Shown here one piece after another: positions 1 through 64,000 of a stretch of 64,000 nucleotides of DNA (the stretch's first letter is position 1; every line of letters begins with the position of its first letter). The notes under the pieces are model-generated. The model searched no databases. It was not told the DNA's origin and saw only the letters and a program-made list of their open reading frames with translations. Made by a program: the position numbers and the translations under genes. The stretch is from Stenotrophomonas sp. 57 (GTDB lineage Bacteria; Pseudomonadota; Gammaproteobacteria; Xanthomonadales; Xanthomonadaceae): the NCBI RefSeq assembly GCF_030291075.1, contig NZ_CP127407.1:1920001-1984000 (forward strand), given 5' to 3'.

Positions 1-157
1 ACGTCAGCCCGAACACGGTGCTCGGCATCGGCGCGATGCGGGCGGCCAGCAGCGGCGTGGTGCCGGTGCGGTAGGCCAGGTCCAGTGCGGACAGGCCGAG
101 GCCGTGGGCGCGCTCGGCGTCGAGCGAGAACAGGAAGGGGCGGGCAAGCGAATACAT
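1..157 (-). CDS. pyrD: Dihydroorotate dehydrogenase (quinone), 5' end only
   Basis: The first 52 codons are inside the window and the rest lies beyond base 1. The N-terminus [18 protein letters not shown] matches the start of class 2 PyrD (E. coli begins MYYPFVRKALFQLDPERAH). This amphipathic N-terminal extension places the enzyme on the inner face of the cytoplasmic membrane, where it oxidises dihydroorotate to orotate with quinone as acceptor in pyrimidine synthesis. No catalytic residue can be checked because the FMN barrel is outside the window. The ATG lies 8 bp after the stop of the methyltransferase gene, so the two are probably cotranscribed. Confidence 0.9.
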
Positions 158-165
158 GCGTCGGT

Positions 166-936
166 TCAGTCCAGCGTGCCGAGGAAGGCTCGGGTTCGAT
201 ATTCAAAGGCGACCTGGCCGTCGACCGCGTGGGCGGCGAACAGGTCCTGCAGGGCGGCGATCATCGGCGCATGGCGCGGGTGACCGGGTTGCGGGGCATA
301 GGAGGAGGACAGCAGGCGCCCGCGCAGGGCGTCGAAATCCAGATGCTGCACATTCGGCAGCTCCACCCTGCCGCGCAGGCCGGAGCCGAACCAGGCCTGC
401 ATGGTGGCGTCGTCCTGGTAGCGCTCGGCCACGGCGGTGTAGTCGGTGCCGTAGTCCAGCAGCAGCTGCTCGTAGCCGACCAGGAACGGGCTGGCGTCGA
501 GCAGGCGCGAGTTCCAGTAGATCAGTGCCATGCCGCCCGGGCGCAGGATGCGCCGCCACTCGGCGCGCACCGCCACGGTATCGAACCAGTGGAACGCCTG
601 CGCCACGCTGACCAGGTCAACGCTGGCATCGTCCAGCCCGGTGGCCTCGGCGCGGCCATCGACTGCGCTGAAACGTGGATACTGCGGCGCGAGCCATTCC
701 TCGGCGGCGCCGCGCATGGCCGCATTCGGTTCAACGGCAACCACCGGATGGCCGCTGGCCAGGAACAGGCGGCTGGAGATGCCGGTGCCGGCGCCGATGT
801 CGGCGACCACGGCCTCGTGGCTGACGCCCATCGGGCCATGCAGCCACTCCAACAGAGCGTGCGGGTAATCGGGCCGGTAGCGGACGTAATCGGCGACGCG
901 GCTGCTGAAGCGTTCAGTGCTGTCGGAGGCGGTCAT
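166..936 (-). CDS. Class I SAM-dependent methyltransferase
   Basis: A 256-residue protein starting [25 protein letters not shown]. The SAM-binding glycine motif [10 protein letters not shown] lies near residues 43-52, with an acidic residue after the second strand (VVAVEPN) and the motif IV/post-I region [10 protein letters not shown]. This is the Methyltransf_11-type fold of cytoplasmic small-molecule methyltransferases. The substrate cannot be told from sequence. Longer reading frames continue upstream through the next gene, but the start at 936 follows that gene's stop by 5 bp and gives the normal family N-terminus. It sits between the DUF4190-like gene and pyrD in a tight minus-strand run. 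Confidence 0.85.
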
Positions 937-941
937 GGCGA

Positions 942-1226
942 TCAGTTCGACATCGCGGCGAGCCAGGCCAGGCCGCCGAAGAACAGGATGAAGACCAGGA
1001 TGGCGGCGATCACGGCACCGACCATCACCCAGCCCAGCACCAGGCCGGTGACGGCAAGGCCATCGCCTTCCAGTTCCTGCGGGCGACGGCGGATCTCGGC
1101 GCGGGCCATGTGGCCGGTGACGATGGCCACGATGCTGGCCACGAAGGGCAGGACGGTCCAGCTGGCGATGCCCATGACCAGGCTGACCACGGCCAGGGCG
1201 CTTGTCTGTCGGGGTGCCACGCTCAT
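942..1226 (-). CDS. Small DUF4190-like membrane protein
   Basis: A 94-residue protein with two long hydrophobic segments (about residues 10-35 and 58-85) separated by a short basic loop containing GHMARAEIRRRPQ. This 'GHxAxxxIrr' loop between two helices is the hallmark of DUF4190 proteins, which are integral inner-membrane proteins of unknown function. The start at 1226 is preceded by GGAGG at a spacing of about 8 nt; an in-frame start 9 codons earlier lacks such a site. It heads the methyltransferase-pyrD run. Confidence 0.75.
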   Translation of the reverse strand: MSVAPRQTSALAVVSLVMGIASWTVLPFVASIVAIVTGHMARAEIRRRPQELEGDGLAVTGLVLGWVMVGAVIAAILVFILFFGGLAWLAAMSN

Positions 1227-1293
1227 CGGGGTCCTCCTTGGCAGTGTGCACATGATAGTGCCTCTGCCCGGGCAATCCCATGGGCAGTGCCCG

Positions 1294-1381
1294 GTAGAGC
1301 CAAGCCCATGCTCGGCTGGACCCTGGACAATGCGGTGTCGACCGCGCCTCGCGCGCTAGCCGAGCGTGGGCTCGGCTCTAC
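1294..1381. repeat. SMAG-type palindromic repeat pair (inverted)
   Basis: Two imperfect hairpin units face each other: GTAGAGCCaAGCCCATGCTCGGCT at 1294-1317 (broken here in lower case at the mismatch) and its inverted relative at 1358-1381 ending GGCTCTAC. Each unit has the GTAG head and a GAGC...GCTC stem, as described for Stenotrophomonas GTAG (SMAG/REP) elements. The pair lies between two minus-strand genes and could fold as one long hairpin in a transcript. Confidence 0.8.
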
Positions 1382-1385
1382 AGGG

Positions 1386-2138
1386 TCAGCCCATCAATAC
1401 TTGGCCACCGTCCACATTGAGCACATGGCCGGTGATCCAGCGTGCCATCGGCGAGCACAGGAACAGGGCGGCGTCGGCAATCTCGCGCGGGTGGCCGAAG
1501 CGGCCGAACGGGATCTTCGCCAGGGTGCCGTGGTAGAGCGCGGGGTCTTCGGTGCGGCGGCGGTCCCACAGGCCGTCGTCGAATTCGATGGAGCCGGGTG
1601 CGATGGCGTTGACCCGGATCCGGTCCTTGGCCAGCGCCAGTGCCTGCGAGGTGGTGTAGTGCGACAGCGCGGCCTTGGCGGCAGCGTAGGGTGCGCCACC
1701 TGGGCGTGGCTGCTGTGCGGCGATCGAGGACAGGTTGAGGATGCAGGCATCGCGGGATGCCCGCAGCCACGGCAGTGCCAGGCGCGAGGCCCGTACCGCC
1801 GCCATCAGGTCGATCTGCAGGCTGGCGGCCCAGCCATCCTCGTCATCGGCCATGCCGTAGCCAGTGGCGTTGTTGACCAGCACATCGATGCCGCCAAGTG
1901 CATCGGCAGCGGCCTGCAGCCAAGCCTGGATCTGGCCGACGTCGGCCAGATCGGCGGAGACGGTATGCAGCGGAGTGCCCTGGGCTTGCGCGTCGGTACG
2001 CAGGGCATCCAGGCCGGCCTGGCCTCGCGCGCAGGCCGAGACCTGCGCACCGGCGCCAGCAAACGCCAGCGCCATTTCACGGCCGATGCCCTTGCTGCCG
2101 CCGGCGATGAGCACGCGGCGGCCGGTGAAATCAATCAC
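1386..2138 (-). CDS. SDR-family NAD(P)-dependent oxidoreductase
   Basis: A 250-residue classical short-chain dehydrogenase. It has the cofactor motif GGSKGIG near residues 13-19, the NNAT motif for NAG, a catalytic Ser in LNLSSIAA and the YAAAK catalytic Tyr/Lys pair. The C-terminal LNVDGGQVL is also typical. I chose the GTG at 2138, which starts VIDFTGRRVLIAGG. An ATG further up (2195) would force a SMAG repeat to be coding. Substrate is unknown; proximity to amaB does not settle it. The gene ends 5 bp from the downstream SMAG pair. Confidence 0.85.
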   Translation of the reverse strand: MIDFTGRRVLIAGGSKGIGREMALAFAGAGAQVSACARGQAGLDALRTDAQAQGTPLHTVSADLADVGQIQAWLQAAADALGGIDVLVNNATGYGMADDEDGWAASLQIDLMAAVRASRLALPWLRASRDACILNLSSIAAQQPRPGGAPYAAAKAALSHYTTSQALALAKDRIRVNAIAPGSIEFDDGLWDRRRTEDPALYHGTLAKIPFGRFGHPREIADAALFLCSPMARWITGHVLNVDGGQVLMG

Positions 2139-2152
2139 CGGCCTGCCACCCT

Positions 2153-2226
2153 GTAGAGCCGAGCCATGCTCGGCTGCATTTGCTGCGGTGTTCATGGCCC
2201 GTCCTGCCGAGCATGGCTCGGCACTA
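2153..2226. repeat. SMAG-type palindromic repeat pair (inverted)
   Basis: The first unit at 2153-2175 begins GTAGAGCCGAGCC and the second at 2206-2226 ends GGCTCGGCACTAC. Both have the GAGC-ATG-GCTC core. The pair fills the gap between amaB and the SDR gene, so it may stabilise or separate the two transcripts. Confidence 0.8.
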
Positions 2227-2235
2227 CAGATAGCG

Positions 2236-3768
2236 TTACAGGTCGAACTTGATGCCCTGGGCCAGCGGCAGCGAATCCGAATAGTTGATGGTGTTGGTCT
2301 GGCGGCGCATATAGACCTTCCACGCATCCGAACCCGACTCGCGGCCACCGCCGGTGTCCTTCTCGCCACCGAAGGCGCCGCCGATCTCCGCACCGGACGT
2401 GCCGATGTTGATGTTGGCGATGCCGCAGTCGCTGCCGGCGGCCGACAGGAACTTCTCGGCGGTCTTCAGATTCTGGGTGAAGATCGACGAGGACAGGCCC
2501 TGCGGCACGCCGTTCTGCATGTCGATGGCTTCGTCGAGGCTGTCGTACGGCATCACGTACAGGATCGGCGCAAAGGTCTCGTGCTGGACCACGGCATCGC
2601 TGTTCTTCAGGCCCGAGACGATCGCCGGCAGTACGAAGTTGCCGGCGCGGTCGATGCGGGTGCCGCCGGTTTCGATGGTGCCGCCAGCGGCCTTGGCCTG
2701 GGCGATGGCATCGAGGAACTGCTGCACGGCGGCGTCGCTGTTCAGCGGGCCCATCAGGTTGGCGGGATCGGTCGGGTCGCCGATCTTGCCCTCGACCTGC
2801 TTGTAGGCCTTGACCAGGGTGGCCAGCACGTCGGCGTAGATCGAGCGGTGCACGATCAGGCGGCGGGTGGTGGTGCAGCGCTGGCCAGCGGTGCCGACGG
2901 CGCCGAAGACGATGCCCGGCACGGCCAGCTTCAGGTCGGCGGTTTCGTCCAGGATGATGGCGTTGTTGCCGCCCAGTTCCAGCAGGCAGCGGCCGAGGCG
3001 GCGCGCGACCTTCTCGTTGACGGTGCGGCCGACCTGGGTCGAGCCGGTGAAGCTGATCAGCGGCACGCGGCGGTCATCGACCATCTTTTCCGACAGCGCG
3101 GTGCCGGCATCGTTGATCAGGAAGAAGATGTCCGGGAAGCCGGCTTCGCGCAGGGCGTCGTTGCAGATCTTCAGCGAGGCGATGGCGGTCAGCGGCGTCT
3201 TGTTGGACGGCTTCCAGATGCACACGTCGCCACAGATGGCGGCCAGGAACGAGTTCCAGCTCCACACCGCGACCGGGAAATTGAAGGCCGAGATGATGCC
3301 GACCAGGCCCAGAGGGTGGTACTGCTCGTACATGCGGTGGCCGGGGCGCTCGGAATGCATGGTGTAGCCGTACAGCATGCGGCTCTGGCCCACGGCGAAA
3401 TCGGCGATGTCGATCATCTCCTGCACTTCGCCATCGCCTTCCGGCTTGCTCTTGCCCATTTCCAGGGCGACCAGCGAACCCAGCGCATCCTTGTGCTTGC
3501 GCAGCGCTTCGCCGCACAGGCGCACGGCTTCACCGCGGCGCGGGGCCGGCGTGGTACGCCAGACCTTGAAGGCTTCCTGGGCGCGGGCGACGACGGTCTC
3601 GTACTCGGCCTCGGTGGTCGCGCGGACCTGCGCGATCGGCTCGCCGGTGGCCGGGTTGACCGGGGTGATCAGCTCACCGCTGGTCGCGCTCGACCACTCC
3701 CCGTTGCCCAGGTACGTGCCAGCGTTGATCGCGTCCAGGCCAAGGGACTTGAGCAGCTCGAAAGACAT
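2236..3768 (-). CDS. amaB: ALDH7-family dehydrogenase (aminoadipate semialdehyde / piperideine-6-carboxylate)
   Basis: A 510-residue aldehyde dehydrogenase of the ALDH7/AASDH type. It has the motif SFTGSTQVG (239-247), the base Glu265 in ELGGNNA and the nucleophile Cys298 in [12 protein letters not shown], a signature shared with human ALDH7A1 and Pseudomonas AmaB. The family oxidises L-2-aminoadipate 6-semialdehyde to aminoadipate with NAD in lysine catabolism. Length is normal for the family. The ATG follows an ACAGGAG ribosome site. There is no lysine-pathway partner in the window, so the physiological substrate is inferred from family alone. Confidence 0.88.
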
Positions 3769-3926
3769 GCAGACTCCTGTGTTTCGTTACGTTGTTTGGC
3801 GCCATCGCGGGCAGGTGGGGGACGCGATGAACAGAACCGCCGATGGTAGCAGAGGGTGGTGGTGGAGCTTTGGTGCGGTGCGGGGTGGAACCGCACCGAT
3901 AGGCCATCCCTATGCGGGGTGCCTGT

Positions 3927-4964
3927 TCAGGCTGGCAGCGCTTCGTCCACGCTGCGCGCGGTGTCAGGAATGGCCGGCTGTGGCGACCATGCGGGCGGGT
4001 TTCGATGCCACTGCCACGCGCTCTCGATGATCGGTGCCAGCTCGGTCCATCTGGGGTGCCACCCCAGCAATTGGCGAGCGCGGGTGGAGGAGGCGACGAG
4101 GCTGGCTGGATCGCCCGGCCGGCGTTCTGCCAACTCAAATGGAATGCTGCGCCCGCTCACCTCTGCGGCAGCGGCGATGACTTCGCGGACAGAGAAGCCC
4201 TGACCATTGCCGAGATTGAATGCATGCGCGCCGGGCGTGTGGTCCATGTACTCAAGAGCGAGCGCGTGGGCCTGGGCCAGATCCTGCACGTGTACATAGT
4301 CGCGTACGCAGGTGCCATCGGGCGTGGCGTAGTCATCGCCGAACACCTTCATGGCGTTGCCGATGCCCAATGCGGCACGCAGGACATTGGGGATCAGGTG
4401 GGTCTCGCAGGCATGGGCCTCGCCAATGCCGTGGTCGGGCAGGGCGCCAGCGGCATTGAAGTAGCGCAGACAGGTCGAGCGCAGGCCGTAGGCTGTGGCT
4501 GCGTCAGCGAGGATCCGCTCTGCCATCAGCTTGCTGGCGCCATAGGGGTTGATGGGCGCCTTGGGGTGGTCCTCGTCGATCATATCCGACTCTGGATTGC
4601 CGAATACCGCAGCGGTTGAAGAGAACACGATGCGATCGATGTCGTGGCGGCGCATGGCCTCCAGCAGGTTCAACGTGCCGGTGACGTTGTTCGCGTAGTA
4701 GGTATAAGGAGCGCAAACCGATTCGCCCACCAGAGAACGTGCGGCGAAGTGCATCACAGCGTCGAAATGACGGCCTTGGAGTGCGCGCTCGAGTGTTTCG
4801 GGGGCCAGTAGATCGGCTTCCAGCAGTTCACCCCAGCGGACCGCGTCGCGGTGACCGGTGGATAGGTTGTCGAGCACGGTTACGGAATGGCCGGCTTCGG
4901 CCAGGTACTGGGCCATGTGGCTGCCGATGTAGCCGGCGCCGCCGCAGATGAGGATGTCCGACAC
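3927..4964 (-). CDS. galE: UDP-glucose 4-epimerase
   Basis: A 345-residue extended SDR. It has the NAD motif GGAGYIGS (8-15), the active-site SST (115-117) and the Tyr141-x3-Lys145 pair in NPYGASK. GalE interconverts UDP-glucose and UDP-galactose in the cytosol. It is transcribed away from the exopolysaccharide locus beginning 340 bp upstream of it and plausibly supplies its UDP-hexose donor. An AAGGACG site precedes the ATG. The C-terminal 20 residues are Pro-rich and probably disordered. Confidence 0.92.
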   Translation of the reverse strand: MSDILICGGAGYIGSHMAQYLAEAGHSVTVLDNLSTGHRDAVRWGELLEADLLAPETLERALQGRHFDAVMHFAARSLVGESVCAPYTYYANNVTGTLNLLEAMRRHDIDRIVFSSTAAVFGNPESDMIDEDHPKAPINPYGASKLMAERILADAATAYGLRSTCLRYFNAAGALPDHGIGEAHACETHLIPNVLRAALGIGNAMKVFGDDYATPDGTCVRDYVHVQDLAQAHALALEYMDHTPGAHAFNLGNGQGFSVREVIAAAAEVSGRSIPFELAERRPGDPASLVASSTRARQLLGWHPRWTELAPIIESAWQWHRNPPAWSPQPAIPDTARSVDEALPA

Positions 4965-5246
4965 GCATCGTCCTTGTTGCAGAACCGGTTGCGAGTCTAC
5001 CAGTGGTGATGAATCCGGGGCCGATCCTAGCGGCGGACGGATGCTGCTTGTGACGCAAAATGACGCAATTAGACACAGCCAGGCGCATTTAAAATTATTA
5101 ATATTTTCAATTGCTTGGGTCGAATTCTACGACTAGGGCGGGGATTCTGCCGACCGAGGTTCCTATCTTTTGCTGCAGACATCATTCACAATTCAGTTAC
5201 GCCTGATTGACAAACCTCTGACAATTTCGTGCTGCGTGGGGAGTCC
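4965..5246. promoter_or_regulatory. AT-rich divergent regulatory region with helically phased TGACGCAA repeats
   Basis: This gap between galE and the exopolysaccharide operon must hold both promoters. It is distinctly AT-rich around 5090-5125. Two copies of TGACGCAA occur at 5051-5058 and 5061-5068, one helical turn apart, an arrangement typical of an activator site. A consensus-like -35 hexamer TTGACA is at 5207-5212, but I see no convincing -10 behind it. No JUMPstart motif was found. Confidence 0.4.
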
Positions 5247-5321
5247 ATGCACGTGAAAGCGAACAATTCAGCGTTCGGTCGAGTCGTGAATGGAGAAGTG
5301 CTTTGCTACATGGATCAGTAG
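5247..5321 (+). CDS. Short upstream ORF overlapping the priming transferase start
   Basis: A 24-codon reading frame starting MHVKANNSAF and ending in TAG at 5319-5321. It has a good ribosome site, GGGGAG, about 4 nt before the ATG at 5247. It is out of frame with the next gene and runs past that gene's TTG start at 5303, so ribosomes translating it would terminate 16 nt beyond that start. That geometry fits translational coupling or a leader peptide, but nothing shows that the peptide itself matters. Confidence 0.3.
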   Translation: MHVKANNSAFGRVVNGEVLCYMDQ

Positions 5322-6760
5322 AAGACCTCCCCGCAGTGCGGGCCCCAGCGGGCCGCCGTCGCGTAGAAGCGCGGGCTGCCCTCGAGTTGGGCTTGCGGCT
5401 GGGCGATGTGTTGCTGCTGCCGGGCATGGCAGTGCTTTCCCATGCCCTGTTGTACGGTGCAGCTGCGCCGGACTCCTCGCAGCGAATCGTCTTTGGGGCG
5501 GTGATTCTCAGCGCCATAGTGTGCTTCTCCGTTGCGCCCTTGTATCGGAACTGGCGGATGCGCGGGTTGCTGGCCGACCTCTGGTTGCTGCTGCTGGCTT
5601 GGTCCGCCACCTTCGCGTTGTTCTCGCTCTACGCCGTCGTGGTCGGGCTTGCCGATGCGGTGCCGTCGACCTGGCTGATTGGCTGGTATGCCTTTGGCCT
5701 GGGGTCGATGGCGGCGCTGCGTGTGCTCCTGAGGGTGCAGCTGCACCGGCTGCGTTCGCGCGGCATGGATCATGAGCGGATCCTGCTGGTGGGGCTGCGG
5801 GCCCCGGCATTGCGGCTGCATCGCCTGCTGCGCGGGAAGCCGGAACTCGGCAAGAACGTCATTGGCTACTTTGCCTGCGCGGGCGATATCGCGACGCGCC
5901 GTGGGGGGGACGCCCCGTGCCGACTGGGGGGGCTGGAAGACGTTCCGCAGTACATGGATCAGTATCGCGGCGAATTCGATCAGGTGTGGGTGTCGCTGCC
6001 AATAGGGCATGCTGGCGCCATCAAGGACATGCTCAAGCAGATCGAGCGTTTTCCGGTGCCTGTGCGTCTGATTCCCGATACCACGGGCCTGGGGGCGCTC
6101 AATCCCGGCGTGCATCAGGTGGGGGATGTGCCGATGATCGGCGTCCGCCAAGGCCTGACGGATCATCGTTTCCGGCTGTTCAAGCGGGTCGAGGACATCA
6201 TCGTTGCCGGCACAGCGGTGGTCTTGCTGGCGCCGTTGTTTGTCGTGCTCGCCATTGGCGTGAAGCTCAGCTCGCCGGGGCCGGTGTTGTTCCGTCAGAA
6301 GCGCCATGGGCTGGGCGGCAAAGAGTTCTGGATGCTCAAGTTCCGCTCCATGCGCGTGCACGCGGAGGGGGCGGGGCAGATCACCCAGGCAACGCGGGGT
6401 GATCCGCGCGTCACCCGGTTTGGCGCCTTCCTGCGCCGCAGCAGCCTGGATGAACTACCGCAGTTCTTCAATGTGCTGGGCGGGAACATGTCGGTGGTCG
6501 GGCCGCGCCCACACGCGATACAGCACAACAACTACTACGAGCGCGTGATCGAGCGTTACATGCATCGTCACTACGTCAAGCCCGGGATCACCGGCTGGGC
6601 GCAGGTGCACGGCCTGCGCGGCGAGACGCCGGAGCTGCGCTCGATGAAGAAGCGCGTGCAGTACGACATCGATTACATCCGGCGCTGGAGCCCGACGCTG
6701 GACGTGCGGATCATTGCGCTGACCGTGCTGAAGGTTCTAGGCCAGAAGTCGGCGTATTGA
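5303..6760 (+). CDS. Undecaprenyl-phosphate hexose-1-phosphate transferase (GumD/WcaJ type)
   Basis: A 485-residue polyisoprenyl-phosphate hexose-1-phosphotransferase. The N-terminal half has about four membrane helices and a CoA-binding-like domain. The C-terminal catalytic domain carries KLSSPGPVLFRQKRHG, KFRSMRVHAEG, RRSSLDELPQFFNVLGG, VGPRPHA and GITGWAQVHGLRGET, closely following Xanthomonas GumD in order and length. It attaches hexose-1-phosphate, probably glucose, to the lipid carrier at the inner membrane as the first step of repeat-unit assembly. The start is TTG at 5303 with GGAG 7 nt upstream; the next in-frame ATG would delete the first helix. It heads the plus-strand polysaccharide operon. 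Confidence 0.88.
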   Translation: MLHGSVEDLPAVRAPAGRRRVEARAALELGLRLGDVLLLPGMAVLSHALLYGAAAPDSSQRIVFGAVILSAIVCFSVAPLYRNWRMRGLLADLWLLLLAWSATFALFSLYAVVVGLADAVPSTWLIGWYAFGLGSMAALRVLLRVQLHRLRSRGMDHERILLVGLRAPALRLHRLLRGKPELGKNVIGYFACAGDIATRRGGDAPCRLGGLEDVPQYMDQYRGEFDQVWVSLPIGHAGAIKDMLKQIERFPVPVRLIPDTTGLGALNPGVHQVGDVPMIGVRQGLTDHRFRLFKRVEDIIVAGTAVVLLAPLFVVLAIGVKLSSPGPVLFRQKRHGLGGKEFWMLKFRSMRVHAEGAGQITQATRGDPRVTRFGAFLRRSSLDELPQFFNVLGGNMSVVGPRPHAIQHNNYYERVIERYMHRHYVKPGITGWAQVHGLRGETPELRSMKKRVQYDIDYIRRWSPTLDVRIIALTVLKVLGQKSAY

Positions 6761-6912
6761 GGTGGTTGGTGTCCGGAACTGCGACGTAATTCCATGAATC
6801 TGTTGGCGATTTCATCGCTTGTAATGCGCTTGTAAGGTATCCTGTGCGGCTGCCGCCGGCCCTTGTTGCTCTGGTCGGGCGCGCCGCAAGGAATGCCATA
6901 GGATCCAGGTCA

Positions 6913-7347
6913 GTGTTCAAGAACGTTCTTTTTGTATGTGTCGGCAATATCTGCCGCAGCCCTTCGGCTGAAGTCATGCTCAGGCAGGCCGTGGCAGGCA
7001 AGGGCATCCAGGTGTCTTCGGCGGGCCTGGGCGCGCTGGTGGGGCACGGCATCGATGCTACCGCACAGGAGTTGCTGGTGGAGCAGGGCATGGATGGGTT
7101 GGCCCACCGCGCGCGCCAGATTGATGACGCCATCCTGGGAGCCGCTGACCTCGTGCTGACCATGGAGCGCAAGCACGTGCGGCGCATCGCCGAGATCGCG
7201 CCGCAGGCGTCCGGCAAGACCTTCCTGCTGGGCAAGTGGCAGCAGGATCGGGAGATTCCCGATCCGTATCGCCAGCAGCGTCCCGCGTTCGAGCATGTCT
7301 ACAAGCTGATGGCTGAGGGCGTGGACAGTTGGGCGCGGCACTTCTGA
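6913..7347 (+). CDS. Low-molecular-weight protein-tyrosine phosphatase (Wzb-like)
   Basis: A 144-residue phosphatase with the P-loop CVGNICRS (nucleophile Cys9, Arg15) at the extreme N-terminus and the general-acid Asp in IPDPYRQQ near residue 115. Wzb-type enzymes dephosphorylate the C-terminal tyrosines of the Wzc kinase so that polymer assembly can cycle. The start is GTG at 6913, which puts Cys at the usual position; earlier in-frame codons would add an unrelated Arg/Ala-rich tail. The Wzc kinase gene begins 57 bp downstream. Confidence 0.9.
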   Translation: MFKNVLFVCVGNICRSPSAEVMLRQAVAGKGIQVSSAGLGALVGHGIDATAQELLVEQGMDGLAHRARQIDDAILGAADLVLTMERKHVRRIAEIAPQASGKTFLLGKWQQDREIPDPYRQQRPAFEHVYKLMAEGVDSWARHF

Positions 7348-7404
7348 AGTCCGCTGCGAATTCCTGTTCTGCAACTCTTTTCCCGCATTGAAGATTCCCA
7401 ATCC

Positions 7405-9618
7405 ATGACCACTGAAGCCCGTACCTCCGCGCCGGAAGACAGCGACGAGATCGATCTGCGCCAGCTGCTTGGAACCTTGATCGACTACAAGTGGTGGATC
7501 GTCGGCATTACCGGCCTGTTCTTCGTGGTCTCGGTTGCATACGCGCTGCTGGTTACCCCCGTCTATCGTGCAGATGCGATCATTCAGGTGGAGCCCAAGA
7601 CGCCAAGCCTGCCTGGGCTTGCCGATATCAGCCAATCACTTGGCATGAGCACCGGTGCCGTCGAGGCAAGCACGGAGATCGCCCTGATCAAATCCCGCGC
7701 GGTCGTAGGGCACGCTGTCGAGCAGCTGAGGATGCATATCCAGGTCGTGCCAGAACGCTTCCCGGTCCTGGGTGGGTACATGGCGCGCCGCGCAGAAGCT
7801 GTCGATCCCGACGTGTTGGCAGCCCCGCTGCTGGGTATGTCGCGTTTTGGTTGGGGCGGAGAGGCGCTTGAGATATTCCAGCTCGACGTCCCGCGCCATC
7901 TCCTGTCCAGGGAGCTGACTCTTGTTGCCGGTGAACACGGTACCTACCAGTTGCTGGATGGGCACGGTGACCTGCTAGTGTCCGGCGTCGTTGGAAAGCC
8001 GGCCAGTGGGCGGGGAGTAACCCTGCAGGTGGCGAAGCTGCGGGCCAACCCGGGCATGAGGTTCGAGGTGGTCCGCGAGAGGCTGCTTACCGTAGTGGGT
8101 GATCTGCAGAAGGAAATTGGTGCGAGCGAGTCCGGCAAGGAGTCGGGTATTCTCGCACTCACTTATGAGAATACCAATGCGGATCTGGCGAAGAATTTTC
8201 TACAGAGGGTCGCGGAGGCATACGTGCGTCAGAACGTTGACCGCAACTCCGCTGAAGCGTCCGCGCAGCTGGCCTTCGTCAAGGAGGCGCTGCCCAATAT
8301 CCGCAATCAGGTTGATACTGCGCAGAAGACGCTGAGTGCCTATCAAACCCGTGCCAACTCGGTTGATCTGACCCTTCAGACGAAGGGCCTGCTGGACCAG
8401 GAGGTCGCGGTTGAGACGAGCATTCAGCAGTTACGATTGCAGCAGGCTGAGATGGATCGCAAGTTCACCCGTGATCATCCTGCTTATCAGGCGCTGATGC
8501 GCCAGATTGGCGAGCTGGAAGGGCGCAAGAGCGGCTTCCAGGGGCAGGTAAAGCAGCTTCCCGAAGCGCAGCAGGAATTGTTGCGTCTGACCCGGGATCT
8601 GCAGGTCAGCAATGAAATGTACACCGCAATGCTCAATCAGGCGCAACAGCTTGACGTTGCCCGCGCTGGCACTGTCGGAAACGTTCGCGTCGTGGATACG
8701 GCCGAGGTGGATTCGACAACGCCTGTTCGTCCGCGCAAGACGCTCGTTGTGCTTGTCGGAACGGTCCTGGGTGCATTGCTTTCGATTGCTCTGGTGCTGC
8801 TGAAGCAGCTGCTCAATCGCGGCGTGGAAGATCCATCGCAGATTGAGGAGCTGGGTCTTCCCGTGTACGCATCGATCCCGGTGAGTGTGCAGCAGCAGGG
8901 TGATTCCGTCCGCGGCAAGTTCCGGGCAGATGGAAAGCTGCATCTGCTGGCGGTGAAGGATCCGGCTGACCTGGCCATTGAGGCGGTGCGCAGCCTGCGT
9001 ACAAGCCTGCACTTCGCACGGCTGGAGGCCAAGAACAATATCGTGCTGATCTCGGGCGCCAGCCCGAATGCGGGCAAGACGTTTGTATCGTCGAATCTGG
9101 CCGCTGTGATCGCTCAGGCCGGCCAGAAGGTTCTGATTGTTGACGCTGATATGCGCAAGGGCACACTTCACAAAGCGCTGGGCGCAACCCAGATGCCGGG
9201 CCTGTCGGATCTGCTGGTCGGCAAGGCGGATTGTTCCGACGTCGTGCGCACGCTGCCGGGTCTCGAGAACTTGAGCTTCATCTCTCGTGGTGACGTTCCG
9301 CCGAACCCCTCCGAGCTGCTTATGCATGCCAATTTCACGCGGCTTCTCGAGGATCTGGCACCGCAGTACGACCTGATCATCGTTGATACGCCCCCGATTC
9401 TTGCCGTTACCGACGCCGCGATCATTGCCCATCACGCCGGCACCTGCTTGATGGTTGCCCGTTTTGGCCTGAATCAGGCAAAGGAACTGGCGCTGGCCAA
9501 GCGTCGATTCGAGCAGAACAACGTGCGCATAAAAGGCGCCATCTTCAACGCAGTCCAGCGCCGTGCAACTGGCTACTACAGCTACGGCTACTACGAGTAC
9601 AAATCGACTGCCGCATAG
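7405..9618 (+). CDS. wzc: Polysaccharide co-polymerase / tyrosine autokinase (Wzc family)
   Basis: A 737-residue bacterial tyrosine kinase. An N-terminal Wzz domain begins with a membrane helix (about 35-55) and includes a long periplasmic coiled coil (about 260-410) and a second helix (about 450-470). The cytoplasmic kinase has Walker A SPNAGKT (about 551-557), Walker A' VLIVDADMRKG and Walker B LIIVDTPP. The tail contains the tyrosine cluster TGYYSYGYYEY, the usual autophosphorylation site. It sets chain length and couples the polymerase to the Wza export channel. The phosphatase lies just upstream and wza is in the convergent operon. Confidence 0.93.
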   Translation: MTTEARTSAPEDSDEIDLRQLLGTLIDYKWWIVGITGLFFVVSVAYALLVTPVYRADAIIQVEPKTPSLPGLADISQSLGMSTGAVEASTEIALIKSRAVVGHAVEQLRMHIQVVPERFPVLGGYMARRAEAVDPDVLAAPLLGMSRFGWGGEALEIFQLDVPRHLLSRELTLVAGEHGTYQLLDGHGDLLVSGVVGKPASGRGVTLQVAKLRANPGMRFEVVRERLLTVVGDLQKEIGASESGKESGILALTYENTNADLAKNFLQRVAEAYVRQNVDRNSAEASAQLAFVKEALPNIRNQVDTAQKTLSAYQTRANSVDLTLQTKGLLDQEVAVETSIQQLRLQQAEMDRKFTRDHPAYQALMRQIGELEGRKSGFQGQVKQLPEAQQELLRLTRDLQVSNEMYTAMLNQAQQLDVARAGTVGNVRVVDTAEVDSTTPVRPRKTLVVLVGTVLGALLSIALVLLKQLLNRGVEDPSQIEELGLPVYASIPVSVQQQGDSVRGKFRADGKLHLLAVKDPADLAIEAVRSLRTSLHFARLEAKNNIVLISGASPNAGKTFVSSNLAAVIAQAGQKVLIVDADMRKGTLHKALGATQMPGLSDLLVGKADCSDVVRTLPGLENLSFISRGDVPPNPSELLMHANFTRLLEDLAPQYDLIIVDTPPILAVTDAAIIAHHAGTCLMVARFGLNQAKELALAKRRFEQNNVRIKGAIFNAVQRRATGYYSYGYYEYKSTAA

Positions 9619-9715
9619 GGTTCTTCAAGCTGGGGTGCGAGGTACATTGCCCTGTGGAGCAACTGCTGGCACCCGCCCTGTGGGTGATCAGGCTGATACT
9701 GGTGTGGTGCGCGTG

Positions 9716-10465
9716 ATGAAAAGTAGTGATTCGCTCCGTCTGTTGCGCGAGCTCCTCCTGCACAGAAACAAGGACTGGCGACAACACAATCCGGATCGCG
9801 ATGGTTGCGTGCTGGTCACGTTTGTGAATCCCTTGACCGTGCATGTCCTAAATCAAGCGCCGGGGTATGCAGAAGTCCTCGGAAAGTTTGATCTCATCCA
9901 GCCAGATGGGGGGCTGCTCGCACGGCACGCAACGCGCGTCCTGGGTTTTCCGGTAGCGCGTCGGTCATTTGATGGAAATTCGTTGGCGCCGGAGGTCTTC
10001 GCACATTGCGTAACCAATGGGCTGCGTGTTGGCTTCATAGGTGGTGTGGATGGCGTTGCCTCTGCGGCGTCGGGGCGCATCCAGGATGCATTCGGCATGG
10101 ACGTGAAGTACACGAGGTCCGGCTTCTTCTCAGCAGCAGCAGAGGTTTCAACGTGCTACGACGAGATCATCTCCAACGGGGTTGATGTCGTGGTCTGCGG
10201 AATGGGGGCGCCATATCAGGATCGTTTTCTTGTTGGTCTGAAGGAAGCTGGCTGGCGGGGCTTGGGCTTTACCTGCGGCGGCTATCTTGATCAGGTTGTG
10301 GATTCCGGCATCGAGTACTACCCGGCGCTGGTCAACAGGCTGAACCTTCGCGCGCCCTACCGGCTGATCCGTGAGCCTCGACGGCTGTGGCGACGATACC
10401 TCCTGGAGTACCTGCCCTTCATGTGGGCGGATCTGGCCGGTCGCCTGTCCAGAACACAACGATAG
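9716..10465 (+). CDS. WecG/TagA/CpsF-family (GT26) glycosyltransferase
   Basis: A 249-residue cytoplasmic, membrane-associated GT26 enzyme. Family markers are TFVNPLTVHVLN near the N-terminus, the DLIQPDGG segment, GFIGG and VVVCGMGAPYQD (the family's G-x-P-x-Q/E motif). GT26 enzymes add the next sugar to a lipid-PP-linked acceptor; GumM, WecG and TagA are relatives. It is the only recognisable glycosyltransferase besides the priming enzyme in the locus. The ATG at 9716 is preceded directly by an in-frame GTG, so the start is uncertain by a few codons. The acceptor and donor sugars cannot be read from sequence. Confidence 0.88.
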   Translation: MKSSDSLRLLRELLLHRNKDWRQHNPDRDGCVLVTFVNPLTVHVLNQAPGYAEVLGKFDLIQPDGGLLARHATRVLGFPVARRSFDGNSLAPEVFAHCVTNGLRVGFIGGVDGVASAASGRIQDAFGMDVKYTRSGFFSAAAEVSTCYDEIISNGVDVVVCGMGAPYQDRFLVGLKEAGWRGLGFTCGGYLDQVVDSGIEYYPALVNRLNLRAPYRLIREPRRLWRRYLLEYLPFMWADLAGRLSRTQR

Positions 10466-10532
10466 GCATGCATAGAAGAATGAAGTTGAAGCGATTGATT
10501 CCCGTCGCAGCTCAAGCGGAGTGCGGGGAACA

Positions 10533-11711
10533 ATGAGGGTTTCGAGTGCGGGCTCGGGCGTGAGCAGGTCAGCGCTTGCCTCGAGGATGTCGTCCTGGTC
10601 ACTGATTGCACTTGCAATCGCTGGTCTGATGAGTCCGTTCTCCTACAACATGCTGCCCGCGGGCGGCATGCTTGAGATCGTGTTCTTCCTCACGGCTCTC
10701 GTGGTGGCTCGTCTGCCGCGAAAGAACATGATCTGGCTCTTCCTGCTGGCAGGTCTATACGTGGTGGTCTCGTTCGCTCTCATGCGGGTGTCGCGCCCAG
10801 CGAACGTACTGGACTTCATCCAGGCCTACAAGGCATTCATCTACATCGTTCCGCTCTGCATGTTCGTCCGGTCCGGGGTCTTCTCTCCGGCGGCGTCTGC
10901 ACGCCTGCTGAAGCTCCTGATCGTTCTGTTCCTGATCAAGTACGGCTACTCGCTTGCATTGGATTTCAACGCCCGGATGGGGAGCCGGCCAGGCATCTAT
11001 GTTGAGAACAATTACGAACTGATATTCCTGATCCTGGTCTTCTATGTGCTTCGCAACGCACTCGGTCCGCGTCGAATGCTCTGGCTCGCATTGCTGTCCG
11101 TGCTGGTTGCAATATCCGGATCGCGGAGCTCGGTGCTGGCGCTGGTCGTGATGTTCTTCGGCATCTACATGACGCGGCTCAGCCTGAAAACCTTCTTCTA
11201 TGCATTGGGGTTCATTGTCCTTCTCGCCGGAGCGGCCCTGGTCTTTGTCGAAAGGTCTGCGGGTGGCGGCGTCGAAGATATCGACAGGTACAGGTTCCTG
11301 ATGGTTTTCCTATCCGAGACCAGCTCCTGGTCAATCTGGAACTATGCATTCGGGACGATGCCGCTGACGCCTCTCTCGACCCATGCCTGCAATGCACTCT
11401 CCTACTATGAAACGCTGTTCAGCTTCTCCGGTGACGGCAGCTGCTACTCGGTGATTCTGCATTCGTACCTGCTTCGAGCGCTCTTTGATCATGGCGTGCT
11501 TGGTCTGCTCTTCCTGCTCTTCTTCATTGGCAGGTCGCTTCGTGTGAGCGGGTACAGCAAAGTCGATGTCCTGGTTGTGCTGGGAGTAATTCTGAGTTCT
11601 GCCGTTTCAGTATCGGCAATGAACAGCATCTTCGTAAGCCTTGGGCTGATGCTTGCGTTGGGGATGCGTAGAGAATCCGCGCCCTTGTCTCCTGCAGCGA
11701 ATGGGCATTGA
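10533..11711 (+). CDS. wzy: O-antigen/exopolysaccharide polymerase (Wzy-like)
   Basis: A 392-residue, strongly hydrophobic protein with about ten membrane helices and one larger periplasmic loop (about 250-320), the usual Wzy topology. Sequence conservation in this family is low, so the call rests on topology and on its position between a glycosyltransferase and the flippase. The segment GSRSSVLALVVM resembles the short motif common to O-antigen ligase/polymerase proteins. It would link flipped repeat units in the periplasm. The ATG at 10533 follows a GGGGA site; a GTG 4 codons upstream is possible. Confidence 0.75.
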   Translation: MRVSSAGSGVSRSALASRMSSWSLIALAIAGLMSPFSYNMLPAGGMLEIVFFLTALVVARLPRKNMIWLFLLAGLYVVVSFALMRVSRPANVLDFIQAYKAFIYIVPLCMFVRSGVFSPAASARLLKLLIVLFLIKYGYSLALDFNARMGSRPGIYVENNYELIFLILVFYVLRNALGPRRMLWLALLSVLVAISGSRSSVLALVVMFFGIYMTRLSLKTFFYALGFIVLLAGAALVFVERSAGGGVEDIDRYRFLMVFLSETSSWSIWNYAFGTMPLTPLSTHACNALSYYETLFSFSGDGSCYSVILHSYLLRALFDHGVLGLLFLLFFIGRSLRVSGYSKVDVLVVLGVILSSAVSVSAMNSIFVSLGLMLALGMRRESAPLSPAANGH

Positions 11712-11811
11712 TGATGGTTCTCTGCGTTGTCCGTGAGGTGGCATTGGTGGGAGAGGCGCCATTGAATCGCGGCCGCCTCCAGCTCACTGGGCTCACGCTG
11801 GCTTGCCGCTG

Positions 11812-13041
11812 ATGGATGCATCTACCCTCAAGCGTTTGTCTGGAAACGCCGGCGCACTGTTGGCCATCCAGTTGGCCAATGCGCTGTTGCCCCTTGTGCT
11901 GGCTCCGTACCTGACGAGAGTACTGGGACGAGACGGCTATGGCGCATTCGCGTTCGGTGCCGCATTGATTCAGTTCGCAGCGATCATCACCGACTATGGC
12001 TTCGGGATTTCGGCTGTCTATCAGATTTCAAGAGCACGCGGCCATCGGGAGCGCATTCGCCGGATCGCCGGGGCAGTGCTGCTGGTAAAGCTGGCGCTCT
12101 TTGCTTTGGTGGGCGTGGCGTTGATTGGCTACGTGATGAGCGCAGACCACGTTCCGGGCGGCAGTATCTACATCGTACTCCTGCTGATATCGATCCTGGG
12201 CCTGACACTGCAGCCGGTATGGCTGTTCCAGGCACTTGAGAAGATGGCCAGCGTGACGATCTACATCGTGGCGTCTCGCCTGGCCTTCGTTCTGCTCGTC
12301 CTGCTCTTCTGCCGCAGCGCCGACGATCTTCCTCTGGTGGCAGTCCTCAATGGGATGGCGTACCTGTTTGCAGCCCTCGCCGGCTTGTATGTCATGCGGG
12401 GGCGCGGCCTCGCACCCTGCTGGCCGGGCCTGAAACGTATAAGAGTGATTGCGGGTGCCTCCACGGAGTACTTCTGGTCACGGATTGCGGTTGTCAGCTA
12501 TGGCGCGGGCGCGACCATTTTCCTGGGTGTCTTCGGCACCGCAAGCCAGGTTGCGATCTTCTCCGTGGCTGAGCAGTTCTACAGGGGGGCCATCGCCATC
12601 TACTCGCCAGTAACCCAGGCGATATACCCGTATATGGCCAGGTCGCGCGACATTGCCTTGTTCAGGAAGATATTCGTCGGTGCACTCTCTTTGGCGGTGC
12701 TGGGTGTCGCATTTGGAATCCTCTGCGGGCCGATGCTGATATCGATGATATTTGGAGAGGGCTATCAGGAGAGCTACCCGGTGCTGGTGGTGTTTCTGCT
12801 TGCGCTGCTTGCCGCCATCCCCTCAATCCTTCTCGGCTACCCCTTCCTGGGCGCGCTGGGACAGGCGAAGGTCGCCAATCGCAGTGTCTTCCTGGCCGGC
12901 TTCGTTCAGGTGCTGGCACTGAGTGCCATCTATTTCCTGGGCGTTGGCTCTGCGTTGACAGTGGTTGTCGCGGTGCTTCTGGCCGAGTCAAGCGCTCTTA
13001 TCTGGCGCGCACGTGCTGCTTACCCTTATCTAAAAGCTTGA
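11812..13041 (+). CDS. wzx: Polysaccharide repeat-unit flippase (Wzx family)
   Basis: A 409-residue membrane protein of the MATE-like polysaccharide transporter superfamily, with about 12 helices. It opens LKRLSGNAGALLAIQLANALLPLVLAPYL, containing the family's N-terminal helix followed by PYLTRVLG, and FAFGAALIQFAAIITDYGFG is likewise typical. It would move the undecaprenyl-PP-linked unit across the inner membrane. The start is ATG at 11812, with a TTG three codons earlier as an alternative; no clear ribosome site was seen. It follows wzy by 100 bp and precedes the CDP-ribitol synthase by 13 bp. Confidence 0.88.
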   Translation: MDASTLKRLSGNAGALLAIQLANALLPLVLAPYLTRVLGRDGYGAFAFGAALIQFAAIITDYGFGISAVYQISRARGHRERIRRIAGAVLLVKLALFALVGVALIGYVMSADHVPGGSIYIVLLLISILGLTLQPVWLFQALEKMASVTIYIVASRLAFVLLVLLFCRSADDLPLVAVLNGMAYLFAALAGLYVMRGRGLAPCWPGLKRIRVIAGASTEYFWSRIAVVSYGAGATIFLGVFGTASQVAIFSVAEQFYRGAIAIYSPVTQAIYPYMARSRDIALFRKIFVGALSLAVLGVAFGILCGPMLISMIFGEGYQESYPVLVVFLLALLAAIPSILLGYPFLGALGQAKVANRSVFLAGFVQVLALSAIYFLGVGSALTVVVAVLLAESSALIWRARAAYPYLKA

Positions 13042-13054
13042 GGATGTTGGTCAT

Positions 13055-14449
13055 ATGAAGGACGTCAAAAACATAGCGGTCGTTCTCGCGGGGGGGAAGG
13101 GCTCAAGGAGCGGCTTCAACAAACCCAAGCAGATGATGAAGCTTGCTGGAAAGACGGTCCTTGAGCATGTGATTCAGGCCTTCCAGTCACATGAGGCCAT
13201 CCACGAGATACTGATCGTTTCCAACATGGACTGCATCGAGGAAGTCGAGTCCGTTGTCACCAACGGTCGGTTCGGAAAAGTGAAGGCCATCATCGGAGGC
13301 GGGAGTGAGCGCTACCAGTCCTCGCTGGCTGCCATCGATGCGACACGGCATTACTGCAAGGATCACAGGGTTCAGCTGATCTTCCACGATGCGGTGCGCC
13401 CGCTTATCAGCCGTCGGATCATTGGCGATGTCGTCGAGGCGCTGCGGAGCTACAACGCAGTGGATGTGGTGATCAAGACGACGGACACGATCATCGTCGC
13501 GGATCCCAGGACCAACACGATCTCCGGGATACCCGATCGCAGCCTGCTGAGGAATGGGCAGACCCCGCAGGCGTTCTCGCATCAGACGATCGAGCGCGCT
13601 TATGGCATTGCCATGAAAGATCCCTCCTTTGTAACCACCGACGATTGTGGCGTTGTCCTGAAGTACCTTCCCGAAGAGAAGATCTTCCTGGTGGATGGCG
13701 ATACAGGCAACATGAAGCTGACTTACGAAGAGGATCTGCATATCCTCGACAAGCTCTGCCAGCTGCGCTCGACGCTCCTGGATGTAAAGGAACGAGTTCA
13801 GTTCTCACTTTCGGCGCTGAGGGGCAAGGTCCTGGTCGTCTTCGGCGGGACGAGTGGGATCGGCAAGGAAATCGCCGATATCGCGACTGCGTATCAAGCC
13901 AAGGTTGTTGTGGCTGGCCGTTCGACTGGCATCGACATATCCAGTCTTGAGGACGTCACAGGCCTGCTTGCCGACGTCGCGCGCAAGCATGGCAGGATTG
14001 ATTTCGTTGTGAACTCGGCGGCAGTGCTGGTACGTCAACCTCTGGTTGATATGGATCAGCTGGATGTGGCCGAGGCAATCAACGTGAACTATGTCGGTGC
14101 AGTGAATGTCGCGCTCGCATCTTTCGACTATCTCCGCGACTCGCAGGGGCAGCTGCTCAATTTCACCTCCAGCTCGTATACCTACGGAAGATCGATGTAC
14201 AGTCTGTACAGTTCGTCGAAGGCCGCGGTGGTCAACCTGACGCAAGCGCTCGCTGATGAATGGCACGCTCAAGGCGTGCGGGTGAATTGCGTGAATCCAG
14301 AACGAACCGCGACTCCCATGCGCACGAAGGCCTTTGGAATCGAGCCGGAAGGCTCCCTGTTGAGTGCGGAAGAGGTTGCAGAAAAGTCCCTGCTGGTGCT
14401 GCTGTCTGACTACACGGGCCAGATCTTCGATGTGAAGAAGACGAAATGA
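13055..14449 (+). CDS. Bifunctional ribulose-5-phosphate reductase / CDP-ribitol pyrophosphorylase (Bcs1-like)
   Basis: A 464-residue fusion. Residues 1-235 are an IspD/TarI-type cytidylyltransferase, with the nucleotide loop LAGGKGSRSG (11-20) and HDAVRPLIS (111-119). Residues 255-464 are a short-chain reductase with GGTSGIG (264-270), NSAAV (320-324) and the Tyr385-x3-Lys389 pair. The same domain order occurs in Haemophilus influenzae Bcs1, which reduces D-ribulose 5-phosphate to ribitol 5-phosphate and activates it with CTP to CDP-ribitol. A generic IspD role is unlikely because the fused reductase and LicD neighbour point to ribitol. Its stop overlaps the next start by 4 nt, so the two products are made in coordination. 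Confidence 0.85.
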   Translation: MKDVKNIAVVLAGGKGSRSGFNKPKQMMKLAGKTVLEHVIQAFQSHEAIHEILIVSNMDCIEEVESVVTNGRFGKVKAIIGGGSERYQSSLAAIDATRHYCKDHRVQLIFHDAVRPLISRRIIGDVVEALRSYNAVDVVIKTTDTIIVADPRTNTISGIPDRSLLRNGQTPQAFSHQTIERAYGIAMKDPSFVTTDDCGVVLKYLPEEKIFLVDGDTGNMKLTYEEDLHILDKLCQLRSTLLDVKERVQFSLSALRGKVLVVFGGTSGIGKEIADIATAYQAKVVVAGRSTGIDISSLEDVTGLLADVARKHGRIDFVVNSAAVLVRQPLVDMDQLDVAEAINVNYVGAVNVALASFDYLRDSQGQLLNFTSSSYTYGRSMYSLYSSSKAAVVNLTQALADEWHAQGVRVNCVNPERTATPMRTKAFGIEPEGSLLSAEEVAEKSLLVLLSDYTGQIFDVKKTK

Positions 14450-15267
14450 CTGCGCATGCGATCGAAGATGTTCAGCAGGTGATGCTCAATGCGCTTCAGG
14501 AGTTTCACGAATTCTGCCTGCGGAATCAGCTTCGCTATTACCTAATTGGCGGCAGTCTGATTGGTGCGGTTCGGCACCAGGGGCCGATCCCGTGGGACGA
14601 TGATATCGACATTGGAATGCCCAGGTCCGACTATCTCCGATTCCAGAAGCTGTCTTCGGAGTTCTCGCCGAGTTATCGTGTGTCGTATGTTGGGGGAGAT
14701 GCTGGATACATCTATCCTTTCAGCAAGGTCTACGATGTCAGCACGTCGGTTACGGAAGTGCTGTGTTTCGAGTTCACCCGGGGGGTCTGGCTGGATGTGT
14801 TTCCATTGGATGGGACATTCCAGGGGCGGGCGATGCGGACTTTCCATCTCTGGCTTGCCCGCCTGATGAAAGGCGGCTTTGCCACGGTAACCGGTGCCTA
14901 TGTTCCGAAGGACTGTTCCCGAGCCGTTCGAAGCGTGCGCGCGTGCATCAGGTGGGTTGCGAAGCCGGTTCCTGTAGGCTGGATTCATTCAGCCCTGCAT
15001 TCCTTCCTGGCGATGAAGTCGTTTGACGCGTCTACCCACGTGGCGAATCTGCTGGGCCGTTGGGGCCCGCGAGAGGTGTCCCGGCGCGAAGTCTTTGAAG
15101 CGGCCGTACCGATGCAGTTCGCCAATCATGAATTCCTGGCGCCGGTTGGTTACGATGAGTATCTTCGTGGCGTCTATGGCGATTACATGAGGCTGCCGCC
15201 GGAGGCCGCGAGGGTTCCGGCGCATTCCACGGGTCACATCTCACTTGTGAAATCGTTTATCGACTGA
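14446..15267 (+). CDS. LicD-family phosphotransferase, probable ribitol-phosphate transferase
   Basis: A 273-residue LicD/fukutin-type nucleotidyltransferase-fold enzyme. The core motif is GGSLIGAVRHQG (35-46) followed by IPWDDDIDIGM, with metal-binding acidic residues at 51-55. Family members transfer phosphocholine (LicD) or ribitol phosphate (eukaryotic fukutin and FKRP) from CDP-activated donors to sugars. Because the gene overlaps a CDP-ribitol synthase by ATGA, ribitol 5-phosphate is the most likely group transferred here, to a sugar of the exopolysaccharide unit. It is the last gene of the plus-strand operon and faces yjbH tail to tail. Confidence 0.82.
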   Translation: MTAHAIEDVQQVMLNALQEFHEFCLRNQLRYYLIGGSLIGAVRHQGPIPWDDDIDIGMPRSDYLRFQKLSSEFSPSYRVSYVGGDAGYIYPFSKVYDVSTSVTEVLCFEFTRGVWLDVFPLDGTFQGRAMRTFHLWLARLMKGGFATVTGAYVPKDCSRAVRSVRACIRWVAKPVPVGWIHSALHSFLAMKSFDASTHVANLLGRWGPREVSRREVFEAAVPMQFANHEFLAPVGYDEYLRGVYGDYMRLPPEAARVPAHSTGHISLVKSFID

Positions 15268-15277
15268 GTCGAATGCA

Positions 15278-15301
15278 CGCCGCAGGTTCATTCCTGCGGC
15301 G
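15278..15301. terminator. Hairpin between the convergent polysaccharide operons
   Basis: An 8-9 bp GC-rich stem (CGCCGCAGG paired with CCTGCGGCG) with a 6-nt loop lies 10 bp after the licD-like stop and 23 bp before the yjbH stop. It has no T-run on either strand, so it is only a weak intrinsic-terminator candidate, possibly acting in both directions. Confidence 0.4.
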
Positions 15302-15324
15302 GCATGTCCGCCAGTTTGAGGCGC

Positions 15325-17496
15325 TCAGTCGACGACATCCTGAAGACTTTCGTAGAAGGAGCGCCTGTCGCGTTCGCCGGTGAGCGTGTAGAGAGAGTAC
15401 TTGCGTCCAAGCATGGCGCCACCATCGCGAATCAGTGGAGCCCACGTAATGGCTGCCTGGCCGCGCGTCGACCTGGGAAGAACCGAATCGAACGGTATGC
15501 TGAAGTAGATTCCCTTGTCGAAGCTTCCTTCGCCGAAATCCTTTGCAGACATGTCCGTCTTTGTGACGTAGGCACCCATGCTCATGCCATTGTCGAACAC
15601 CCGAGCGACGTTGAGGGTGGCGCCGTAGTCGCCAGCAAGGTAACGCCCCAGGGAAAGCGTGCCTACAACGCGATTCTGGCTGTCGAATGAGTAGTAGAGC
15701 GTTGCATGGCCTGTAGTGATTCCGTAGTCGCGCAGTCCGAAGTGCTGGTCAAAGTCACGCTGGCGAACATGGTTGAGATTGGCGCCAATTGCCCAGGATT
15801 CACCCATCGGGCGATACAACAGCTCTCCGCCGATGCCTGCGTACATCCACTCAAGATAGCCGGCATAGGCAATACCGTACGTGTCCCTTCCAAGCCTCCC
15901 GGCCACGTTGGCTTGCAGATTGGGAAGTGTGAGGTCAGAGGTGTTCAGGTATTTGCGGATGTCCGTTCGAACCCGGGGCACTCTGCTTGGCGCGTCATAA
16001 CGGAACTTGTCATAGTTGTTGATGACGTTGGCACTTGCGGTTCCAGTCACCCACATGTTCGGGTTGAGGAACGCGCTACCGCTCGCATTGGCTGAGATCT
16101 GGTACAGGATGAATCCATCCGGTCCCCCCAGATTCTGGCGGTACCCAAGGCTGAAGCCGCCGCCCCATGGCCGGTTGCTGGCTGCATAGAGCTGATCGAC
16201 CTGTTTTTCGCCCGGCGCGGATATCTCGACGCTGCGGCGCAGATCATCCTCGGTTGCACGGCCATCGAGATACGCCTCAAGCGTTTCGCGCTTGAACGAC
16301 ATGTCGACAACGGGCATGCCCATACGCGTGGTCCGGAAGGTGTACCAGTCGTATCGGTCATCAATGGAGTTCGCCAGGATCCGTCCCGCTCTTCCCGCGC
16401 CCTTGGCGCTGCTGGCATAGCGGTTCTGATAGCCATCAATGATCAGCTCTCTGCCATCGTGCGAGATGCTGTCGACGCGCAGTCCTGCGTTGTTGTCCAG
16501 TTCGTTCGCAATCCCGGCCCACGCCGGTTCGCGTGCGGGGCTGGAGGGCGCGGAACCTTGGCGCTGTGACGGGTGTTGAACGATCCGCTGCGGAGGCGGG
16601 TCAAAGGGCTTCGGGGCCGGAGATGCTTGCCCCGGGTTTCCGCGTAGCGTCAGCGAGAACATTGCTGCTTCGCCACGCTCCCACGCGGCGGTCAGTTCAA
16701 CGTTGCGATTTGGCGTGTAGACCAGGCCAAGGTTGATGGGTGAACTCTGCGCAAGGTTGTTGCGGCGAGGTTCGCGCCTGTAGTCATTGCCGTCATATTC
16801 TACCTTGAGAAGGAGGGAGTTCAACGGCGTCTGATAGGTGACGCCACCGAAAACCCCGACAGGTCCCTTGAACATGTTGCTGATGCCGAACTTGCCAGCG
16901 TCCTGGATGTTGCTGGACGCGATGGGTCTGCGATCCTTGAAGCGATCACTGACGAGCCCAAGGGGATTGGAAAAGTCGCCGCGATTTCCGAGGTAGCCCG
17001 TCGCGAGCCCGAGTGAGGCATCGATGGGTCCAAAGCGCTTGCTTGCGACAAGGTACTCACTCGAGAAGAAGCCGGTGCCGCCAAGGTCGCGCACGCCGAA
17101 GGCAAGGTCGGGTGTCCAGGGTGTCTCGCTCCAGAGGCGGAGCTTGAAGTCGATGGACTTGTCCTTGTAGTTCTGGTCGCCGCTTACCTTGTTTGCGCCA
17201 TAGCGGATATTGGACACGTTGATGTAACGGAACGAGCCTTCTAGCCATGGAAATGGCTGCAGCGTCAGGTTGTAGCGACTGTAGGGCGAGTTGTGCGATG
17301 CCGTGAACGCGATGTCGCCATCCTCGGCCATGCGTGCGGTCGGCGTCTGCAGCAAGCCGATGCCGCCCCATTCGCTGGCAGTTGGGGGCGGAGCCTGTTG
17401 CGCATGCAGTTCGGTCGCCAGGGAAAGCGCCAGCAGTGACAGGGCGAAGGCTGCTGGACGAGCAGCGCAGGCGGGCTTGTGGGTGGAGCGGATCAA
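15325..17496 (-). CDS. yjbH: YjbH/GfcD-family outer-membrane polysaccharide protein
   Basis: A 723-residue protein with a signal peptide (hydrophobic core FALSLLALSLATELHA) and a beta-strand-rich body. The start of the mature region, SEWGGIGLLQTPTARMAEDGDIAFTAS, is the characteristic YjbH/DUF940 opening. Mid-section homology to GfcD proteins includes the DRYDWYTFRTTRMGMP segment. Family members are outer-membrane components of exopolysaccharide or group 4 capsule secretion. It is the last gene of the yjbE-wza-yjbF-yjbG-yjbH operon and overlaps yjbG by 4 nt. The exact role is not established even in E. coli. Confidence 0.88.
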   Translation of the reverse strand: MIRSTHKPACAARPAAFALSLLALSLATELHAQQAPPPTASEWGGIGLLQTPTARMAEDGDIAFTASHNSPYSRYNLTLQPFPWLEGSFRYINVSNIRYGANKVSGDQNYKDKSIDFKLRLWSETPWTPDLAFGVRDLGGTGFFSSEYLVASKRFGPIDASLGLATGYLGNRGDFSNPLGLVSDRFKDRRPIASSNIQDAGKFGISNMFKGPVGVFGGVTYQTPLNSLLLKVEYDGNDYRREPRRNNLAQSSPINLGLVYTPNRNVELTAAWERGEAAMFSLTLRGNPGQASPAPKPFDPPPQRIVQHPSQRQGSAPSSPAREPAWAGIANELDNNAGLRVDSISHDGRELIIDGYQNRYASSAKGAGRAGRILANSIDDRYDWYTFRTTRMGMPVVDMSFKRETLEAYLDGRATEDDLRRSVEISAPGEKQVDQLYAASNRPWGGGFSLGYRQNLGGPDGFILYQISANASGSAFLNPNMWVTGTASANVINNYDKFRYDAPSRVPRVRTDIRKYLNTSDLTLPNLQANVAGRLGRDTYGIAYAGYLEWMYAGIGGELLYRPMGESWAIGANLNHVRQRDFDQHFGLRDYGITTGHATLYYSFDSQNRVVGTLSLGRYLAGDYGATLNVARVFDNGMSMGAYVTKTDMSAKDFGEGSFDKGIYFSIPFDSVLPRSTRGQAAITWAPLIRDGGAMLGRKYSLYTLTGERDRRSFYESLQDVVD

Positions 17497-18272
17497 GGTT
17501 GCAGGGCCTGGGTAGCGATGAATGCCGCGAAGTCGGCATTGAAGGCGCTGTCGACTGCATCGATGGCATGCTGGCGAAGCGGTACGAAGATGACGCCGCC
17601 AGGTGCGACGGCCTGCGGGTCAGCGCGGTTCCATAGCGCGACGCCGACCTTCTGCACAGTCATGTCGGGCTGTACGATATAGAGATCATTGCGGTCGGCA
17701 GCGCTGGTCACGATGCAGTCGCGCAGGTAGTCATGCACGTCGCGCAACGGCTGGTGGGGGAGTTCGCAAGCTGATTCGACAGCGCCAAGCACGGTGATCG
17801 TGTTGGGCCGACGAGGCACGCGCAGCGCATCGCCTTGTTCAAGGATTGGATCGCTGTCCCTTTGAACCTGCATCAGGCGCATGTCGTTGATTGGGAGCGG
17901 CATGCGGCCGGATGCGGGATGGTCCTGCAGCCAGCGCGACAACGCTGTCGCGGCCGCTGCGATCTGCGGATCCTGGTGCTCTTCGAGCAGGTCCAGGCTG
18001 TACTGCAGGCCGGCCCGCAACCGAACCTGCTGCGGGCGCGCACCCTGCCGGTGCAGTGCGATTCCGGGCAGGTAGGCGTCTGAAGCGGGGTGCGTGGTGG
18101 CCATAAGCTGAGACAGGCGAGTGCCTGCAGCCACAGTGTGGCTTCCTGGTGCCAGCGACGCACCTTCGGCGACAACCTCGAGATTGCGGGATGCGGCAGA
18201 TCCATTCGCGAGGGCAGCGCCCGATGCCAGCAGCACGGCCAGCAGAAGCATGAATCGCAATGCCATGGTCAA
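17493..18272 (-). CDS. yjbG: YjbG/GfcC-family capsule biosynthesis protein
   Basis: A 259-residue exported protein with a signal peptide ending near ALANG. GfcC-family features are the SLBB-like domains (SHTVAAGTRLSQLM and NTITVLGAVESACELPH) and the long C-terminal amphipathic helix with VIFVPLRQHAIDAVDSAFN. GfcC is a periplasmic protein thought to modulate the Wza channel. It overlaps the genes on both sides by 4 nt, indicating translational coupling within the export operon. Confidence 0.87.
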   Translation of the reverse strand: MTMALRFMLLLAVLLASGAALANGSAASRNLEVVAEGASLAPGSHTVAAGTRLSQLMATTHPASDAYLPGIALHRQGARPQQVRLRAGLQYSLDLLEEHQDPQIAAAATALSRWLQDHPASGRMPLPINDMRLMQVQRDSDPILEQGDALRVPRRPNTITVLGAVESACELPHQPLRDVHDYLRDCIVTSAADRNDLYIVQPDMTVQKVGVALWNRADPQAVAPGGVIFVPLRQHAIDAVDSAFNADFAAFIATQALQP

Positions 18273-18949
18273 TCCTTTGCGGGGCGGTATGGCTTGAGCT
18301 GCACCAGCTCCACGGTGTAGGACGGGCCCAGTTGCTGCCTGCTCTTCCAGATGAAGCCTGTAACCGGATCTGCCCAGTAGATGTTGTGTGCCCGGAAGCC
18401 GCCCACGATGCGCTCGTCAAAGCGCACTAGGGATCGCTCCTTGCCCAGGATGCTGATTGACTCGATGTCGCCGCGGGTCAGCGTGCCCGTGGCCTGGACA
18501 CCCATGCGATAGCTGGGAATCCAGTCGTATTCCCGCTGCACGGTGGTGCTGGCGTTGAGCGCCTCCAGCCTGACAAACGGCGAAGCGCCGATGATTCGGG
18601 CCTGGAGTTGCCGACCCGGGCTCGAAACGCCTGTCACCAGTCCCGTGCTGTCGAGCTGGAACACGGCATTGCTGCCGGCATACCAGCTCTGGCGACCTGC
18701 ATCGACGTAGCCCAGCACCATCACCGCTGACAGATCGGGGGTCTTCAACTGCGCCTGGGGAAAGCGGTTTGCGGCGACCTGTTCAGGCGTAGCCACCACC
18801 TGTCGCTTGAACAGCAGGCGGAAGGAGTCGCTGGTTGCACGGCTGGCCGTGGTGCAGCCTGCCAGCGTCGCCAGAACGGAAAGGGCCATCATCCATTGGA
18901 GGGTGCGCCGCAGATTGCTGCGCGCCCGAAGCACATCCATGCACATCAT
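18269..18949 (-). CDS. yjbF: YjbF/GfcB-family lipoprotein
   Basis: A 226-residue lipoprotein: a basic N-region, a hydrophobic stretch and the lipobox LAGC around residue 32. The mature part includes YVDAGRQSWYAGSNAVFQLDSTGLVTGV and ends in a region describing an interaction strand (DPVTGFIWKSRQQLGPSYTVEL), as in YjbF/GfcB. It is predicted to be anchored in the outer membrane and to assist polymer export. The tandem ATG ATG start lies 1 nt after the wza stop, with a further in-frame ATG two codons in. Confidence 0.85.
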   Translation of the reverse strand: MMCMDVLRARSNLRRTLQWMMALSVLATLAGCTTASRATSDSFRLLFKRQVVATPEQVAANRFPQAQLKTPDLSAVMVLGYVDAGRQSWYAGSNAVFQLDSTGLVTGVSSPGRQLQARIIGASPFVRLEALNASTTVQREYDWIPSYRMGVQATGTLTRGDIESISILGKERSLVRFDERIVGGFRAHNIYWADPVTGFIWKSRQQLGPSYTVELVQLKPYRPAKD

Positions 18950-18950
18950 G

Positions 18951-20060
18951 TCACTTGTTCCCGACTTCGTTCTCCGTGCGGGCGGCGGTATACAGGATGT
19001 TGGTGAACGGCAGCAACTGGTTCACGAAGCGGTTCCAGCGGGTGACGCCGGCCGCGCCGACGAAGACCACATCGCCTGGCTGCAGCATGAACTGACTGCC
19101 GACCGCGAATGCGGTGGGGGAGCGGGCTTCCAGCTGATAAATCGTGGAGGGAACGGTTTCCAGATCCTTGCTGCCACGGATCACGTAGACCGCATTGCCG
19201 GCGGAGGTTTCCTGGGTCAGGCCGCGGGCACGGCCCAGTGCCTGGTTCAGCGATACATCGCCGGTACGGAAGCTGTAGGCGCCGGGAAGATTGACTTCGC
19301 CCACCACGAAGATTTCCTTGCGATCCAGGTAGGGAATGAAGATCGAGTCCCCGTCCTTCAGGAACAGTTGGCGACCGCCATGCTGGGTAGCCAGTGTTTC
19401 CAGATTGATCGTATAGGTGGCGCCAGCGCGGCTGAGGCGCACGCCGGACAGGTCCGCCTGATTGACGTTCAGGCCGGCTTGGCTGATGGCGTCGGCCAGG
19501 GTCAACGGAGAGGTGCCCAGCGCGATCGGCGCTGAGCGCTCGGCGGCGCCAGTGACCCACACGCGTTGACTGCCGTAGGTGAGAATGGAGACATCGACCT
19601 GGGGAGATTCGATGTACTGGGCCAGGCGCCTGCTGATTTCCTCGCGAAGCGCGACGGGCGTCTTGCCCTTTGCTTGGACCTTGCCGATGTAGGGGTAGAA
19701 CAGGGAGCCATCGCTCTGCACAAGGCGCCCGGCAAGGTTGCCCTGTTGTTGAGGGCCTGCCGGTACCGTCAGTTCCGGGTGATCCCATACGGTGACGTAG
19801 AGAATGTCGCCGATGCCGACGGTGTACTCCGGCGGCTGGTAGTCGAACAGTTCGGAGGGAAGGACCTGCTCGCCCTGCGTGGCTCGATCCATCGCAACAA
19901 GCTTCGGCGTGATGCTGATGAGCTCAAGATGGCGGTCGTCGCTTTGACGTCCAAGCGAGACATCGCTGTGGCGCAAGTGCTGGCCGGGCGCCAGCAGGCA
20001 GCCGGAAAGTGTGGTGGCTGTCAGTAGGGCAGCCGCGAGGCAGGTCAACTTCTTGATCAT
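18951..20060 (-). CDS. wza: Polysaccharide export outer-membrane lipoprotein
   Basis: A 369-residue Wza-family channel protein. The signal peptide MIKKLTCLAAALLTATTLSGC ends in a lipobox. The polysaccharide export domain begins at YTVGIGDILYVTVWDHPELT and is followed by SLBB domains (GSQRVWVTGAAERSAPIALG and EIFVVGEVNLPGAYSF). The C-terminal PGDVVFVGAAGVTRWNRFVNQLLPF is the amphipathic helix that forms the octameric outer-membrane pore. It would export the polymer made by the convergent wzx/wzy operon, coupled to Wzc. The start at 20060 gives a perfect lipoprotein leader; upstream in-frame codons run into the terminator. Confidence 0.92.
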   Translation of the reverse strand: MIKKLTCLAAALLTATTLSGCLLAPGQHLRHSDVSLGRQSDDRHLELISITPKLVAMDRATQGEQVLPSELFDYQPPEYTVGIGDILYVTVWDHPELTVPAGPQQQGNLAGRLVQSDGSLFYPYIGKVQAKGKTPVALREEISRRLAQYIESPQVDVSILTYGSQRVWVTGAAERSAPIALGTSPLTLADAISQAGLNVNQADLSGVRLSRAGATYTINLETLATQHGGRQLFLKDGDSIFIPYLDRKEIFVVGEVNLPGAYSFRTGDVSLNQALGRARGLTQETSAGNAVYVIRGSKDLETVPSTIYQLEARSPTAFAVGSQFMLQPGDVVFVGAAGVTRWNRFVNQLLPFTNILYTAARTENEVGNK

Positions 20061-20084
20061 TTGATTACGTAGATTCGACGGGCA

Positions 20085-20119
20085 TAAAAAACCCTCGCCA
20101 AGCATTGCCCGGCGAGGGC
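20085..20119 (-). terminator. Intrinsic terminator between yjbE and wza
   Basis: On the minus strand an 8-bp stem, CCCTCGCC paired with GGCGAGGG, is followed at once by a run of six T. It lies 22 bp after the yjbE stop and before wza. It would cut most transcripts after yjbE, so yjbE should be made in excess over the export proteins unless read-through is regulated. Confidence 0.85.
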
Positions 20120-20140
20120 CTAAAGCGTGCTGCAGCGGTA

Positions 20141-20473
20141 TTAGCCGCCGGTGCCGCCGGTCCCACCCGTGCCGCCGGTGCCGCCGGTACCGCCGGTACC
20201 GCCAGTGCCCGGGGTGCCCGGATTGCCCGGGTTGCCACCCGGATCGCTCGGACCGCTGGTGCTGTCACCGGCAACGCTGTAGAGCACGGCGCCGGCAGCA
20301 ACTGCGATGACGCTGGTGCCGACAATGGCTGCGGTGGACAGGCCGGCTGCTTCGGCACCTGCAGCAGCTGCGGCTGCTTCTTCCGGAGCGGCAGCGGCTG
20401 CGACAGGAGCTTCCTGGGCGAACACCGGCGAGGACAGACCCAGCAGGGCCAGAGCGGCAATCATCTTCTTCAT
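20141..20473 (-). CDS. yjbE: YjbE-like small secreted Gly/Thr-repeat protein
   Basis: A 110-residue exported protein. It has a signal peptide (MKKMIAALALLGLSSPVFAQ), an Ala/Glu-rich stretch, a hydrophobic segment (STAAIVGTSVIAVAAGAVLY) and a low-complexity tail rich in G-T-G triplets. Position, size and layout match E. coli YjbE at the head of yjbEFGH. Function is unknown; abundance and secretion are inferred from the strong terminator behind it. The ribosome site is AGGAG, 10 nt before the ATG. The tail is built from 9-bp DNA repeats, so length variation between isolates would stay in frame. Confidence 0.75.
   Translation of the reverse strand: MKKMIAALALLGLSSPVFAQEAPVAAAAAPEEAAAAAAGAEAAGLSTAAIVGTSVIAVAAGAVLYSVAGDSTSGPSDPGGNPGNPGTPGTGGTGGTGGTGGTGGTGGTGG
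20144..20211. repeat. 9-bp tandem repeat array in yjbE tail
   Basis: About seven copies of a 9-bp unit reading GGT ACC GGC or a close variant on the minus strand encode the Gly-Thr-Gly tail. Copies differ only at synonymous or near-synonymous positions, which suggests slippage or recombination with selection for the amino-acid pattern. Confidence 0.7.
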
Positions 20474-20515
20474 CTACGGGGTCTCCTACTCCGTCAGGGA
20501 AATTTTTCCACCGCT

Positions 20516-20545
20516 ATGTTGGCGGCTATTCAGTTGTGCTGTCAA
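20516..20545 (-). promoter_or_regulatory. Candidate promoter of the yjbE-wza-yjbFGH operon
   Basis: A perfect -35 hexamer TTGACA (minus strand, 20545-20540) is followed after 18 nt by CAACAT (20521-20516) as a partial -10. Both lie 43-72 bp upstream of the yjbE start. The -10 matches consensus at only three positions, so an activator may be needed. Confidence 0.45.
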
Positions 20546-20582
20546 GAAATGTGGAGGAAATGTGGAATGACCTTCCTGATTT

Positions 20583-21182
20583 TCAGAAATGCTGGAAGAC
20601 ATCGGCCCTTCCGGAGATGAATTTCGCCAGCGCGATGACCAGCTGATGCGTGTGGACGTCGGGCATGGCGAGGGGCAGGGCCGTGCCTGCGAGTACGGCG
20701 ACAGCGACGGTCACCATGCCTGGGCGCGCGGAGGGAAGCGCGGCGCGCAGCGCCCATCCGGAACAGCCCATTCCAAGTGCCAGCCCGGCAATCACTTCAG
20801 AAAGACTGTGCGCATGCAGCGGGATCCGTGACCAAGCAATGGCGGTGGCCAGCAGTGCGCCGGTCACCAGGCCGAATGCCCGGGCGCGCTGGCTGGGACC
20901 GGCAACCAGCATGCCGACAATCGGATAGACGACGCTGGACATCGCCGCGTGCCCGGAGAAACCGGTGAAGTGCATGCTCTTGATGCCAATCCCCCAGCCC
21001 ATGAAGGCCAGCTTTGAGGCAAGCGTGACACCGGCGGTGACGGCGATGGCAAGCAGCCATCGCCATTTCAGGCGCGCATCGGGGCGCGGCAGCGTGATCA
21101 GCAGCACCAAGGCCATGGGCAGCAGCCAGCGGCTGTCGCCAAGGGCGGAGAGGATTCGCCAGACGTCGGACATCCAGTTCAC
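20583..21182 (-). CDS. PAP2-superfamily membrane phosphatase
   Basis: A 199-residue protein with about six helices. The phosphatase signature is present as FSGHAAM (variant of PSGH) and SRIPLHAHSLSEVIAG (SR-x5-H-x3-E/D). Members dephosphorylate lipid pyrophosphates or phosphatidate at the periplasmic face of the inner membrane. Next to a polysaccharide export operon, a role in undecaprenyl-phosphate recycling is plausible but not shown. It begins MNWMSDV, so the start could be at the second Met. It runs in the same direction as yjbE, ending 110 bp before it. Confidence 0.75.
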   Translation of the reverse strand: MNWMSDVWRILSALGDSRWLLPMALVLLITLPRPDARLKWRWLLAIAVTAGVTLASKLAFMGWGIGIKSMHFTGFSGHAAMSSVVYPIVGMLVAGPSQRARAFGLVTGALLATAIAWSRIPLHAHSLSEVIAGLALGMGCSGWALRAALPSARPGMVTVAVAVLAGTALPLAMPDVHTHQLVIALAKFISGRADVFQHF

Positions 21183-21282
21183 AACGGGTCGCGGCGGGCC
21201 AGCATATCCACTTCATGGGCTGTGCAGAACGACGCCCGCTTGGTCCATTCAGCCGGACGCGGTATCCTGTGCCGCTGCCAAT

Positions 21283-21359
21283 GGCCCCGTAGCTCAGCTG
21301 GATAGAGCGTCCCCCTCCTAAGGGGAAGGTCGCCCGTTCGAATCGGGCCGGGGTCACCA
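21283..21359 (+). tRNA. tRNA-Arg (anticodon CCT)
   Basis: A 77-nt cloverleaf: acceptor GGCCCCG pairs with CGGGGTC, the D arm is GCTC/GAGC, and the anticodon stem TCCCC/GGGGA encloses loop CTCCTAA with anticodon CCT. The T arm contains GTTCGAATC and CCA is encoded. It reads AGG codons. Its 3' half is duplicated 1413 bp downstream, marking it as an integration site. Confidence 0.95.
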
Positions 21360-21542
21360 TTGATCAATGACTTGCGCAATTTCATGGCGAGCGACATCGC
21401 TCTACAGCGCCTTGCGTCATCCAGCGTTTGGCACAGTTGGCACAGCTGTTTGAACCATGCGTTGTGCTGAAATCCGTACTGAAGGCCCTGCTTAGAGGCC
21501 CGGATGACGAGCCTCAATGGCCTTGCTGCGTGGCACGGATGA

Positions 21543-21893
21543 ACACGGCAAACAAGATCAGCCAGCAGTTCAGGGATTTCATCGCAGGCCTCGGGGGAAG
21601 CGGGCCTGATTACTGCGGGCTCGGTTTTTGTACTGGGAATCCTTGCAGGCTGAGCTGTCTTTCAAGAACGGCCGCCGTCTGAACCTTTTTCACCAGGGTC
21701 GATCGCTGATGGTCTAGAAGCGCTTGGCGCTCTTGTCGGTGCTGCATCTACCATCTTCATTGCCGTGCTTGCCTCTCAAGAGGTTGCTAGGCGGAAGAAG
21801 GAAGCGCTATCAATCTCTGTGTCAATTCCATGTTGGCCTGTGCACATTCCGAGTTGGATCGATGGTCGGATGCTGTGTGCTTACGCAATTTGA
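21543..21893 (+). pseudogene. Decayed reading frame for a membrane protein fragment
   Basis: One frame reads LITAGSVFVLGILAG, then an in-frame TGA at 21651-21653, then continues through EALGALVGAASTIFIAVLAS and QEVARRKKEALS to a TGA at 21891. Two hydrophobic helices followed by a basic stretch look like part of a real inner-membrane protein, but there is no good start codon and one stop interrupts it. The family was not recognised. The rest of 21372-21977 shows nothing else convincing. Confidence 0.3.
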
Positions 21894-21977
21894 CCGATGC
21901 AGATGGATCGTGCTACGTGAAAGGGCTGGCTAAAGGATCTATAGCGAGCATTTTGGCCAATTCGATAGGGATATGTA

Positions 21978-22457
21978 ATGAAGCTCAAAGTCTTTGCGCT
22001 GTCCGCATCTGTAGCATTTCTCTTCGCCGCTGGATCTGTGTGGGCTGGCAACACCACGTCTCCGCAAAGCGCCGTAGTGGTAAGCACCAGGAGTACTTAT
22101 GCTCCCGGTTCCGTCGAAGCCCAATCCGTGTTGCAGTGGGTGAAGCAGCGCTCTCCGGGATACGCGCCGGTGCTGGAAGGCGTGACTGTGGAAGTGGTCA
22201 AGAAGACCTCTTCTTCTCCAAAGTCGAGTGGTGCGGTAACGCGTGCATCAGCGCCGCCGCCGCCCGTACCGCTCCCGAGCAGGGCCAATGCCGGCGATGA
22301 GTTTACCTTCACGACCACTGACCGATACGGCAATAGCGAGACTTGGGGATACACTTGGGTCAGCGGTGGCAATGGCGGCGGTTCATGGGTGCTCGTTGAG
22401 TATCACTACAAGAACGTCAGCTACGGGGATTCGGAAAGCCCCGACACCTTTGGTTGA
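21978..22457 (+). CDS. Hypothetical secreted protein in the tRNA-Arg island
   Basis: A 159-residue protein with a clean Sec signal peptide (MKLKVFALSASVAFLFAAGSVWAG). A Ser/Thr/Pro-rich middle (KKTSSSPKSSG and APPPPVPLP) precedes a C-terminal domain with FTFTTTDRYGNSETWGYTWVSGG, which looks like short beta strands. The family was not recognised. A weak AGGGAT site precedes the ATG. It is the only intact gene between the two att copies and has no partner, so it may be passenger cargo of the lost element. Confidence 0.55.
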   Translation: MKLKVFALSASVAFLFAAGSVWAGNTTSPQSAVVVSTRSTYAPGSVEAQSVLQWVKQRSPGYAPVLEGVTVEVVKKTSSSPKSSGAVTRASAPPPPVPLPSRANAGDEFTFTTTDRYGNSETWGYTWVSGGNGGGSWVLVEYHYKNVSYGDSESPDTFG

Positions 22458-22784
22458 GCGGTGTTGCTACCTCCAAGCAAGGCGGTAGCCCCGAGGCTAT
22501 CGCCTTTTTCGAAGTGGATCACGGGGAGCTGGACGAATTCGGCCGCACATGGCAGGAGCCTACCGCTGAAGGAGACCAAGCCCCGCCCGAGGGGCGCCCG
22601 AAAGGCCCGAAAGCGCTCCGCAACTGCTGCAGATGCTGCGTCTTACGGCGCTTGCGGCCCCCGGGACGCGCGTAATTTGGCACAGCATTGGCACAGATCG
22701 CACCAAGAGCATTGTCGGGATCGCCCCCTCGCAAGGGGAAGGTCGCCCGTTCGAATCGGGCCGGGGTCAACATGAATCAATGAC

Positions 22785-23332
22785 CTAGGGATGCATTGCG
22801 CCATGCGCCCTGATCGGCCCTGCCGACTGGATACCGCCTGAAGGTGCCGTGCTGTAGCACCCCTGCTATCGAAGTGCGTCTTCAGCTGTTCCGCAGCACA
22901 ATTCGATGCGCTGCGGTGTTCTGAGTCGGATGAATGCCCAGAGCGCAGCTGGAAGGTCTCAGGGGGCACGGATGCCCGCAATCGGATAACTACTTGCCGG
23001 ACCGTAGGGAAATGCCCAGGGGGCGTCCTGGCCGGGGGGTGCAGGTCTGTCTGAGCAGTCAGCGATGATGATTGAGCGAATCGCAGTGGGCCGCACAGAC
23101 GTGGCAACTGAAGTGGCGCGGATCAGAAAAGTAGTTGGGCCGCGCCGGCCGCAACATACTGCCCGGCACGCGATGGGTGCAGGCGCTGTCAGAGCCATTG
23201 ATGCTGCTGACGCCATCGCACCTTCCGACAGGCCCAGACTGCGTGGCCTGTCATATTTGCCGGGGGACGTGCTGGGTACACTCGGTTGGCACGCATGAGG
23301 CGTGCACTACGCCAATTCCGAGGACGATAGTC
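22785..23332. other. Non-coding gap downstream of the island
   Basis: This 548-bp stretch, plus the 22458-22723 gap before the second att copy, contains only short reading frames with no start site or codon pattern of real genes. I see no tRNA, strong terminator or repeat. An AGGA ribosome site at the far end belongs to the next gene. Confidence 0.5.
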
Positions 23333-23815
23333 ATGTTGAAAGGATTGAAACCTCTCGCCGCCGCAGCGCTGTGCCTGCTCGGCCTGTCCGCATTCGCCCA
23401 GAACGCCGCTGCTGCGCAATGGGTCGAGACCGGCCGCACCGCGTACCTCAAATTCAGCTTCTTCGGCAGCTTCACCCAGCACACCTGTACCAATGGCACT
23501 GCGCCGATCCAGGGCTATCCGGGCACCTGCGCCAACGATGCGTCCAGCGGCTGGACGGCCAATTACACCGCCTCCAGCGGGCTGTCCAATGAGCAGGTCA
23601 TGGCCTGTGGCGTCAATCCGTTCCAGCTCGGTTCTGTCTGCTACGGACTGGCGTATGCGATCAACGGCCAGGTCCAGGCCGGCGGTCTGCCGGCGGCGTG
23701 CAATCCTGGTGCGCGCGCGGTAGTCACGTCCACCAGCATGGAAACCGTCGAGATCCAGTACGAAGAGCTCGACGTGGACACCATCGAGTCGGCGCGCGAG
23801 TACGTCTGCCAATAA
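23333..23815 (+). CDS. Hypothetical secreted cysteine-containing protein
   Basis: A 160-residue protein with a signal peptide (MLKGLKPLAAAALCLLGLSAFAQ, cleavage near NAAAA). The mature part has six cysteines spaced as three likely disulfide pairs (HTC, GTC, MAC, SVC, AAC, YVC) and many aromatic/Gly residues, so it is probably a small periplasmic or extracellular folded domain. The family was not recognised. AGGA lies about 8 nt before the ATG at 23333; longer upstream frames have no ribosome site. It is monocistronic and converges on the DapA-family gene. Confidence 0.7.
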   Translation: MLKGLKPLAAAALCLLGLSAFAQNAAAAQWVETGRTAYLKFSFFGSFTQHTCTNGTAPIQGYPGTCANDASSGWTANYTASSGLSNEQVMACGVNPFQLGSVCYGLAYAINGQVQAGGLPAACNPGARAVVTSTSMETVEIQYEELDVDTIESAREYVCQ

Positions 23816-23868
23816 GGGAGTGACGGGGCGCCGCCGTTGACCACGGCGGCGTCCTGCGTGAGGCTCCG

Positions 23869-24771
23869 CTACGCGCGTCGCTGCCGCAATCCAAGCGTCT
23901 CCAGCGCGTCGGCCACAAGCGCCCGATCATTTCCACGCAGCACCTGCAACGGCAACGGCAGACTGTCTTCACCACACAGCCCCAACAGCGCCGCGGCACA
24001 TGCCATGACGCGGATTCCACCAAACCGGTCATACAGCGCCCAGAGCGGCGCAAGCCGCTGGGACAACGCCTGCGCAGCGGCCATCTTGCCGCCAAGCGCT
24101 GCACGGGTGATCTGCAGTGCCACCTCGGGGAACAGTCCGCCCATCACCGAGTACCAGCCGTCGCAGCCTGCGGCCAGCCCGTGAACGGCAGCGGCATCGC
24201 CGCTGATGCCGAGGGTGACATGCGCCGGAATGCAGGCGCGCAGCGCCGATATGCGAGCTGCGGCCTCCGCCGGGTCATCGGGGAGGCGGGGGATCTTGAT
24301 CGAGGCGATGTTGGGCAGGGCGGCGATGCGCCCATGCAGTTCATCGGTGAACCGGAAGCGGGTGGCAACGGGGTTGTCGTAGACGCAGATCGGCGTGCGC
24401 ACCGCTGCGCAGACAGATTCGAAGAGCGTGTAGACCTCATGCTCCTTCAGCAGCTGGTAGGACACGGGCGAGAGCAGCAGGCCATGCGCACCGGCATCTT
24501 CGGCATCCCGTGCCAGCTCAAGCACATCCCGGGTGCGTAGTGCACCGATGCCGGCGATGACCGGCACGCCGCCGGCGTGGGCGAGCGCTTCGCGCAGTAC
24601 GCGCTTGCGTTCGTGCTTCTCCAGATAGGCATAGCTGCCGGTGGAGCCCAGGATGCCCATCGAATCCACGCCCGAACCCGCCAGGCGCTCGACCAGTCCC
24701 GCAAAGGCCCGGAGATCGATGCCGGCTTCAGAGAGGGGAGTGAGGGGAAATGCGCTGAGGCCTTTGAACAT
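23869..24771 (-). CDS. DapA/NanA-family lyase (dihydrodipicolinate synthase-like)
   Basis: A 300-residue class I aldolase-barrel protein. It has the GSTGSYAYL segment (family GTTGE region), the YDNPVATRF segment containing the catalytic-Tyr neighbourhood, and SIKIPR with the Schiff-base Lys. The GTTGE motif is changed to GSTGS and the usual IVGIKE to IASIKIPR, so it is unlikely to be the lysine-pathway DapA and may act on another 2-keto acid. GGGGAGA precedes the ATG at 24771. It is divergent from the acetyltransferase gene. Confidence 0.8.
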   Translation of the reverse strand: MFKGLSAFPLTPLSEAGIDLRAFAGLVERLAGSGVDSMGILGSTGSYAYLEKHERKRVLREALAHAGGVPVIAGIGALRTRDVLELARDAEDAGAHGLLLSPVSYQLLKEHEVYTLFESVCAAVRTPICVYDNPVATRFRFTDELHGRIAALPNIASIKIPRLPDDPAEAAARISALRACIPAHVTLGISGDAAAVHGLAAGCDGWYSVMGGLFPEVALQITRAALGGKMAAAQALSQRLAPLWALYDRFGGIRVMACAAALLGLCGEDSLPLPLQVLRGNDRALVADALETLGLRQRRA

Positions 24772-24902
24772 GGGATCTCCCCGGCGAGGATGAGAGGGGC
24801 GCTGCCAGGCGGCGGCAGCCGGATGTCCGGAATTTTTTATTGTCCTATGACAAATATCAAGTGCCACCGGGCAGCGTGCAGGTCCGGCAGGAATCGCGCA
24901 CC

Positions 24903-25376
24903 ATGCGTGTCATGGAACCGAATTTTCGTCCTGTCCAGCCTTTGCATTACGCCACCATCGCCGGTTGGCTCGATTCGGCAGCGGCCACCCAGCGTTGGGC
25001 AGGGCCCGGCGTGCCCTTTCCCTTGCCACCGCCGCGGTTCGCGCAGGCGCTTGAACTTGAGGCGCGCCCCGGCTGGGTGCTGCTGGGCGAGCGCGATGAT
25101 TGCCTGGGCTTTGGCCAGAACTGGCTGACCGACGCCGGCACCGCGCACCTGGGCCGCATCCTTGTTTCACCGTTGATGCGCGGGCGTGGCCTGGGGCGCT
25201 CGCTCATGCAGGCGCTGGGCGCCGAGGCCCTGCGATCGCCGGGCGTGCGGCGGCTGACCCTGCGCGTCTATTGTGACAACGCCCCCGCGCTCACCCTCTA
25301 TCGCGATCTCGGTTTCCAGCCGGTGGAGGCCACCTCCACGCCGGACCTGCTGTTCATGCAGCGCGCTGACGGCTGA
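24903..25376 (+). CDS. GNAT-family N-acetyltransferase
   Basis: A 157-residue GNAT protein. The acetyl-CoA loop is VSPLMRGRGLGRSLMQAL (V-x-P-x-x-R-G-x-G-x-G/A pattern), with LTLRVYCDNAPALTLYRDLGFQPVE as motif B. The substrate is unknown. The start at 24903 is supported by AGGA about 10 nt upstream and by the usual family N-terminal length; an in-frame TTG at 24840 and an ATG at 24912 are alternatives. It shares the 131-bp gap with the divergent DapA-family gene. Confidence 0.8.
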   Translation: MRVMEPNFRPVQPLHYATIAGWLDSAAATQRWAGPGVPFPLPPPRFAQALELEARPGWVLLGERDDCLGFGQNWLTDAGTAHLGRILVSPLMRGRGLGRSLMQALGAEALRSPGVRRLTLRVYCDNAPALTLYRDLGFQPVEATSTPDLLFMQRADG

Positions 25377-25424
25377 ATCGGCCCATGGACCGCATTCCCC
25401 AGCTTCTTGTATCAGGACGAATCC

Positions 25425-26056
25425 ATGCGCCTGGAGGTCAGCACGCTGGCTGAAGGGTTGGGTGTTCCGCTGTCGTTCGGACACGTGTAGCTGGCGGTGC
25501 TGGTGTGCGTGTCCGGGCGTGCGCGCCTGGCATTGAATTTCCGTGAGGTCGCGGTGCGGCGGCACGATGTGCTGGTCCTGGCAGAGGACACCTTGGCGCT
25601 GCTGCGGCAGCGCTCCCGTGGGTTCCTGGCACTGATCTGCCTGATGCCGAAGGCGCTGGCGTCGGAGGTGGCCTTCGTACTGCCGAATGCACTGTTCAAA
25701 TTCCTGCACGCGCATCCGCATTGCGTGCCGTCGCCGTTGGATGTGCCGTTGTTGCCGAGGCTCTGTGCATCTCCCCGTTTTACCTTTCACAGGTCACGCG
25801 CGAGTGCTTCGGTGAGACGCCGAACGCGTTGATCGACCGTCGGGTGGTGCTGGAGCTCAAGGCACTGCTGAGCTATAGCGAGCTGCCGATCGGTCGTATT
25901 GCCGAGCGCCTGTGCTTCGAGGATGCGTCCTACCTGTGCCGCTACTTCCGGCGGCATACCGGGCAGTCACTGACCGGGTACCGCTGTGCGGGGCAGGGCG
26001 GCATCAATGCCGCACAGACAACGGCGCTGGAGCTTAAGCGAGCAGTTCCTCGCTGA
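25425..26056 (+). pseudogene. AraC-family regulator, broken by a stop and a frameshift
   Basis: Reading from the ATG at 25425 gives MRLEVSTLAEGLGVPLSFGH, a TAG at 25488-25490, then an open cupin-like region (LALNFREVAVRRHDVLVLAE) to about 25740. The reading frame then shifts and continues as an AraC DNA-binding domain: VVAEALCISPFYLSQVTREC and ELPIGRIAERLCFEDASYLC, ending at 26056. Both helix-turn-helix units are recognisable, so an AraC gene has decayed here. A sequencing error could explain one lesion but hardly both. Confidence 0.7.
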
Positions 26057-26226
26057 CGCCACCGAGCGCGCGCTTGACCACGCTTCCGCCAGGCAATGGG
26101 CGCGCCGAATTTGCATGGCGACTTGCCGGAAAGGGCGATGCGACTGCCGGAACCGTGCACGGGCCGCCCGTGCCCGGTTGCTACAACTGTGGTCAAGCAA
26201 CAGGCGCCAGAGTTGGCAAACATTAA

Positions 26227-26273
26227 TGTGATGCAGGTCACACATTTGTCTGAAATGTGTTAACTTGGTCACA
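26227..26273. promoter_or_regulatory. Two CRP/Clp-type boxes upstream of the giant surface gene
   Basis: Box 1 at 26227-26242 reads TGTGATGCAGGTCACA, a perfect TGTGA-N6-TCACA palindrome. Box 2 at 26258-26273 reads TGTTAACTTGGTCACA, one mismatch from consensus. Their centres are 31 bp apart, about three helical turns. In Xanthomonadaceae such sites are bound by Clp, whose binding is antagonised by cyclic di-GMP. The boxes are 154-200 bp before the start codon; the rest of the 370-bp gap (26057-26426) shows no gene, only a possible 8-codon mini-ORF at 26385-26411. Confidence 0.65.
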
Positions 26274-26426
26274 GATGTGTGTGCCCAACCAGCCGGGTGC
26301 AGGGACCAAGGCAGGTGCCACGGAGCCGGCAGAACACGTAGTTGCGTGCGCCGCCGGTGCCGGGATTTCGTCCCAGGACACCCAAATGAACTTCGGCCCC
26401 TCTGCGGGCTGAGCGGGGGAATCAAC

Positions 26427-29400
26427 ATGTGGCAGTCGACGACGTCGCGCATCCGCGCGGGCGGTGGATGCGTTCATTCCGGAAAAAACCTTCAGTACCT
26501 GCAGCTGCGCCGCTGGATGGCGAGCAGTCTGTTGCTGCTGTTGGCGATGCTGGTGCCTTCGATGGCCTGCGCTGCGGCCTATGCCACTGGTGGTAGTAGC
26601 CCGTATCGCAACACGGTGCTGTGGTTGACCTGGGGTGGCGGCGCCAATGGCGTGAACAACGTCGTGCTCAACGATGGCGCGACGTCGTCCATCGACATGC
26701 CGGTCGCCGCCGGGGTGAACCTGCGCGTCGATTGCCGTCTGAACACGGCCGAGACCAATGTGCTGCGCAGCTATCGCCCCGGCAGCTTCGGCGGCGACAG
26801 CCTTGACGACCTGTACAACATCGGCGGCACCGGCACCAGCAACCAGCTGATCGCCGGCATCGCGCGTGCCAGTGGCACTTCCAGCTTCAGCATCACCTGC
26901 ACGTCGACCTTGGGCGGTGCGCCGTACCGCCTGCGCGGCGTGGTGATGGCCGACGCCGAATCGATCAACAACAGCGGCGAATTCGTCGAGGCCAGTGCGC
27001 AGGGCACCTGGAACGTGGTCGAGGTCCGCAAGAACCTGGCCAATGCCACGCCCTATCTGGTGAACAAGTCGACCAGTGGTGCCAACCAGGTGATCCGCTT
27101 CGGTCCGGGCAACGACGACAACACGGCGGCGGTCACCTTCCTCAGTTTCGACAACGCCGCACACGCGCCGGGCAACCTGGCGGTGAACATGGGCTTCTCG
27201 ATGCGCGGCGGCGGCACCACGGCCATCGCCATTGGCCTGCTGGTGCCGTATGCCGACTTCGGTGACGCCCCGCAGAGCTACGGCGATGCGATGCACGTGG
27301 TGGACGACCTGCAGTTCCGCTCCGACGGCATTCCGCAGAACGCCAGCAACTTCAACATCAACACCGCCGGCTACACGCCCGGTGGCCTGGCGCCGCCGCT
27401 GACCGACTTCCTCGGCAGCCTGGGCCCGGACACCGAACAGCGCAGCACCTACAGCGCCGATGCACTGGGCGACGACAACTCGCCGGTAGCGGGTAGCCGC
27501 GAGGAAGACGGGTGGCCGAGCAACTACCGGTTGACCGTGATGCAGGCCGGTACCGTGATCAACCAGCCGGTGGCCTGCGTTGGCAATGGCAGCGTGGCCG
27601 GCTGGATCGACTTCAACCGCAATGGCCAGTTCGATGCCAACGAGCGCAGCAACACCGCGCTGTGCAGCGGTAGCCAGGCCAACCTGAGCTGGACCGTGCC
27701 GGCCGCGGTCAGCGCCGGCACCAGCTACGTGCGCCTGCGTTACGCCACCAACGCCACGCAGATCCAGAACCCGACCGGCGTGGCCGATGATGGCGAAGTG
27801 GAAGACCACCGGGTCATCATCACCGCGCCGTCGCTGAAGGTGGTGAAGGGCAACAACGCGACGGGTGGCGTCTGGAACTATGGCCAGGCAGGCACCAACT
27901 ATACCCTGACCGTCAGCAACACCACCGATGTGCCGACGGGCAATCCGCCGAACGTGCCGGCGGGTGTGATCACGGTTCGTGACCAGCTGCCGGCCGGGAT
28001 CGTGCCGAACTGGACGGGTGTCCATGTGAGCGGCAGCTGGAGCTGTACGGCCAGTGGCCAGGACGTGACCTGCACCAGCAGCCAGGTGCTGGCCGCAGCC
28101 GGCAGCGCCGGCTCCAGCTCGGCCTTCACATTGCCGGTGACGGTCACCGCTGCTGCTACCGGCGTGCTGACCAACCATGCCGGCGTGGGCGGCGGCTACG
28201 ATCCCTTCAACAACGGCAATCCGCCGGTACCCGGCAGCAGCTGCACCGACGTTGACCACTGCACGCGCAGCGATGTGACCGTGCCGGTGACACGGGTGAG
28301 CTATGCCAAGCGCTCGAACACCACCGGCCCGGTCGCTGTGGGCGCGACCGTCAGCTACACGGTGGATGTCACCGTGGCCGACGGCAATACCCGCGATGTG
28401 CTGACCCTGACCGACACCCTGGGCACCGGCCTGGATTTCGCCAGCGTCAACAGCCCGGGTGCGTTCACCTGCAATGCGGCCAATCCGTTGGTGTGCACGC
28501 TGCCGGCAGGCACCGTGCCCGGCACCTACAGCCTGAGCTACACGGCCACCGTGAATGCCCAGGCCAGTGGCCAGGTGGTCAACACCGTGGTCGGCACCGG
28601 TACCGATACGCCCACCTGCAGCAGCAACTGCACCACCACCACGCCGGTGGCGGTACCGCGCATCTCGGTGTCCAAGGCCAGCAGCACCGCCGGCCCGGTT
28701 GCCATCGGTGACAGCGTCGCCTACACCGTCACCGTGCTGGTGGCCGACTCGCGCACCACGGCGGTCACCACCCTCACCGATACGCTGGGCACCGGCCTGG
28801 ACTTCGGCAGCGTCACCAGCGCCGGCAGCTTCAGCTGCGTGCCGGGCAATCCGCTGGTCTGCACGCTGCCGGCCGGCACGGTGCCGGGCAGCTATGCGTT
28901 CTCGTACACCGGCGTGGTCAACGCGCAGGCCAGTGGCCAGGTGCGCAACGCGGTGGTGCCCAGCGGCACCGACAACCCGTCCTGCGTGGGTGCGTGCGAT
29001 ACCACCACGCCGATGGCCGCCGCGCAGGTGGTCTATGCCAAGCAGGCGTCCACCGGTGGACCGGTACGGGTGGGTGACCGCATCGACTACACCCTGACTG
29101 CAACCGTGACGCGTGCGCGCACCAGTGCCGTGGTCACCCTGACCGATACGCTGGGCAGCGGTCTCGACTTCGCGGGTGTCAGCAGCGCGGGCGTCTTTAC
29201 CTGCAACGCCGCCAATCCTCTGGTGTGCACGCTGCCGGCCGGCACCTTGCCGGGTACCTACAGCCTGACCTATGGCGCCACCGTCAACGCGCAGGCCAGC
29301 GGCAGCGTGCGCAACGCCGTGCTCGGCAGCGGCACCGACAATCCGTCGTGCAGCGTGAACTGTGACACCACCACCCCGGTGGCGACGCCGGGCGTAAGCT

Positions 29401-32400
29401 ACGCCAAGTCGGTGAACAGCACCGGCCCGGTTGCGGTGGGTGATCGCCTGACCTACACCCTGACCACGGTGGTGACCAACTCGCGCACCACCGATGTGGT
29501 CACCCTGACCGATACCCTGGGTACCGGCCTCGACTTCGGCGCGGTGACCAGTGCGGGTGCCTACACCTGCAATGCGGCCAATCCGCTGGTGTGCACCCTG
29601 CCGGCGGGAACCGTGCCGGGCAGCTACAGCCTGACCTACACCGCCGTGGTGAATGCACAGGCCACCGGCCAGGTCACCAACGCCGTGCTCGGCAGCGGTG
29701 GTGACAACCCGTCGTGTACCGCCAACTGCGGTACCAGCACGCCGGTGACCGGCAGCGCGATCGACTACCGCAAGACCTCGGCCGCAGCCGGTTCGGTGAA
29801 GGTGGGTGACAGCATCGCCTACACACTGACCGCGGTGGTCAGCAACTCGCGCACCACGACGGTGTTCACCCTCACCGATACGATGGGCCCCGGCCTGGAC
29901 TTCGGTGCGGTGACCGCCAGCCAGGGCTTTGCCTGCAATGCCGCCAATCCGCTGGTGTGCACGCTGCCGGTCGGCACGGTACCGGGCACCTACACGGTGG
30001 AGTACACCGCGCGGGTGAACGCGCAGGCCAAGGGCAGCGTCAGCAATGCCGTGCTCGGCAGTGGCACCGGCATCAATACCTGCTCCAGCAACTGCGGCAC
30101 CACCACGCCGGTGCTGTCGGCGGTGGTGACATACCGCAAGCAGTCGACCACCGTCGCTCCGGTGGGCGTGGGCGATGCCGTGGACTACAGCGTCGAAGTG
30201 ACGGTCGCCAACTCGCAGACCCTCGATACGCTGACCCTGACCGATACCCTGGGCACCGGCCTGGACCTGCAGTCGGTCACCCAACCGGGGTCGTTCACCT
30301 GCAATGCCAGCAATCCGCTGGTCTGCACGCTGCCGGCTGGTACTGCGCCGGGCACCTATACGCTGGGCTACCGCGCGCTGGTCAATGCCCAGGCCAGCGG
30401 CAGCGTGCGCAATGCCGTACTCGGCACCGGCGGTGACACGCCCACCTGCAGCGGTGCCTGCAGCACCGAGCACGCGCTGGCCGAACCGCGCGTGGTGCTG
30501 GAGAAGCAGTCCGGACCTGCCAACGGCACCGAAGTGCGACCGGGCGACCGCCTGCGTTATACGCTGGTGGCCACGGTCGAGCGGGCGGCGCTGCGCCAGC
30601 CGCTGCAGCTGGTTGATACGCCGGACGCCGGGTTGAGCATCGAAAGCCTGCCGGCCGGATGCGTCCAGCGGGGGCCCGACATCGTCTGCACGGTGCCGAC
30701 GGGTACCTCGATCGGTCGCCACGAATTTGTCTACCAGGCCGTGGTCAATCAGGAGGCCCGCACCGAGGTGCTGAACCGCTTGCGCGGACAATATCCGGAT
30801 GGCTCGCCGCCGCCGGACTGCACGACCTGCGAGACGCGCCACAAGGTGGTGTCCGACTTCGCCCTGCGCATCACCAAGACCGCCAGCCCGCGCCGGGTGA
30901 AGGTGGGCGACCTGGTGCGCTACCAGCTGGTGGTCGAGAACGTGGGCGGCAGCCATTGGCGTGATGGCGTGGTGGTCGACACCCCGCCGCCGGGCTTCGG
31001 CTATGTCGATGGCTCGATGCGCGTGGCCGATGATGACGGTGCGTTCTCGCTGGCCAGCAGCCAGGTACCGCTGCGCATCGGTGCGGTGGACATTGCCGTG
31101 GGCCGCAGCGCGACCATCACCTACCTGTTGCGGGTGGGCGCCGGCGTGCGCGCGGGCAACCACGTGAACCAGGCCGTGGCCACGGCTGACGATGGCACGC
31201 CGCTGTCGAACATCGCCACCGCCGAGGTGGCCATGGATGCCGATCCGTTGCTGGAAGACAGCCTGGTGTTCGGCACCGTGTTCGATGACCGCGACGGTGA
31301 TGGCTGGCAGGACAGTGCCGAGCTGAGCGGCGTGCGTGTGCAGGGCGGGTTCGCTGCTGCGGCCTACGTGCCGGGTTCGACCACGCTGGATCGCGGCGAA
31401 GGTCCGCAGCCGCTGGCCGATGCCAGCGCGCCGCTGCTGCACGGGGTGCAGATTGGCGTGGTGCAGGGTCGCGCGTCGACGTCCGACACCGCCGAGGCCC
31501 ATCAGGTAGTGCTGCGCCAGCGCCTGCGCGAACTGTCCTTCAACGATGACTTCGTGCTGGAAAGCGCTCAGGGCCATCGCCTGCGGATGGACGCACAGGG
31601 CGCCACGCGCGTGGAACGCAGCGGTGACGCCGGCAAGGGCCTGACCGCGGCCGAGCCGACCGTGCGCCGCGAGATCGTCCGTGTCGCCGAGGGTTACGAA
31701 GTGGCTTATGTGATCGGCAACGAAGGCATCCAGGAGCAGGGCATCCCCGGTGTGCGTCTGGCCACGGTGGAAGGCCTGCTGGTGGAGACTGATCCGTTCG
31801 GGCGCTACCACCTGGCTGACGTGCACGGAGGTGACGCGCGCCTGGGCCGCAACTTCATCATCAAGCTGGACCCGGCCACGCTGCCGGCCGGTGCTGAACT
31901 GACCACCGAGAATCCGCTGCTGCGGCGGGTGACGCAGGGCGTGCCGACCCGCTTCAGCTTCGGCGTGCGCTTGCCGCCGTCGCCGCAGGCCGCCGCCGAG
32001 CGCATGGAGATCGCGTTGGGCGAGGTGCTGTTCGCACCGGGCAGCAGCGAGCTGCAAGCCAACTATCGCCCGGTGCTGAAGAAGATGGCCGAGGTGGTCG
32101 ACCGCTACCAGGGCGGCGACGTGGTGATCGCTGCCAATGGCGAAAGCCAGGCACTGGCCTTTGCCCGCGCCGCAGCGGTACGTGATGCATTGCAGGCCGA
32201 GGTGGCCGAGAGCGCACGCGCCGGCCTGACCGTGCAGCTGCGCACCGACGTGCGTGATCCGCACTCGCTGCTGGCCGGTGTGGATGCCGGTGGCGCGCTG
32301 CTGGGCAACGTGCTGTTCGACACCGACAAGGCCACCGTACGCGAGGAGTTCAAGCCGTTGCTGGCCGCCATCGCCGTCCGCCTTGAAGCGCTGGGCGGTG

Positions 32401-32600
32401 GCCAGGTCAGCTTGGTCGGTCATACCGATGTGCGCGGCAGCCATGCCTACAACCAGGCGCTGGGCCTGCGCCGTGCCAACGCCGTGTTCGAGGCGCTGCG
32501 CAGCCAGCTCAGCCCCGCCGTGCAGCAGCGCCTGCGCGTCCGCAACGAGGAGAGCGCCGCCACCCGTGCGGCTGCCCGCCAACAGGAGGCACGCCGATGA
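26427..32600 (+). CDS. Giant CshA/GEVED/DUF11-repeat surface protein with C-terminal OmpA-like domains
   Basis: A 2057-residue exported protein. A long N-region precedes a signal helix (MASSLLLLLAMLVPSMACA, residues 31-49). Then come a CshA-like domain (about 50-275, ending LLVPYADFGDAPQSYGD), a GEVED domain (about 275-470, with DFNRNGQFDANE and DDGEVEDH), a DUF11 domain (about 472-622), seven 122-residue repeats (624-1477), another canonical DUF11 domain, an SdrD-B-like segment (FGTVFDDRDGDGWQDSAEL) and two OmpA-like modules. The last, VLFDTDKATVREEF ... GHTDVRG, has the Asp and Arg that bind peptidoglycan. It is predicted to be anchored in the cell wall and extended outward as an adhesin or scaffold. 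The start has GGGGGA upstream. It overlaps the barrel gene by 4 nt. Confidence 0.85.
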   Translation: MWQSTTSRIRAGGGCVHSGKNLQYLQLRRWMASSLLLLLAMLVPSMACAAAYATGGSSPYRNTVLWLTWGGGANGVNNVVLNDGATSSIDMPVAAGVNLRVDCRLNTAETNVLRSYRPGSFGGDSLDDLYNIGGTGTSNQLIAGIARASGTSSFSITCTSTLGGAPYRLRGVVMADAESINNSGEFVEASAQGTWNVVEVRKNLANATPYLVNKSTSGANQVIRFGPGNDDNTAAVTFLSFDNAAHAPGNLAVNMGFSMRGGGTTAIAIGLLVPYADFGDAPQSYGDAMHVVDDLQFRSDGIPQNASNFNINTAGYTPGGLAPPLTDFLGSLGPDTEQRSTYSADALGDDNSPVAGSREEDGWPSNYRLTVMQAGTVINQPVACVGNGSVAGWIDFNRNGQFDANERSNTALCSGSQANLSWTVPAAVSAGTSYVRLRYATNATQIQNPTGVADDGEVEDHRVIITAPSLKVVKGNNATGGVWNYGQAGTNYTLTVSNTTDVPTGNPPNVPAGVITVRDQLPAGIVPNWTGVHVSGSWSCTASGQDVTCTSSQVLAAAGSAGSSSAFTLPVTVTAAATGVLTNHAGVGGGYDPFNNGNPPVPGSSCTDVDHCTRSDVTVPVTRVSYAKRSNTTGPVAVGATVSYTVDVTVADGNTRDVLTLTDTLGTGLDFASVNSPGAFTCNAANPLVCTLPAGTVPGTYSLSYTATVNAQASGQVVNTVVGTGTDTPTCSSNCTTTTPVAVPRISVSKASSTAGPVAIGDSVAYTVTVLVADSRTTAVTTLTDTLGTGLDFGSVTSAGSFSCVPGNPLVCTLPAGTVPGSYAFSYTGVVNAQASGQVRNAVVPSGTDNPSCVGACDTTTPMAAAQVVYAKQASTGGPVRVGDRIDYTLTATVTRARTSAVVTLTDTLGSGLDFAGVSSAGVFTCNAANPLVCTLPAGTLPGTYSLTYGATVNAQASGSVRNAVLGSGTDNPSCSVNCDTTTPVATPGVSYAKSVNSTGPVAVGDRLTYTLTTVVTNSRTTDVVTLTDTLGTGLDFGAVTSAGAYTCNAANPLVCTLPAGTVPGSYSLTYTAVVNAQATGQVTNAVLGSGGDNPSCTANCGTSTPVTGSAIDYRKTSAAAGSVKVGDSIAYTLTAVVSNSRTTTVFTLTDTMGPGLDFGAVTASQGFACNAANPLVCTLPVGTVPGTYTVEYTARVNAQAKGSVSNAVLGSGTGINTCSSNCGTTTPVLSAVVTYRKQSTTVAPVGVGDAVDYSVEVTVANSQTLDTLTLTDTLGTGLDLQSVTQPGSFTCNASNPLVCTLPAGTAPGTYTLGYRALVNAQASGSVRNAVLGTGGDTPTCSGACSTEHALAEPRVVLEKQSGPANGTEVRPGDRLRYTLVATVERAALRQPLQLVDTPDAGLSIESLPAGCVQRGPDIVCTVPTGTSIGRHEFVYQAVVNQEARTEVLNRLRGQYPDGSPPPDCTTCETRHKVVSDFALRITKTASPRRVKVGDLVRYQLVVENVGGSHWRDGVVVDTPPPGFGYVDGSMRVADDDGAFSLASSQVPLRIGAVDIAVGRSATITYLLRVGAGVRAGNHVNQAVATADDGTPLSNIATAEVAMDADPLLEDSLVFGTVFDDRDGDGWQDSAELSGVRVQGGFAAAAYVPGSTTLDRGEGPQPLADASAPLLHGVQIGVVQGRASTSDTAEAHQVVLRQRLRELSFNDDFVLESAQGHRLRMDAQGATRVERSGDAGKGLTAAEPTVRREIVRVAEGYEVAYVIGNEGIQEQGIPGVRLATVEGLLVETDPFGRYHLADVHGGDARLGRNFIIKLDPATLPAGAELTTENPLLRRVTQGVPTRFSFGVRLPPSPQAAAERMEIALGEVLFAPGSSELQANYRPVLKKMAEVVDRYQGGDVVIAANGESQALAFARAAAVRDALQAEVAESARAGLTVQLRTDVRDPHSLLAGVDAGGALLGNVLFDTDKATVREEFKPLLAAIAVRLEALGGGQVSLVGHTDVRGSHAYNQALGLRRANAVFEALRSQLSPAVQQRLRVRNEESAATRAAARQQEARR
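28296..30857 (+). repeat. Seven tandem 366-bp repeats encoding DUF11-like domains
   Basis: Units begin at nucleotides 28296, 28662, 29028, 29394, 29760, 30126 and 30492, a constant 366-bp step (122 codons). Each encodes a V-x-Y-x-K start, then VGD-x3-YT, TLTDTLGTGLDF, C-N-AANPLVCTLPAGT and VNAQASG, with three or four conserved cysteines. Units 1-6 are very similar in DNA; unit 7 is diverged. Confidence 0.9.
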
Positions 32601-35600
32601 GCGCGCATCACTCTGCCGCCCGCCGCGCGCCCCGCCTGCCGCGCGCTGCGCTGTATCAGGCCCTGCTGCTCGGCCTGGCCGGTGCCGCCCAGGCCGCGCC
32701 GCCGCCCACTGAGCCGGCGCCGATCCGTTGTGACGGCAACCAGTGCAACGCCGAGGGCGAACTGTTGTTCAGCCTGCGCTCGCGCAGCTACGACGAGCCA
32801 GTGACCGAGGGCACCTCGACGCGTTCCAGCTCGCAGGCCCTGCAGCCGGACCGCCGGGTCAGCCTGGCGATCGATGAGCCGGGCAAGGCCACCGTGCGTG
32901 GCGAGTTCATGATCCGCCTGCCGGAAGGCGGCGCGATCTGGGCCACCGAAGACCCGGCGATGGGCCAGCCGGAACTGTCGGTCTCCGCGCCGGGCATGGT
33001 CGCTTTCGACGAAGGCCGCATCGTGCGGCCGGTCGAGTTCTACGTGCGCGGCAACTACACCGCCTTCATCCAGCGGCTGGAGGTCAGCGTCTACCGCGGC
33101 AGCGACACGGACCGTGTGGCAGCACTGGCGACGTTCGAACTGCCGGTGGCCGCTGTTGCCCAGGGCGTGTGGGATGGCACGTTGCCTGCCTCGACGCCGC
33201 TGCGTCGCGGCGACCGGCTGGTCTACGTGCTGCGCGCCTTCGATGCCGAGGGCAACGTGGATGAAACCACCGCGCAGTCGATGCAGCTGGTGACGCCTGC
33301 GGAATTCGAGCGCGGCAACCAGCAGTTGCGTGACGCGCTGGAAGACCGCCGCGGTACCTCGGTGGACGCCAGCCAGGCAGCGTCGTTGTCGCTGTTGCAG
33401 CAGGTGTTCGATGGCAATGGCCTGCGCCAGCAGAACATCCCGGTGTACGGCTCGCGGGTGCGCCTGCGTGGCCGCGACCTGCCGCTGGGGGCGTCGCTGA
33501 AGATCAATGGCGACAGCTATCCGCTGGACCAGGATCGCAAGTTCGCCGCCGAGTACCTGATGCCGATCGGCCATCATGCGTTCGACGTGCGCGTGGAGCG
33601 ACCGGATGCGCCGGCCATCGCGCGCACGCTGGACGTTGATGTCAGCGGCCAGTACCTGTTCGGCGTCGGCCTGGCCGACATCACCGTGTACCAGAACAAG
33701 GCCAGTGGGGCAGGGCAGGACCTGGCCCGCGGCGAGCGCAATGATGACGTGCTCAGTGACGGCCGCCTGGCGTTCTACCTGAAGGCCAAGACCCGTGGCC
33801 GCTACCTGCTGACCGCACAGGCCGATACCCAGAACCGTCCGCTGGACGAGCTTTTCACGGGGTTCACCACGGCCGATCCGCGCGATCTGTTCCGCAGCCT
33901 GGACCCGGACCTGTACTACCCGACCTACGGCGATGACTCGCTGACCCAGCGTGATGTCGACAGCATGGGCCGGTTCTACCTGCGCATGGACTGGGACAAG
34001 AACCAGGCGCTGTGGGGCAACTACACCACCGGCCTGACCGGGACCGAGTACGCGCAGTACGTGCGCTCGCTGTACGGTGCGGCGCTGTCGTGGCGTTCGC
34101 GCGGTGCCAACGCCTGGGGTGATGCGCGCAGCGAGCTGCGCCTGTTCGGTTCACAGGCCGAAACGGCGCCGGGCCACAGTGAGTTCATCGGTACCGGCGG
34201 CAGTCTGTACTACCTGCGCCATGCCAGCATCCTCAGTGGCTCGGACCAGGTGGTGCTGGAAATCCGTGACCGCACCACCGGCCGCGTGGAGCAGCGCGTG
34301 CCGATGGTGAGGGGTGCCGACTACGAGATCGATGCCCTGCAGGGCCGCATCCTGCTGACCCGGCCGCTGGCCCAGGTCAGCCGCGAGAACCTGCGCCGGA
34401 TCAGCCGCGACGTGCCGCTGGACGGCTATGAGCAACGCCTGATCGTCGACTACGAATGGGTGCCGACCGGCTTCGACAGCGACGACATCACTGCCGGCGT
34501 GCGCGGCAAGCACTGGTTCGGTGATCACGTGGCCGTCGGTGCCACCTACGTGGACGAGCAGCGCTCCGGTCAGGACTATTCGCTGAAGGGTGCCGACCTG
34601 ACCCTGCAGGCCGGCCGTGGCACGTATCTGAAGGTCGAGCACAGCCGCAGCGAAGCGACCAGTGCGCCGGTGTTCTTCTCCGACAACGGTGGTCTGAGCT
34701 TCAGCCGGCTCAATCCGGAGGGGCCGCGCGAAGGCGAGGCGACCGCAGTGGAAGCGCGCATCAACCTTCGCGAACTGGGCTGGACCCAGCGCGACTGGAA
34801 CGCCGGTGCCTGGTGGCGCCAGGTGGACGGCGGCTACTCGGTGGGCCGCTTCGATACCGGCCAGCGCGTGCGCGAGCAGGGCGCCGAGCTGCTGGGCTAC
34901 GTGACCGACGACTTCAGCCTGTATGCGCGCTACAGCGAGGCGCGGCGCGGCAATGAGTCGTTGATCCAGGCCCAGGCGACGGCCGAATGGCGGATCGGCG
35001 AGAACGACCGCCTGTCGGCCGAACTGCGCCGTGTGCAGGAAGACCGTGGCCTTGGCGGCAACGTGGCCAGCGTGCTGGCTGCGGCGCGCTACTCGCACCG
35101 CATCGGCACGTCGCTGGATGTGTACGGTGGTGGCCAGCTGACCGTCGACGATGACCATGGCCGCTACGCCGACAACGATGCGGTGGTGGCCGGTGGTACC
35201 TGGACCTTCGCCAACCTGTCCACCGTCGGTGCAGAAGTCTCCGACGGCGACCGTGGCACCGCCGCGCAGGTCAACGCCGAGTACCGGCTGACCCCGCAGC
35301 ACAGCTTCTATGGTGCGTTCACCCAGTCCACCGACCGTAGCGAGTACGACCCGCTGTTCAGCCCGAACGCGCAGGATGGCTGGACGCTGGGCCAGCGCTG
35401 GCGCCTGTCTGACCAGGTCAATGTGTTCAACGAAAGCCAGTTCCTGAAATCCGGGCAGGAGTCCGGCCTGGCGCACACTTTCGGCATGGACTTCTATCCG
35501 GTGGTGGGCTGGAATGCGGGCTTCACCCTGAGCAACGGCAAGCTGGACGCCAGTAGTGGCCAGGTCGATCGCAAGGCAGTCAGCCTGTCCGGTGGTCGCA

Positions 35601-36286
35601 CCTCGCCGGGCACCGAGTGGCAGAGCAAGCTGGAATGGCGTCGCGATACGGGTGCCGAGCGGCGCACGCAATGGGTCAGCACCAACCGCCTGAGCCATCG
35701 TCTCAACGACAGCTGGCGGATCGCCGCGCGCTTCAACTACGCCGACACCGACGATGCGATCAACCCGGTGGCGGGAGCGCGCTTCATCGAGGGCAACCTG
35801 GGCTTCGCCTACCGGCCGTGGGACAACGATCGCTGGGCGCTGTTCGGTCGTTACAGCTACCTGTACGACCTGTCGACGATGGGCCAGGTGAACGGCGTGG
35901 ACTACGACCAGCGCACCCAGGTGCTGTCGCTGGAAGGTGTCTACCGCATCGACCAGCGTTGGGAAGTGGCGGCCAAGGCGGCGCGCCGCGAAGGCGAAGT
36001 GCGCTACGGGCGTGGCACGGGGCCGTGGTTCGATTCGGCCACCAACTTTGCTTCGGGCCAGCTGCGCTACGACCTGTACTACCAGTGGCACGGCCTGCTG
36101 GAGTATCGCCTGCTGGACGTGCGTGACGGCGGCCGCAGGCAGGGTTGGCTGGCCGGTGTCGATCGCGATATCGGCCGCAACTTCCGCGTGGGCGTCGGCT
36201 ACAACTTCACCGACTTCAGTGACGACCTGACCAGGTTCGACTACACCCATCGGGGGTGGTACCTGAACCTGGTGGGGCGCTATTGA
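32597..36286 (+). CDS. Large outer-membrane beta-barrel partner protein
   Basis: A 1229-residue exported protein. After the signal region (LYQALLLGLAGAAQAAP) come two beta-sandwich-like domains (about 60-240 and 270-350, the second resembling a carboxypeptidase-regulatory fold). A long series of alternating amphipathic strands from about residue 375 to the end finishes GWYLNLVGRY, with an aromatic C-terminus typical of BAM-inserted barrels. No TonB box or plug was seen, so it is not an ordinary TonB-dependent receptor. The start overlaps the giant protein's stop (ATGA, 32597-32600), so the two are cotranslated. It is likely to export or display the giant protein, or to bind it at the outer membrane; the family was not recognised by name. 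Confidence 0.8.
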   Translation: MSAHHSAARRAPRLPRAALYQALLLGLAGAAQAAPPPTEPAPIRCDGNQCNAEGELLFSLRSRSYDEPVTEGTSTRSSSQALQPDRRVSLAIDEPGKATVRGEFMIRLPEGGAIWATEDPAMGQPELSVSAPGMVAFDEGRIVRPVEFYVRGNYTAFIQRLEVSVYRGSDTDRVAALATFELPVAAVAQGVWDGTLPASTPLRRGDRLVYVLRAFDAEGNVDETTAQSMQLVTPAEFERGNQQLRDALEDRRGTSVDASQAASLSLLQQVFDGNGLRQQNIPVYGSRVRLRGRDLPLGASLKINGDSYPLDQDRKFAAEYLMPIGHHAFDVRVERPDAPAIARTLDVDVSGQYLFGVGLADITVYQNKASGAGQDLARGERNDDVLSDGRLAFYLKAKTRGRYLLTAQADTQNRPLDELFTGFTTADPRDLFRSLDPDLYYPTYGDDSLTQRDVDSMGRFYLRMDWDKNQALWGNYTTGLTGTEYAQYVRSLYGAALSWRSRGANAWGDARSELRLFGSQAETAPGHSEFIGTGGSLYYLRHASILSGSDQVVLEIRDRTTGRVEQRVPMVRGADYEIDALQGRILLTRPLAQVSRENLRRISRDVPLDGYEQRLIVDYEWVPTGFDSDDITAGVRGKHWFGDHVAVGATYVDEQRSGQDYSLKGADLTLQAGRGTYLKVEHSRSEATSAPVFFSDNGGLSFSRLNPEGPREGEATAVEARINLRELGWTQRDWNAGAWWRQVDGGYSVGRFDTGQRVREQGAELLGYVTDDFSLYARYSEARRGNESLIQAQATAEWRIGENDRLSAELRRVQEDRGLGGNVASVLAAARYSHRIGTSLDVYGGGQLTVDDDHGRYADNDAVVAGGTWTFANLSTVGAEVSDGDRGTAAQVNAEYRLTPQHSFYGAFTQSTDRSEYDPLFSPNAQDGWTLGQRWRLSDQVNVFNESQFLKSGQESGLAHTFGMDFYPVVGWNAGFTLSNGKLDASSGQVDRKAVSLSGGRTSPGTEWQSKLEWRRDTGAERRTQWVSTNRLSHRLNDSWRIAARFNYADTDDAINPVAGARFIEGNLGFAYRPWDNDRWALFGRYSYLYDLSTMGQVNGVDYDQRTQVLSLEGVYRIDQRWEVAAKAARREGEVRYGRGTGPWFDSATNFASGQLRYDLYYQWHGLLEYRLLDVRDGGRRQGWLAGVDRDIGRNFRVGVGYNFTDFSDDLTRFDYTHRGWYLNLVGRY

Positions 36287-36293
36287 TGAAGGC

Positions 36294-36317
36294 AGCCGAG
36301 CGTGGGCTCGGCACTAC
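36294..36317. repeat. Single SMAG-type palindrome
   Basis: AGCCGAGCGTGGGCTCGGCACTAC, one unit broken only by the GTG loop, with the GTAG head on the minus strand. It sits between the convergent barrel gene and response-regulator gene and may help terminate either. Confidence 0.75.
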
Positions 36318-36351
36318 AGGTATGAAATGCCGGGCCACGCCCGGCGTCGGG

Positions 36352-36711
36352 TCATTCCTGCCTGAGCAGCTGCACCAGCTGGCGCAGGCGATAGGGCTTG
36401 GGCAGGAACTCCACCTGCTCGGGCAGCGGCGGCAGCTGCGAACGCGCGTAGCCGGATGACAGGATCATCCGTGCCTGCGGCTGTTCGCGGGCGACGTGCT
36501 CGCTCAGCTCGATGCCGGACATGCCGTTGGGCATGCTGACGTCGCTGAACACCACATCGAAGCGCGCTTCGCTCTTCAGCAGGGCGGCCGCTTCGTGTGC
36601 ATCCGCAGTCGTGGCCACGTCGATGCCGAGATCGCGCAGCGCCAGCCCGATCATTTCACGCAGATCGGGCTGGTCTTCCACCATCAGTACGCGGATCGGG
36701 TCATCGGTCAT
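36352..36711 (-). CDS. Single-domain response regulator
   Basis: A 119-residue stand-alone receiver domain. It has the acidic pair in LMVEDQPDLRE, the phospho-acceptor Asp in VVFSDVSMPNGMSG, Ser in ILSSGYA and the conserved Lys in FLPKPYRLRQL. There is no output domain, so it may relay phosphate or act by protein contact. The start is the ATG at 36711, which overlaps the histidine kinase stop by 11 nt; a start further upstream would lie deep inside the kinase gene. Confidence 0.87.
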   Translation of the reverse strand: MTDDPIRVLMVEDQPDLREMIGLALRDLGIDVATTADAHEAAALLKSEARFDVVFSDVSMPNGMSGIELSEHVAREQPQARMILSSGYARSQLPPLPEQVEFLPKPYRLRQLVQLLRQE

Positions 36712-37864
36712 CGGCAGGGTCCTCCATTGCGGGTAGCAGCAGGCTGACCGTGGTGCCGACACCGGGCGTGGTGGACACGTCGACGAAGCCGCCGCTCTGG
36801 GTAGTGAATCCGAACACCTGACTCAGGCCCAGGCCGCTGCCTTTGCCGATGTCCTTGGTGGTGAAGAAGGGCTCGGTGGCCCGTTCGGCGATCTCGGCCG
36901 CCATGCCGTGGCCCTCGTCGCAGACGCTGAGCGTGACATAGCCACGTTGCAGGGTGGAGTCTGCATCCGGGTCGAGGCGCCGTTCCAGTGCGGTGCCGAC
37001 CAGGATGCGCCCGCCTTCGGCGGTGGCGTCCACTGCATTGGCGACCAGGTTGGCCAGTGCGGCCTGCAGCTGCATCGCATCGGTGTTCACTGCGGGCAGG
37101 CTGGGCGTCAGCCGTACATCCAGCACCACCGTGGGTGGGCAGGCGCGCTGCAGGTCCGGCAGCCATTGCCGTACCAGCGTATTGATGTCCACGGGCTCGC
37201 GGATCAGGGTCTGCCCGGTGCTGAATGCCAGCAGCTGGCGGGTCAGCAGCGCGCCGCGGTCGGTGGCGGCCTGGGCAACATCCAGCAGCTCGGCCGCGCG
37301 CGCATCGTCACCACTTACGCGCAGCGACAGCAGGTCCAGCGCGTTGCCGATAGTGGTCAGCAGGTTGTTGAACTCATGCGAGAGGCCACGGCTGAGGCGG
37401 CCGACAGTCTCGAACTGCTGGGTGTTGCGCAGCGCACGCTGGGCATCGCGCAGCAGCCGTTGTGCCTGCCACTGCTCGGTGATGTCGCGGGTGATCTTGA
37501 CGAAGCCGAGCAGTTCGCCGGCTTCGACCACCGGCTCGATGACCACGCTGGCGCGGAACGATGACCCATCACGGCGTACCCGCCAGCCTTCGCTGGCGAC
37601 ATGGCCCTGCTGCGCCGCGACGCGAAGCAGGCGTTGCGGCTCGCCGGCCTCGCGGTCGGTGGCCAGATAGAAGCGTCCGAAGTGCGTTCCCACTACTTCA
37701 GCGGCTGAATAGCCCTTTATGCGTTCTGCGCCCGGATTCCAGCTGCACACGATGCCTTCGGGATCAAGCAGGTACAGCGCATGGTCGCGCACGCTGTCGA
37801 TCAGCAGTCGCAATTGGCGGGAAGGGTCCGTCAGCACGGACGTCGTAGAAGCGGCTGCGTCCAC
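36701..37864 (-). CDS. PAS-domain histidine kinase
   Basis: A 387-residue soluble kinase. A PAS domain (about 20-130; HALYLLDPEGIVCSWNPGAERIKGY and the PAC-like GFVKITRDITEQ) precedes a HWE/HisKA-type dimerisation helix with the phospho-His in LSRGLSHEFNNLL. The ATPase domain follows with N (LANLVANAVDA), G1 (CDEGHGM) and G2 (GKGSGLGLSQVFGF) boxes. There are no membrane helices, so it senses a cytosolic signal. The start is GTG at 37864. The partner receiver overlaps its 3' end. It diverges from the hybrid-kinase operon. Confidence 0.88.
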   Translation of the reverse strand: MDAAASTTSVLTDPSRQLRLLIDSVRDHALYLLDPEGIVCSWNPGAERIKGYSAAEVVGTHFGRFYLATDREAGEPQRLLRVAAQQGHVASEGWRVRRDGSSFRASVVIEPVVEAGELLGFVKITRDITEQWQAQRLLRDAQRALRNTQQFETVGRLSRGLSHEFNNLLTTIGNALDLLSLRVSGDDARAAELLDVAQAATDRGALLTRQLLAFSTGQTLIREPVDINTLVRQWLPDLQRACPPTVVLDVRLTPSLPAVNTDAMQLQAALANLVANAVDATAEGGRILVGTALERRLDPDADSTLQRGYVTLSVCDEGHGMAAEIAERATEPFFTTKDIGKGSGLGLSQVFGFTTQSGGFVDVSTTPGVGTTVSLLLPAMEDPADDR

Positions 37865-38015
37865 GTGGAAATGAGTATTACCTCAGGGAGGGACGTGAAG
37901 CTAGGCACTGCAGTGTGAAGGGTGTGTGCAGGTATGGCACGTGCCAATGGTCCTGTGCGGCTGAATGCGACACGGAGTACCATCACCCACCCTTCGTCTT
38001 CTGGAACCGACCTGC

Positions 38016-41125
<3,110 letters not shown>

Positions 41126-41129
<4 letters not shown>

Positions 41130-41950
41130 ACGAGCAGGCGCTGTTCGACCTGGAACTGAAGGTCCTGCTGGAAGCGCTGTACCAGCGCTACCACTACGAT
41201 TTCCGCAGCTATGCAGTGTCGTCGCTGCGCCGGCGCATGCGCCAGGCCATGCAGCGCTATGAGTGCGAGCGGTTGGCCGATCTGCAGCACCGCCTGCTGC
41301 ACGAGCCGGACCTGTTCGCCCAGGCGATGCAGTTCTTCACCGTGCAGGTCTCTGAGATGTTCCGCGACCCGGCCTATTTCCGTGAGCTGCGCGAACAGGT
41401 GGTGCCGGTGCTGCGCACCTATCCCTCGGTGAAACTGTGGGTGGCCGGCTGCAGCACCGGCGAGGAAGTCTGGTCGCTGGCGATCCTGCTGCACGAGGAG
41501 GGACTGCTCGAGCGCAGCATCGTCTATGCGACCGACATCAACCCGGCGGCGCTGGCCACGGCCGAAGCCGGGGCTTACGGCATCGACCGGATGGCCCAGT
41601 TCAGCCGCAACTACCTGGCCGCCGGTGGCACCGCGTCGCTGTCCGACTACTACGCCACCGCCTACGATGGCGCGGTGTTCGACCGCCAGCTGCGCCGCAA
41701 CGTGGTGTTCGCCGATCACAGCCTGGCCACCGATACCGTGTTCTCTGAAGTGCATCTGGTGTCGTGCCGCAACGTGCTGATCTATTTCAACCGCGATCTG
41801 CAGGACCGCGCGGTGGGCCTGTTCCGCGATGCGCTGGTGCATCGTGGCTTCCTCGGCCTGGGCAGCAAGGAATCGCTGCAGTTCGGTCGCCACCACGATG
41901 CCTTCGAGGTCTGTTCGCGCGAGCACCGCCTGTATCGGAAGGTGGCCTGA
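41126..41950 (+). CDS. cheR: CheR-type protein-glutamate methyltransferase
   Basis: A 274-residue CheR. The N-terminal helical domain contains YDFRSYAVSSLRRRMRQAM and the methyltransferase domain has FFTVQVSEMFRDP, the SAM loop LWVAGCSTGEEVWSLAI, YATDINPAALATA and CRNVLIYFN. CheR methylates glutamates on chemoreceptor-like coiled coils. No chemoreceptor is present in the window, but the upstream hybrid kinase has a long Gln/Glu-rich coiled coil that could serve as substrate (inference). It overlaps the kinase by 4 nt and cheB by 1 nt. Confidence 0.9.
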
Positions 41951-42525
41951 TGGCTGCGCCGGCATGTCCCGCGCTGCTGGTGATCGGCGCGTCGGCCGGC
42001 GGTGTTGCCGCGCTGCAGACCGTCCTCGGCGCATTGCCGGCCGGGCTGTCGGCACCGGTACTGGCCGTGCTGCACCTGCCGCGTGACCGCACCAGCCGCA
42101 TCGCCGAAGTGCTGGCGCCGTACTGCGCGCTGCCGGTGCGCGAAGCCGAGGACAAGCAGCCGCTGCAGCCCGGTTCGGTGACCTTCGCGCCACCGGACTA
42201 CCACCTGCTGGTGGAGGACGCCGGTTCGCTGGCGTTGTCGGTGGACGCGCCGGTGCTGTTTTCGCGCCCGGCCATCGATCCGCTGTTCGAATCGGCCGCA
42301 GCTGTGTTCGGCGCGCGCGTGCTGGCCCTGCTGCTGACCGGCGCCAGCAGCGATGGCAGCGAAGGCGTTGCTGCGGTGCGTGCGGCCGGTGGCCATGCCT
42401 GGCTGCAGTGTCCCGAGGAGGCCGAGGCATCGATGATGCCGGCGTCCGCCCTGCAATACGCCGGCGCCGACGCCGTGCTGCCCCTTGAATTGATGTGTCG
42501 CCGCCTGAAGGAGTTGTTTGCATGA
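41950..42525 (+). CDS. cheB: CheB-type methylesterase, catalytic domain only
   Basis: A 191-residue protein-glutamate methylesterase lacking the usual N-terminal receiver. Catalytic Ser is in LVIGASAGGV, His in LAVLHLPRDRTSR and Asp in LLTGASSDGSEGV. It also keeps VTFAPPDYHLLVED and the PASALQYAGAD motif. Without a receiver its activity cannot be controlled by direct phosphorylation; the REC-kinase encoded next may substitute. The start ATG overlaps the cheR stop (TGATG) and the next gene starts inside its stop. Confidence 0.9.
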   Translation: MAAPACPALLVIGASAGGVAALQTVLGALPAGLSAPVLAVLHLPRDRTSRIAEVLAPYCALPVREAEDKQPLQPGSVTFAPPDYHLLVEDAGSLALSVDAPVLFSRPAIDPLFESAAAVFGARVLALLLTGASSDGSEGVAAVRAAGGHAWLQCPEEAEASMMPASALQYAGADAVLPLELMCRRLKELFA

Positions 42526-43655
42526 ACCTGCTGCCACCGGACCCTGCGCAGTCGCAGACCCCGGTCAACCTGCTGATCGTCGATGACGTACCGCAGAACC
42601 TGGTAGCCATGCAGGCCCTGCTGCAGCGCGAAGGGGTCAACCTGCTGCTGGCCGGTTCGGGCGCGCAGGCGCTGGAATTGTTGCTGGAGCACGAAGTGGC
42701 CCTGGCTCTGCTCGACGTGCACATGCCGGAGATCGATGGCTTCACCCTGGCCGAGCTGATGCGGGGTTCGCATCGCAGTCGCGATGTGCCGATCATCTTC
42801 CTGACCGCCTCGCCGGATGATCCGCTGCGCGTATTCAAGGGCTATGAAACCGGTGCGGTCGATTTCCTGCACAAGCCGGTGGCGCCGCAGGTGATCCTCA
42901 GCAAGGTCAATGTGTTCATCGAGCTGTACCAGCAGCGGCAACTGCTGAAGGCGCGCAACGAGGCGCTGGAGCGTGCGCTCAAGCTCAACGAGACGATGGC
43001 AGCGGTGCTGACCCACGATCTGCGTACGCCGCTGTCGGCCATCCTGTTGTGTGCCGACAAGCTGGCGCTGGACCTTCCCGGAGACAACACCGGCGCGCAG
43101 CAGACGCTGCAGTACCTGGAGGCCAGCACCCTGCGCATGGCACGCATGGTCGAGCAGCTGCTGGACTTCTCGCGGATCCGCAGCGGCGGCCTGCGCCTGC
43201 AGGCCAGTGCCTGCGATCTGGCCGACGTGACCCGCGCAGTGGTGGCCGAGGCGGGCAGTGCGCATGGAGCGGACCGGATCCACCTGGACATGCAGGGAGA
43301 TACGCGCCTGCAGGGCGATCTGGATCGCCTCGGCCAGGTCGCTGCCAATCTGGTCGGCAATGCGCTGACCCACGGCAGCGAGGCGAGGGTGGACGTGGAT
43401 GGGCGCGATCCGCGCGCCGTGCTGCTGAGGGTCAGCAATGCGGGCCAGATCGACGAGGCGTTGCTGCCGCGGTTGTTCGAGCCGTTCAAGGCCAGCTTCC
43501 ACCAGAGCAAGGGCCTGGGCCTGGGCCTGTACATCGTCGACCAGTTCGTGCGCGCGCATGGCGGCCGTATCGCCGCGCGCAACGAAGCGGGGCAGGTGGT
43601 GTTCGAAGCGGTGCTGCCACGGCGCTTTGACGGCGCGGCGACGACCGCAGCCTGA
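42522..43655 (+). CDS. Response regulator / histidine kinase (REC-HisKA-HATPase)
   Basis: A 377-residue cytosolic protein. An N-terminal receiver has IVDDVPQN, phospho-Asp in ALLDVHMPEIDG and Lys in DFLHKPVAP. A helix leads to HisKA, with phospho-His in AVLTHDLRTPLSAILL. The HATPase domain has VAANLVGNALTHG and a GLGLGLYIVDQFV G2 box. Receiver-first kinases take phosphate or a phospho-signal from an upstream kinase and pass it on. It ends a four-gene, fully overlapping operon with the hybrid kinase, cheR and cheB. The start at 42522 follows AAGGAG. Confidence 0.88.
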   Translation: MNLLPPDPAQSQTPVNLLIVDDVPQNLVAMQALLQREGVNLLLAGSGAQALELLLEHEVALALLDVHMPEIDGFTLAELMRGSHRSRDVPIIFLTASPDDPLRVFKGYETGAVDFLHKPVAPQVILSKVNVFIELYQQRQLLKARNEALERALKLNETMAAVLTHDLRTPLSAILLCADKLALDLPGDNTGAQQTLQYLEASTLRMARMVEQLLDFSRIRSGGLRLQASACDLADVTRAVVAEAGSAHGADRIHLDMQGDTRLQGDLDRLGQVAANLVGNALTHGSEARVDVDGRDPRAVLLRVSNAGQIDEALLPRLFEPFKASFHQSKGLGLGLYIVDQFVRAHGGRIAARNEAGQVVFEAVLPRRFDGAATTAA

Positions 43656-43738
43656 ATCCTTCAGGCAGGGTGGCCCGGTAGTGAGACGAGCGCGCCCGCA
43701 ACTGCTACTGTGGGCGCACCTCCTGCCAGGGAAGCGCC

Positions 43739-44167
43739 ATGCCCTTGCGCGCCATCGCCTACGTCAGCCGGGCGTTGCCGGATCTTTCCGCCGAGCGCCT
43801 GCAGGAGGTGGTCGAGGACGCGGCACGTTTCAACAGGCTGGCCGGGGTGACCGGCGCGCTGCTGCATGACGGAGAGCGTTTCCTGCAGTACATCGAGGGG
43901 CCGCCGGACGGCATCGATTCGGTCTACGAGCGCATCCTGCAGGCCGGCAGCCATATCGACATCATCGAACTGGCGCGCGGCCGACTCGGCCAACGTCAGT
44001 TTCCGTACTGGTCGATGCGTTCGTTGCCGGTGAATGCCGCGCTGTTGCGCCAGTTGTCGTCCAGCGACTGGTCGGGTTTCGCCCGCACGCTGGAGGGAGA
44101 TCGTGCCGCGCCGACGCCGATGGACCTGCTCGACGACGTCGTGCAGCCGGTGGTGCACGCCAGCTGA
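43739..44167 (+). CDS. BLUF-domain blue-light photosensor
   Basis: A 142-residue stand-alone BLUF protein. It keeps the flavin-switch residues Tyr8 (IAYVSRA), Asn32 (RFNRLAGVTGALL) and Gln50 (RFLQYIEG), with the same mutual spacing as Tyr21, Asn45 and Gln63 of AppA, plus Trp in the C-terminal part (YWSMRSL). It binds FAD and should respond to blue light. No effector domain is attached, so it must act through a partner protein; the signalling operon just upstream is a candidate by position only. GGAAG precedes the ATG. Confidence 0.9.
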   Translation: MPLRAIAYVSRALPDLSAERLQEVVEDAARFNRLAGVTGALLHDGERFLQYIEGPPDGIDSVYERILQAGSHIDIIELARGRLGQRQFPYWSMRSLPVNAALLRQLSSSDWSGFARTLEGDRAAPTPMDLLDDVVQPVVHAS

Positions 44168-44182
44168 GCGTGTGCCGGCGGG

Positions 44183-44503
44183 TCAGCCGGCCGGGGCCCC
44201 GCAGTAGGCCGCGTGCAGTGCGTGCAGCACGCCCAGCGCGGGCCCTTCAACCACCCGGTAGTGGATCGCCTGCGCTTCGCGCCGGGTCGCCACGATGTCC
44301 AGCTCGCGCAGCACTGCCAGATGCTGTGACAGCGCCGATGCACTCAGCCCGGTCAGGGCCTGCAGCTCCGGTACGGGGGCCTCCCCTTCCACCAGGCGGC
44401 ACAGCACGCGCAGGCGTGCCGGGTGGGCCAGGCGCTTGAGCAGGGCGGCCGCCTGCGTGGCATGTTCGGCCATCGCAGTGCTGTCGAGTTCGGCGCCGGG
44501 CAT
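44183..44503 (-). CDS. ArsR-family repressor, BigR/SqrR-like persulfide sensor
   Basis: A 106-residue winged-helix protein with the ArsR core (LKRLAHPARLRVLCRL, SASALSQHLAVLRELDIVATRREAQ). It lacks the arsenic-binding CVC motif and instead has Cys35 and Cys101. Their separation of 66 residues equals that of Cys42 and Cys108 in BigR, which form a di- or tetrasulfide on reaction with reactive sulfur. It is divergent from a YeeE/YedE transporter pair with an AT-rich palindrome between them, matching the BigR arrangement for control of sulfide/persulfide genes. Confidence 0.85.
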   Translation of the reverse strand: MPGAELDSTAMAEHATQAAALLKRLAHPARLRVLCRLVEGEAPVPELQALTGLSASALSQHLAVLRELDIVATRREAQAIHYRVVEGPALGVLHALHAAYCGAPAG

Positions 44504-44517
44504 GGTTGACCTTTGTG

Positions 44518-44548
44518 TTTAGAAAAAGCTAATTTAGAAAAATCTAAA
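44518..44548. promoter_or_regulatory. Tandem AT-rich operator for the BigR-like repressor
   Basis: A perfect palindrome TTTAGA-AAAA-TCTAAA at 44533-44548 is preceded by an imperfect copy TTTAGA-AAAA-GCTAAT at 44518-44533. Both lie in the 86-bp gap between the divergent repressor and transporter genes, in a strongly AT-rich island, so binding would block both promoters. Confidence 0.7.
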
Positions 44549-44589
44549 TAAAAGGGCAAGCCAATGAATGCGACCGATGGAGGTGCGGC

Positions 44590-45027
44590 ATGAGTCTGCC
44601 GTGGACGGCAGTGGCGGGCGGCGCGCTGATCGGGGCGGCAGCGGTCGTGCTGCTCGCTGCCACCGGGCGCGTGGCCGGAATCAGTGGGATCGCCGCGGGC
44701 ACGCTGCGCGCAGGGCCGGGCGAACGTGCCTGGCGCTGGTCGTTTCTGCTTGGCCTGCTTGGCGCTGCAGGTCTCACGCTGTGGTGGCAGCACCTGCCCG
44801 GTACCGCGCCACGCATGTTGCTGCGCGATGCCATGCCCGCCTGGCAGCTGGTCGGCGCCGGCCTGCTGGTCGGCTTCGGTACGCGGCTGGGCAATGGCTG
44901 CACGAGTGGTCACGGCGTCTGCGGCATGGCCCGTGGTTCGAAGCGATCGCTGGTGGCCGTGCTGGTATTCATGGCCTGCGCGATGCTGACCACCTTCCTG
45001 ATCCGCCACGGCGGAGGTCTGGCGTGA
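44590..45027 (+). CDS. YeeE/YedE-family transporter, first half
   Basis: A 145-residue inner-membrane protein with four or five helices. It carries the DUF395 signature GFGTRLGNGCTSGHGVCGMAR, whose cysteines line the thiosulfate path in TsuA-type YeeE proteins. The family normally has two such halves in one chain; here the second half is a separate gene overlapping by 4 nt. It probably imports thiosulfate or a related sulfur species. A strong GGAGG site lies 6 nt before the ATG. Confidence 0.87.
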   Translation: MSLPWTAVAGGALIGAAAVVLLAATGRVAGISGIAAGTLRAGPGERAWRWSFLLGLLGAAGLTLWWQHLPGTAPRMLLRDAMPAWQLVGAGLLVGFGTRLGNGCTSGHGVCGMARGSKRSLVAVLVFMACAMLTTFLIRHGGGLA

Positions 45028-45437
45028 GTCGCGCGGTAACGGCCGCTGCGCTGGCGGGTGCACTGTTCGGCGCGGGGCTGGCGCTTTCGGGAATGACTGA
45101 CGCGCGCCGTGTGCTTGGCTTCCTCGACATCACGGGCGATTTCGATGCCACGTTGATGTGGGTACTGGGGTCGGCGCTGCTGGTCAGTGCAGTCGGCCAG
45201 CGCTGGGTGCTGCGACGACGGCAGCCGCTGTACGCGGACCGCTTCCAGTTGCCTGCCGCCCGGGCCGTCGATGCGCGCCTGTTGCTGGGTGCCGCGCTGT
45301 TCGGCATCGGCTGGGGCTGGGCAGGCTATTGCCCCGGTCCTGCCATCGCCGGGTTGGCGGTGACATCCCGTGAAGCGTTGTGGTTTGTACCCGCGATGCT
45401 TGCAGGATTCTGGCTGCACGACCGCTTCCTCCGCTGA
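45024..45437 (+). CDS. YeeE/YedE-family transporter, second half (DUF6691)
   Basis: A 137-residue membrane protein with four helices and the short motifs LALSGMTDARRVLGFLDI and GIGWGWAGYCPGPAIAGL, the second containing the cysteine matching the C-terminal half of YeeE. It starts with GTG at 45024, inside the stop of the first half (GTGA). Together the two would form one transporter under the BigR-like repressor. Confidence 0.85.
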   Translation: MSRAVTAAALAGALFGAGLALSGMTDARRVLGFLDITGDFDATLMWVLGSALLVSAVGQRWVLRRRQPLYADRFQLPAARAVDARLLLGAALFGIGWGWAGYCPGPAIAGLAVTSREALWFVPAMLAGFWLHDRFLR

Positions 45438-45504
45438 GGCTTCACTCCTGTGTCACCGCCCTTGCGGTCCTATGCACGGACCACGGGGAAAGGAGCGCAA
45501 CGAG

Positions 45505-46557
45505 ATGGCACGGATGACGTGGATGGGACGGACGGCGCTGGCCGTCGCGCTGGCTGCGGTGGTTGCGCCGGCAATGGCATGCACCCGCGCGGTGTATCTG
45601 GGCGACAACGGTGATGTGATCACCGCGCGCTCGATGGACTGGAAGGTCGATGTGGCGACCAACCTCTACGTACTGCCGCGTGGCATCGCGCGTACCGGCC
45701 AGGCCGGCCCGAAGTCGTTGGCCTGGACCGCGCGCTACGGTTCGGTGGTGGCCACCGGCTACGACGTGTCGACCACCGATGGCATGAACGAAAAGGGCCT
45801 GGTGGCCAACCTGCTGTGGCTGGTCGAATCGGAATATCCGCAGCAGCGCGGCAACAAGCCGGGCCTGGCGATTTCGCTGTGGGCGCAGTATGTGCTGGAC
45901 AACTTCGCCACGGTGGACGAGGCAGTGGCGGCGCTGAAGCGCGAACCGTATTCAATCGTCACCGACAAGGTGCCCGGCGAGGATCGCCAGGCGACGCTGC
46001 ACCTGTCGCTGTCCGATGCCAGTGGCGACAGTGCCATCGTCGAGTACATAGGCGGTCGCCAGGTGATCCACCATGACCGGCGCTACCAGGTGATGACCAA
46101 CTCGCCGATCTTCGAGCAGCAGCTGGCGCTCAACACCTACTGGCAGCAGATCGGTGGCACGGTGATGCTGCCGGGTACCAACCGTTCCGCCGACCGCTTC
46201 GCGCGCGCGTCCTTCTACATCAACGCCATTCCCAAGGCCGAAGACCCGGTCGTGGCGCTGGCCAGCGTGTTCAGCGTGATCCGCAATACTTCGGTGCCCT
46301 ACGGCATCACCACGCCGGGCGAGCCGAACATTTCATCCACGCGCTGGCGCACCGTGGCCGACCACAAGCGGAGGTTGTACTTCTTCGAATCCGCACTGAC
46401 CCCGAACACGTTCTGGGTCGATCTGAACAAGGTCGATTTCGGCGGCAAGGTGCTCAAGCTGGACCTTGGCCCGGACCAGCGCAATACCTTCTCCGGTGAT
46501 GCACTGGGCCAGTTCGTACCCAGCGCACCATTCACCTTCCTCGGCGTCGACGGTTAG
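45505..46557 (+). CDS. Periplasmic Ntn-hydrolase, choloylglycine/penicillin V acylase family
   Basis: A 350-residue linear amide C-N hydrolase. The signal peptide ends ...APAMA, so cleavage exposes Cys26 (CTRAVYLGDNGDVITARSMDW) as the N-terminal nucleophile. Numbering from it, Arg17 and Asp20 (RSMD) are at the canonical positions, and NSPIFEQQLALNTYW supplies the family Asn region. Substrates of the family include bile-salt amides, penicillin V and acyl-homoserine lactones; Gram-negative periplasmic members often degrade the last, but specificity is not readable here. GGAG precedes the ATG. It converges on the DUF6491-like gene with a 4-nt overlap. Confidence 0.85.
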   Translation: MARMTWMGRTALAVALAAVVAPAMACTRAVYLGDNGDVITARSMDWKVDVATNLYVLPRGIARTGQAGPKSLAWTARYGSVVATGYDVSTTDGMNEKGLVANLLWLVESEYPQQRGNKPGLAISLWAQYVLDNFATVDEAVAALKREPYSIVTDKVPGEDRQATLHLSLSDASGDSAIVEYIGGRQVIHHDRRYQVMTNSPIFEQQLALNTYWQQIGGTVMLPGTNRSADRFARASFYINAIPKAEDPVVALASVFSVIRNTSVPYGITTPGEPNISSTRWRTVADHKRRLYFFESALTPNTFWVDLNKVDFGGKVLKLDLGPDQRNTFSGDALGQFVPSAPFTFLGVDG

Positions 46558-47330
46558 TTCGACGCCTGGCTGGCAGCCGGATACACCGCCTGGATCGTGC
46601 AGCTGCCGCGGGTGTACTGCGGCAGCGGTGCCAGTGAGGGATTGCGCAGGTCGCCGTTTTCGAAATCGGCAGTGAGGATGCGATCGCCCGGATTGCCGCA
46701 GATCAGGCCATTCTGCATGCCGGAACGGAAGCTCAACTGTGGCACCCGGTCGAGCTGGCGGCAATGGCTGCCCAGCTCCACGCGGTAGTAGCGATGGCCG
46801 CCATTGCGACGCGGGTTGGTTTCCACCAGCATGCCCTGCGGGTCGGACGCCCAGGCACGCACGTTGCGGGCCGCGAAGCAGTAGGACGCCGAGCCGCCAA
46901 AGCCGCGGCGGACCTCCTTGCGCTCAAGGATGGTCATGGCGGGCAGGGTGGCGGTGCGCAGGCGATCGCTGTCGCGGGCCACGCTGGCAAAGTCCCGGTT
47001 CTCTACGGGCGTGACCGCGCTGACGGCGCAGCTGCGGCCATCGACCACGACGCGCTCGCTGGGGCGACCGCAGGCCCAGCCCGCAGGCGCTTCCAGCTTC
47101 AAGGTGGTGGCCGCGCGGACGCCGGGGCAATCCTCGCTGAAATCGACGCGATAGGCCTGGCCGGAGGCGGCGCGCAGGGCGATCGAACGCGGTGATGCCT
47201 GCTCCACTTCCTGGACACCGACAGCGTCCATGCAATGCGGGGCCGGCGGCGTACGTTCCTGCGCGGAGGCCGTCGCGGCCAGCGCCAGGCCGAGACTGGC
47301 GAACACCTGATACAGATTCGGATGGGTCAT
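46554..47330 (-). CDS. Secreted protein with two DUF6491-like halves
   Basis: A 258-residue exported protein (signal peptide MTHPNLYQVFASLGLALAATASAQ, cut here at a natural break). Two similar halves can be seen: AYRVDFSEDCPGVRAATTL ... CGRPSERVV ... CAVSAVTPV, and YYRVELGSHCRQLDRVPQL ... CGNPGDRIL ... CTIQAVYPA. Each has three cysteines in matching places. The pattern resembles DUF6491 proteins common in Xanthomonadaceae. Function is unknown. GGAG lies 8 nt before the start at 47330. It shares a short gap with the divergent AraC gene. Confidence 0.65.
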   Translation of the reverse strand: MTHPNLYQVFASLGLALAATASAQERTPPAPHCMDAVGVQEVEQASPRSIALRAASGQAYRVDFSEDCPGVRAATTLKLEAPAGWACGRPSERVVVDGRSCAVSAVTPVENRDFASVARDSDRLRTATLPAMTILERKEVRRGFGGSASYCFAARNVRAWASDPQGMLVETNPRRNGGHRYYRVELGSHCRQLDRVPQLSFRSGMQNGLICGNPGDRILTADFENGDLRNPSLAPLPQYTRGSCTIQAVYPAASQASN

Positions 47331-47411
47331 GACCTGCACTCCCTGCGTTGGATGACGCATCGACTATAGCAGCGGTTTGCGCGGCCGTTGTTACACGCGC
47401 ACACTGCCCGG

Positions 47412-48107
47412 ATGGGCGCCATCTTCCACCTGCGGCACTACGGCCAGGCCACCGGCCTGGACCGCCATGACTATGCGCAGTGGGTGCTGCCGCTGCAGGG
47501 TGAGCTGCAGTTCGAGATGGAAGGGCGCGGTGGCCGCCTGGACCTGCTGCAGGGCGCTTTCGTCGCGGCCGGTGAAGCGCATGACCAGATGGCCGATGGC
47601 CCGAATGGTTTCGTGATCGTGGATTGTGCGCCGGGCGTGCTCGATGACGCCACCCAGGAACACCTGTGCCGCCAGCGCTGGCTGCACCTGCCGCTTGCGC
47701 TGCGCCGAAGCCTGGCCGATGTACAGGCCGGGCGGCCCATGCCGGCGCTGCTGCCGCAGTTGCTGCAGGCCTTTGCACCTGCCGGCAGTGGCGCTCGCAT
47801 GCAGGGGCTGTGTGCGGCGGTGCGGGCCGAGCCGGGGCAGGCGTGGCCGGTGGCACGCATGGCCGTGTTCGTGGGTGTCAGCGAGAGCCGGTTGCACGCG
47901 TTGTTCCAGCGGGAGTTCGGGCTCAGTCCGCAGGCCTGGCTCAGTGCGTGCCGGTTGCGTTGGGCCAAGCACCAGCTGCGCGCCAGCACCGCGTCGATCA
48001 GCGATATCGCGCTCGCTGCAGGCTATTCCGAGCAGAGCGCACTGACCCGCGCGCTGCGCCGCGAGTGCGGCCAGACCCCTGCCGCATGGCGCCGGGGTGC
48101 CATCTGA
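47412..48107 (+). CDS. AraC-family transcriptional regulator
   Basis: A 231-residue regulator. It has an N-terminal cupin sensor (HDYAQWVLPLQGELQFEMEG, GAFVAAGEAHDQM) and a C-terminal AraC domain with both helix-turn-helix units: MAVFVGVSESRLHALFQREF and ISDIALAAGYSEQSALTRAL. The effector and targets are unknown; the divergent DUF6491-like gene and the downstream EamA permease are the natural candidates. An in-frame TTG eight codons earlier is an alternative start. Confidence 0.85.
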   Translation: MGAIFHLRHYGQATGLDRHDYAQWVLPLQGELQFEMEGRGGRLDLLQGAFVAAGEAHDQMADGPNGFVIVDCAPGVLDDATQEHLCRQRWLHLPLALRRSLADVQAGRPMPALLPQLLQAFAPAGSGARMQGLCAAVRAEPGQAWPVARMAVFVGVSESRLHALFQREFGLSPQAWLSACRLRWAKHQLRASTASISDIALAAGYSEQSALTRALRRECGQTPAAWRRGAI

Positions 48108-48110
48108 TCT

Positions 48111-48185
48111 GTAGCGCCGAGCCCACGCTCGGCTACTGTTGTCTACACAGCGGGCAATCGCAGCCGGGCATGGGCTCGGCTCTAC
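48111..48185. repeat. SMAG-type palindromic repeat pair (inverted)
   Basis: The first unit at 48111-48136 is headed GTAGCGCCGAGCCC and the second at 48163-48185 ends GGCTCGGCTCTAC. The pair begins 4 bp after the AraC stop and lies 97 bp before the EamA start, where it could end or stabilise the regulator transcript. Confidence 0.8.
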
Positions 48186-48281
48186 AGATCAGCGACCGCG
48201 CAGGGCAGTAGCCTGGGTCAAGAGCGCCCGCTGGCCAGCGCTTACACTGCGCGGCCTGTTCTCTCCCCCCGAAGAGCCCGA

Positions 48282-49232
48282 ATGCGCAACAACCCGATGG
48301 CCCTGGGCATCGCCAATGGCGTTGCCGCCGGCGCGCTGTGGGGCGTGGTCTTTCTCGCGCCCGCCGTGCTGCAGTCCTTCAATGCCCTGCAACTATCGGC
48401 CGGCCGCTATCTGGTCTATGGCCTGATCGCGGTGGTGCTGCTGTTGCCGCGCTGGAAACGGCTGGCGACGAAGCTTGGCCGCGCCGAATGGATCGGCCTG
48501 CTATGGCTGAGCCTGGCCGGCAACCTGGTGTACTTCCTGCTGCTGGCCACCGCCGTGCAATGGGCCGGTGGTGCGGCGGCGTCGCTGATCGTCGGCCTGA
48601 TTCCGGTGGTGGTCACCCTGGTCGGCGTGCGTGAGCAGGGCGCGGTGCCGCTGAAGCAGCTGCTGCCGGCGCTGGGCCTGTGCGTGCTCGGCGTGGCCCT
48701 GGTCGGCTGGGAAGCCCTGATGTCCGAGCACCTGGCAATCCCGTGGCGGCAGCGCCTGATCGGCCTGTTGTGCGCGTTCGGTGCGCTGTTCTCGTGGGCG
48801 CTGTACTCGATCGGCAACAGCCGCTGGCTGGCGCGACGGCCGGACCTGTCCAGCCACGACTGGTCACTGCTGACCGGCGTCACCACCGGCGGCCTGGCCC
48901 TGCTGCTGGTGCCGATGGCCCTCATCGGCGACACCGGCAGCCATTCGGCGGCGCAATGGAGCGGGTTCTGGGCGATCAGTGCCGGTGTGGCAGTGGTGGC
49001 CTCGATCCTCGGCAACGCATTCTGGAACCGGGCCAGTCGCTTGCTGCCACTGACACTCACCGGGCAGATGATCGTGTTCGAAACCCTGTTCGCGCTGTTG
49101 TACGCTTTCGCCTGGCAGCAGCGTTGGCCGACGCTGCTGGAGGCGCTGGCAATCGTGTTCCTGGTGGCGGGCGTGATGCTGTGCGCGCATGCACATCGCA
49201 CGCCGCGGGCAATCGCCGAACATGCCGGCTGA
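48282..49232 (+). CDS. EamA-family (drug/metabolite superfamily) permease
   Basis: A 316-residue inner-membrane protein with ten helices in two EamA repeats. The first begins NGVAAGALWGVVFLAPAVL and has the PVVVTLVGV signature at the end of helix 4; the second begins GLLCAFGALFSWALYSIGNS. Members export amino acids or small metabolites. The substrate is not readable. The AraC gene upstream may regulate it, although a SMAG pair separates them. Confidence 0.82.
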   Translation: MRNNPMALGIANGVAAGALWGVVFLAPAVLQSFNALQLSAGRYLVYGLIAVVLLLPRWKRLATKLGRAEWIGLLWLSLAGNLVYFLLLATAVQWAGGAAASLIVGLIPVVVTLVGVREQGAVPLKQLLPALGLCVLGVALVGWEALMSEHLAIPWRQRLIGLLCAFGALFSWALYSIGNSRWLARRPDLSSHDWSLLTGVTTGGLALLLVPMALIGDTGSHSAAQWSGFWAISAGVAVVASILGNAFWNRASRLLPLTLTGQMIVFETLFALLYAFAWQQRWPTLLEALAIVFLVAGVMLCAHAHRTPRAIAEHAG

Positions 49233-49333
49233 ATAGGGTCAGCAAGCGTGCTGATGTCGAATTTGTCTCAGTTGCAACCAAATGCCGGCACGTTGACCGA
49301 TGATCGCCGCAGCGGATTTTTGCACCGCAGCAC

Positions 49334-49361
49334 TTGACAGCCGCCCGGCGCGCAGTGTTTT
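49334..49361 (+). promoter_or_regulatory. Candidate promoter of the thr operon
   Basis: A perfect -35 TTGACA at 49334-49339, a 16-nt spacer and a weak -10 TGTTTT at 49356-49361. Transcription from it would start only 5-10 nt before the thrL ATG, giving an almost leaderless message. A second, weaker pair (TTGACC at 49293, ATTTTT at 49316) lies upstream. Confidence 0.45.
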
Positions 49362-49370
49362 CTGTACGCC

Positions 49371-49505
49371 ATGGTCCTTGATGCCGCCCACGCCAGCCTG
49401 ATCGCCCCCGCCACTGCGGGCCGTTCGACTGCGCCGGTCGCCACCACCACCATTACCACCACCACCGTCACCACTCGCCTGGTGCGGCCCGTCGTCTTCG
49501 TGTAA
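49371..49505 (+). CDS. thrL: thr operon leader peptide
   Basis: A 44-codon peptide upstream of thrA. Its middle reads VATTTITTTTVTT: eight Thr plus one Ile and valines in 13 residues, mostly ACC codons. As in enterobacterial ThrL (about 21 residues, TTITTTITITT), ribosome stalling at these codons when Thr-tRNA or Ile-tRNA is scarce would control attenuation of the operon. Here the peptide is about twice as long, with an added N-terminal MVLDAAHASLIAPATAGRS. It ends 84 bp before thrA. Confidence 0.88.
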   Translation: MVLDAAHASLIAPATAGRSTAPVATTTITTTTVTTRLVRPVVFV

Positions 49506-49519
49506 CTCCCGAAAACCAC

Positions 49520-49573
49520 GGCCCCGCACCATCCAGGTGGCGGGGAGACTCGACACCTGCATGCGACGGGGCC
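49520..49573 (+). promoter_or_regulatory. thr attenuator hairpins
   Basis: CCCCGCACC at 49522-49530 pairs with GGTGGCGGGG at 49536-49545 around a 5-nt loop. Alternatively GGCCCCG at 49520-49526 pairs with CGGGGCC at 49567-49573. The two pairings exclude each other, as expected for an attenuator switch. There is no T-run after either stem, so termination may be Rho-dependent or the switch may act on translation of thrA. Confidence 0.5.
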
Positions 49574-49589
49574 TCCTGCCGAGGTCTGC

Positions 49590-52094
49590 ATGTCTTCCCA
49601 CGCCCCCGCCCATCCCGTTGCCCCGGCCGATCTGGCTGCGCCGTCCACTGTCGTGCACAAGTTCGGCGGCACCTCGGTGGCCGATGCCGAACGCTATCGC
49701 CATGTTGCCGGCCTGCTGCTGGCCCGTCCCGAATCGCTGCAGGTCACTGTCGTCTCGGCGATGAAGGGCGTCACCGACGCCTTGATCGAGCTGGCGCAGC
49801 TGGCGGCCAAGGGCGATGAGGGCTGGCGCGAGGCCTGGCACGCGTTGCGCGCCCGTCATCGCGGCGCTGCCGTGGCGCTGCTCGGCGAGCAGGTGGGCGA
49901 TACCGTGGACTGGATCGATGCCCGCTTCGACCAGCTCGCCGAAGTGCTGGCAGCGCTGGCGGTGATCGGCGAGCTGCCCCGCGAGGTGCTCGACCGTGTG
50001 CAGGGCCTGGGCGAAGTGTTTTCCGCTCAGCTGCTCGGCACGCATCTGCGCGCGCTGGGCGAAGACTGCGCAGTACTCGACGCGCGTGATGTGCTGGTGG
50101 TCGGGCACGGGGAACTCGGCGTGGATGTCGACTGGGAAGCCAGCGCTGACCGCTTGGCCAGATGGCGCCTGCAGCATCCCCAGTCGCGCCTGGTCGCCAC
50201 CGGCTTCGTGGCCCGTGACCGCCATGACCGCATCACCACGCTCGGCCGCAATGGCAGCGACTACTCCGGTGCGATCTTCGCCGCGCTGTTCAATGCCGAT
50301 GAGCTGCACATCTGGACCGATGTCGACGGCGTGCTGTCGGCCGACCCGCGGCTGGTGCCCGAGGCGGTGCAGCTGGAATCGCTGAGTTACGACGAAGCCT
50401 GCGAACTGGCCTACTTCGGCGCCAAGGTGGTGCATCCGCAGACGATGTCGCCAGCGATCCGCCTGGGTCTGCCGATCTTCATCCGCAACACGTTCCAGCC
50501 GGCGCATCCGGGCACGCGCATCTCTGCCGAGCGCTCGCCGCGTGGGCCGGTGAAGGGGCTGACTCTGAGCCCCGGGCTGGCGCTGCTGAACCTGGAAGGC
50601 ACCGGCTTGATCGGTGTACCCGGTACGGCCGAGCGCGTGTTCGCGGCCCTGCGCCAGGCACAGGTGTCGGTGGTGATGATCTCGCAGGGGTCTTCGGAGC
50701 ATTCGATCTGCTGCGTGGTGCGGGTCGCCGAGGCCGCACGCGGTCGCGAGGCGCTGCTGCACGCATTCGCGCACGAGCTGTCGGTGGGCCAGGTGCAGCG
50801 CGTGCAGGTCAGCGAGGGCGTCAGCGTACTGGCCGCGGTCGGCGACGGCATGGCCGGCCAGCCCGGTGTGGCGGCGCGGCTGTTCGAGGCACTGGGGCGT
50901 GCGCAGGTGAACATCCTGGCGATCGCGCAGGGCTCGTCGGAGCGCAACATTTCGGTGGCGGTGGACAGTGCCGACGCCACCCGGGCATTGCGTGCTGCAC
51001 ATGCCGGCTTCTGGCTGTCGCCGCAGACGTTTGCGGTGGGCGTGATCGGGCCGGGCAATGTCGGCGCGGCACTGCTGGATCAGCTGCTGGCGGCACGCCC
51101 GCAACTGCTGGCCAAGGCCAATGTCGACCTGCGCCTGCGTGCGCTGGCCTCGCGCTCGCGCATGCGGCTGGAAGTGGACGGCCTGCATGCCGATTGGCGG
51201 GAGGCACTGCAGGAAGCGGGCGAGTGCAGCGACCTGGATCGTTTCACCGAACACCTGCTGGCCGCGCACCTGCCGCACGCGGTGGTGATCGATTGCAGTG
51301 GCAGCGCTGACGTGGCCGAGCGCTACGAGGGCTGGCTGGCGGCCGGCATCCATGTGGTCACCCCGAACAAACAGGCCGGTGCCGGGCCGCTGCCGCGCTA
51401 CCAGCGCATCCGCGCCGCCGCGGCGGCCAGTGGCGCACGCTTCCGCTACGAGGCCACGGTGGGTGCGGGCCTGCCGGTAATCACCACGCTGCGTGATCTG
51501 GTGGATACGGGCGACGAGGTGCTGGCGATCGAGGGTATTTTCTCCGGTACGCTGGCTTGGCTGTTCAACCGCTTCGACGGCAGCCAGCCGTTTTCTTCGC
51601 TGGTCGCGCAGGCGCGTTCGATGGGCTACACCGAGCCGGACCCGCGCGATGACCTGTCCGGCGTGGACGTGGCACGCAAGCTGGTGATCCTGGCGCGCGA
51701 GGCCGGCCATGCGCTCAGTCTGGAGCAGGTGCGGGTGGAAAGCCTGGTGCCGGCACTGCTGCGCGCGGGCGGTGTGGATGACTTCATGGCGCGCCTGGGC
51801 GAGTCCGATGCCAGCCTGCTGCAGCGGTTGCACGATGCGCGGGCGCGCGGTGCCGTGCTGCGCTATGTGGCACGGCTGGGCGCCGATGGTGCTTCGGTCG
51901 GCCTGCAGGAACTGCCCGCCGATCACGCCTTCGCCAACCTGCGCCTGACCGACAACGTGGTGCAGTTCCGTACCCGCCGATACTGCGACAACCCGTTGGT
52001 GGTGCAGGGGCCGGGCGCTGGCCCGGAAGTGACCGCCGCCGGTGTGTTCGCCGACCTGCTGCGGGTGGCCGCCGGTGAAGGAGCACGCCTGTGA
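49590..52094 (+). CDS. thrA: Bifunctional aspartate kinase / homoserine dehydrogenase I
   Basis: An 834-residue fusion. The aspartate kinase domain (about 20-310) starts [15 protein letters not shown] and has [16 protein letters not shown]. Two ACT domains follow (about 330-475), with [20 protein letters not shown] and [16 protein letters not shown] as the threonine-sensing part. The homoserine dehydrogenase domain (about 480-834) has NAD(P) motif [14 protein letters not shown] and [10 protein letters not shown], and ends in the catalytic [10 protein letters not shown] and [13 protein letters not shown] region. It catalyses the first and third steps from aspartate to threonine. GAGG lies 7 nt before the ATG. 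It overlaps thrB by 4 nt. Confidence 0.96.
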
Positions 52095-53005
52095 TCGCAC
52101 GTGCGTTCGCGCCTGCGTCGGTGGCCAATGTTGCAGTGGGCTTCGACATTCTTGGTCATGCCATCGCCGGTGTTGGCGATACGGTGAGCGTTCGCCGCAT
52201 CGATGAACCGGTGGTGCGCATCGAGGCGATCCGTGGCAGCGCGGTCGAGCTGCCGTTGGAAGCGGCCGGCAATACGGCTGGAGCTGCGTTGATCTCACTG
52301 CGCGAGCAGCTGGGGCTGGCGTTCGGCTTTGCGATCGAGATCGACAAGGGCATCCCATTTGGCTCGGGCATGGGCGGATCGGCGGCGTCATGCGTGGCGG
52401 CGCTGGTGGCCGCCAACGCGCTGCTGGATGCGCCACTGTCGCGCGAGGCGCTGTACCCGTTCGCGCTGGATGGCGAGGCGGTGGCCAGCGGGGGCCGCCA
52501 CGGTGACAACGTGGGTCCGTTGCTGCTGGGTGGTCTCGCGCTGTGCACCGCCGACCGCCTGCTGCCGATTCCGGTGCCGGCCAACTGGCACAGCCTGCTG
52601 GTGCATCCGCACGCGGTGCTGGAAACACGGCGCGCGCGCCAGGCGTTGCAGGGTAGCTACGCGCTGGGCGAGTTCGTGGCACAGAGTGCGAACCTCGCGC
52701 TGGTACTCAGCGGTTGCCATCGCAGCGACGCCGCGCTGGTCCGTGCCGGCCTGCGCGATGTGCTGGTGGAGCCGCGACGCGCCGGCCTGATTGCGGGCTT
52801 CGAGGCCGCACGCGATGCGGCGCTGTCTGCCCATGCGATGGGCGCGGGCATTTCGGGCGCGGGCCCCAGCGTGTTTGCCTGGTTCGAGGACGCCGACCAG
52901 GCCCGCGCCGCTGCGGTACCGGTGCAGGCCGCCTTCGCTGCCGCCGGTTTCGGCAGCGATGCCTGGGTGTCGCCGCTGGACGCGTCGGGAGCCCGGCTGT
53001 GCTGA
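52091..53005 (+). CDS. thrB: Homoserine kinase
   Basis: A 304-residue GHMP kinase. It has the N-terminal substrate motif [19 protein letters not shown], the ATP loop [13 protein letters not shown] and the C-terminal [17 protein letters not shown]. It phosphorylates homoserine for ThrC in the cytosol. It starts with GTG at 52091, within the thrA stop (GTGA), so it is translationally coupled. Length is usual for the gammaproteobacterial enzyme. Confidence 0.95.
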
Positions 53006-53034
53006 ATCCTTCTCCCTTACTGGATACCCAACCC

Positions 53035-54321
53035 ATGCAATTTGTTTCGACCCGCGGCCAGTCTCCGGCCGTTGGCCTCAGTGCGGCCATCGCCGCAGGA
53101 CTGGCGCCTGATGGTGGGCTGTATGTGCCCCAGGTGCTGCCGACGCCGCGTGAGCTGCAGGCGGGTGCGACGCTGGCCGATACCGCCACCGATCTGCTGG
53201 CACCGTTCTTTGCCGGCGATGCGCTGGCGTCCGCGCTGCCGTCAATCTGCCGTGAAGCCTTCGACTTCCCGGTGCCGCTGCGCCCGCTCGGCGATGGCGA
53301 CCACGTACTGGAGCTGTTCCATGGGCCGACGGCGGCGTTCAAGGATATCGGCGCGCGTTTTCTGGCCGGTACGTTGTCGCGGCTGCAGGCTGGCCAGGAT
53401 CGCGACCTGACGATCGTCGTCGCCACCTCCGGCGATACCGGTGCCGCGGTGGCGGCGGCGTTCCATCGCCAGCCCGGCGTGCGGGTGGTGGTGCTGTATC
53501 CGGATGGCCGCGTGTCACCGCGCCAGGCACACCAGCTCGGCTGCTTCGGAGACAACATCCAGGCGCTGCGCGTGGCCGGTGCGTTCGACGACTGCCAAGC
53601 GATGGTCAAGCAGGCGCTGGCCGACCGCGAACTGCAGGCGCAGGTGCCGCTGAGCTCGGCCAACAGCATCAGCCTGGGTCGCCTGCTGCCGCAGATGAGC
53701 TATTACGCGCATGCGGCACTGACCCATCATGCTGAAACCCGTCGGCGGCTCAACCTGGTGGTGCCGACCGGCAACCTTGGCAATGCCATGGCCGCGGTGC
53801 TGGCGCGCGCGTTGGGCGTGCCGATCGGGCAGATCGTGCTTGCGACCAATGCCAACGCGGTGCTGCCGGCGTACTTCAATGGCGGTGACTACCAGCCGCA
53901 GGCCAGCGTGGCCACCGTGGCCAATGCCATGGACGTGGGCGCGCCGAGCAACTTCGAGCGCCTGCGCTGGCTTTACCACGGCGATGACGCCGAGCTGCGT
54001 GCGGCGTTCCGTGCGTTCGCGGTGGACGACGTGACCATTCGTGCCACCATCGCCAGTGCGCATGCGAGCCGTGGTGAGCTGTTCTGCCCGCACACGGCGA
54101 CGGCGGTGAAGGTGCTGCAGGACCTGCGTGCGCGCGGCGCCAAGGGTGACTGGGCCGTGGTGGCCACTGCGCATCCGGCCAAGTTCGAAGCAGTGGTCGA
54201 GCCGTTGATCGGCGAAGCGGTGGCGGTGCCGCCGGCGCTGGATGCACTGTTGCAGCGGCCTGCGCACGCGGAACCGTTGGCCGCGGAGTATGCGGCGTTG
54301 CGCGAGGTGTTGTTGGGTTGA
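53035..54321 (+). CDS. thrC: Threonine synthase
   Basis: A 428-residue PLP enzyme. It has the N-terminal STRGQSPAVGLSAAIAAGLAPDGGLYVP (spread over the first 32 residues), the PLP lysine in HGPTAAFKDIGARF, the phosphate loop TSGDTGAA and VPTGNLGN. It converts O-phosphohomoserine to threonine. The start at 53035 is 29 bp after thrB; longer in-frame codons upstream lie inside thrB. It ends the thrLABC operon before a long inverted repeat. Confidence 0.95.
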   Translation: MQFVSTRGQSPAVGLSAAIAAGLAPDGGLYVPQVLPTPRELQAGATLADTATDLLAPFFAGDALASALPSICREAFDFPVPLRPLGDGDHVLELFHGPTAAFKDIGARFLAGTLSRLQAGQDRDLTIVVATSGDTGAAVAAAFHRQPGVRVVVLYPDGRVSPRQAHQLGCFGDNIQALRVAGAFDDCQAMVKQALADRELQAQVPLSSANSISLGRLLPQMSYYAHAALTHHAETRRRLNLVVPTGNLGNAMAAVLARALGVPIGQIVLATNANAVLPAYFNGGDYQPQASVATVANAMDVGAPSNFERLRWLYHGDDAELRAAFRAFAVDDVTIRATIASAHASRGELFCPHTATAVKVLQDLRARGAKGDWAVVATAHPAKFEAVVEPLIGEAVAVPPALDALLQRPAHAEPLAAEYAALREVLLG

Positions 54322-54331
54322 GCAGGAGCCA

Positions 54332-54391
54332 CCGGGCATGGCCCGGCGCTGCCGAAGGTCAGCGAGCGGGGCAGCGCCGGGCCATGCCCGG
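54332..54391. terminator. Perfect 22-bp inverted repeat between convergent thrC and fnr-type gene
   Basis: CCGGGCATGGCCCGGCGCTGCC at 54332-54353 (shown here in one piece of 22, of which the first 20 carry the palindromic core) is exactly complementary to 54370-54391, with a 16-nt loop. The sequence is related to the SMAG stem family but lacks the GTAG head. Its place between two converging genes suggests a shared transcript end. Confidence 0.55.
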
Positions 54392-54407
54392 CGAGCGCAG
54401 GCGGAGG

Positions 54408-55160
54408 TCAGGCCAGGCCTTCGCCCGCCAGTCCGCGCAGTCCGTCCTCGTCGAGGATCTCCACCACATTAAGGTGGGGCAGGGCGATCAGCCCCTGCTG
54501 GCGAAGCTTGGTGAAGGTGCGGCTGACCGTTTCCATGGTCAGGCCCAGGTGGTCGGCGATATCGCCACGGCCCATCGGCAGCGAGACGCGCAGGCCATCG
54601 CCGCCCAGCTTGGCCTCGCGCGCAGCCAGGCGCAGCAGGAAGTCGGCCAGTTTCTCGGCCGGCTGCAGGCGCGCCAGTGCCAGCGCGGCGTCCTGTGCAG
54701 CGTCCAGCTCCTGGCAGGCACGCTGCAGCAGCTTGCGCTCCAGATGCGGGAAGCGGCTGCGCAGCGCCTTCATCTGTGGCAGCGCGACGCGGCACACGCG
54801 GCTGTCGGCGATGGCCTCGATGTCGTAGCGGTGGTGGTCACTGCCGCTCAGCCCCAGGTAGTCGCCGGGCAGCACGAAGCCGTTGATCTGGCGGCGGCCG
54901 TCGGCCAGGGTGCGCACCAGGCGCAGTGCGCCGCCGGTCAATGTATAGACATGCTGGCGCTCTTCGCCGGTACGGGCCAGCGTGCTGCCCATCGACACCT
55001 GCTGCGAAACAGTGACCTGTTCCAGCGCCTGCACTTCATCGGGCGACAGCGCCGAGCACACCGCAAGGTGGCGAACCGAGCAGTGCAGGCAGTCCAGCGT
55101 GGTGCAGGACGGCGAGGCGGGATCGTTGGTGGCGGGCGGGGCGCCGGAAGGCCTTGACAT
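54408..55160 (-). CDS. FNR-type Crp/Fnr-family regulator with cysteine cluster
   Basis: A 250-residue regulator. The N-terminal cysteines are Cys19, Cys24, Cys27 and Cys35, and the central Cys123 is in [10 protein letters not shown], matching the four-cysteine [4Fe-4S] set of FNR. The cyclic-nucleotide-like beta roll has [28 protein letters not shown] and the helix-turn-helix has [23 protein letters not shown] with the MG instead of T at its start; the E-SR contact residues for TTGAT half-sites are present. It is probably an oxygen sensor for anaerobic gene control. Cys spacing C-x2-C-x7-C differs from E. coli FNR (x2, x5). It is divergent from hisS. Confidence 0.87.
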
Positions 55161-55286
55161 GTTGCGGGGGCGTATCGCGGGCGGGGAGGGCCTTATGATA
55201 CTTCAAGCGGCCGTTCGACCTTGCCGGAGGCGGGGGCGCTAGAATGTCGCCCCCTCCCACGTCCCGTTCCAGCAGGAGTTCCGCCC

Positions 55287-56684
55287 GTGATCAAGCCCCG
55301 TACCCCGCCCGGCACCCTTGAACTGCTGCCGCGCGAGCAGATTGCGTTCCAGCGCATGCTGGACGTCATCCGCCGCAACTACGAGCGCTTCGGGTTCCTG
55401 CCGGTGGAGACGCCGGTGTTCGAGCTGTCCGACGTGCTGCTGACCAAGTCCGGTGGCGAGACCGAGCGCCAGGTGTATTTCGTTCAGTCCACCGGTGCGC
55501 TGGCCAACGCCGCCGAATCGGGTGATCGTTCGCTGCCGGAAATGGCGCTGCGTTTCGACCTGACCGTGCCGCTGGCCCGCTACGTGGCCGAGCACGAACA
55601 CGAGCTGACCTTCCCGTTCCGCCGCTACCAGATGCAGCGCGTGTACCGTGGCGAACGTGCCCAGCGCGGTCGTTTCCGCGAGTTCTACCAGTGCGACATC
55701 GATGTGATCGGCAAGGACAGCCTGAGCGTGCGCTACGACGCCGAAGTGCTGGCGGTCATCCATGCGGTGTTCTCGGAACTGCGCATCGGCGATTTCAGCA
55801 TCCAGTTGAACAACCGCAAGCTGATGCGCGGCTTCTTCGAAAGCCTGGGCGTGGCCGAGGGCGAGCGCCAGCTGGCCGTGCTGCGTGAAGTGGACAAGCT
55901 GGACAAGCGCGGCGCCGATTACGTGCGCGACACGCTGGTGGGCGACGGCTTCGGGATTCCGGCCGAACAGGTCGAGAAGATCCTGGCGTTCGTGGCCGTG
56001 CGTTCGCAGGGCCATGCCGATGCGCTGGCCCAGCTGGCGGCGCTGGAAGCCAATGCTGCATCGTCGGACACCCTGCGCGCCGGCGTGGCCGAACTGCGCG
56101 AAGTGCTGCAGTTGGTACAGGCGCTGGGCGTGCCGGAAAGCGCGTACTGCCTGAACTTCTCCATCGCCCGCGGCCTGGATTACTACACCGGTACCGTGTA
56201 CGAGACCACGCTGACCGACCATCCGCAGATCGGCTCGATCTGCTCGGGCGGCCGCTATGAAGACCTGGCCAGCCACTACAGCAAGTCCAAGTTGCCGGGC
56301 GTGGGCATCTCCATCGGCCTGTCGCGCTTGTTCTGGCAGCTGCGCGAGGCCGGCCTCATCGACGGGATCGAAGCCAGCAGCGTGCAGGCGCTGGTGGCGC
56401 TGATGGACGAGCAGGGCATGCCGCAGTCGCTGGACATTGCCCGCCGCCTGCGCGCCGGTGGCATCAACACCGAAGTGCAGATGGAGCCGAAGAAGATCGG
56501 CAAGCAGTTCCAGTACGCGGCAAAGGCGGGTATCCGCTTCGTGGTGCTGGCGGGTGAGGATGAGCTGGCGCGTGGCGTGGTGGCGGTGAAGGACCTGCTG
56601 CGCGAGCAGCAGTTCGAAGTCTCCCGCGACGAGCTGGCCAGCACCCTGCAGGTGGAGCTGGAGCAGTCCAAGGCGATGGCGTGA
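55287..56684 (+). CDS. hisS: Histidyl-tRNA synthetase
   Basis: A 465-residue class II synthetase. Motif 1 region is at [12 protein letters not shown], motif 2 at [24 protein letters not shown] and motif 3 at [13 protein letters not shown]. The histidine signatures are [13 protein letters not shown] and [12 protein letters not shown]. The start is GTG at 55287 with AGGAG 9 nt upstream; earlier in-frame codons cross the promoter area of the divergent regulator. The C-terminal anticodon domain is complete. It charges tRNA-His and lies about 1 kb before the his operon. Confidence 0.95.
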
Positions 56685-56977
56685 TGCGGGCCGCGGCAGG
56701 AGGGCTGATCGCCCTCCTGCTGGCGGGCTGCCAGAGCGACCCGGCGCTGCACAGTGCACGGATGGGGCCGGCACACTACCGGCTGCAGGTCGATCGCTGC
56801 CACGTGATCGACCGCGCGCAGCTGGAGGATGACCTGCGAGCCCTGGCCGCTCGGACGTGCGCGGCGGGCGAGGGTGTGTTGGAGAACATCCAGCCGCTGC
56901 CGAGCCGGCAGGGCAGCCTGTTCGGCGAATGCCTGCGGCGTGGGGCGCTGCAGGGCGAGGTGCGCTGCCTGCCTTGA
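56684..56977 (+). CDS. Small putative lipoprotein
   Basis: A 97-residue protein whose start overlaps the hisS stop by 1 nt (TGATG). The N-terminus [19 protein letters not shown] is a classic lipoprotein signal with lipobox LAGC, and Asp after +2 is absent, so an outer-membrane destination is likely. The mature part has four cysteines besides the lipid-bearing one (DRCHV, ARTCA, GECLR, VRCLP). The family was not recognised and there is no link to hisS function. Confidence 0.65.
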   Translation: MRAAAGGLIALLLAGCQSDPALHSARMGPAHYRLQVDRCHVIDRAQLEDDLRALAARTCAAGEGVLENIQPLPSRQGSLFGECLRRGALQGEVRCLP

Positions 56978-57002
56978 GTCGGCCCAGGTTGTTGATTTGA
57001 AA

Positions 57003-57034
57003 GCAGAACGCCCGCCCTTTGGTGGGCGTTCTGC
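57003..57034 (+). terminator. Hairpin terminator after hisS and the lipoprotein gene
   Basis: GCAGAACGCCC pairs with GGGCGTTCTGC around a short GC-containing loop, followed by G and TTT. It lies 25 bp after the lipoprotein stop. The short T-run makes it a moderate intrinsic terminator. Confidence 0.65.
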
Positions 57035-57051
57035 GTTTCCGGACGAAGCCC

Positions 57052-57074
57052 AGTCGAGCATGGCTCGACTCTAC
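57052..57074. repeat. Single SMAG-type palindrome
   Basis: AGTCGAGCATGGCTCGACT followed by CTAC: a perfect stem around ATGG with the GTAG head on the minus strand. It lies between the terminator and the long-stem element. Confidence 0.75.
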
Positions 57075-57133
57075 AAAAGCTGTTCTCGATCACTTTCCCA
57101 GCGAGATCCAGCAGATCGCGGAAAACTGTCGAA

Positions 57134-57234
57134 GGCGGGGTGGGTCCGGTTGAGGGGGCGTGAGCCGCATGGATGCGGCGACCGAGCTTACATGGACGTA
57201 CTTGCAGCGCCCCCTCAACCGGATCCATCCCGCC
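57134..57234 (+). ncRNA. Structured element with a 27-bp outer stem and internal hairpins
   Basis: Bases 57134-57160 pair with 57208-57234 over 27 positions. In plus-strand RNA all are Watson-Crick except two G-U wobbles; in minus-strand RNA those would be C-A mismatches, so the plus strand is probably the functional one. The 47-nt loop contains a GCCGCATGGATGCGGC hairpin (57165-57180) and a smaller TAC-ATGGAC-GTA one. It lies 135 bp before the his regulator gene. The remaining gap (57235-57318) shows nothing else. Confidence 0.5.
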
Positions 57235-57318
57235 AACCCTCAGCAACCAGCTTTGGCCTTTGCTCCAGCTTCTGCGGGTGCAGGGCGGCAGCCGTGCCGC
57301 CCTCCCACCCCCTCAGAT

Positions 57319-57366
57319 TTGACGCACTGCGCAAGAATGCGCTAATGTACTAACGCGCTATTACAT
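57319..57366 (+). promoter_or_regulatory. Promoter and overlapping palindromic operator of the his-operon regulator
   Basis: -35 TTGACG at 57319-57324, 18-nt spacer, -10 TAATGT at 57343-57348. A 22-bp imperfect palindrome at 57345-57366 (ATGTACTAACGCGC then TATTACAT) covers the -10 and the expected transcription start, and ends 2 bp before the ATG at 57369. This is the expected layout for autorepression, and the transcript would have only about a 10-15 nt leader. Confidence 0.6.
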
Positions 57367-57368
57367 TG

Positions 57369-57695
57369 ATGCAAGAAATCCGCCCCGTGAAAGCCCGCCC
57401 CGACATTGCCGCCAAAGATCCGAAGGCCGACCTGGAAGCCCTGGCCCGGGCCTTTGCCGCCCTGCGCGAGCCTGAGCAGGTGGAAGCGTTCCTTCGCGAT
57501 CTGTGTACCCCCGCCGAACTGGAAGCCATGGCCGACCGCTGGAAGGTGGTGCCGCTGCTGCAGCAGGGCGTGCCGTATCGCGAGATCCACGAGCGCACCG
57601 GGGTCAGCGTGACCACCACCGGACGGGTGGCACGCACGCTTGAGCATGGCCATCGAGGCTATGCCGCTGCCATCGACCGCCTTGCTTCGCGCTGA
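57369..57695 (+). CDS. TrpR-family (YerC/YecD-type) regulator at the head of the his operon
   Basis: A 108-residue helical regulator. The TrpR/YerC family core is [27 protein letters not shown] (split across residues 33-59), followed by the helix-turn-helix [29 protein letters not shown]. It is not the tryptophan repressor by context: it precedes hisG by 34 bp and the complete his operon follows. A role as histidine-responsive repressor of its own operon is inferred from that and from the operator over its promoter. An in-frame TTG lies one codon upstream. Confidence 0.82.
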
Positions 57696-57729
57696 TCCGC
57701 GCCCCGTTCCGAACTTCGAGACCTCCCCC

Positions 57730-58641
57730 ATGAGTGCAACCCAGGCAGCGCCGGCACGCGACCGGCTGCGAATCGCCATCCAGAAGAGCGGCCGGCTGGC
57801 CGAGCCCGCCCGCAACCTGCTCAGTGCCTGTGGCCTGAGCTGGCGCGAGAGCCGCGACAAGCTGTTCTGCTACGGCGAATCGCTGCCGGTGGACCTGCTG
57901 CTGGTGCGCGACGACGACATTCCTGGCCTGATCGCCGACGGCGTCTGCGACCTCGGCATCGTCGGCCGCAACGAGCTGGACGAGCAGGCCGCCGCACGCC
58001 GCCAGATCGGCCTGCCAGACGCCTACCAGGCCCTGCGCGGGCTGGGCTTCGGCCAGTGCCGGCTGATGCTGGCCGTGCCCGAAGAATGGCAGTGGGAAGG
58101 CCCGGCGCAGCTGGCCGGCACCCGCATCGCCACCAGCTACCCGGCCATCCTCAAGCAGTGGCTGGCCGAGCAGGGCGTGGACGCGCAGGTGGTTGAACTC
58201 TCCGGCTCGGTGGAAATCGCCCCGCGCCTGGGCACCGCCGAACTGATCTGCGACCTGGTGTCCAGCGGCGCCACCCTGCGCGCCAACCAGCTCACCCCGG
58301 TGCACAACCTGCTGGACAGCGAAGCCGTGCTGGCCGGTGCAGTACGCGTGCCGGACGATGCCCGCGCCGGGCTGCGCAGCATGCTGCTGCGGCGCCTGGA
58401 CGGCGTGGTGCAGAGGCAGGATCGCAAGCTGCTGATGTTCCGCGCCAGCGAGGACCGCGTGGACGCGCTGGCGCAGCTGCTGGCCGATGCCGAACCGCTG
58501 GTGCGTTTGCCTGCAGATGGCGGTGCGCTGCGCCTGCAGACCATGTGCCCCGGCCCGTTGAGCTGGCAGCGCATGGAAGAACTGGAGCGCGCTGGCGCGC
58601 AGGGCCTGATGGTGTTGAGCGTGGAGCGGTCGCTGGCATGA
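57730..58641 (+). CDS. hisG: ATP phosphoribosyltransferase, long form
   Basis: A 303-residue enzyme for the first and committed step of histidine synthesis. It begins [23 protein letters not shown] after a short extension. It has the [12 protein letters not shown] segment, the PRPP-binding [25 protein letters not shown] (spanning about 155-179) and the C-terminal ACT-like regulatory domain ending [10 protein letters not shown] that gives histidine feedback. The long form does not need HisZ. The start at 57730 gives the normal N-terminus. It overlaps hisD by 4 nt. Confidence 0.95.
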
Positions 58642-59933
58642 ATCGTCTGATCTGGTCGCAACTTGACGAGCCCGCACGTGGCGCGGCACTGACCCGCCCA
58701 GTGCAGACCGTGGCGCAACAGACCCGCGACGCGGTGGCGGCGCTGATCGCGCAGGTGCGGGCGCAGGGCGACGACGCGCTGCGTGAGATCACCGCACGTT
58801 TCGACGGTGTCGAGCTGGTCGCCTTTGAAGTGTCCGAAACCGAGTTCGCGGCCGCCGAAGCGGCGGTGCCGGCCGAACTGCGCCAGGCGATGGTCGAAGC
58901 TGCCGAGCGCATCACGCGCTTCCATGAGGCCGGCATGGGCAAGGGCTATGCGGTGGAGACTGCGCCCGGCGTGGTCTGCGAGCGCATGCTGCGGCCGATC
59001 GGCCGGGTCGGCCTGTACGTGCCAGCGGGCAGCGCGCCGCTGCCGTCCACTGCGTTGATGCTGGGCGTGCCGGCACAGCTGGCGGGTTGCCCGCAGGTGG
59101 TCCTGTGCACGCCGCCGCGCGCCGACGGCACGGCAGATCCTGCGGTACTGGTGGCCGCGCGGCTGACCGGCGTGCAGCGCGTGTTCAAGCTCGGCGGCGC
59201 GCAGGCGATTGCCGCGATGGCCTATGGCACCGACAGCATTCCCGCCTGCGACAAGCTGTTCGGGCCCGGCAACAGCTTCGTCACCGAAGCCAAGCAGCAG
59301 GTCGCACAGGATGGCGCCGCCGCCATCGACATGCCGGCAGGTCCGTCGGAAGTGCTGGTGATCGCCGATGCCGGTGCCAATCCGGCGTTCGTGGCGGCCG
59401 ATCTTCTGTCGCAGGCCGAGCACGGCCCGGATTCGCAGGTGCTGCTGCTGACCGACGATGCGGCGATGCTGGCGGCGGTCGAGGCCGAAGTGGAGCGCCA
59501 GGTGGCCGTGCTGCCGCGCCAGCAGATCGCACGCCAGGCGCTGTCGGCCTCGCGCCTGATCCAGGTCGATTCGCTGGACGAAGCCTTCGCGATCAGCAAC
59601 CGCTATGCGCCCGAGCACCTGATCCTGGCCCTGCGCGACCCGCGCGCATGGCTGGACAAGGTGCAGGCGGCCGGCTCGGTGTTCCTGGGGGATTACACCC
59701 CCGAAGCACTGGGCGACTACTGCAGCGGCACCAACCATGTGCTGCCGACCGCCGGTGCCGCGCGTGCCTACAGCGGCGTCAGCGTTGCCAGCTTCCAGAA
59801 CCTGATCAGCGTGCAGAGCGCCAGCGCCGCCGGCCTGGCCGCGATCGGCGCCTGCGCGCGCGTCATCGCCAGTGCCGAGGGCCTCGACGCGCACGAACGT
59901 GCGGTCGCCCTGCGCATGGAGGCTGCCGCATGA
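58638..59933 (+). CDS. hisD: Histidinol dehydrogenase
   Basis: A 431-residue NAD-dependent enzyme oxidising histidinol to histidine in two steps. It has the [20 protein letters not shown] region (N-terminal substrate site), [42 protein letters not shown] (zinc/catalytic Glu-His) and APEHLILAL. Length is normal. The start ATG lies in the hisG stop (ATGA), and the stop overlaps hisC in the same way, so the operon is translationally coupled. Confidence 0.96.
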
Positions 59934-61024
59934 GCACCGCCATTGATGACGTGCTGGCACTGGTGCGCCCGGACCTGCAGGCCTTTGCCGGCTACACCTC
60001 GGCGCGCAGTGCGGCGGTGCAGGGCGAGGTCTGGTTGAACGCCAATGAGTCGGCCTGGGCCAATCCCGCTGATGGTGCAGGCAGCAGCCGGCGCTATCCC
60101 GAACCACAGCCCTTGGCGCTGCGCGAAGGCCTGGCCGCACTGTATGGCGTGCAGCCGCAGCAGCTGCTGATCGGGCGCGGTAGTGACGAGGCCATCGATC
60201 TGCTGGTGCGCGCGCTGTGCGTGCCGGGCCGCGATGGCGTGCTGGTCACGCCGCCGGTGTTCGGCATGTACGCCGTCTGCGCACGCCTGCAAGGCGCCAC
60301 ACTGATTGAAGTGCCGCTCGTGGACAGCGAGGATGGCCTGCGTGCTGATCTGGATGCGGTGATCGACACCGCCACCGCGCGCAATGCCAAGCTGGTGTTC
60401 CTGTGTGCACCGTCGAACCCGGCCGGCAGCGATATCAGCCTGGACGAGGTAGAGCGCGTGGTGGTGGCGTTGCGCGGGCAGGCACTGGTGGTGGTGGACG
60501 AGGCCTACGTCGAGTACGCGCAGCGTCCGTCGGCAACCACGCTGCTGGCTGCGCACGCCAACCTTGCGGTACTGCGCACGCTGTCGAAGGCGCACGCGCT
60601 TGCCGCCTCGCGCATCGGTACCCTGATCGCAGCTCCGGAACTGATTGCCGTGCTGCGCCGCTGCCAGGCGCCGTACCCGGTGCCGACGCCCTGTGCGGAA
60701 CTGGCGGTGCAGGCGCTGCAACCGGCCACACTGGCACGCACCGCTGAGCGCGTGGCGACGGTCATCGCCGAGCGCGAGCGGCTGCGCGTAGCGTTGCCCA
60801 GCCTGCCCGGCGTGCGCCGCGTGTATGCCTCGTCCGGCAACTACCTGCTGGTTCGCTTCAGCGATGCGCAGGCCGCATTCGATGCACTGCTGGCGGCTGG
60901 CGTGGTGGTGCGTGACCAGCGCGCCGCGCCGCAGCTGGGCGATGCCCTGCGCATCAGCATCGGCAGCCCCGAAGAAAACGACCGCGTGCTTGCGGCCCTG
61001 TCGGCGCGGAGGGCCGCAGCATGA
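59930..61024 (+). CDS. hisC: Histidinol-phosphate aminotransferase
   Basis: A 364-residue PLP aminotransferase of fold type I. It has the LNANESAW motif, [20 protein letters not shown] (the family NPNNPTG variant), [11 protein letters not shown], and the PLP lysine in [13 protein letters not shown]. It converts imidazole-acetol phosphate to histidinol phosphate. It overlaps hisD and hisB by 4 nt each. The Ser-Lys-Ala with His after it replaces the more usual SKAFGLAG, a mild deviation within HisC diversity. Confidence 0.94.
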
Positions 61025-62094
61025 CCCCGATCCTGTTCATCGATCGCGACGGCACCCTCATCGAGGAGCCGGCCGATTTCCAGATCGACGCCTACGAAAA
61101 GCTGCGCTTCGTGCCGCAGGTGATCCCGGCCCTGCTGAAGCTGCGCGATGCCGGCTACCAGTTCGTGATCGTCACCAACCAGGATGGCCTGGGCAGCGAA
61201 AGCTACCCGCGCGCCAGCTTCGATGGCCCCAACGACCTGATGCTGCAGATCTTCGAAAGCCAGGGCATCCGCTTCCGTGACGTGCTGATCGACTGCAGTT
61301 GGCCGCAGGACAATGCACCCACGCGCAAGCCGGGCATCGGGCTGATGACAGCCTACCTGCAGGACCGCAGCATCGACTGGGCGCGCTCCGGCATGGTCGG
61401 CGATCGCCTCACCGACCTGCAGTTCGCCGATAACCTCAACATCCGGGGTTTCCAGCTGCGCACCGAACAGTTCGGCGGCGAGTGGGATTGGGCCGGTATC
61501 GCCCATGCCCTGGCCGATGCACCGCGTACTGCCGTGGTCCAGCGCAACACCAAGGAGACGAAGATCCACGTCGAACTGGACCTGGACCGTGCCGGCGATG
61601 CCAACATCCACACCGGCCTGCCGTTCTTCGACCATATGCTGGAGCAGATCGGCAAGCACGGCGGCTTCGCCCTGGACATCCGGGCCGAGGGCGACCTGCA
61701 TATCGACGAGCACCACACCATCGAGGACACCGGGCTGGCCCTGGGCCAGGCCCTGCGCGAAGCGCTGGGTGACAAGCGCGGCATCGGCCGCTATGGCTTC
61801 ACCCTGCCGATGGACGAGTCCCTGGCCAGCGCTGCGCTGGATTTCAGCGGCCGGCCGTATTTCGTGTTCGAAGGCGAGTTCAAGCGCGAGCGGGTGGGCG
61901 ACATGCCGACCGAGCTGGTGCCGCACTTCTTCCGTTCGCTGTGCGATGCCAGCGGGTTGAACCTCAACCTGCAGGTACGCGGTGACAACGACCATCACAA
62001 GGTGGAGGCCTGCTTCAAGGCGTTGGCGCGCGCGCTGCGGCCGGCGTTGGCCCGGCAGGGCACGGCGTTGCCGACCACCAAGGGGGCGCTGTGA
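61021..62094 (+). CDS. hisB: Bifunctional histidinol-phosphatase / imidazoleglycerol-phosphate dehydratase
   Basis: A 357-residue fusion typical of gammaproteobacteria. Residues 1-165 are a HAD phosphatase with [10 protein letters not shown] (nucleophile Asp), VTNQDGLG and [15 protein letters not shown]. Residues 170-357 are the dehydratase, with [19 protein letters not shown], the metal-binding [14 protein letters not shown] and DNDHHKVEA. It catalyses steps six and eight. It starts with ATG inside the hisC stop and overlaps hisH by 4 nt. Confidence 0.96.
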
Positions 62095-62693
62095 GTGACG
62101 TTGCGCTGATCGACGCGGGCGGTGCCAATCTTGGTTCGGTGCGCTATGCGCTTGAACGCCTCGGCGCCAGCGTTCGGCTGGTGCGCGATGCCGATGGGCT
62201 GGTTGGCGCGCAGCGGGTGATCCTGCCCGGCGTCGGCGCGGCGGGTCCCGGTATGCAGCGTCTGCACGCGCAGGGCCTGGTCGAGCCGTTGCAACGGCTG
62301 GAAGTGCCGCTGATGGGGATCTGCCTCGGCATGCAGCTGCTGTTCGAACGCTCCGAGGAAGCGGGCGTGGAGACACTGGGGCTGATTCCCGGCGTGGTGC
62401 GCAAGCTGGTGCCGGCCTGCGGCATCCGCGTGCCGCACATGGGCTGGAACCGGCTGTTGCCGCTGCGCGAATCGCGGCTGCTGCGCGGCGTACCGGAGCG
62501 CGCCAGCGCCTATTTCGTGCACAGCTATGCGGCGCCGCTCAATACCCACACCGTCGCAGCCTGCGATCACGGCGGCCTGTTCAGTGCCGTGGTGGAGCAG
62601 GGGCGCTACTACGGCGCACAGTTCCACCCCGAGCGCTCCGGCGAGACCGGCTCGCTGATGCTTCGCAATTTCCTCGAGGGCACCGCTGCATGA
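62091..62693 (+). CDS. hisH: Imidazole glycerol phosphate synthase, glutaminase subunit
   Basis: A 200-residue class I glutamine amidotransferase. It has [12 protein letters not shown] (oxyanion region), the nucleophile Cys in [12 protein letters not shown], and the His-Glu pair in [12 protein letters not shown]. It supplies ammonia to HisF through the barrel. It starts with GTG at 62091 in the hisB stop (GTGA). Placing hisH before hisA and hisF follows the standard order. Confidence 0.95.
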
Positions 62694-63424
62694 GTTTCAT
62701 CGTCTACCCCGCGCTGGATATCCGCGATGGCCGCGTGGTGCGGCTGCGCCAGGGCGACTACGCGCAGGAAACCTCGTATGGCGACGACCCCCTGCCGCGC
62801 GCGCAGGCCTTTGCTGCGCAGGGCGCGCAGTGGATGCACCTGGTGGACCTGGATGCCGCACGTGCCGGTGGCTACACGCTGGCGCCGCTGTTGGCATCCA
62901 TTCGTGCACAGACCCCGTTGCAGGTTCAGACCGGCGGTGGCGTGCGCGGCCGCGACGACGTGGCGCGCATCCTCGATGGCGGCGCCGCCCGCGTGGTGGT
63001 CGGTTCGCTGGCAGTACGTCGCCCCGACGAAGTGGTCGGCTGGCTGGAGGAGTTCGGTGCCGAGCGCATCACCATTGCGCTGGATGCCCGCCAGGATGCG
63101 CAGGGCCAATGGCAGCTGCCTGTGCACGGCTGGACCGAGAGCGCCGGGGTGACGCTGGACGACCTCGCCCTCCGCTACGCGCGCGCCGGCATGCGCCACC
63201 TGCTGTGCACCGACATCGCCCGTGACGGCATGCTGGCCGGGCCCAACATCAGCCTTTACCAGCACCTGTCGGCACTGCTGCCGGGCGTGGCGGTGCAGGC
63301 TTCTGGCGGCATTCGTGACGTGGCCGATGTTGCCGAAGCGCGAAGTGCGGGCTGCGGCGGTGCGATCCTCGGCAAGGCGCTGCTGGAACAGCGCATGGAC
63401 CTGGCGGAGGCGCTGGCATGTTGA
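62690..63424 (+). CDS. hisA: ProFAR isomerase
   Basis: A 244-residue TIM barrel. It has the first catalytic Asp in [20 protein letters not shown], the QTGGGVR loop, [10 protein letters not shown], and the second Asp in [12 protein letters not shown]. It isomerises N'-(5'-phosphoribosyl)-formimino-AICAR ribonucleotide. It overlaps hisH by 4 nt and hisF by 7 nt. Confidence 0.95.
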
Positions 63425-64000
63425 GCCGCCGCATCATTCCCTGCCTGGACGTGCGCGCTGGCCGCGTGGTCAAGGGCGTGCGTTTCCGTGACCATGTCGA
63501 CATGGGCGACATCGCCGAGCTGGCGCAGCGCTACCGCGACCAGGGCGCCGACGAGCTGGTGTTCTATGACATCGGCGCCAGCCCCGAGGCACGTTCGGTG
63601 GACGTGGCCTGGATCGAGCGCATCGCACGGCTGATTGATATCCCGTTCTGCGTGGCCGGTGGCATCGACAGCGTGGAGACCGCCCGGCGCGTGCTGTTTG
63701 CCGGTGCCGACAAGGTGTCGATCAACTCGCCCGCGCTGGGGCGCCCGGAACTGATCACCGAGCTGGCCGACGAGTTCGGCGTACAGTGCGTGGTGGTGGG
63801 CGTCGATTCGGTGCGCGAGCCCGATGGGCAATGGCGGGTGCGCCGCTTCAGCGGTGACCCGGACAAGACCCAGGCAGTGGCGTTGCGTACCCTGGACTGG
63901 ATCGTCGAAGCGCAGCGCCGTGGTGCCGGCGAGATCGTATTGAACTGCATGGACAGCGACGGCGTGCGCCGTGGCTACGATGTCGTGCAGCTGCAGCAGG
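63418..64000 (+). CDS. hisF: Imidazole glycerol phosphate synthase, cyclase subunit (5' part)
   Basis: The first 194 codons are in the window and the 3' end is cut off. The protein starts [20 protein letters not shown] with the first catalytic Asp, followed by [32 protein letters not shown] and SINSPAL. HisF forms the cyclase barrel that pairs with HisH to make imidazole glycerol phosphate and AICAR. The start overlaps the hisA stop by 7 nt. hisI would be expected just beyond the window. Confidence 0.95.

Follow-up and report, generated by a model that had tools for sequence, protein, structure and literature searches.

A predicted CDP-ribitol synthase and LicD-family transferase encoded in an exchangeable exopolysaccharide cassette of Stenotrophomonas sp. 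57

Other bacteria are known to use ribitol-phosphate chemistry, which also occurs in the glycans of human muscle. The capsule of Haemophilus influenzae type b (Hib) contains ribitol, and Bcs1 of this organism is described as a single bifunctional protein that reduces ribulose 5-phosphate and activates the product to CDP-ribitol for a surface polymer (PMC10299916). Ribitol was also found in five Proteus O antigens (PMC5560731), and the Hib capsule and the Proteus O antigens make polymers with ribitol phosphate an already known kind in Gram-negative bacteria. For WefL of Streptococcus oralis and for the O antigen of Haemophilus parainfluenzae strain 17, a ribitol-5-phosphate transferase was proposed together with CDP-ribitol genes (PMC3989065). 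The initial annotation of the DNA analysed here regarded such a feature as undescribed for Stenotrophomonas, and our literature search for this genus together with ribitol returned no report of such a polymer by titles and abstract openings.

We analysed a stretch of 64,000 nt of the Stenotrophomonas sp. 57 genome (the window), which harbors a predicted fusion gene and a licD gene within a polysaccharide locus (Table 1). Judged from the sequence, it is probable (roughly 0.8) that these two genes make CDP-ribitol and use it, and that ribitol phosphate is placed on an exopolysaccharide repeat via the Wzx/Wzy route.

Table 1. Features of the polysaccharide locus, with positions in the window.
Feature	Position	Strand	Remarks
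GalE-like NDP-sugar epimerase, left frame	3927..4964	-	Pfam Epimerase 202 bits
WcaJ/GumD-type initiating glucose-1-phosphate transferase, left frame	5303..6760	+	TIGR03023 479 bits (cut-off 410.75)
Wzb-type low-molecular-weight tyrosine phosphatase, left frame	6913..7347	+	Pfam LMWPc 125.7 bits
Wzc-type chain-length/tyrosine kinase, last left-frame gene	7405..9618	+	Pfam Wzz, WZC_N, GNVR
Exchangeable cassette between wzc and yjbH	about 9612..15350		blastn breakpoints against 20 sister stretches
GT26 (WecG/TagA/CpsF/GumM-type) glycosyltransferase	9713..10465	+	Pfam Glyco_tran_WecG 91.6 bits
Wzy polymerase candidate, membrane protein	10521..11711	+	7 hydrophobic segments (crude count)
Wzx flippase	11803..13041	+	Pfam Polysacc_synt 127.1 bits
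Bcs1-type bifunctional CDP-ribitol synthase (predicted)	13055..14449	+	464 aa, ORF open
LicD-family phosphotransferase, predicted cytosolic ribitol-5-phosphate transferase	14446..15267	+	273 aa, ORF open
YjbH exopolysaccharide protein, first right-frame gene	15325..17496	-	Pfam YjbH 781 bits
GfcC-like protein	17493..18272	-	Pfam Caps_syn_GfcC_C 54.7 bits
YjbF/GfcB lipoprotein	18269..18949	-	Pfam YjbF 85.1 bits
Wza-type export lipoprotein	18951..20105	-	Pfam SLBB_2, Poly_export, Wza_C

The fusion protein consists of a cytidylyltransferase (residues about 5-236; Pfam IspD over residues 7-230, 138.2 bits, cut-off 27) and an SDR reductase (about 252-460; Pfam adh_short over residues 293-425, 112.3 bits, cut-off 26.6), and this pairing of the IspD and SDR families is common to the window protein and the 120 homologues listed. 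In the alignment of these 121 proteins, the cytidylyltransferase motifs P24, K25, HDAVRP (111-116), GQTPQ (168-172), and TDDC (195-198) were present in 121/121, as were glycines 264, 265, 268, and 270 of the reductase GGxxGIG motif and residues S372, Y385, and K389; L11, G14, G16, and R18 were found in 120/121. We take the scored residues of both domains to be catalytic. The reading frames of the fusion and of licD share 4 nt (ATGA). The LicD protein matched Pfam LicD (PF04991) over residues 24-245 with 128.4 bits (cut-off 22.6), and its aspartates D51, D52, D53, and D55 were present in all 121 sequences of the alignment (window and 120 homologues listed). Both proteins are strong family matches and not chance. 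This confirmed three claims of the initial annotation, namely a cytidylyltransferase-SDR fusion with intact key motifs, an overlap of 4 nt, and a LicD-family enzyme with an intact DDDID motif. The nearest named homologues of the fusion and of LicD in protein comparison were from S. maltophilia (98% and 99% identity), in agreement with the genus named in the initial annotation. A scan of positions 13000-15700 for promoters and terminators found none.

The Wzx/Wzy exopolysaccharide surroundings, also named in that annotation, were recovered as well. Genes for WcaJ, Wzb, Wzc, GT26, the Wzy candidate, and Wzx are located upstream of the pair and a divergent yjbH-gfcC-yjbF-wza group downstream, and the set expected of a Wzx/Wzy-dependent locus (initiating transferase, Wzx, Wza, Wzb, and Wzc) was found. 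In comparison with a gum-like operon, the WcaJ/GumD-type protein shares 52% identity with the protein at the GumD position; the GT26 protein shares 34-36% with a GumM-position protein. The listed reading frame of GT26 (9563-10465) overlaps wzc, and its start is probably too early. The Wzy candidate scored 15.5 bits on Wzy_C (cut-off 31.7), and 12 of 22 aligned members matched this model at E up to 0.1. A classical wall teichoic acid pathway was considered and rejected, as GT26 reached only 40.6 bits on TarA (cut-off 350). A Pfam scan of 20 proteins from the window found none that matched the TagF/TarL-type Glyphos_transf family, and no WecB-type epimerase (TIGR00236) was detected in the genome at E up to 1e-3.

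For the cytidylyltransferase half, the curated NCBIfam models alone were not decisive, because the scores for both the IspD model and the ribitol model were below the cut-off. The IspD model TIGR00453 was the top NCBIfam match (156 bits), as would be expected if the fusion were a second MEP-pathway cytidylyltransferase for isoprenoid synthesis, present in this locus by chance; this score is, however, below the cut-off of 181.3, the same genome has its own separate IspD (239.3 bits on the same model), and such an enzyme would agree neither with the reductase domain nor with the genetic surroundings. The stand-alone TarI model NF001183 gave 152.2 bits (cut-off 166). Among related fusions, P0016 (167.7) and the Proteus mirabilis protein (183.4) passed this model, and those of G008 (161.4) and Parabacteroides (161.3) missed it.

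In a tree of cytidylyltransferase domains (66 rows, midpoint root, bootstrap not fully settled, composed without Bcs1 or Acs1 sequences), all 17 fusions formed one group (100/97), all 30 IspDs were split off from the fusion side (100/100), and two streptococcal and two other cytidylyltransferases joined the fusions (96/81). The window domain thus lies outside the IspD group and is nearest to streptococcal TarI; one protein of the streptococcal pair (L041) scored 385.5 bits on NF001183. The closest PDB relative, 4jis (113.2 bits), is named ribitol-5-phosphate cytidylyltransferase. Among the four best PDB relatives, 2vsh and 3f1c carry the depositors' name MEP cytidylyltransferase; from reading the alignments we take them to be TarI-like. 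GQTPQ and [TS][DE]xC, two motifs chosen after the PDB alignments had been seen, were present in 17/17 fusions and 0/30 IspDs, and only 3 of 19 other cytidylyltransferases near LicD had both. These sequence data favour a Bcs1/Acs1-type CDP-ribitol synthase over an enzyme of the MEP pathway, which we regard as extremely unlikely. As a separate observation, sequence does not tell ribitol from arabinitol or xylitol as the polyol.

The same machinery might handle a different polyol, with arabinitol or xylitol replacing ribitol in the CDP-pentitol made by the fusion and in the group transferred by LicD. The fusion was identified by homology only, and the 228 NCBIfam families matching it are mostly SDR reductases with many substrates. 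Pneumococci have CDP-arabinitol routes. The grouping of the cytidylyltransferase half with TarI argues against this, and the characterised reductase-cytidylyltransferase fusions, Bcs1 and Acs1, are reported to make CDP-ribitol. Another pentitol is improbable, and synthesis of CDP-ribitol followed by transfer of ribitol 5-phosphate is a prediction with good support from sequence.

LicD gave its name to a family of phosphocholine transferases, and the only NCBIfam match of the window LicD was a phosphocholine transferase model, at 56.1 bits (cut-off 225). LicD might accordingly use CDP-choline for a phosphocholine decoration, like Haemophilus LicD, with the fusion serving something else. This is very unlikely: the only choline-kinase match of the genome was below the cut-off (26.3 of 29 bits) and lies in a reading frame taken for a generic kinase of APH-like type, licD and the predicted CDP-ribitol synthase gene overlap, and the fusion and LicD were found together again in Parabacteroides and Proteus. 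The only meaningful PDB relative of LicD was FKRP (3e-9), with similarity around the DDxD motif spanning only about 40 residues. A crude count found no hydrophobic segment in LicD. The PF04991 family comprises several activities and is not specific for ribitol.

A polyol-phosphate transferase was located near the fusion in all five loci read. In four of them it was a LicD (the window, G008, Parabacteroides, and, at a distance of one gene, P. mirabilis); G048 had a TagF-type protein (PF04464). In an even draw of 369 genomes across the class, the fusion was found at E up to 1e-60 only in the window's own genome. Three records of a plasmid collection had it; L134 and L135 were read, and the third is from Nonomuraea gerenzanensis (36.5% identity over 77% of the query). 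A DNA-level search of 20,395 E. coli records gave no match, viral contigs gave no relatives, and in a phage family scan the fusion matched through its SDR domain whereas LicD had no match. A cytidylyltransferase-like gene was present within 4 kb in only 18 of the 60 distant LicD loci whose flanks could be read. A LicD profile search of genome contigs gave 579 loci, the best 80 of which were mainly from gut Bacillota and Bacteroidota (27-37% identity); these 80 tell little about the Stenotrophomonas clade. In a LicD tree of 71 rows, the window protein fell into a set of eight, all linked to a fusion (100/97), a purity that is given no weight here because it is partly due to selection, as six of the eight were chosen for their presumed link to fusion hits. 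The 11 fusion-linked LicDs of this tree require four label changes, and we concluded that LicD and the fusion are not one travelling unit everywhere.

The genes between wzc and yjbH differ between sister genomes. Of the 20 sister stretches compared by blastn, 10 have wzc, and in each of these the homology on the left stopped at 9607-9611; it restarted at 15350-15368 in L114-L118. The GC content of the cassette is 53-63% (300-base steps) vs 65.6% for the window. Ten of the 20 sampled sister genomes had other cassettes at this site, and in the remaining ten wzb directly adjoins yjbH. The GalE-like gene was called in 7 of 20 sister stretches (78-97% identity). Some sister cassettes have a pyruvyltransferase or a UDP-sugar dehydrogenase in place of the ribitol genes and may therefore gain charge otherwise.

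GT26 and the Wzy candidate resemble sister cassettes without ribitol genes (54-59% identity for Wzy), and wzx-bcs1-licD resembles the ribitol locus of G008 (Wzx 57.6% identical), so that the cassette looks like a mosaic by sequence. Between the window and G008, the two loci of the genus with LicD, the fusions are 72.6% and the LicDs 38.7% identical, which fits one donor and two acceptors. Since the Wzy is shared with ribitol-free sister cassettes, a side group of ribitol phosphate is no less likely than a backbone of the teichoic acid kind. The initial annotation had proposed that ribitol 5-phosphate decorates or links the exopolysaccharide; this was partly supported, with sequence backing for the predicted synthase and its LicD partner, and for the linking part, the shared Wzy fits side decoration as well or better. 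More tentatively, and with the odds somewhat against it, mosaic exchange may have put ribitol phosphate on a xanthan-like start: GumD-type and GumM-type enzymes would build a two-sugar lipid-linked unit, LicD would add ribitol 5-phosphate, and the co-imported Wzx would flip it. If so, this switch locus of Stenotrophomonas would encode a minimal Wzx/Wzy exopolysaccharide of two sugars and ribitol phosphate, and in neighbouring lineages pyruvate or uronic acid would take the place of ribitol phosphate as the source of negative charge.

For the CDP-ribitol reading as a whole, the reductase domain at the C-terminus of the fusion would form D-ribitol 5-phosphate by reduction of D-ribulose 5-phosphate, and with CTP the N-terminal domain would turn this product into CDP-ribitol. 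A lipid-linked oligosaccharide would be begun by WcaJ with glucose and lengthened by GT26, and LicD, which has no evident membrane segment, would move ribitol 5-phosphate onto it in the cytosol. Wzx would flip the unit, the Wzy candidate would polymerise it, and Wzc, Wza, and YjbH would export an anionic exopolysaccharide with ribitol phosphate in every repeat. The ribitol genes are located together in a single exchangeable cassette, and the locus resembles those that determine serotypes. The sequence itself shows the gene families, their intact motifs, the TarI kinship, the transferases near the fusions, and the cassette borders; from these we infer ribitol as the polyol, the donor and acceptor of LicD, the composition of the polymer, and the backbone or side-group position, with a slight preference for the side group. 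Very few genes lead to the prediction that an anionic exopolysaccharide with ribitol phosphate occurs in an opportunistic, biofilm-forming genus, and a sharply bounded exchangeable polysaccharide locus may be of use for typing and for work on phage receptors and the biofilm matrix.

The S. maltophilia EPS island GI_6 has wzc, GT26, and a putative pyruvyltransferase like some of the sister cassettes, and the terms LicD and CDP are absent from its main text (PMC13310844). Bcs1 and Acs1 of the H. influenzae type b and type a capsules have the architecture of the window fusion, with both steps in one protein. In Hib, ribitol 5-phosphate is transferred by CroT, a TagF-like domain of Bcs3, and the polymer leaves by an ABC-dependent route (PMC10299916), whereas in the window the predicted transferase is LicD and the locus is of the Wzx/Wzy type. 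The locus beside cpxA in P. mirabilis H110 has a fusion (46%), Wzx (32%), LicD (27%), and a Wzy as in the window, but Proteus makes an LPS O antigen with other glycosyltransferases and the window an apparent exopolysaccharide. In the WefL and H. parainfluenzae 17 systems, the proposed transferase and CDP-ribitol genes share a polysaccharide locus as here, but strain 17 has two separate CDP-ribitol genes instead of a fused one (PMC3989065). Human ISPD with FKTN and FKRP, which act on alpha-dystroglycan, likewise combines a CDP-ribitol donor with LicD-domain transferases, and since bacterial TarI can replace ISPD, no reductase half is required there (PMC4873967). With only two glycosyltransferases and one LicD, this small gene set may offer a directly testable bacterial counterpart of the ISPD/FKRP pair.

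The initial annotation had described a Bcs1-type fusion gene with all key motifs intact, overlapping a LicD gene with an intact DDDID motif, and this was borne out: both reading frames were open, they shared the overlap ATGA, and Pfam domains and alignments agreed with the description (see the table). The scored motifs, which we take to be catalytic, were intact in the window and near-invariant over 121 fusion and 121 LicD sequences. The window (G000:C1:1920001-1984000) is part of a single-contig genome of 4.44 Mb, and the closest named proteins, 98% identical to the fusion and 99% identical to LicD, belong to Stenotrophomonas maltophilia. An inverted repeat between licD and yjbH (15278-15301) was spotted by eye; the terminator scan gave no report of it. 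Elsewhere in the window, two ORFs of more than 2100 aa each lie on opposite strands of one stretch (26238-32582, minus; 26265-32600, plus), one presumably shadowing the other because the coding DNA is GC-rich.

Table. Positions of the fusion and LicD genes and of related loci
Feature	Position	Remarks
Fusion	13055-14449	ORF open; Pfam IspD, then adh_short, both far over cut-off
LicD	14446-15267	ORF open; Pfam LicD far over cut-off
Ribitol locus of G048 (other genome of the genus)	L095:8651-11288	Fusion adjoining a TagF-type transferase, with FkbM methyltransferase and Wzx
Fusion-wzx-licD of P. mirabilis H110	L134:11995-15382	Beside cpxA; likely O-antigen locus (record of plasmid collection)

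NCBIfam by itself left the choice between ribitol and IspD undecided for the cytidylyltransferase half, which reached 156 bits on the IspD model (cut-off 181.3) and 152.2 bits on the D-ribitol-5-phosphate cytidylyltransferase model (cut-off 166). A maximum likelihood tree of 66 cytidylyltransferase domains decides better; it was rooted at the midpoint, its bootstrap had not yet settled completely, one of 67 sequences had been removed as too short, and two of its rows, P0003 and L094, represent a single protein. All 30 IspDs, the best-scoring out of 56 genomes of the class, were set apart from the rest by a branch with 100/100 support. The 17 fusions formed one group (support 100/97), which was joined (96/81) by four of the 19 cytidylyltransferases near distant LicDs; two of these four were streptococcal, and one of the two (L041) scored 385.5 bits on the ribitol model. 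The remaining 15 grouped separately, on the fusions' side of the branch that sets off the IspDs. Among the best PDB relatives, 4jis (rank 1) and 6xhp (rank 4) are named ribitol-5-phosphate cytidylyltransferase; 2vsh and 3f1c, which rank between them, and the fifth relative, 1vpa (86.9 bits), were named MEP cytidylyltransferase by their depositors. In the printed alignments GQTPQ and TDxC were present in the first four and missing from 1vpa. GQTPQ and [TS][DE]xC, chosen after seeing these alignments, were found in 17/17 fusions, 0/30 IspDs, and 3/19 other cytidylyltransferases near LicD. The same genome harbors a separate, ordinary IspD (239.3 bits).

The partner of the fusion is a predicted polyol-phosphate transferase. 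Such a gene was near the fusion in all five loci whose surroundings were read (LicD in four, TagF-type in one), a count that leaves out one further fusion match, in Nonomuraea. Within the genus the fusion was found in 3/91 genomes (E up to 1e-30), namely the window, G008, and G048, and LicD was matched in 4/91, in two of them at full length. Identity between G008 and the window was 72.6% for the fusion, 38.7% for LicD, and 57.6% for Wzx; the better conservation of the fusion would fit one donor with two acceptors. The G048 fusion (43% to the window) has Wzx upstream and is followed by a TagF-type CDP-glycerol/polyol phosphotransferase gene (PF04464, 109 bits), and this locus represents a second kind of ribitol locus within the genus. 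In a Parabacteroides polysaccharide locus (record of the plasmid collection) LicD directly follows the fusion. P. mirabilis H110 is entered in the collection as a plasmid of 4.1 Mb but resembles a chromosome. LicD alone does not imply ribitol, since of the 60 distant LicD loci whose flanks could be read, just 18 had a cytidylyltransferase-like gene within 4 kb and 42 had none. When the LicD profile was compared to the PDB, only FKRP scored meaningfully (3e-9, about 40 residues).

YjbH was present in 36/91 genomes of the genus (E up to 1e-60); apart from the window genome, yjbH neighborhoods were taken from 21 of the remaining 35, namely G008 and 20 others. Homology of the 20 sister stretches (L114-L133) to the window followed one of two patterns. 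Ten had wzc, a break at 9607-9611, and homology again in the 3' part of yjbH (15350-15506); the other ten lacked both wzc and a cassette, homology passing from wzb (7333-7348) straight to yjbH (15321-15350). Window 7348-15350 is a serotype-like switch locus, with other cassettes after wzc in 10/20 stretches. Neither the fusion (E up to 1e-30) nor LicD had a match in any of the 20 sister genomes. In one sister genome (G037:C1:675777-677881) yjbH appears split in two, with an internal stop in the first piece.

Wzy was common to the window and L114-L118 (54-59% identity), as was GT26 to the window and L114, L116, L117, and L118 by blastn (by blastp, 43% for L115 and 58% for L118), and the window Wzx had no match among the proteins of L114-L118 at E under 0.01. 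L114, L115, and L117 each encode a Wzx of a different kind from that of the window. Since Wzy and GT26 are shared but Wzx is not, the cassette (GC 53-63% vs 65.6% for the window) is best read as a mosaic of a resident-type GT26-wzy part and a wzx-bcs1-licD part of putatively other origin. Sister cassettes may obtain negative charge by other means, a pyruvyltransferase (L114, L117) or a UDP-sugar dehydrogenase (L115).

WcaJ exceeded the cut-off of the glucose-phosphotransferase equivalog. GT26 was matched in 15/119 genomes of an even draw of the family (E up to 1e-10), and the best match outside the genus (G538, 36%) was at the GumM position of an apparent gum operon, which we read as such from its gene order: Wza-like, weak Wzc-like, GumD-like (52%), then GT26 (34%). 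GumM adds the second glucose in xanthan. A search of the genome for a WecB-type epimerase (TIGR00236) was negative, which makes TagA-like ManNAc transfer unlikely. A plausible candidate for Wzy is the protein encoded at 10521-11711: Wzy_C matched 12/22 aligned members of its family (E up to 0.1), the window member being under the cut-off. A crude count revealed no hydrophobic segments in LicD, so that it would be expected to work on the lipid-linked unit prior to flipping.

The teichoic-acid-like feature proposed initially requires ribitol phosphate within the chain. Sharing of Wzy with cassettes lacking ribitol genes suggests the same polymerizing linkage and hence ribitol phosphate as a branch. 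In the ribitol polymers of pneumococci and S. oralis ribitol phosphate is in line, which counts against the branch; we slightly favor the branch.

In titles and abstract beginnings of the open-licence papers listed, including those on the S. maltophilia capsule and wzc, no ribitol polymer was reported for Stenotrophomonas. An S. maltophilia island with wzc, GT26, and pyruvyltransferase is described in PMC13310844; it may be this locus carrying a different cassette. Ribitol occurs in five Proteus O antigens, and the authors found no CDP-ribitol synthase gene in those clusters (PMC5560731). P. mirabilis H110 has the fusion, although this serotyping study reports none for the Proteus clusters with ribitol that it examined. 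The ribitol-phosphate locus of Stenotrophomonas is a useful prediction, open to test. Bcs1 of Hib is established as CDP-ribitol synthase for a Gram-negative polymer (PMC10299916), and the ISPD/FKRP logic joins LicD-domain enzymes with CDP-ribitol (PMC4873967).
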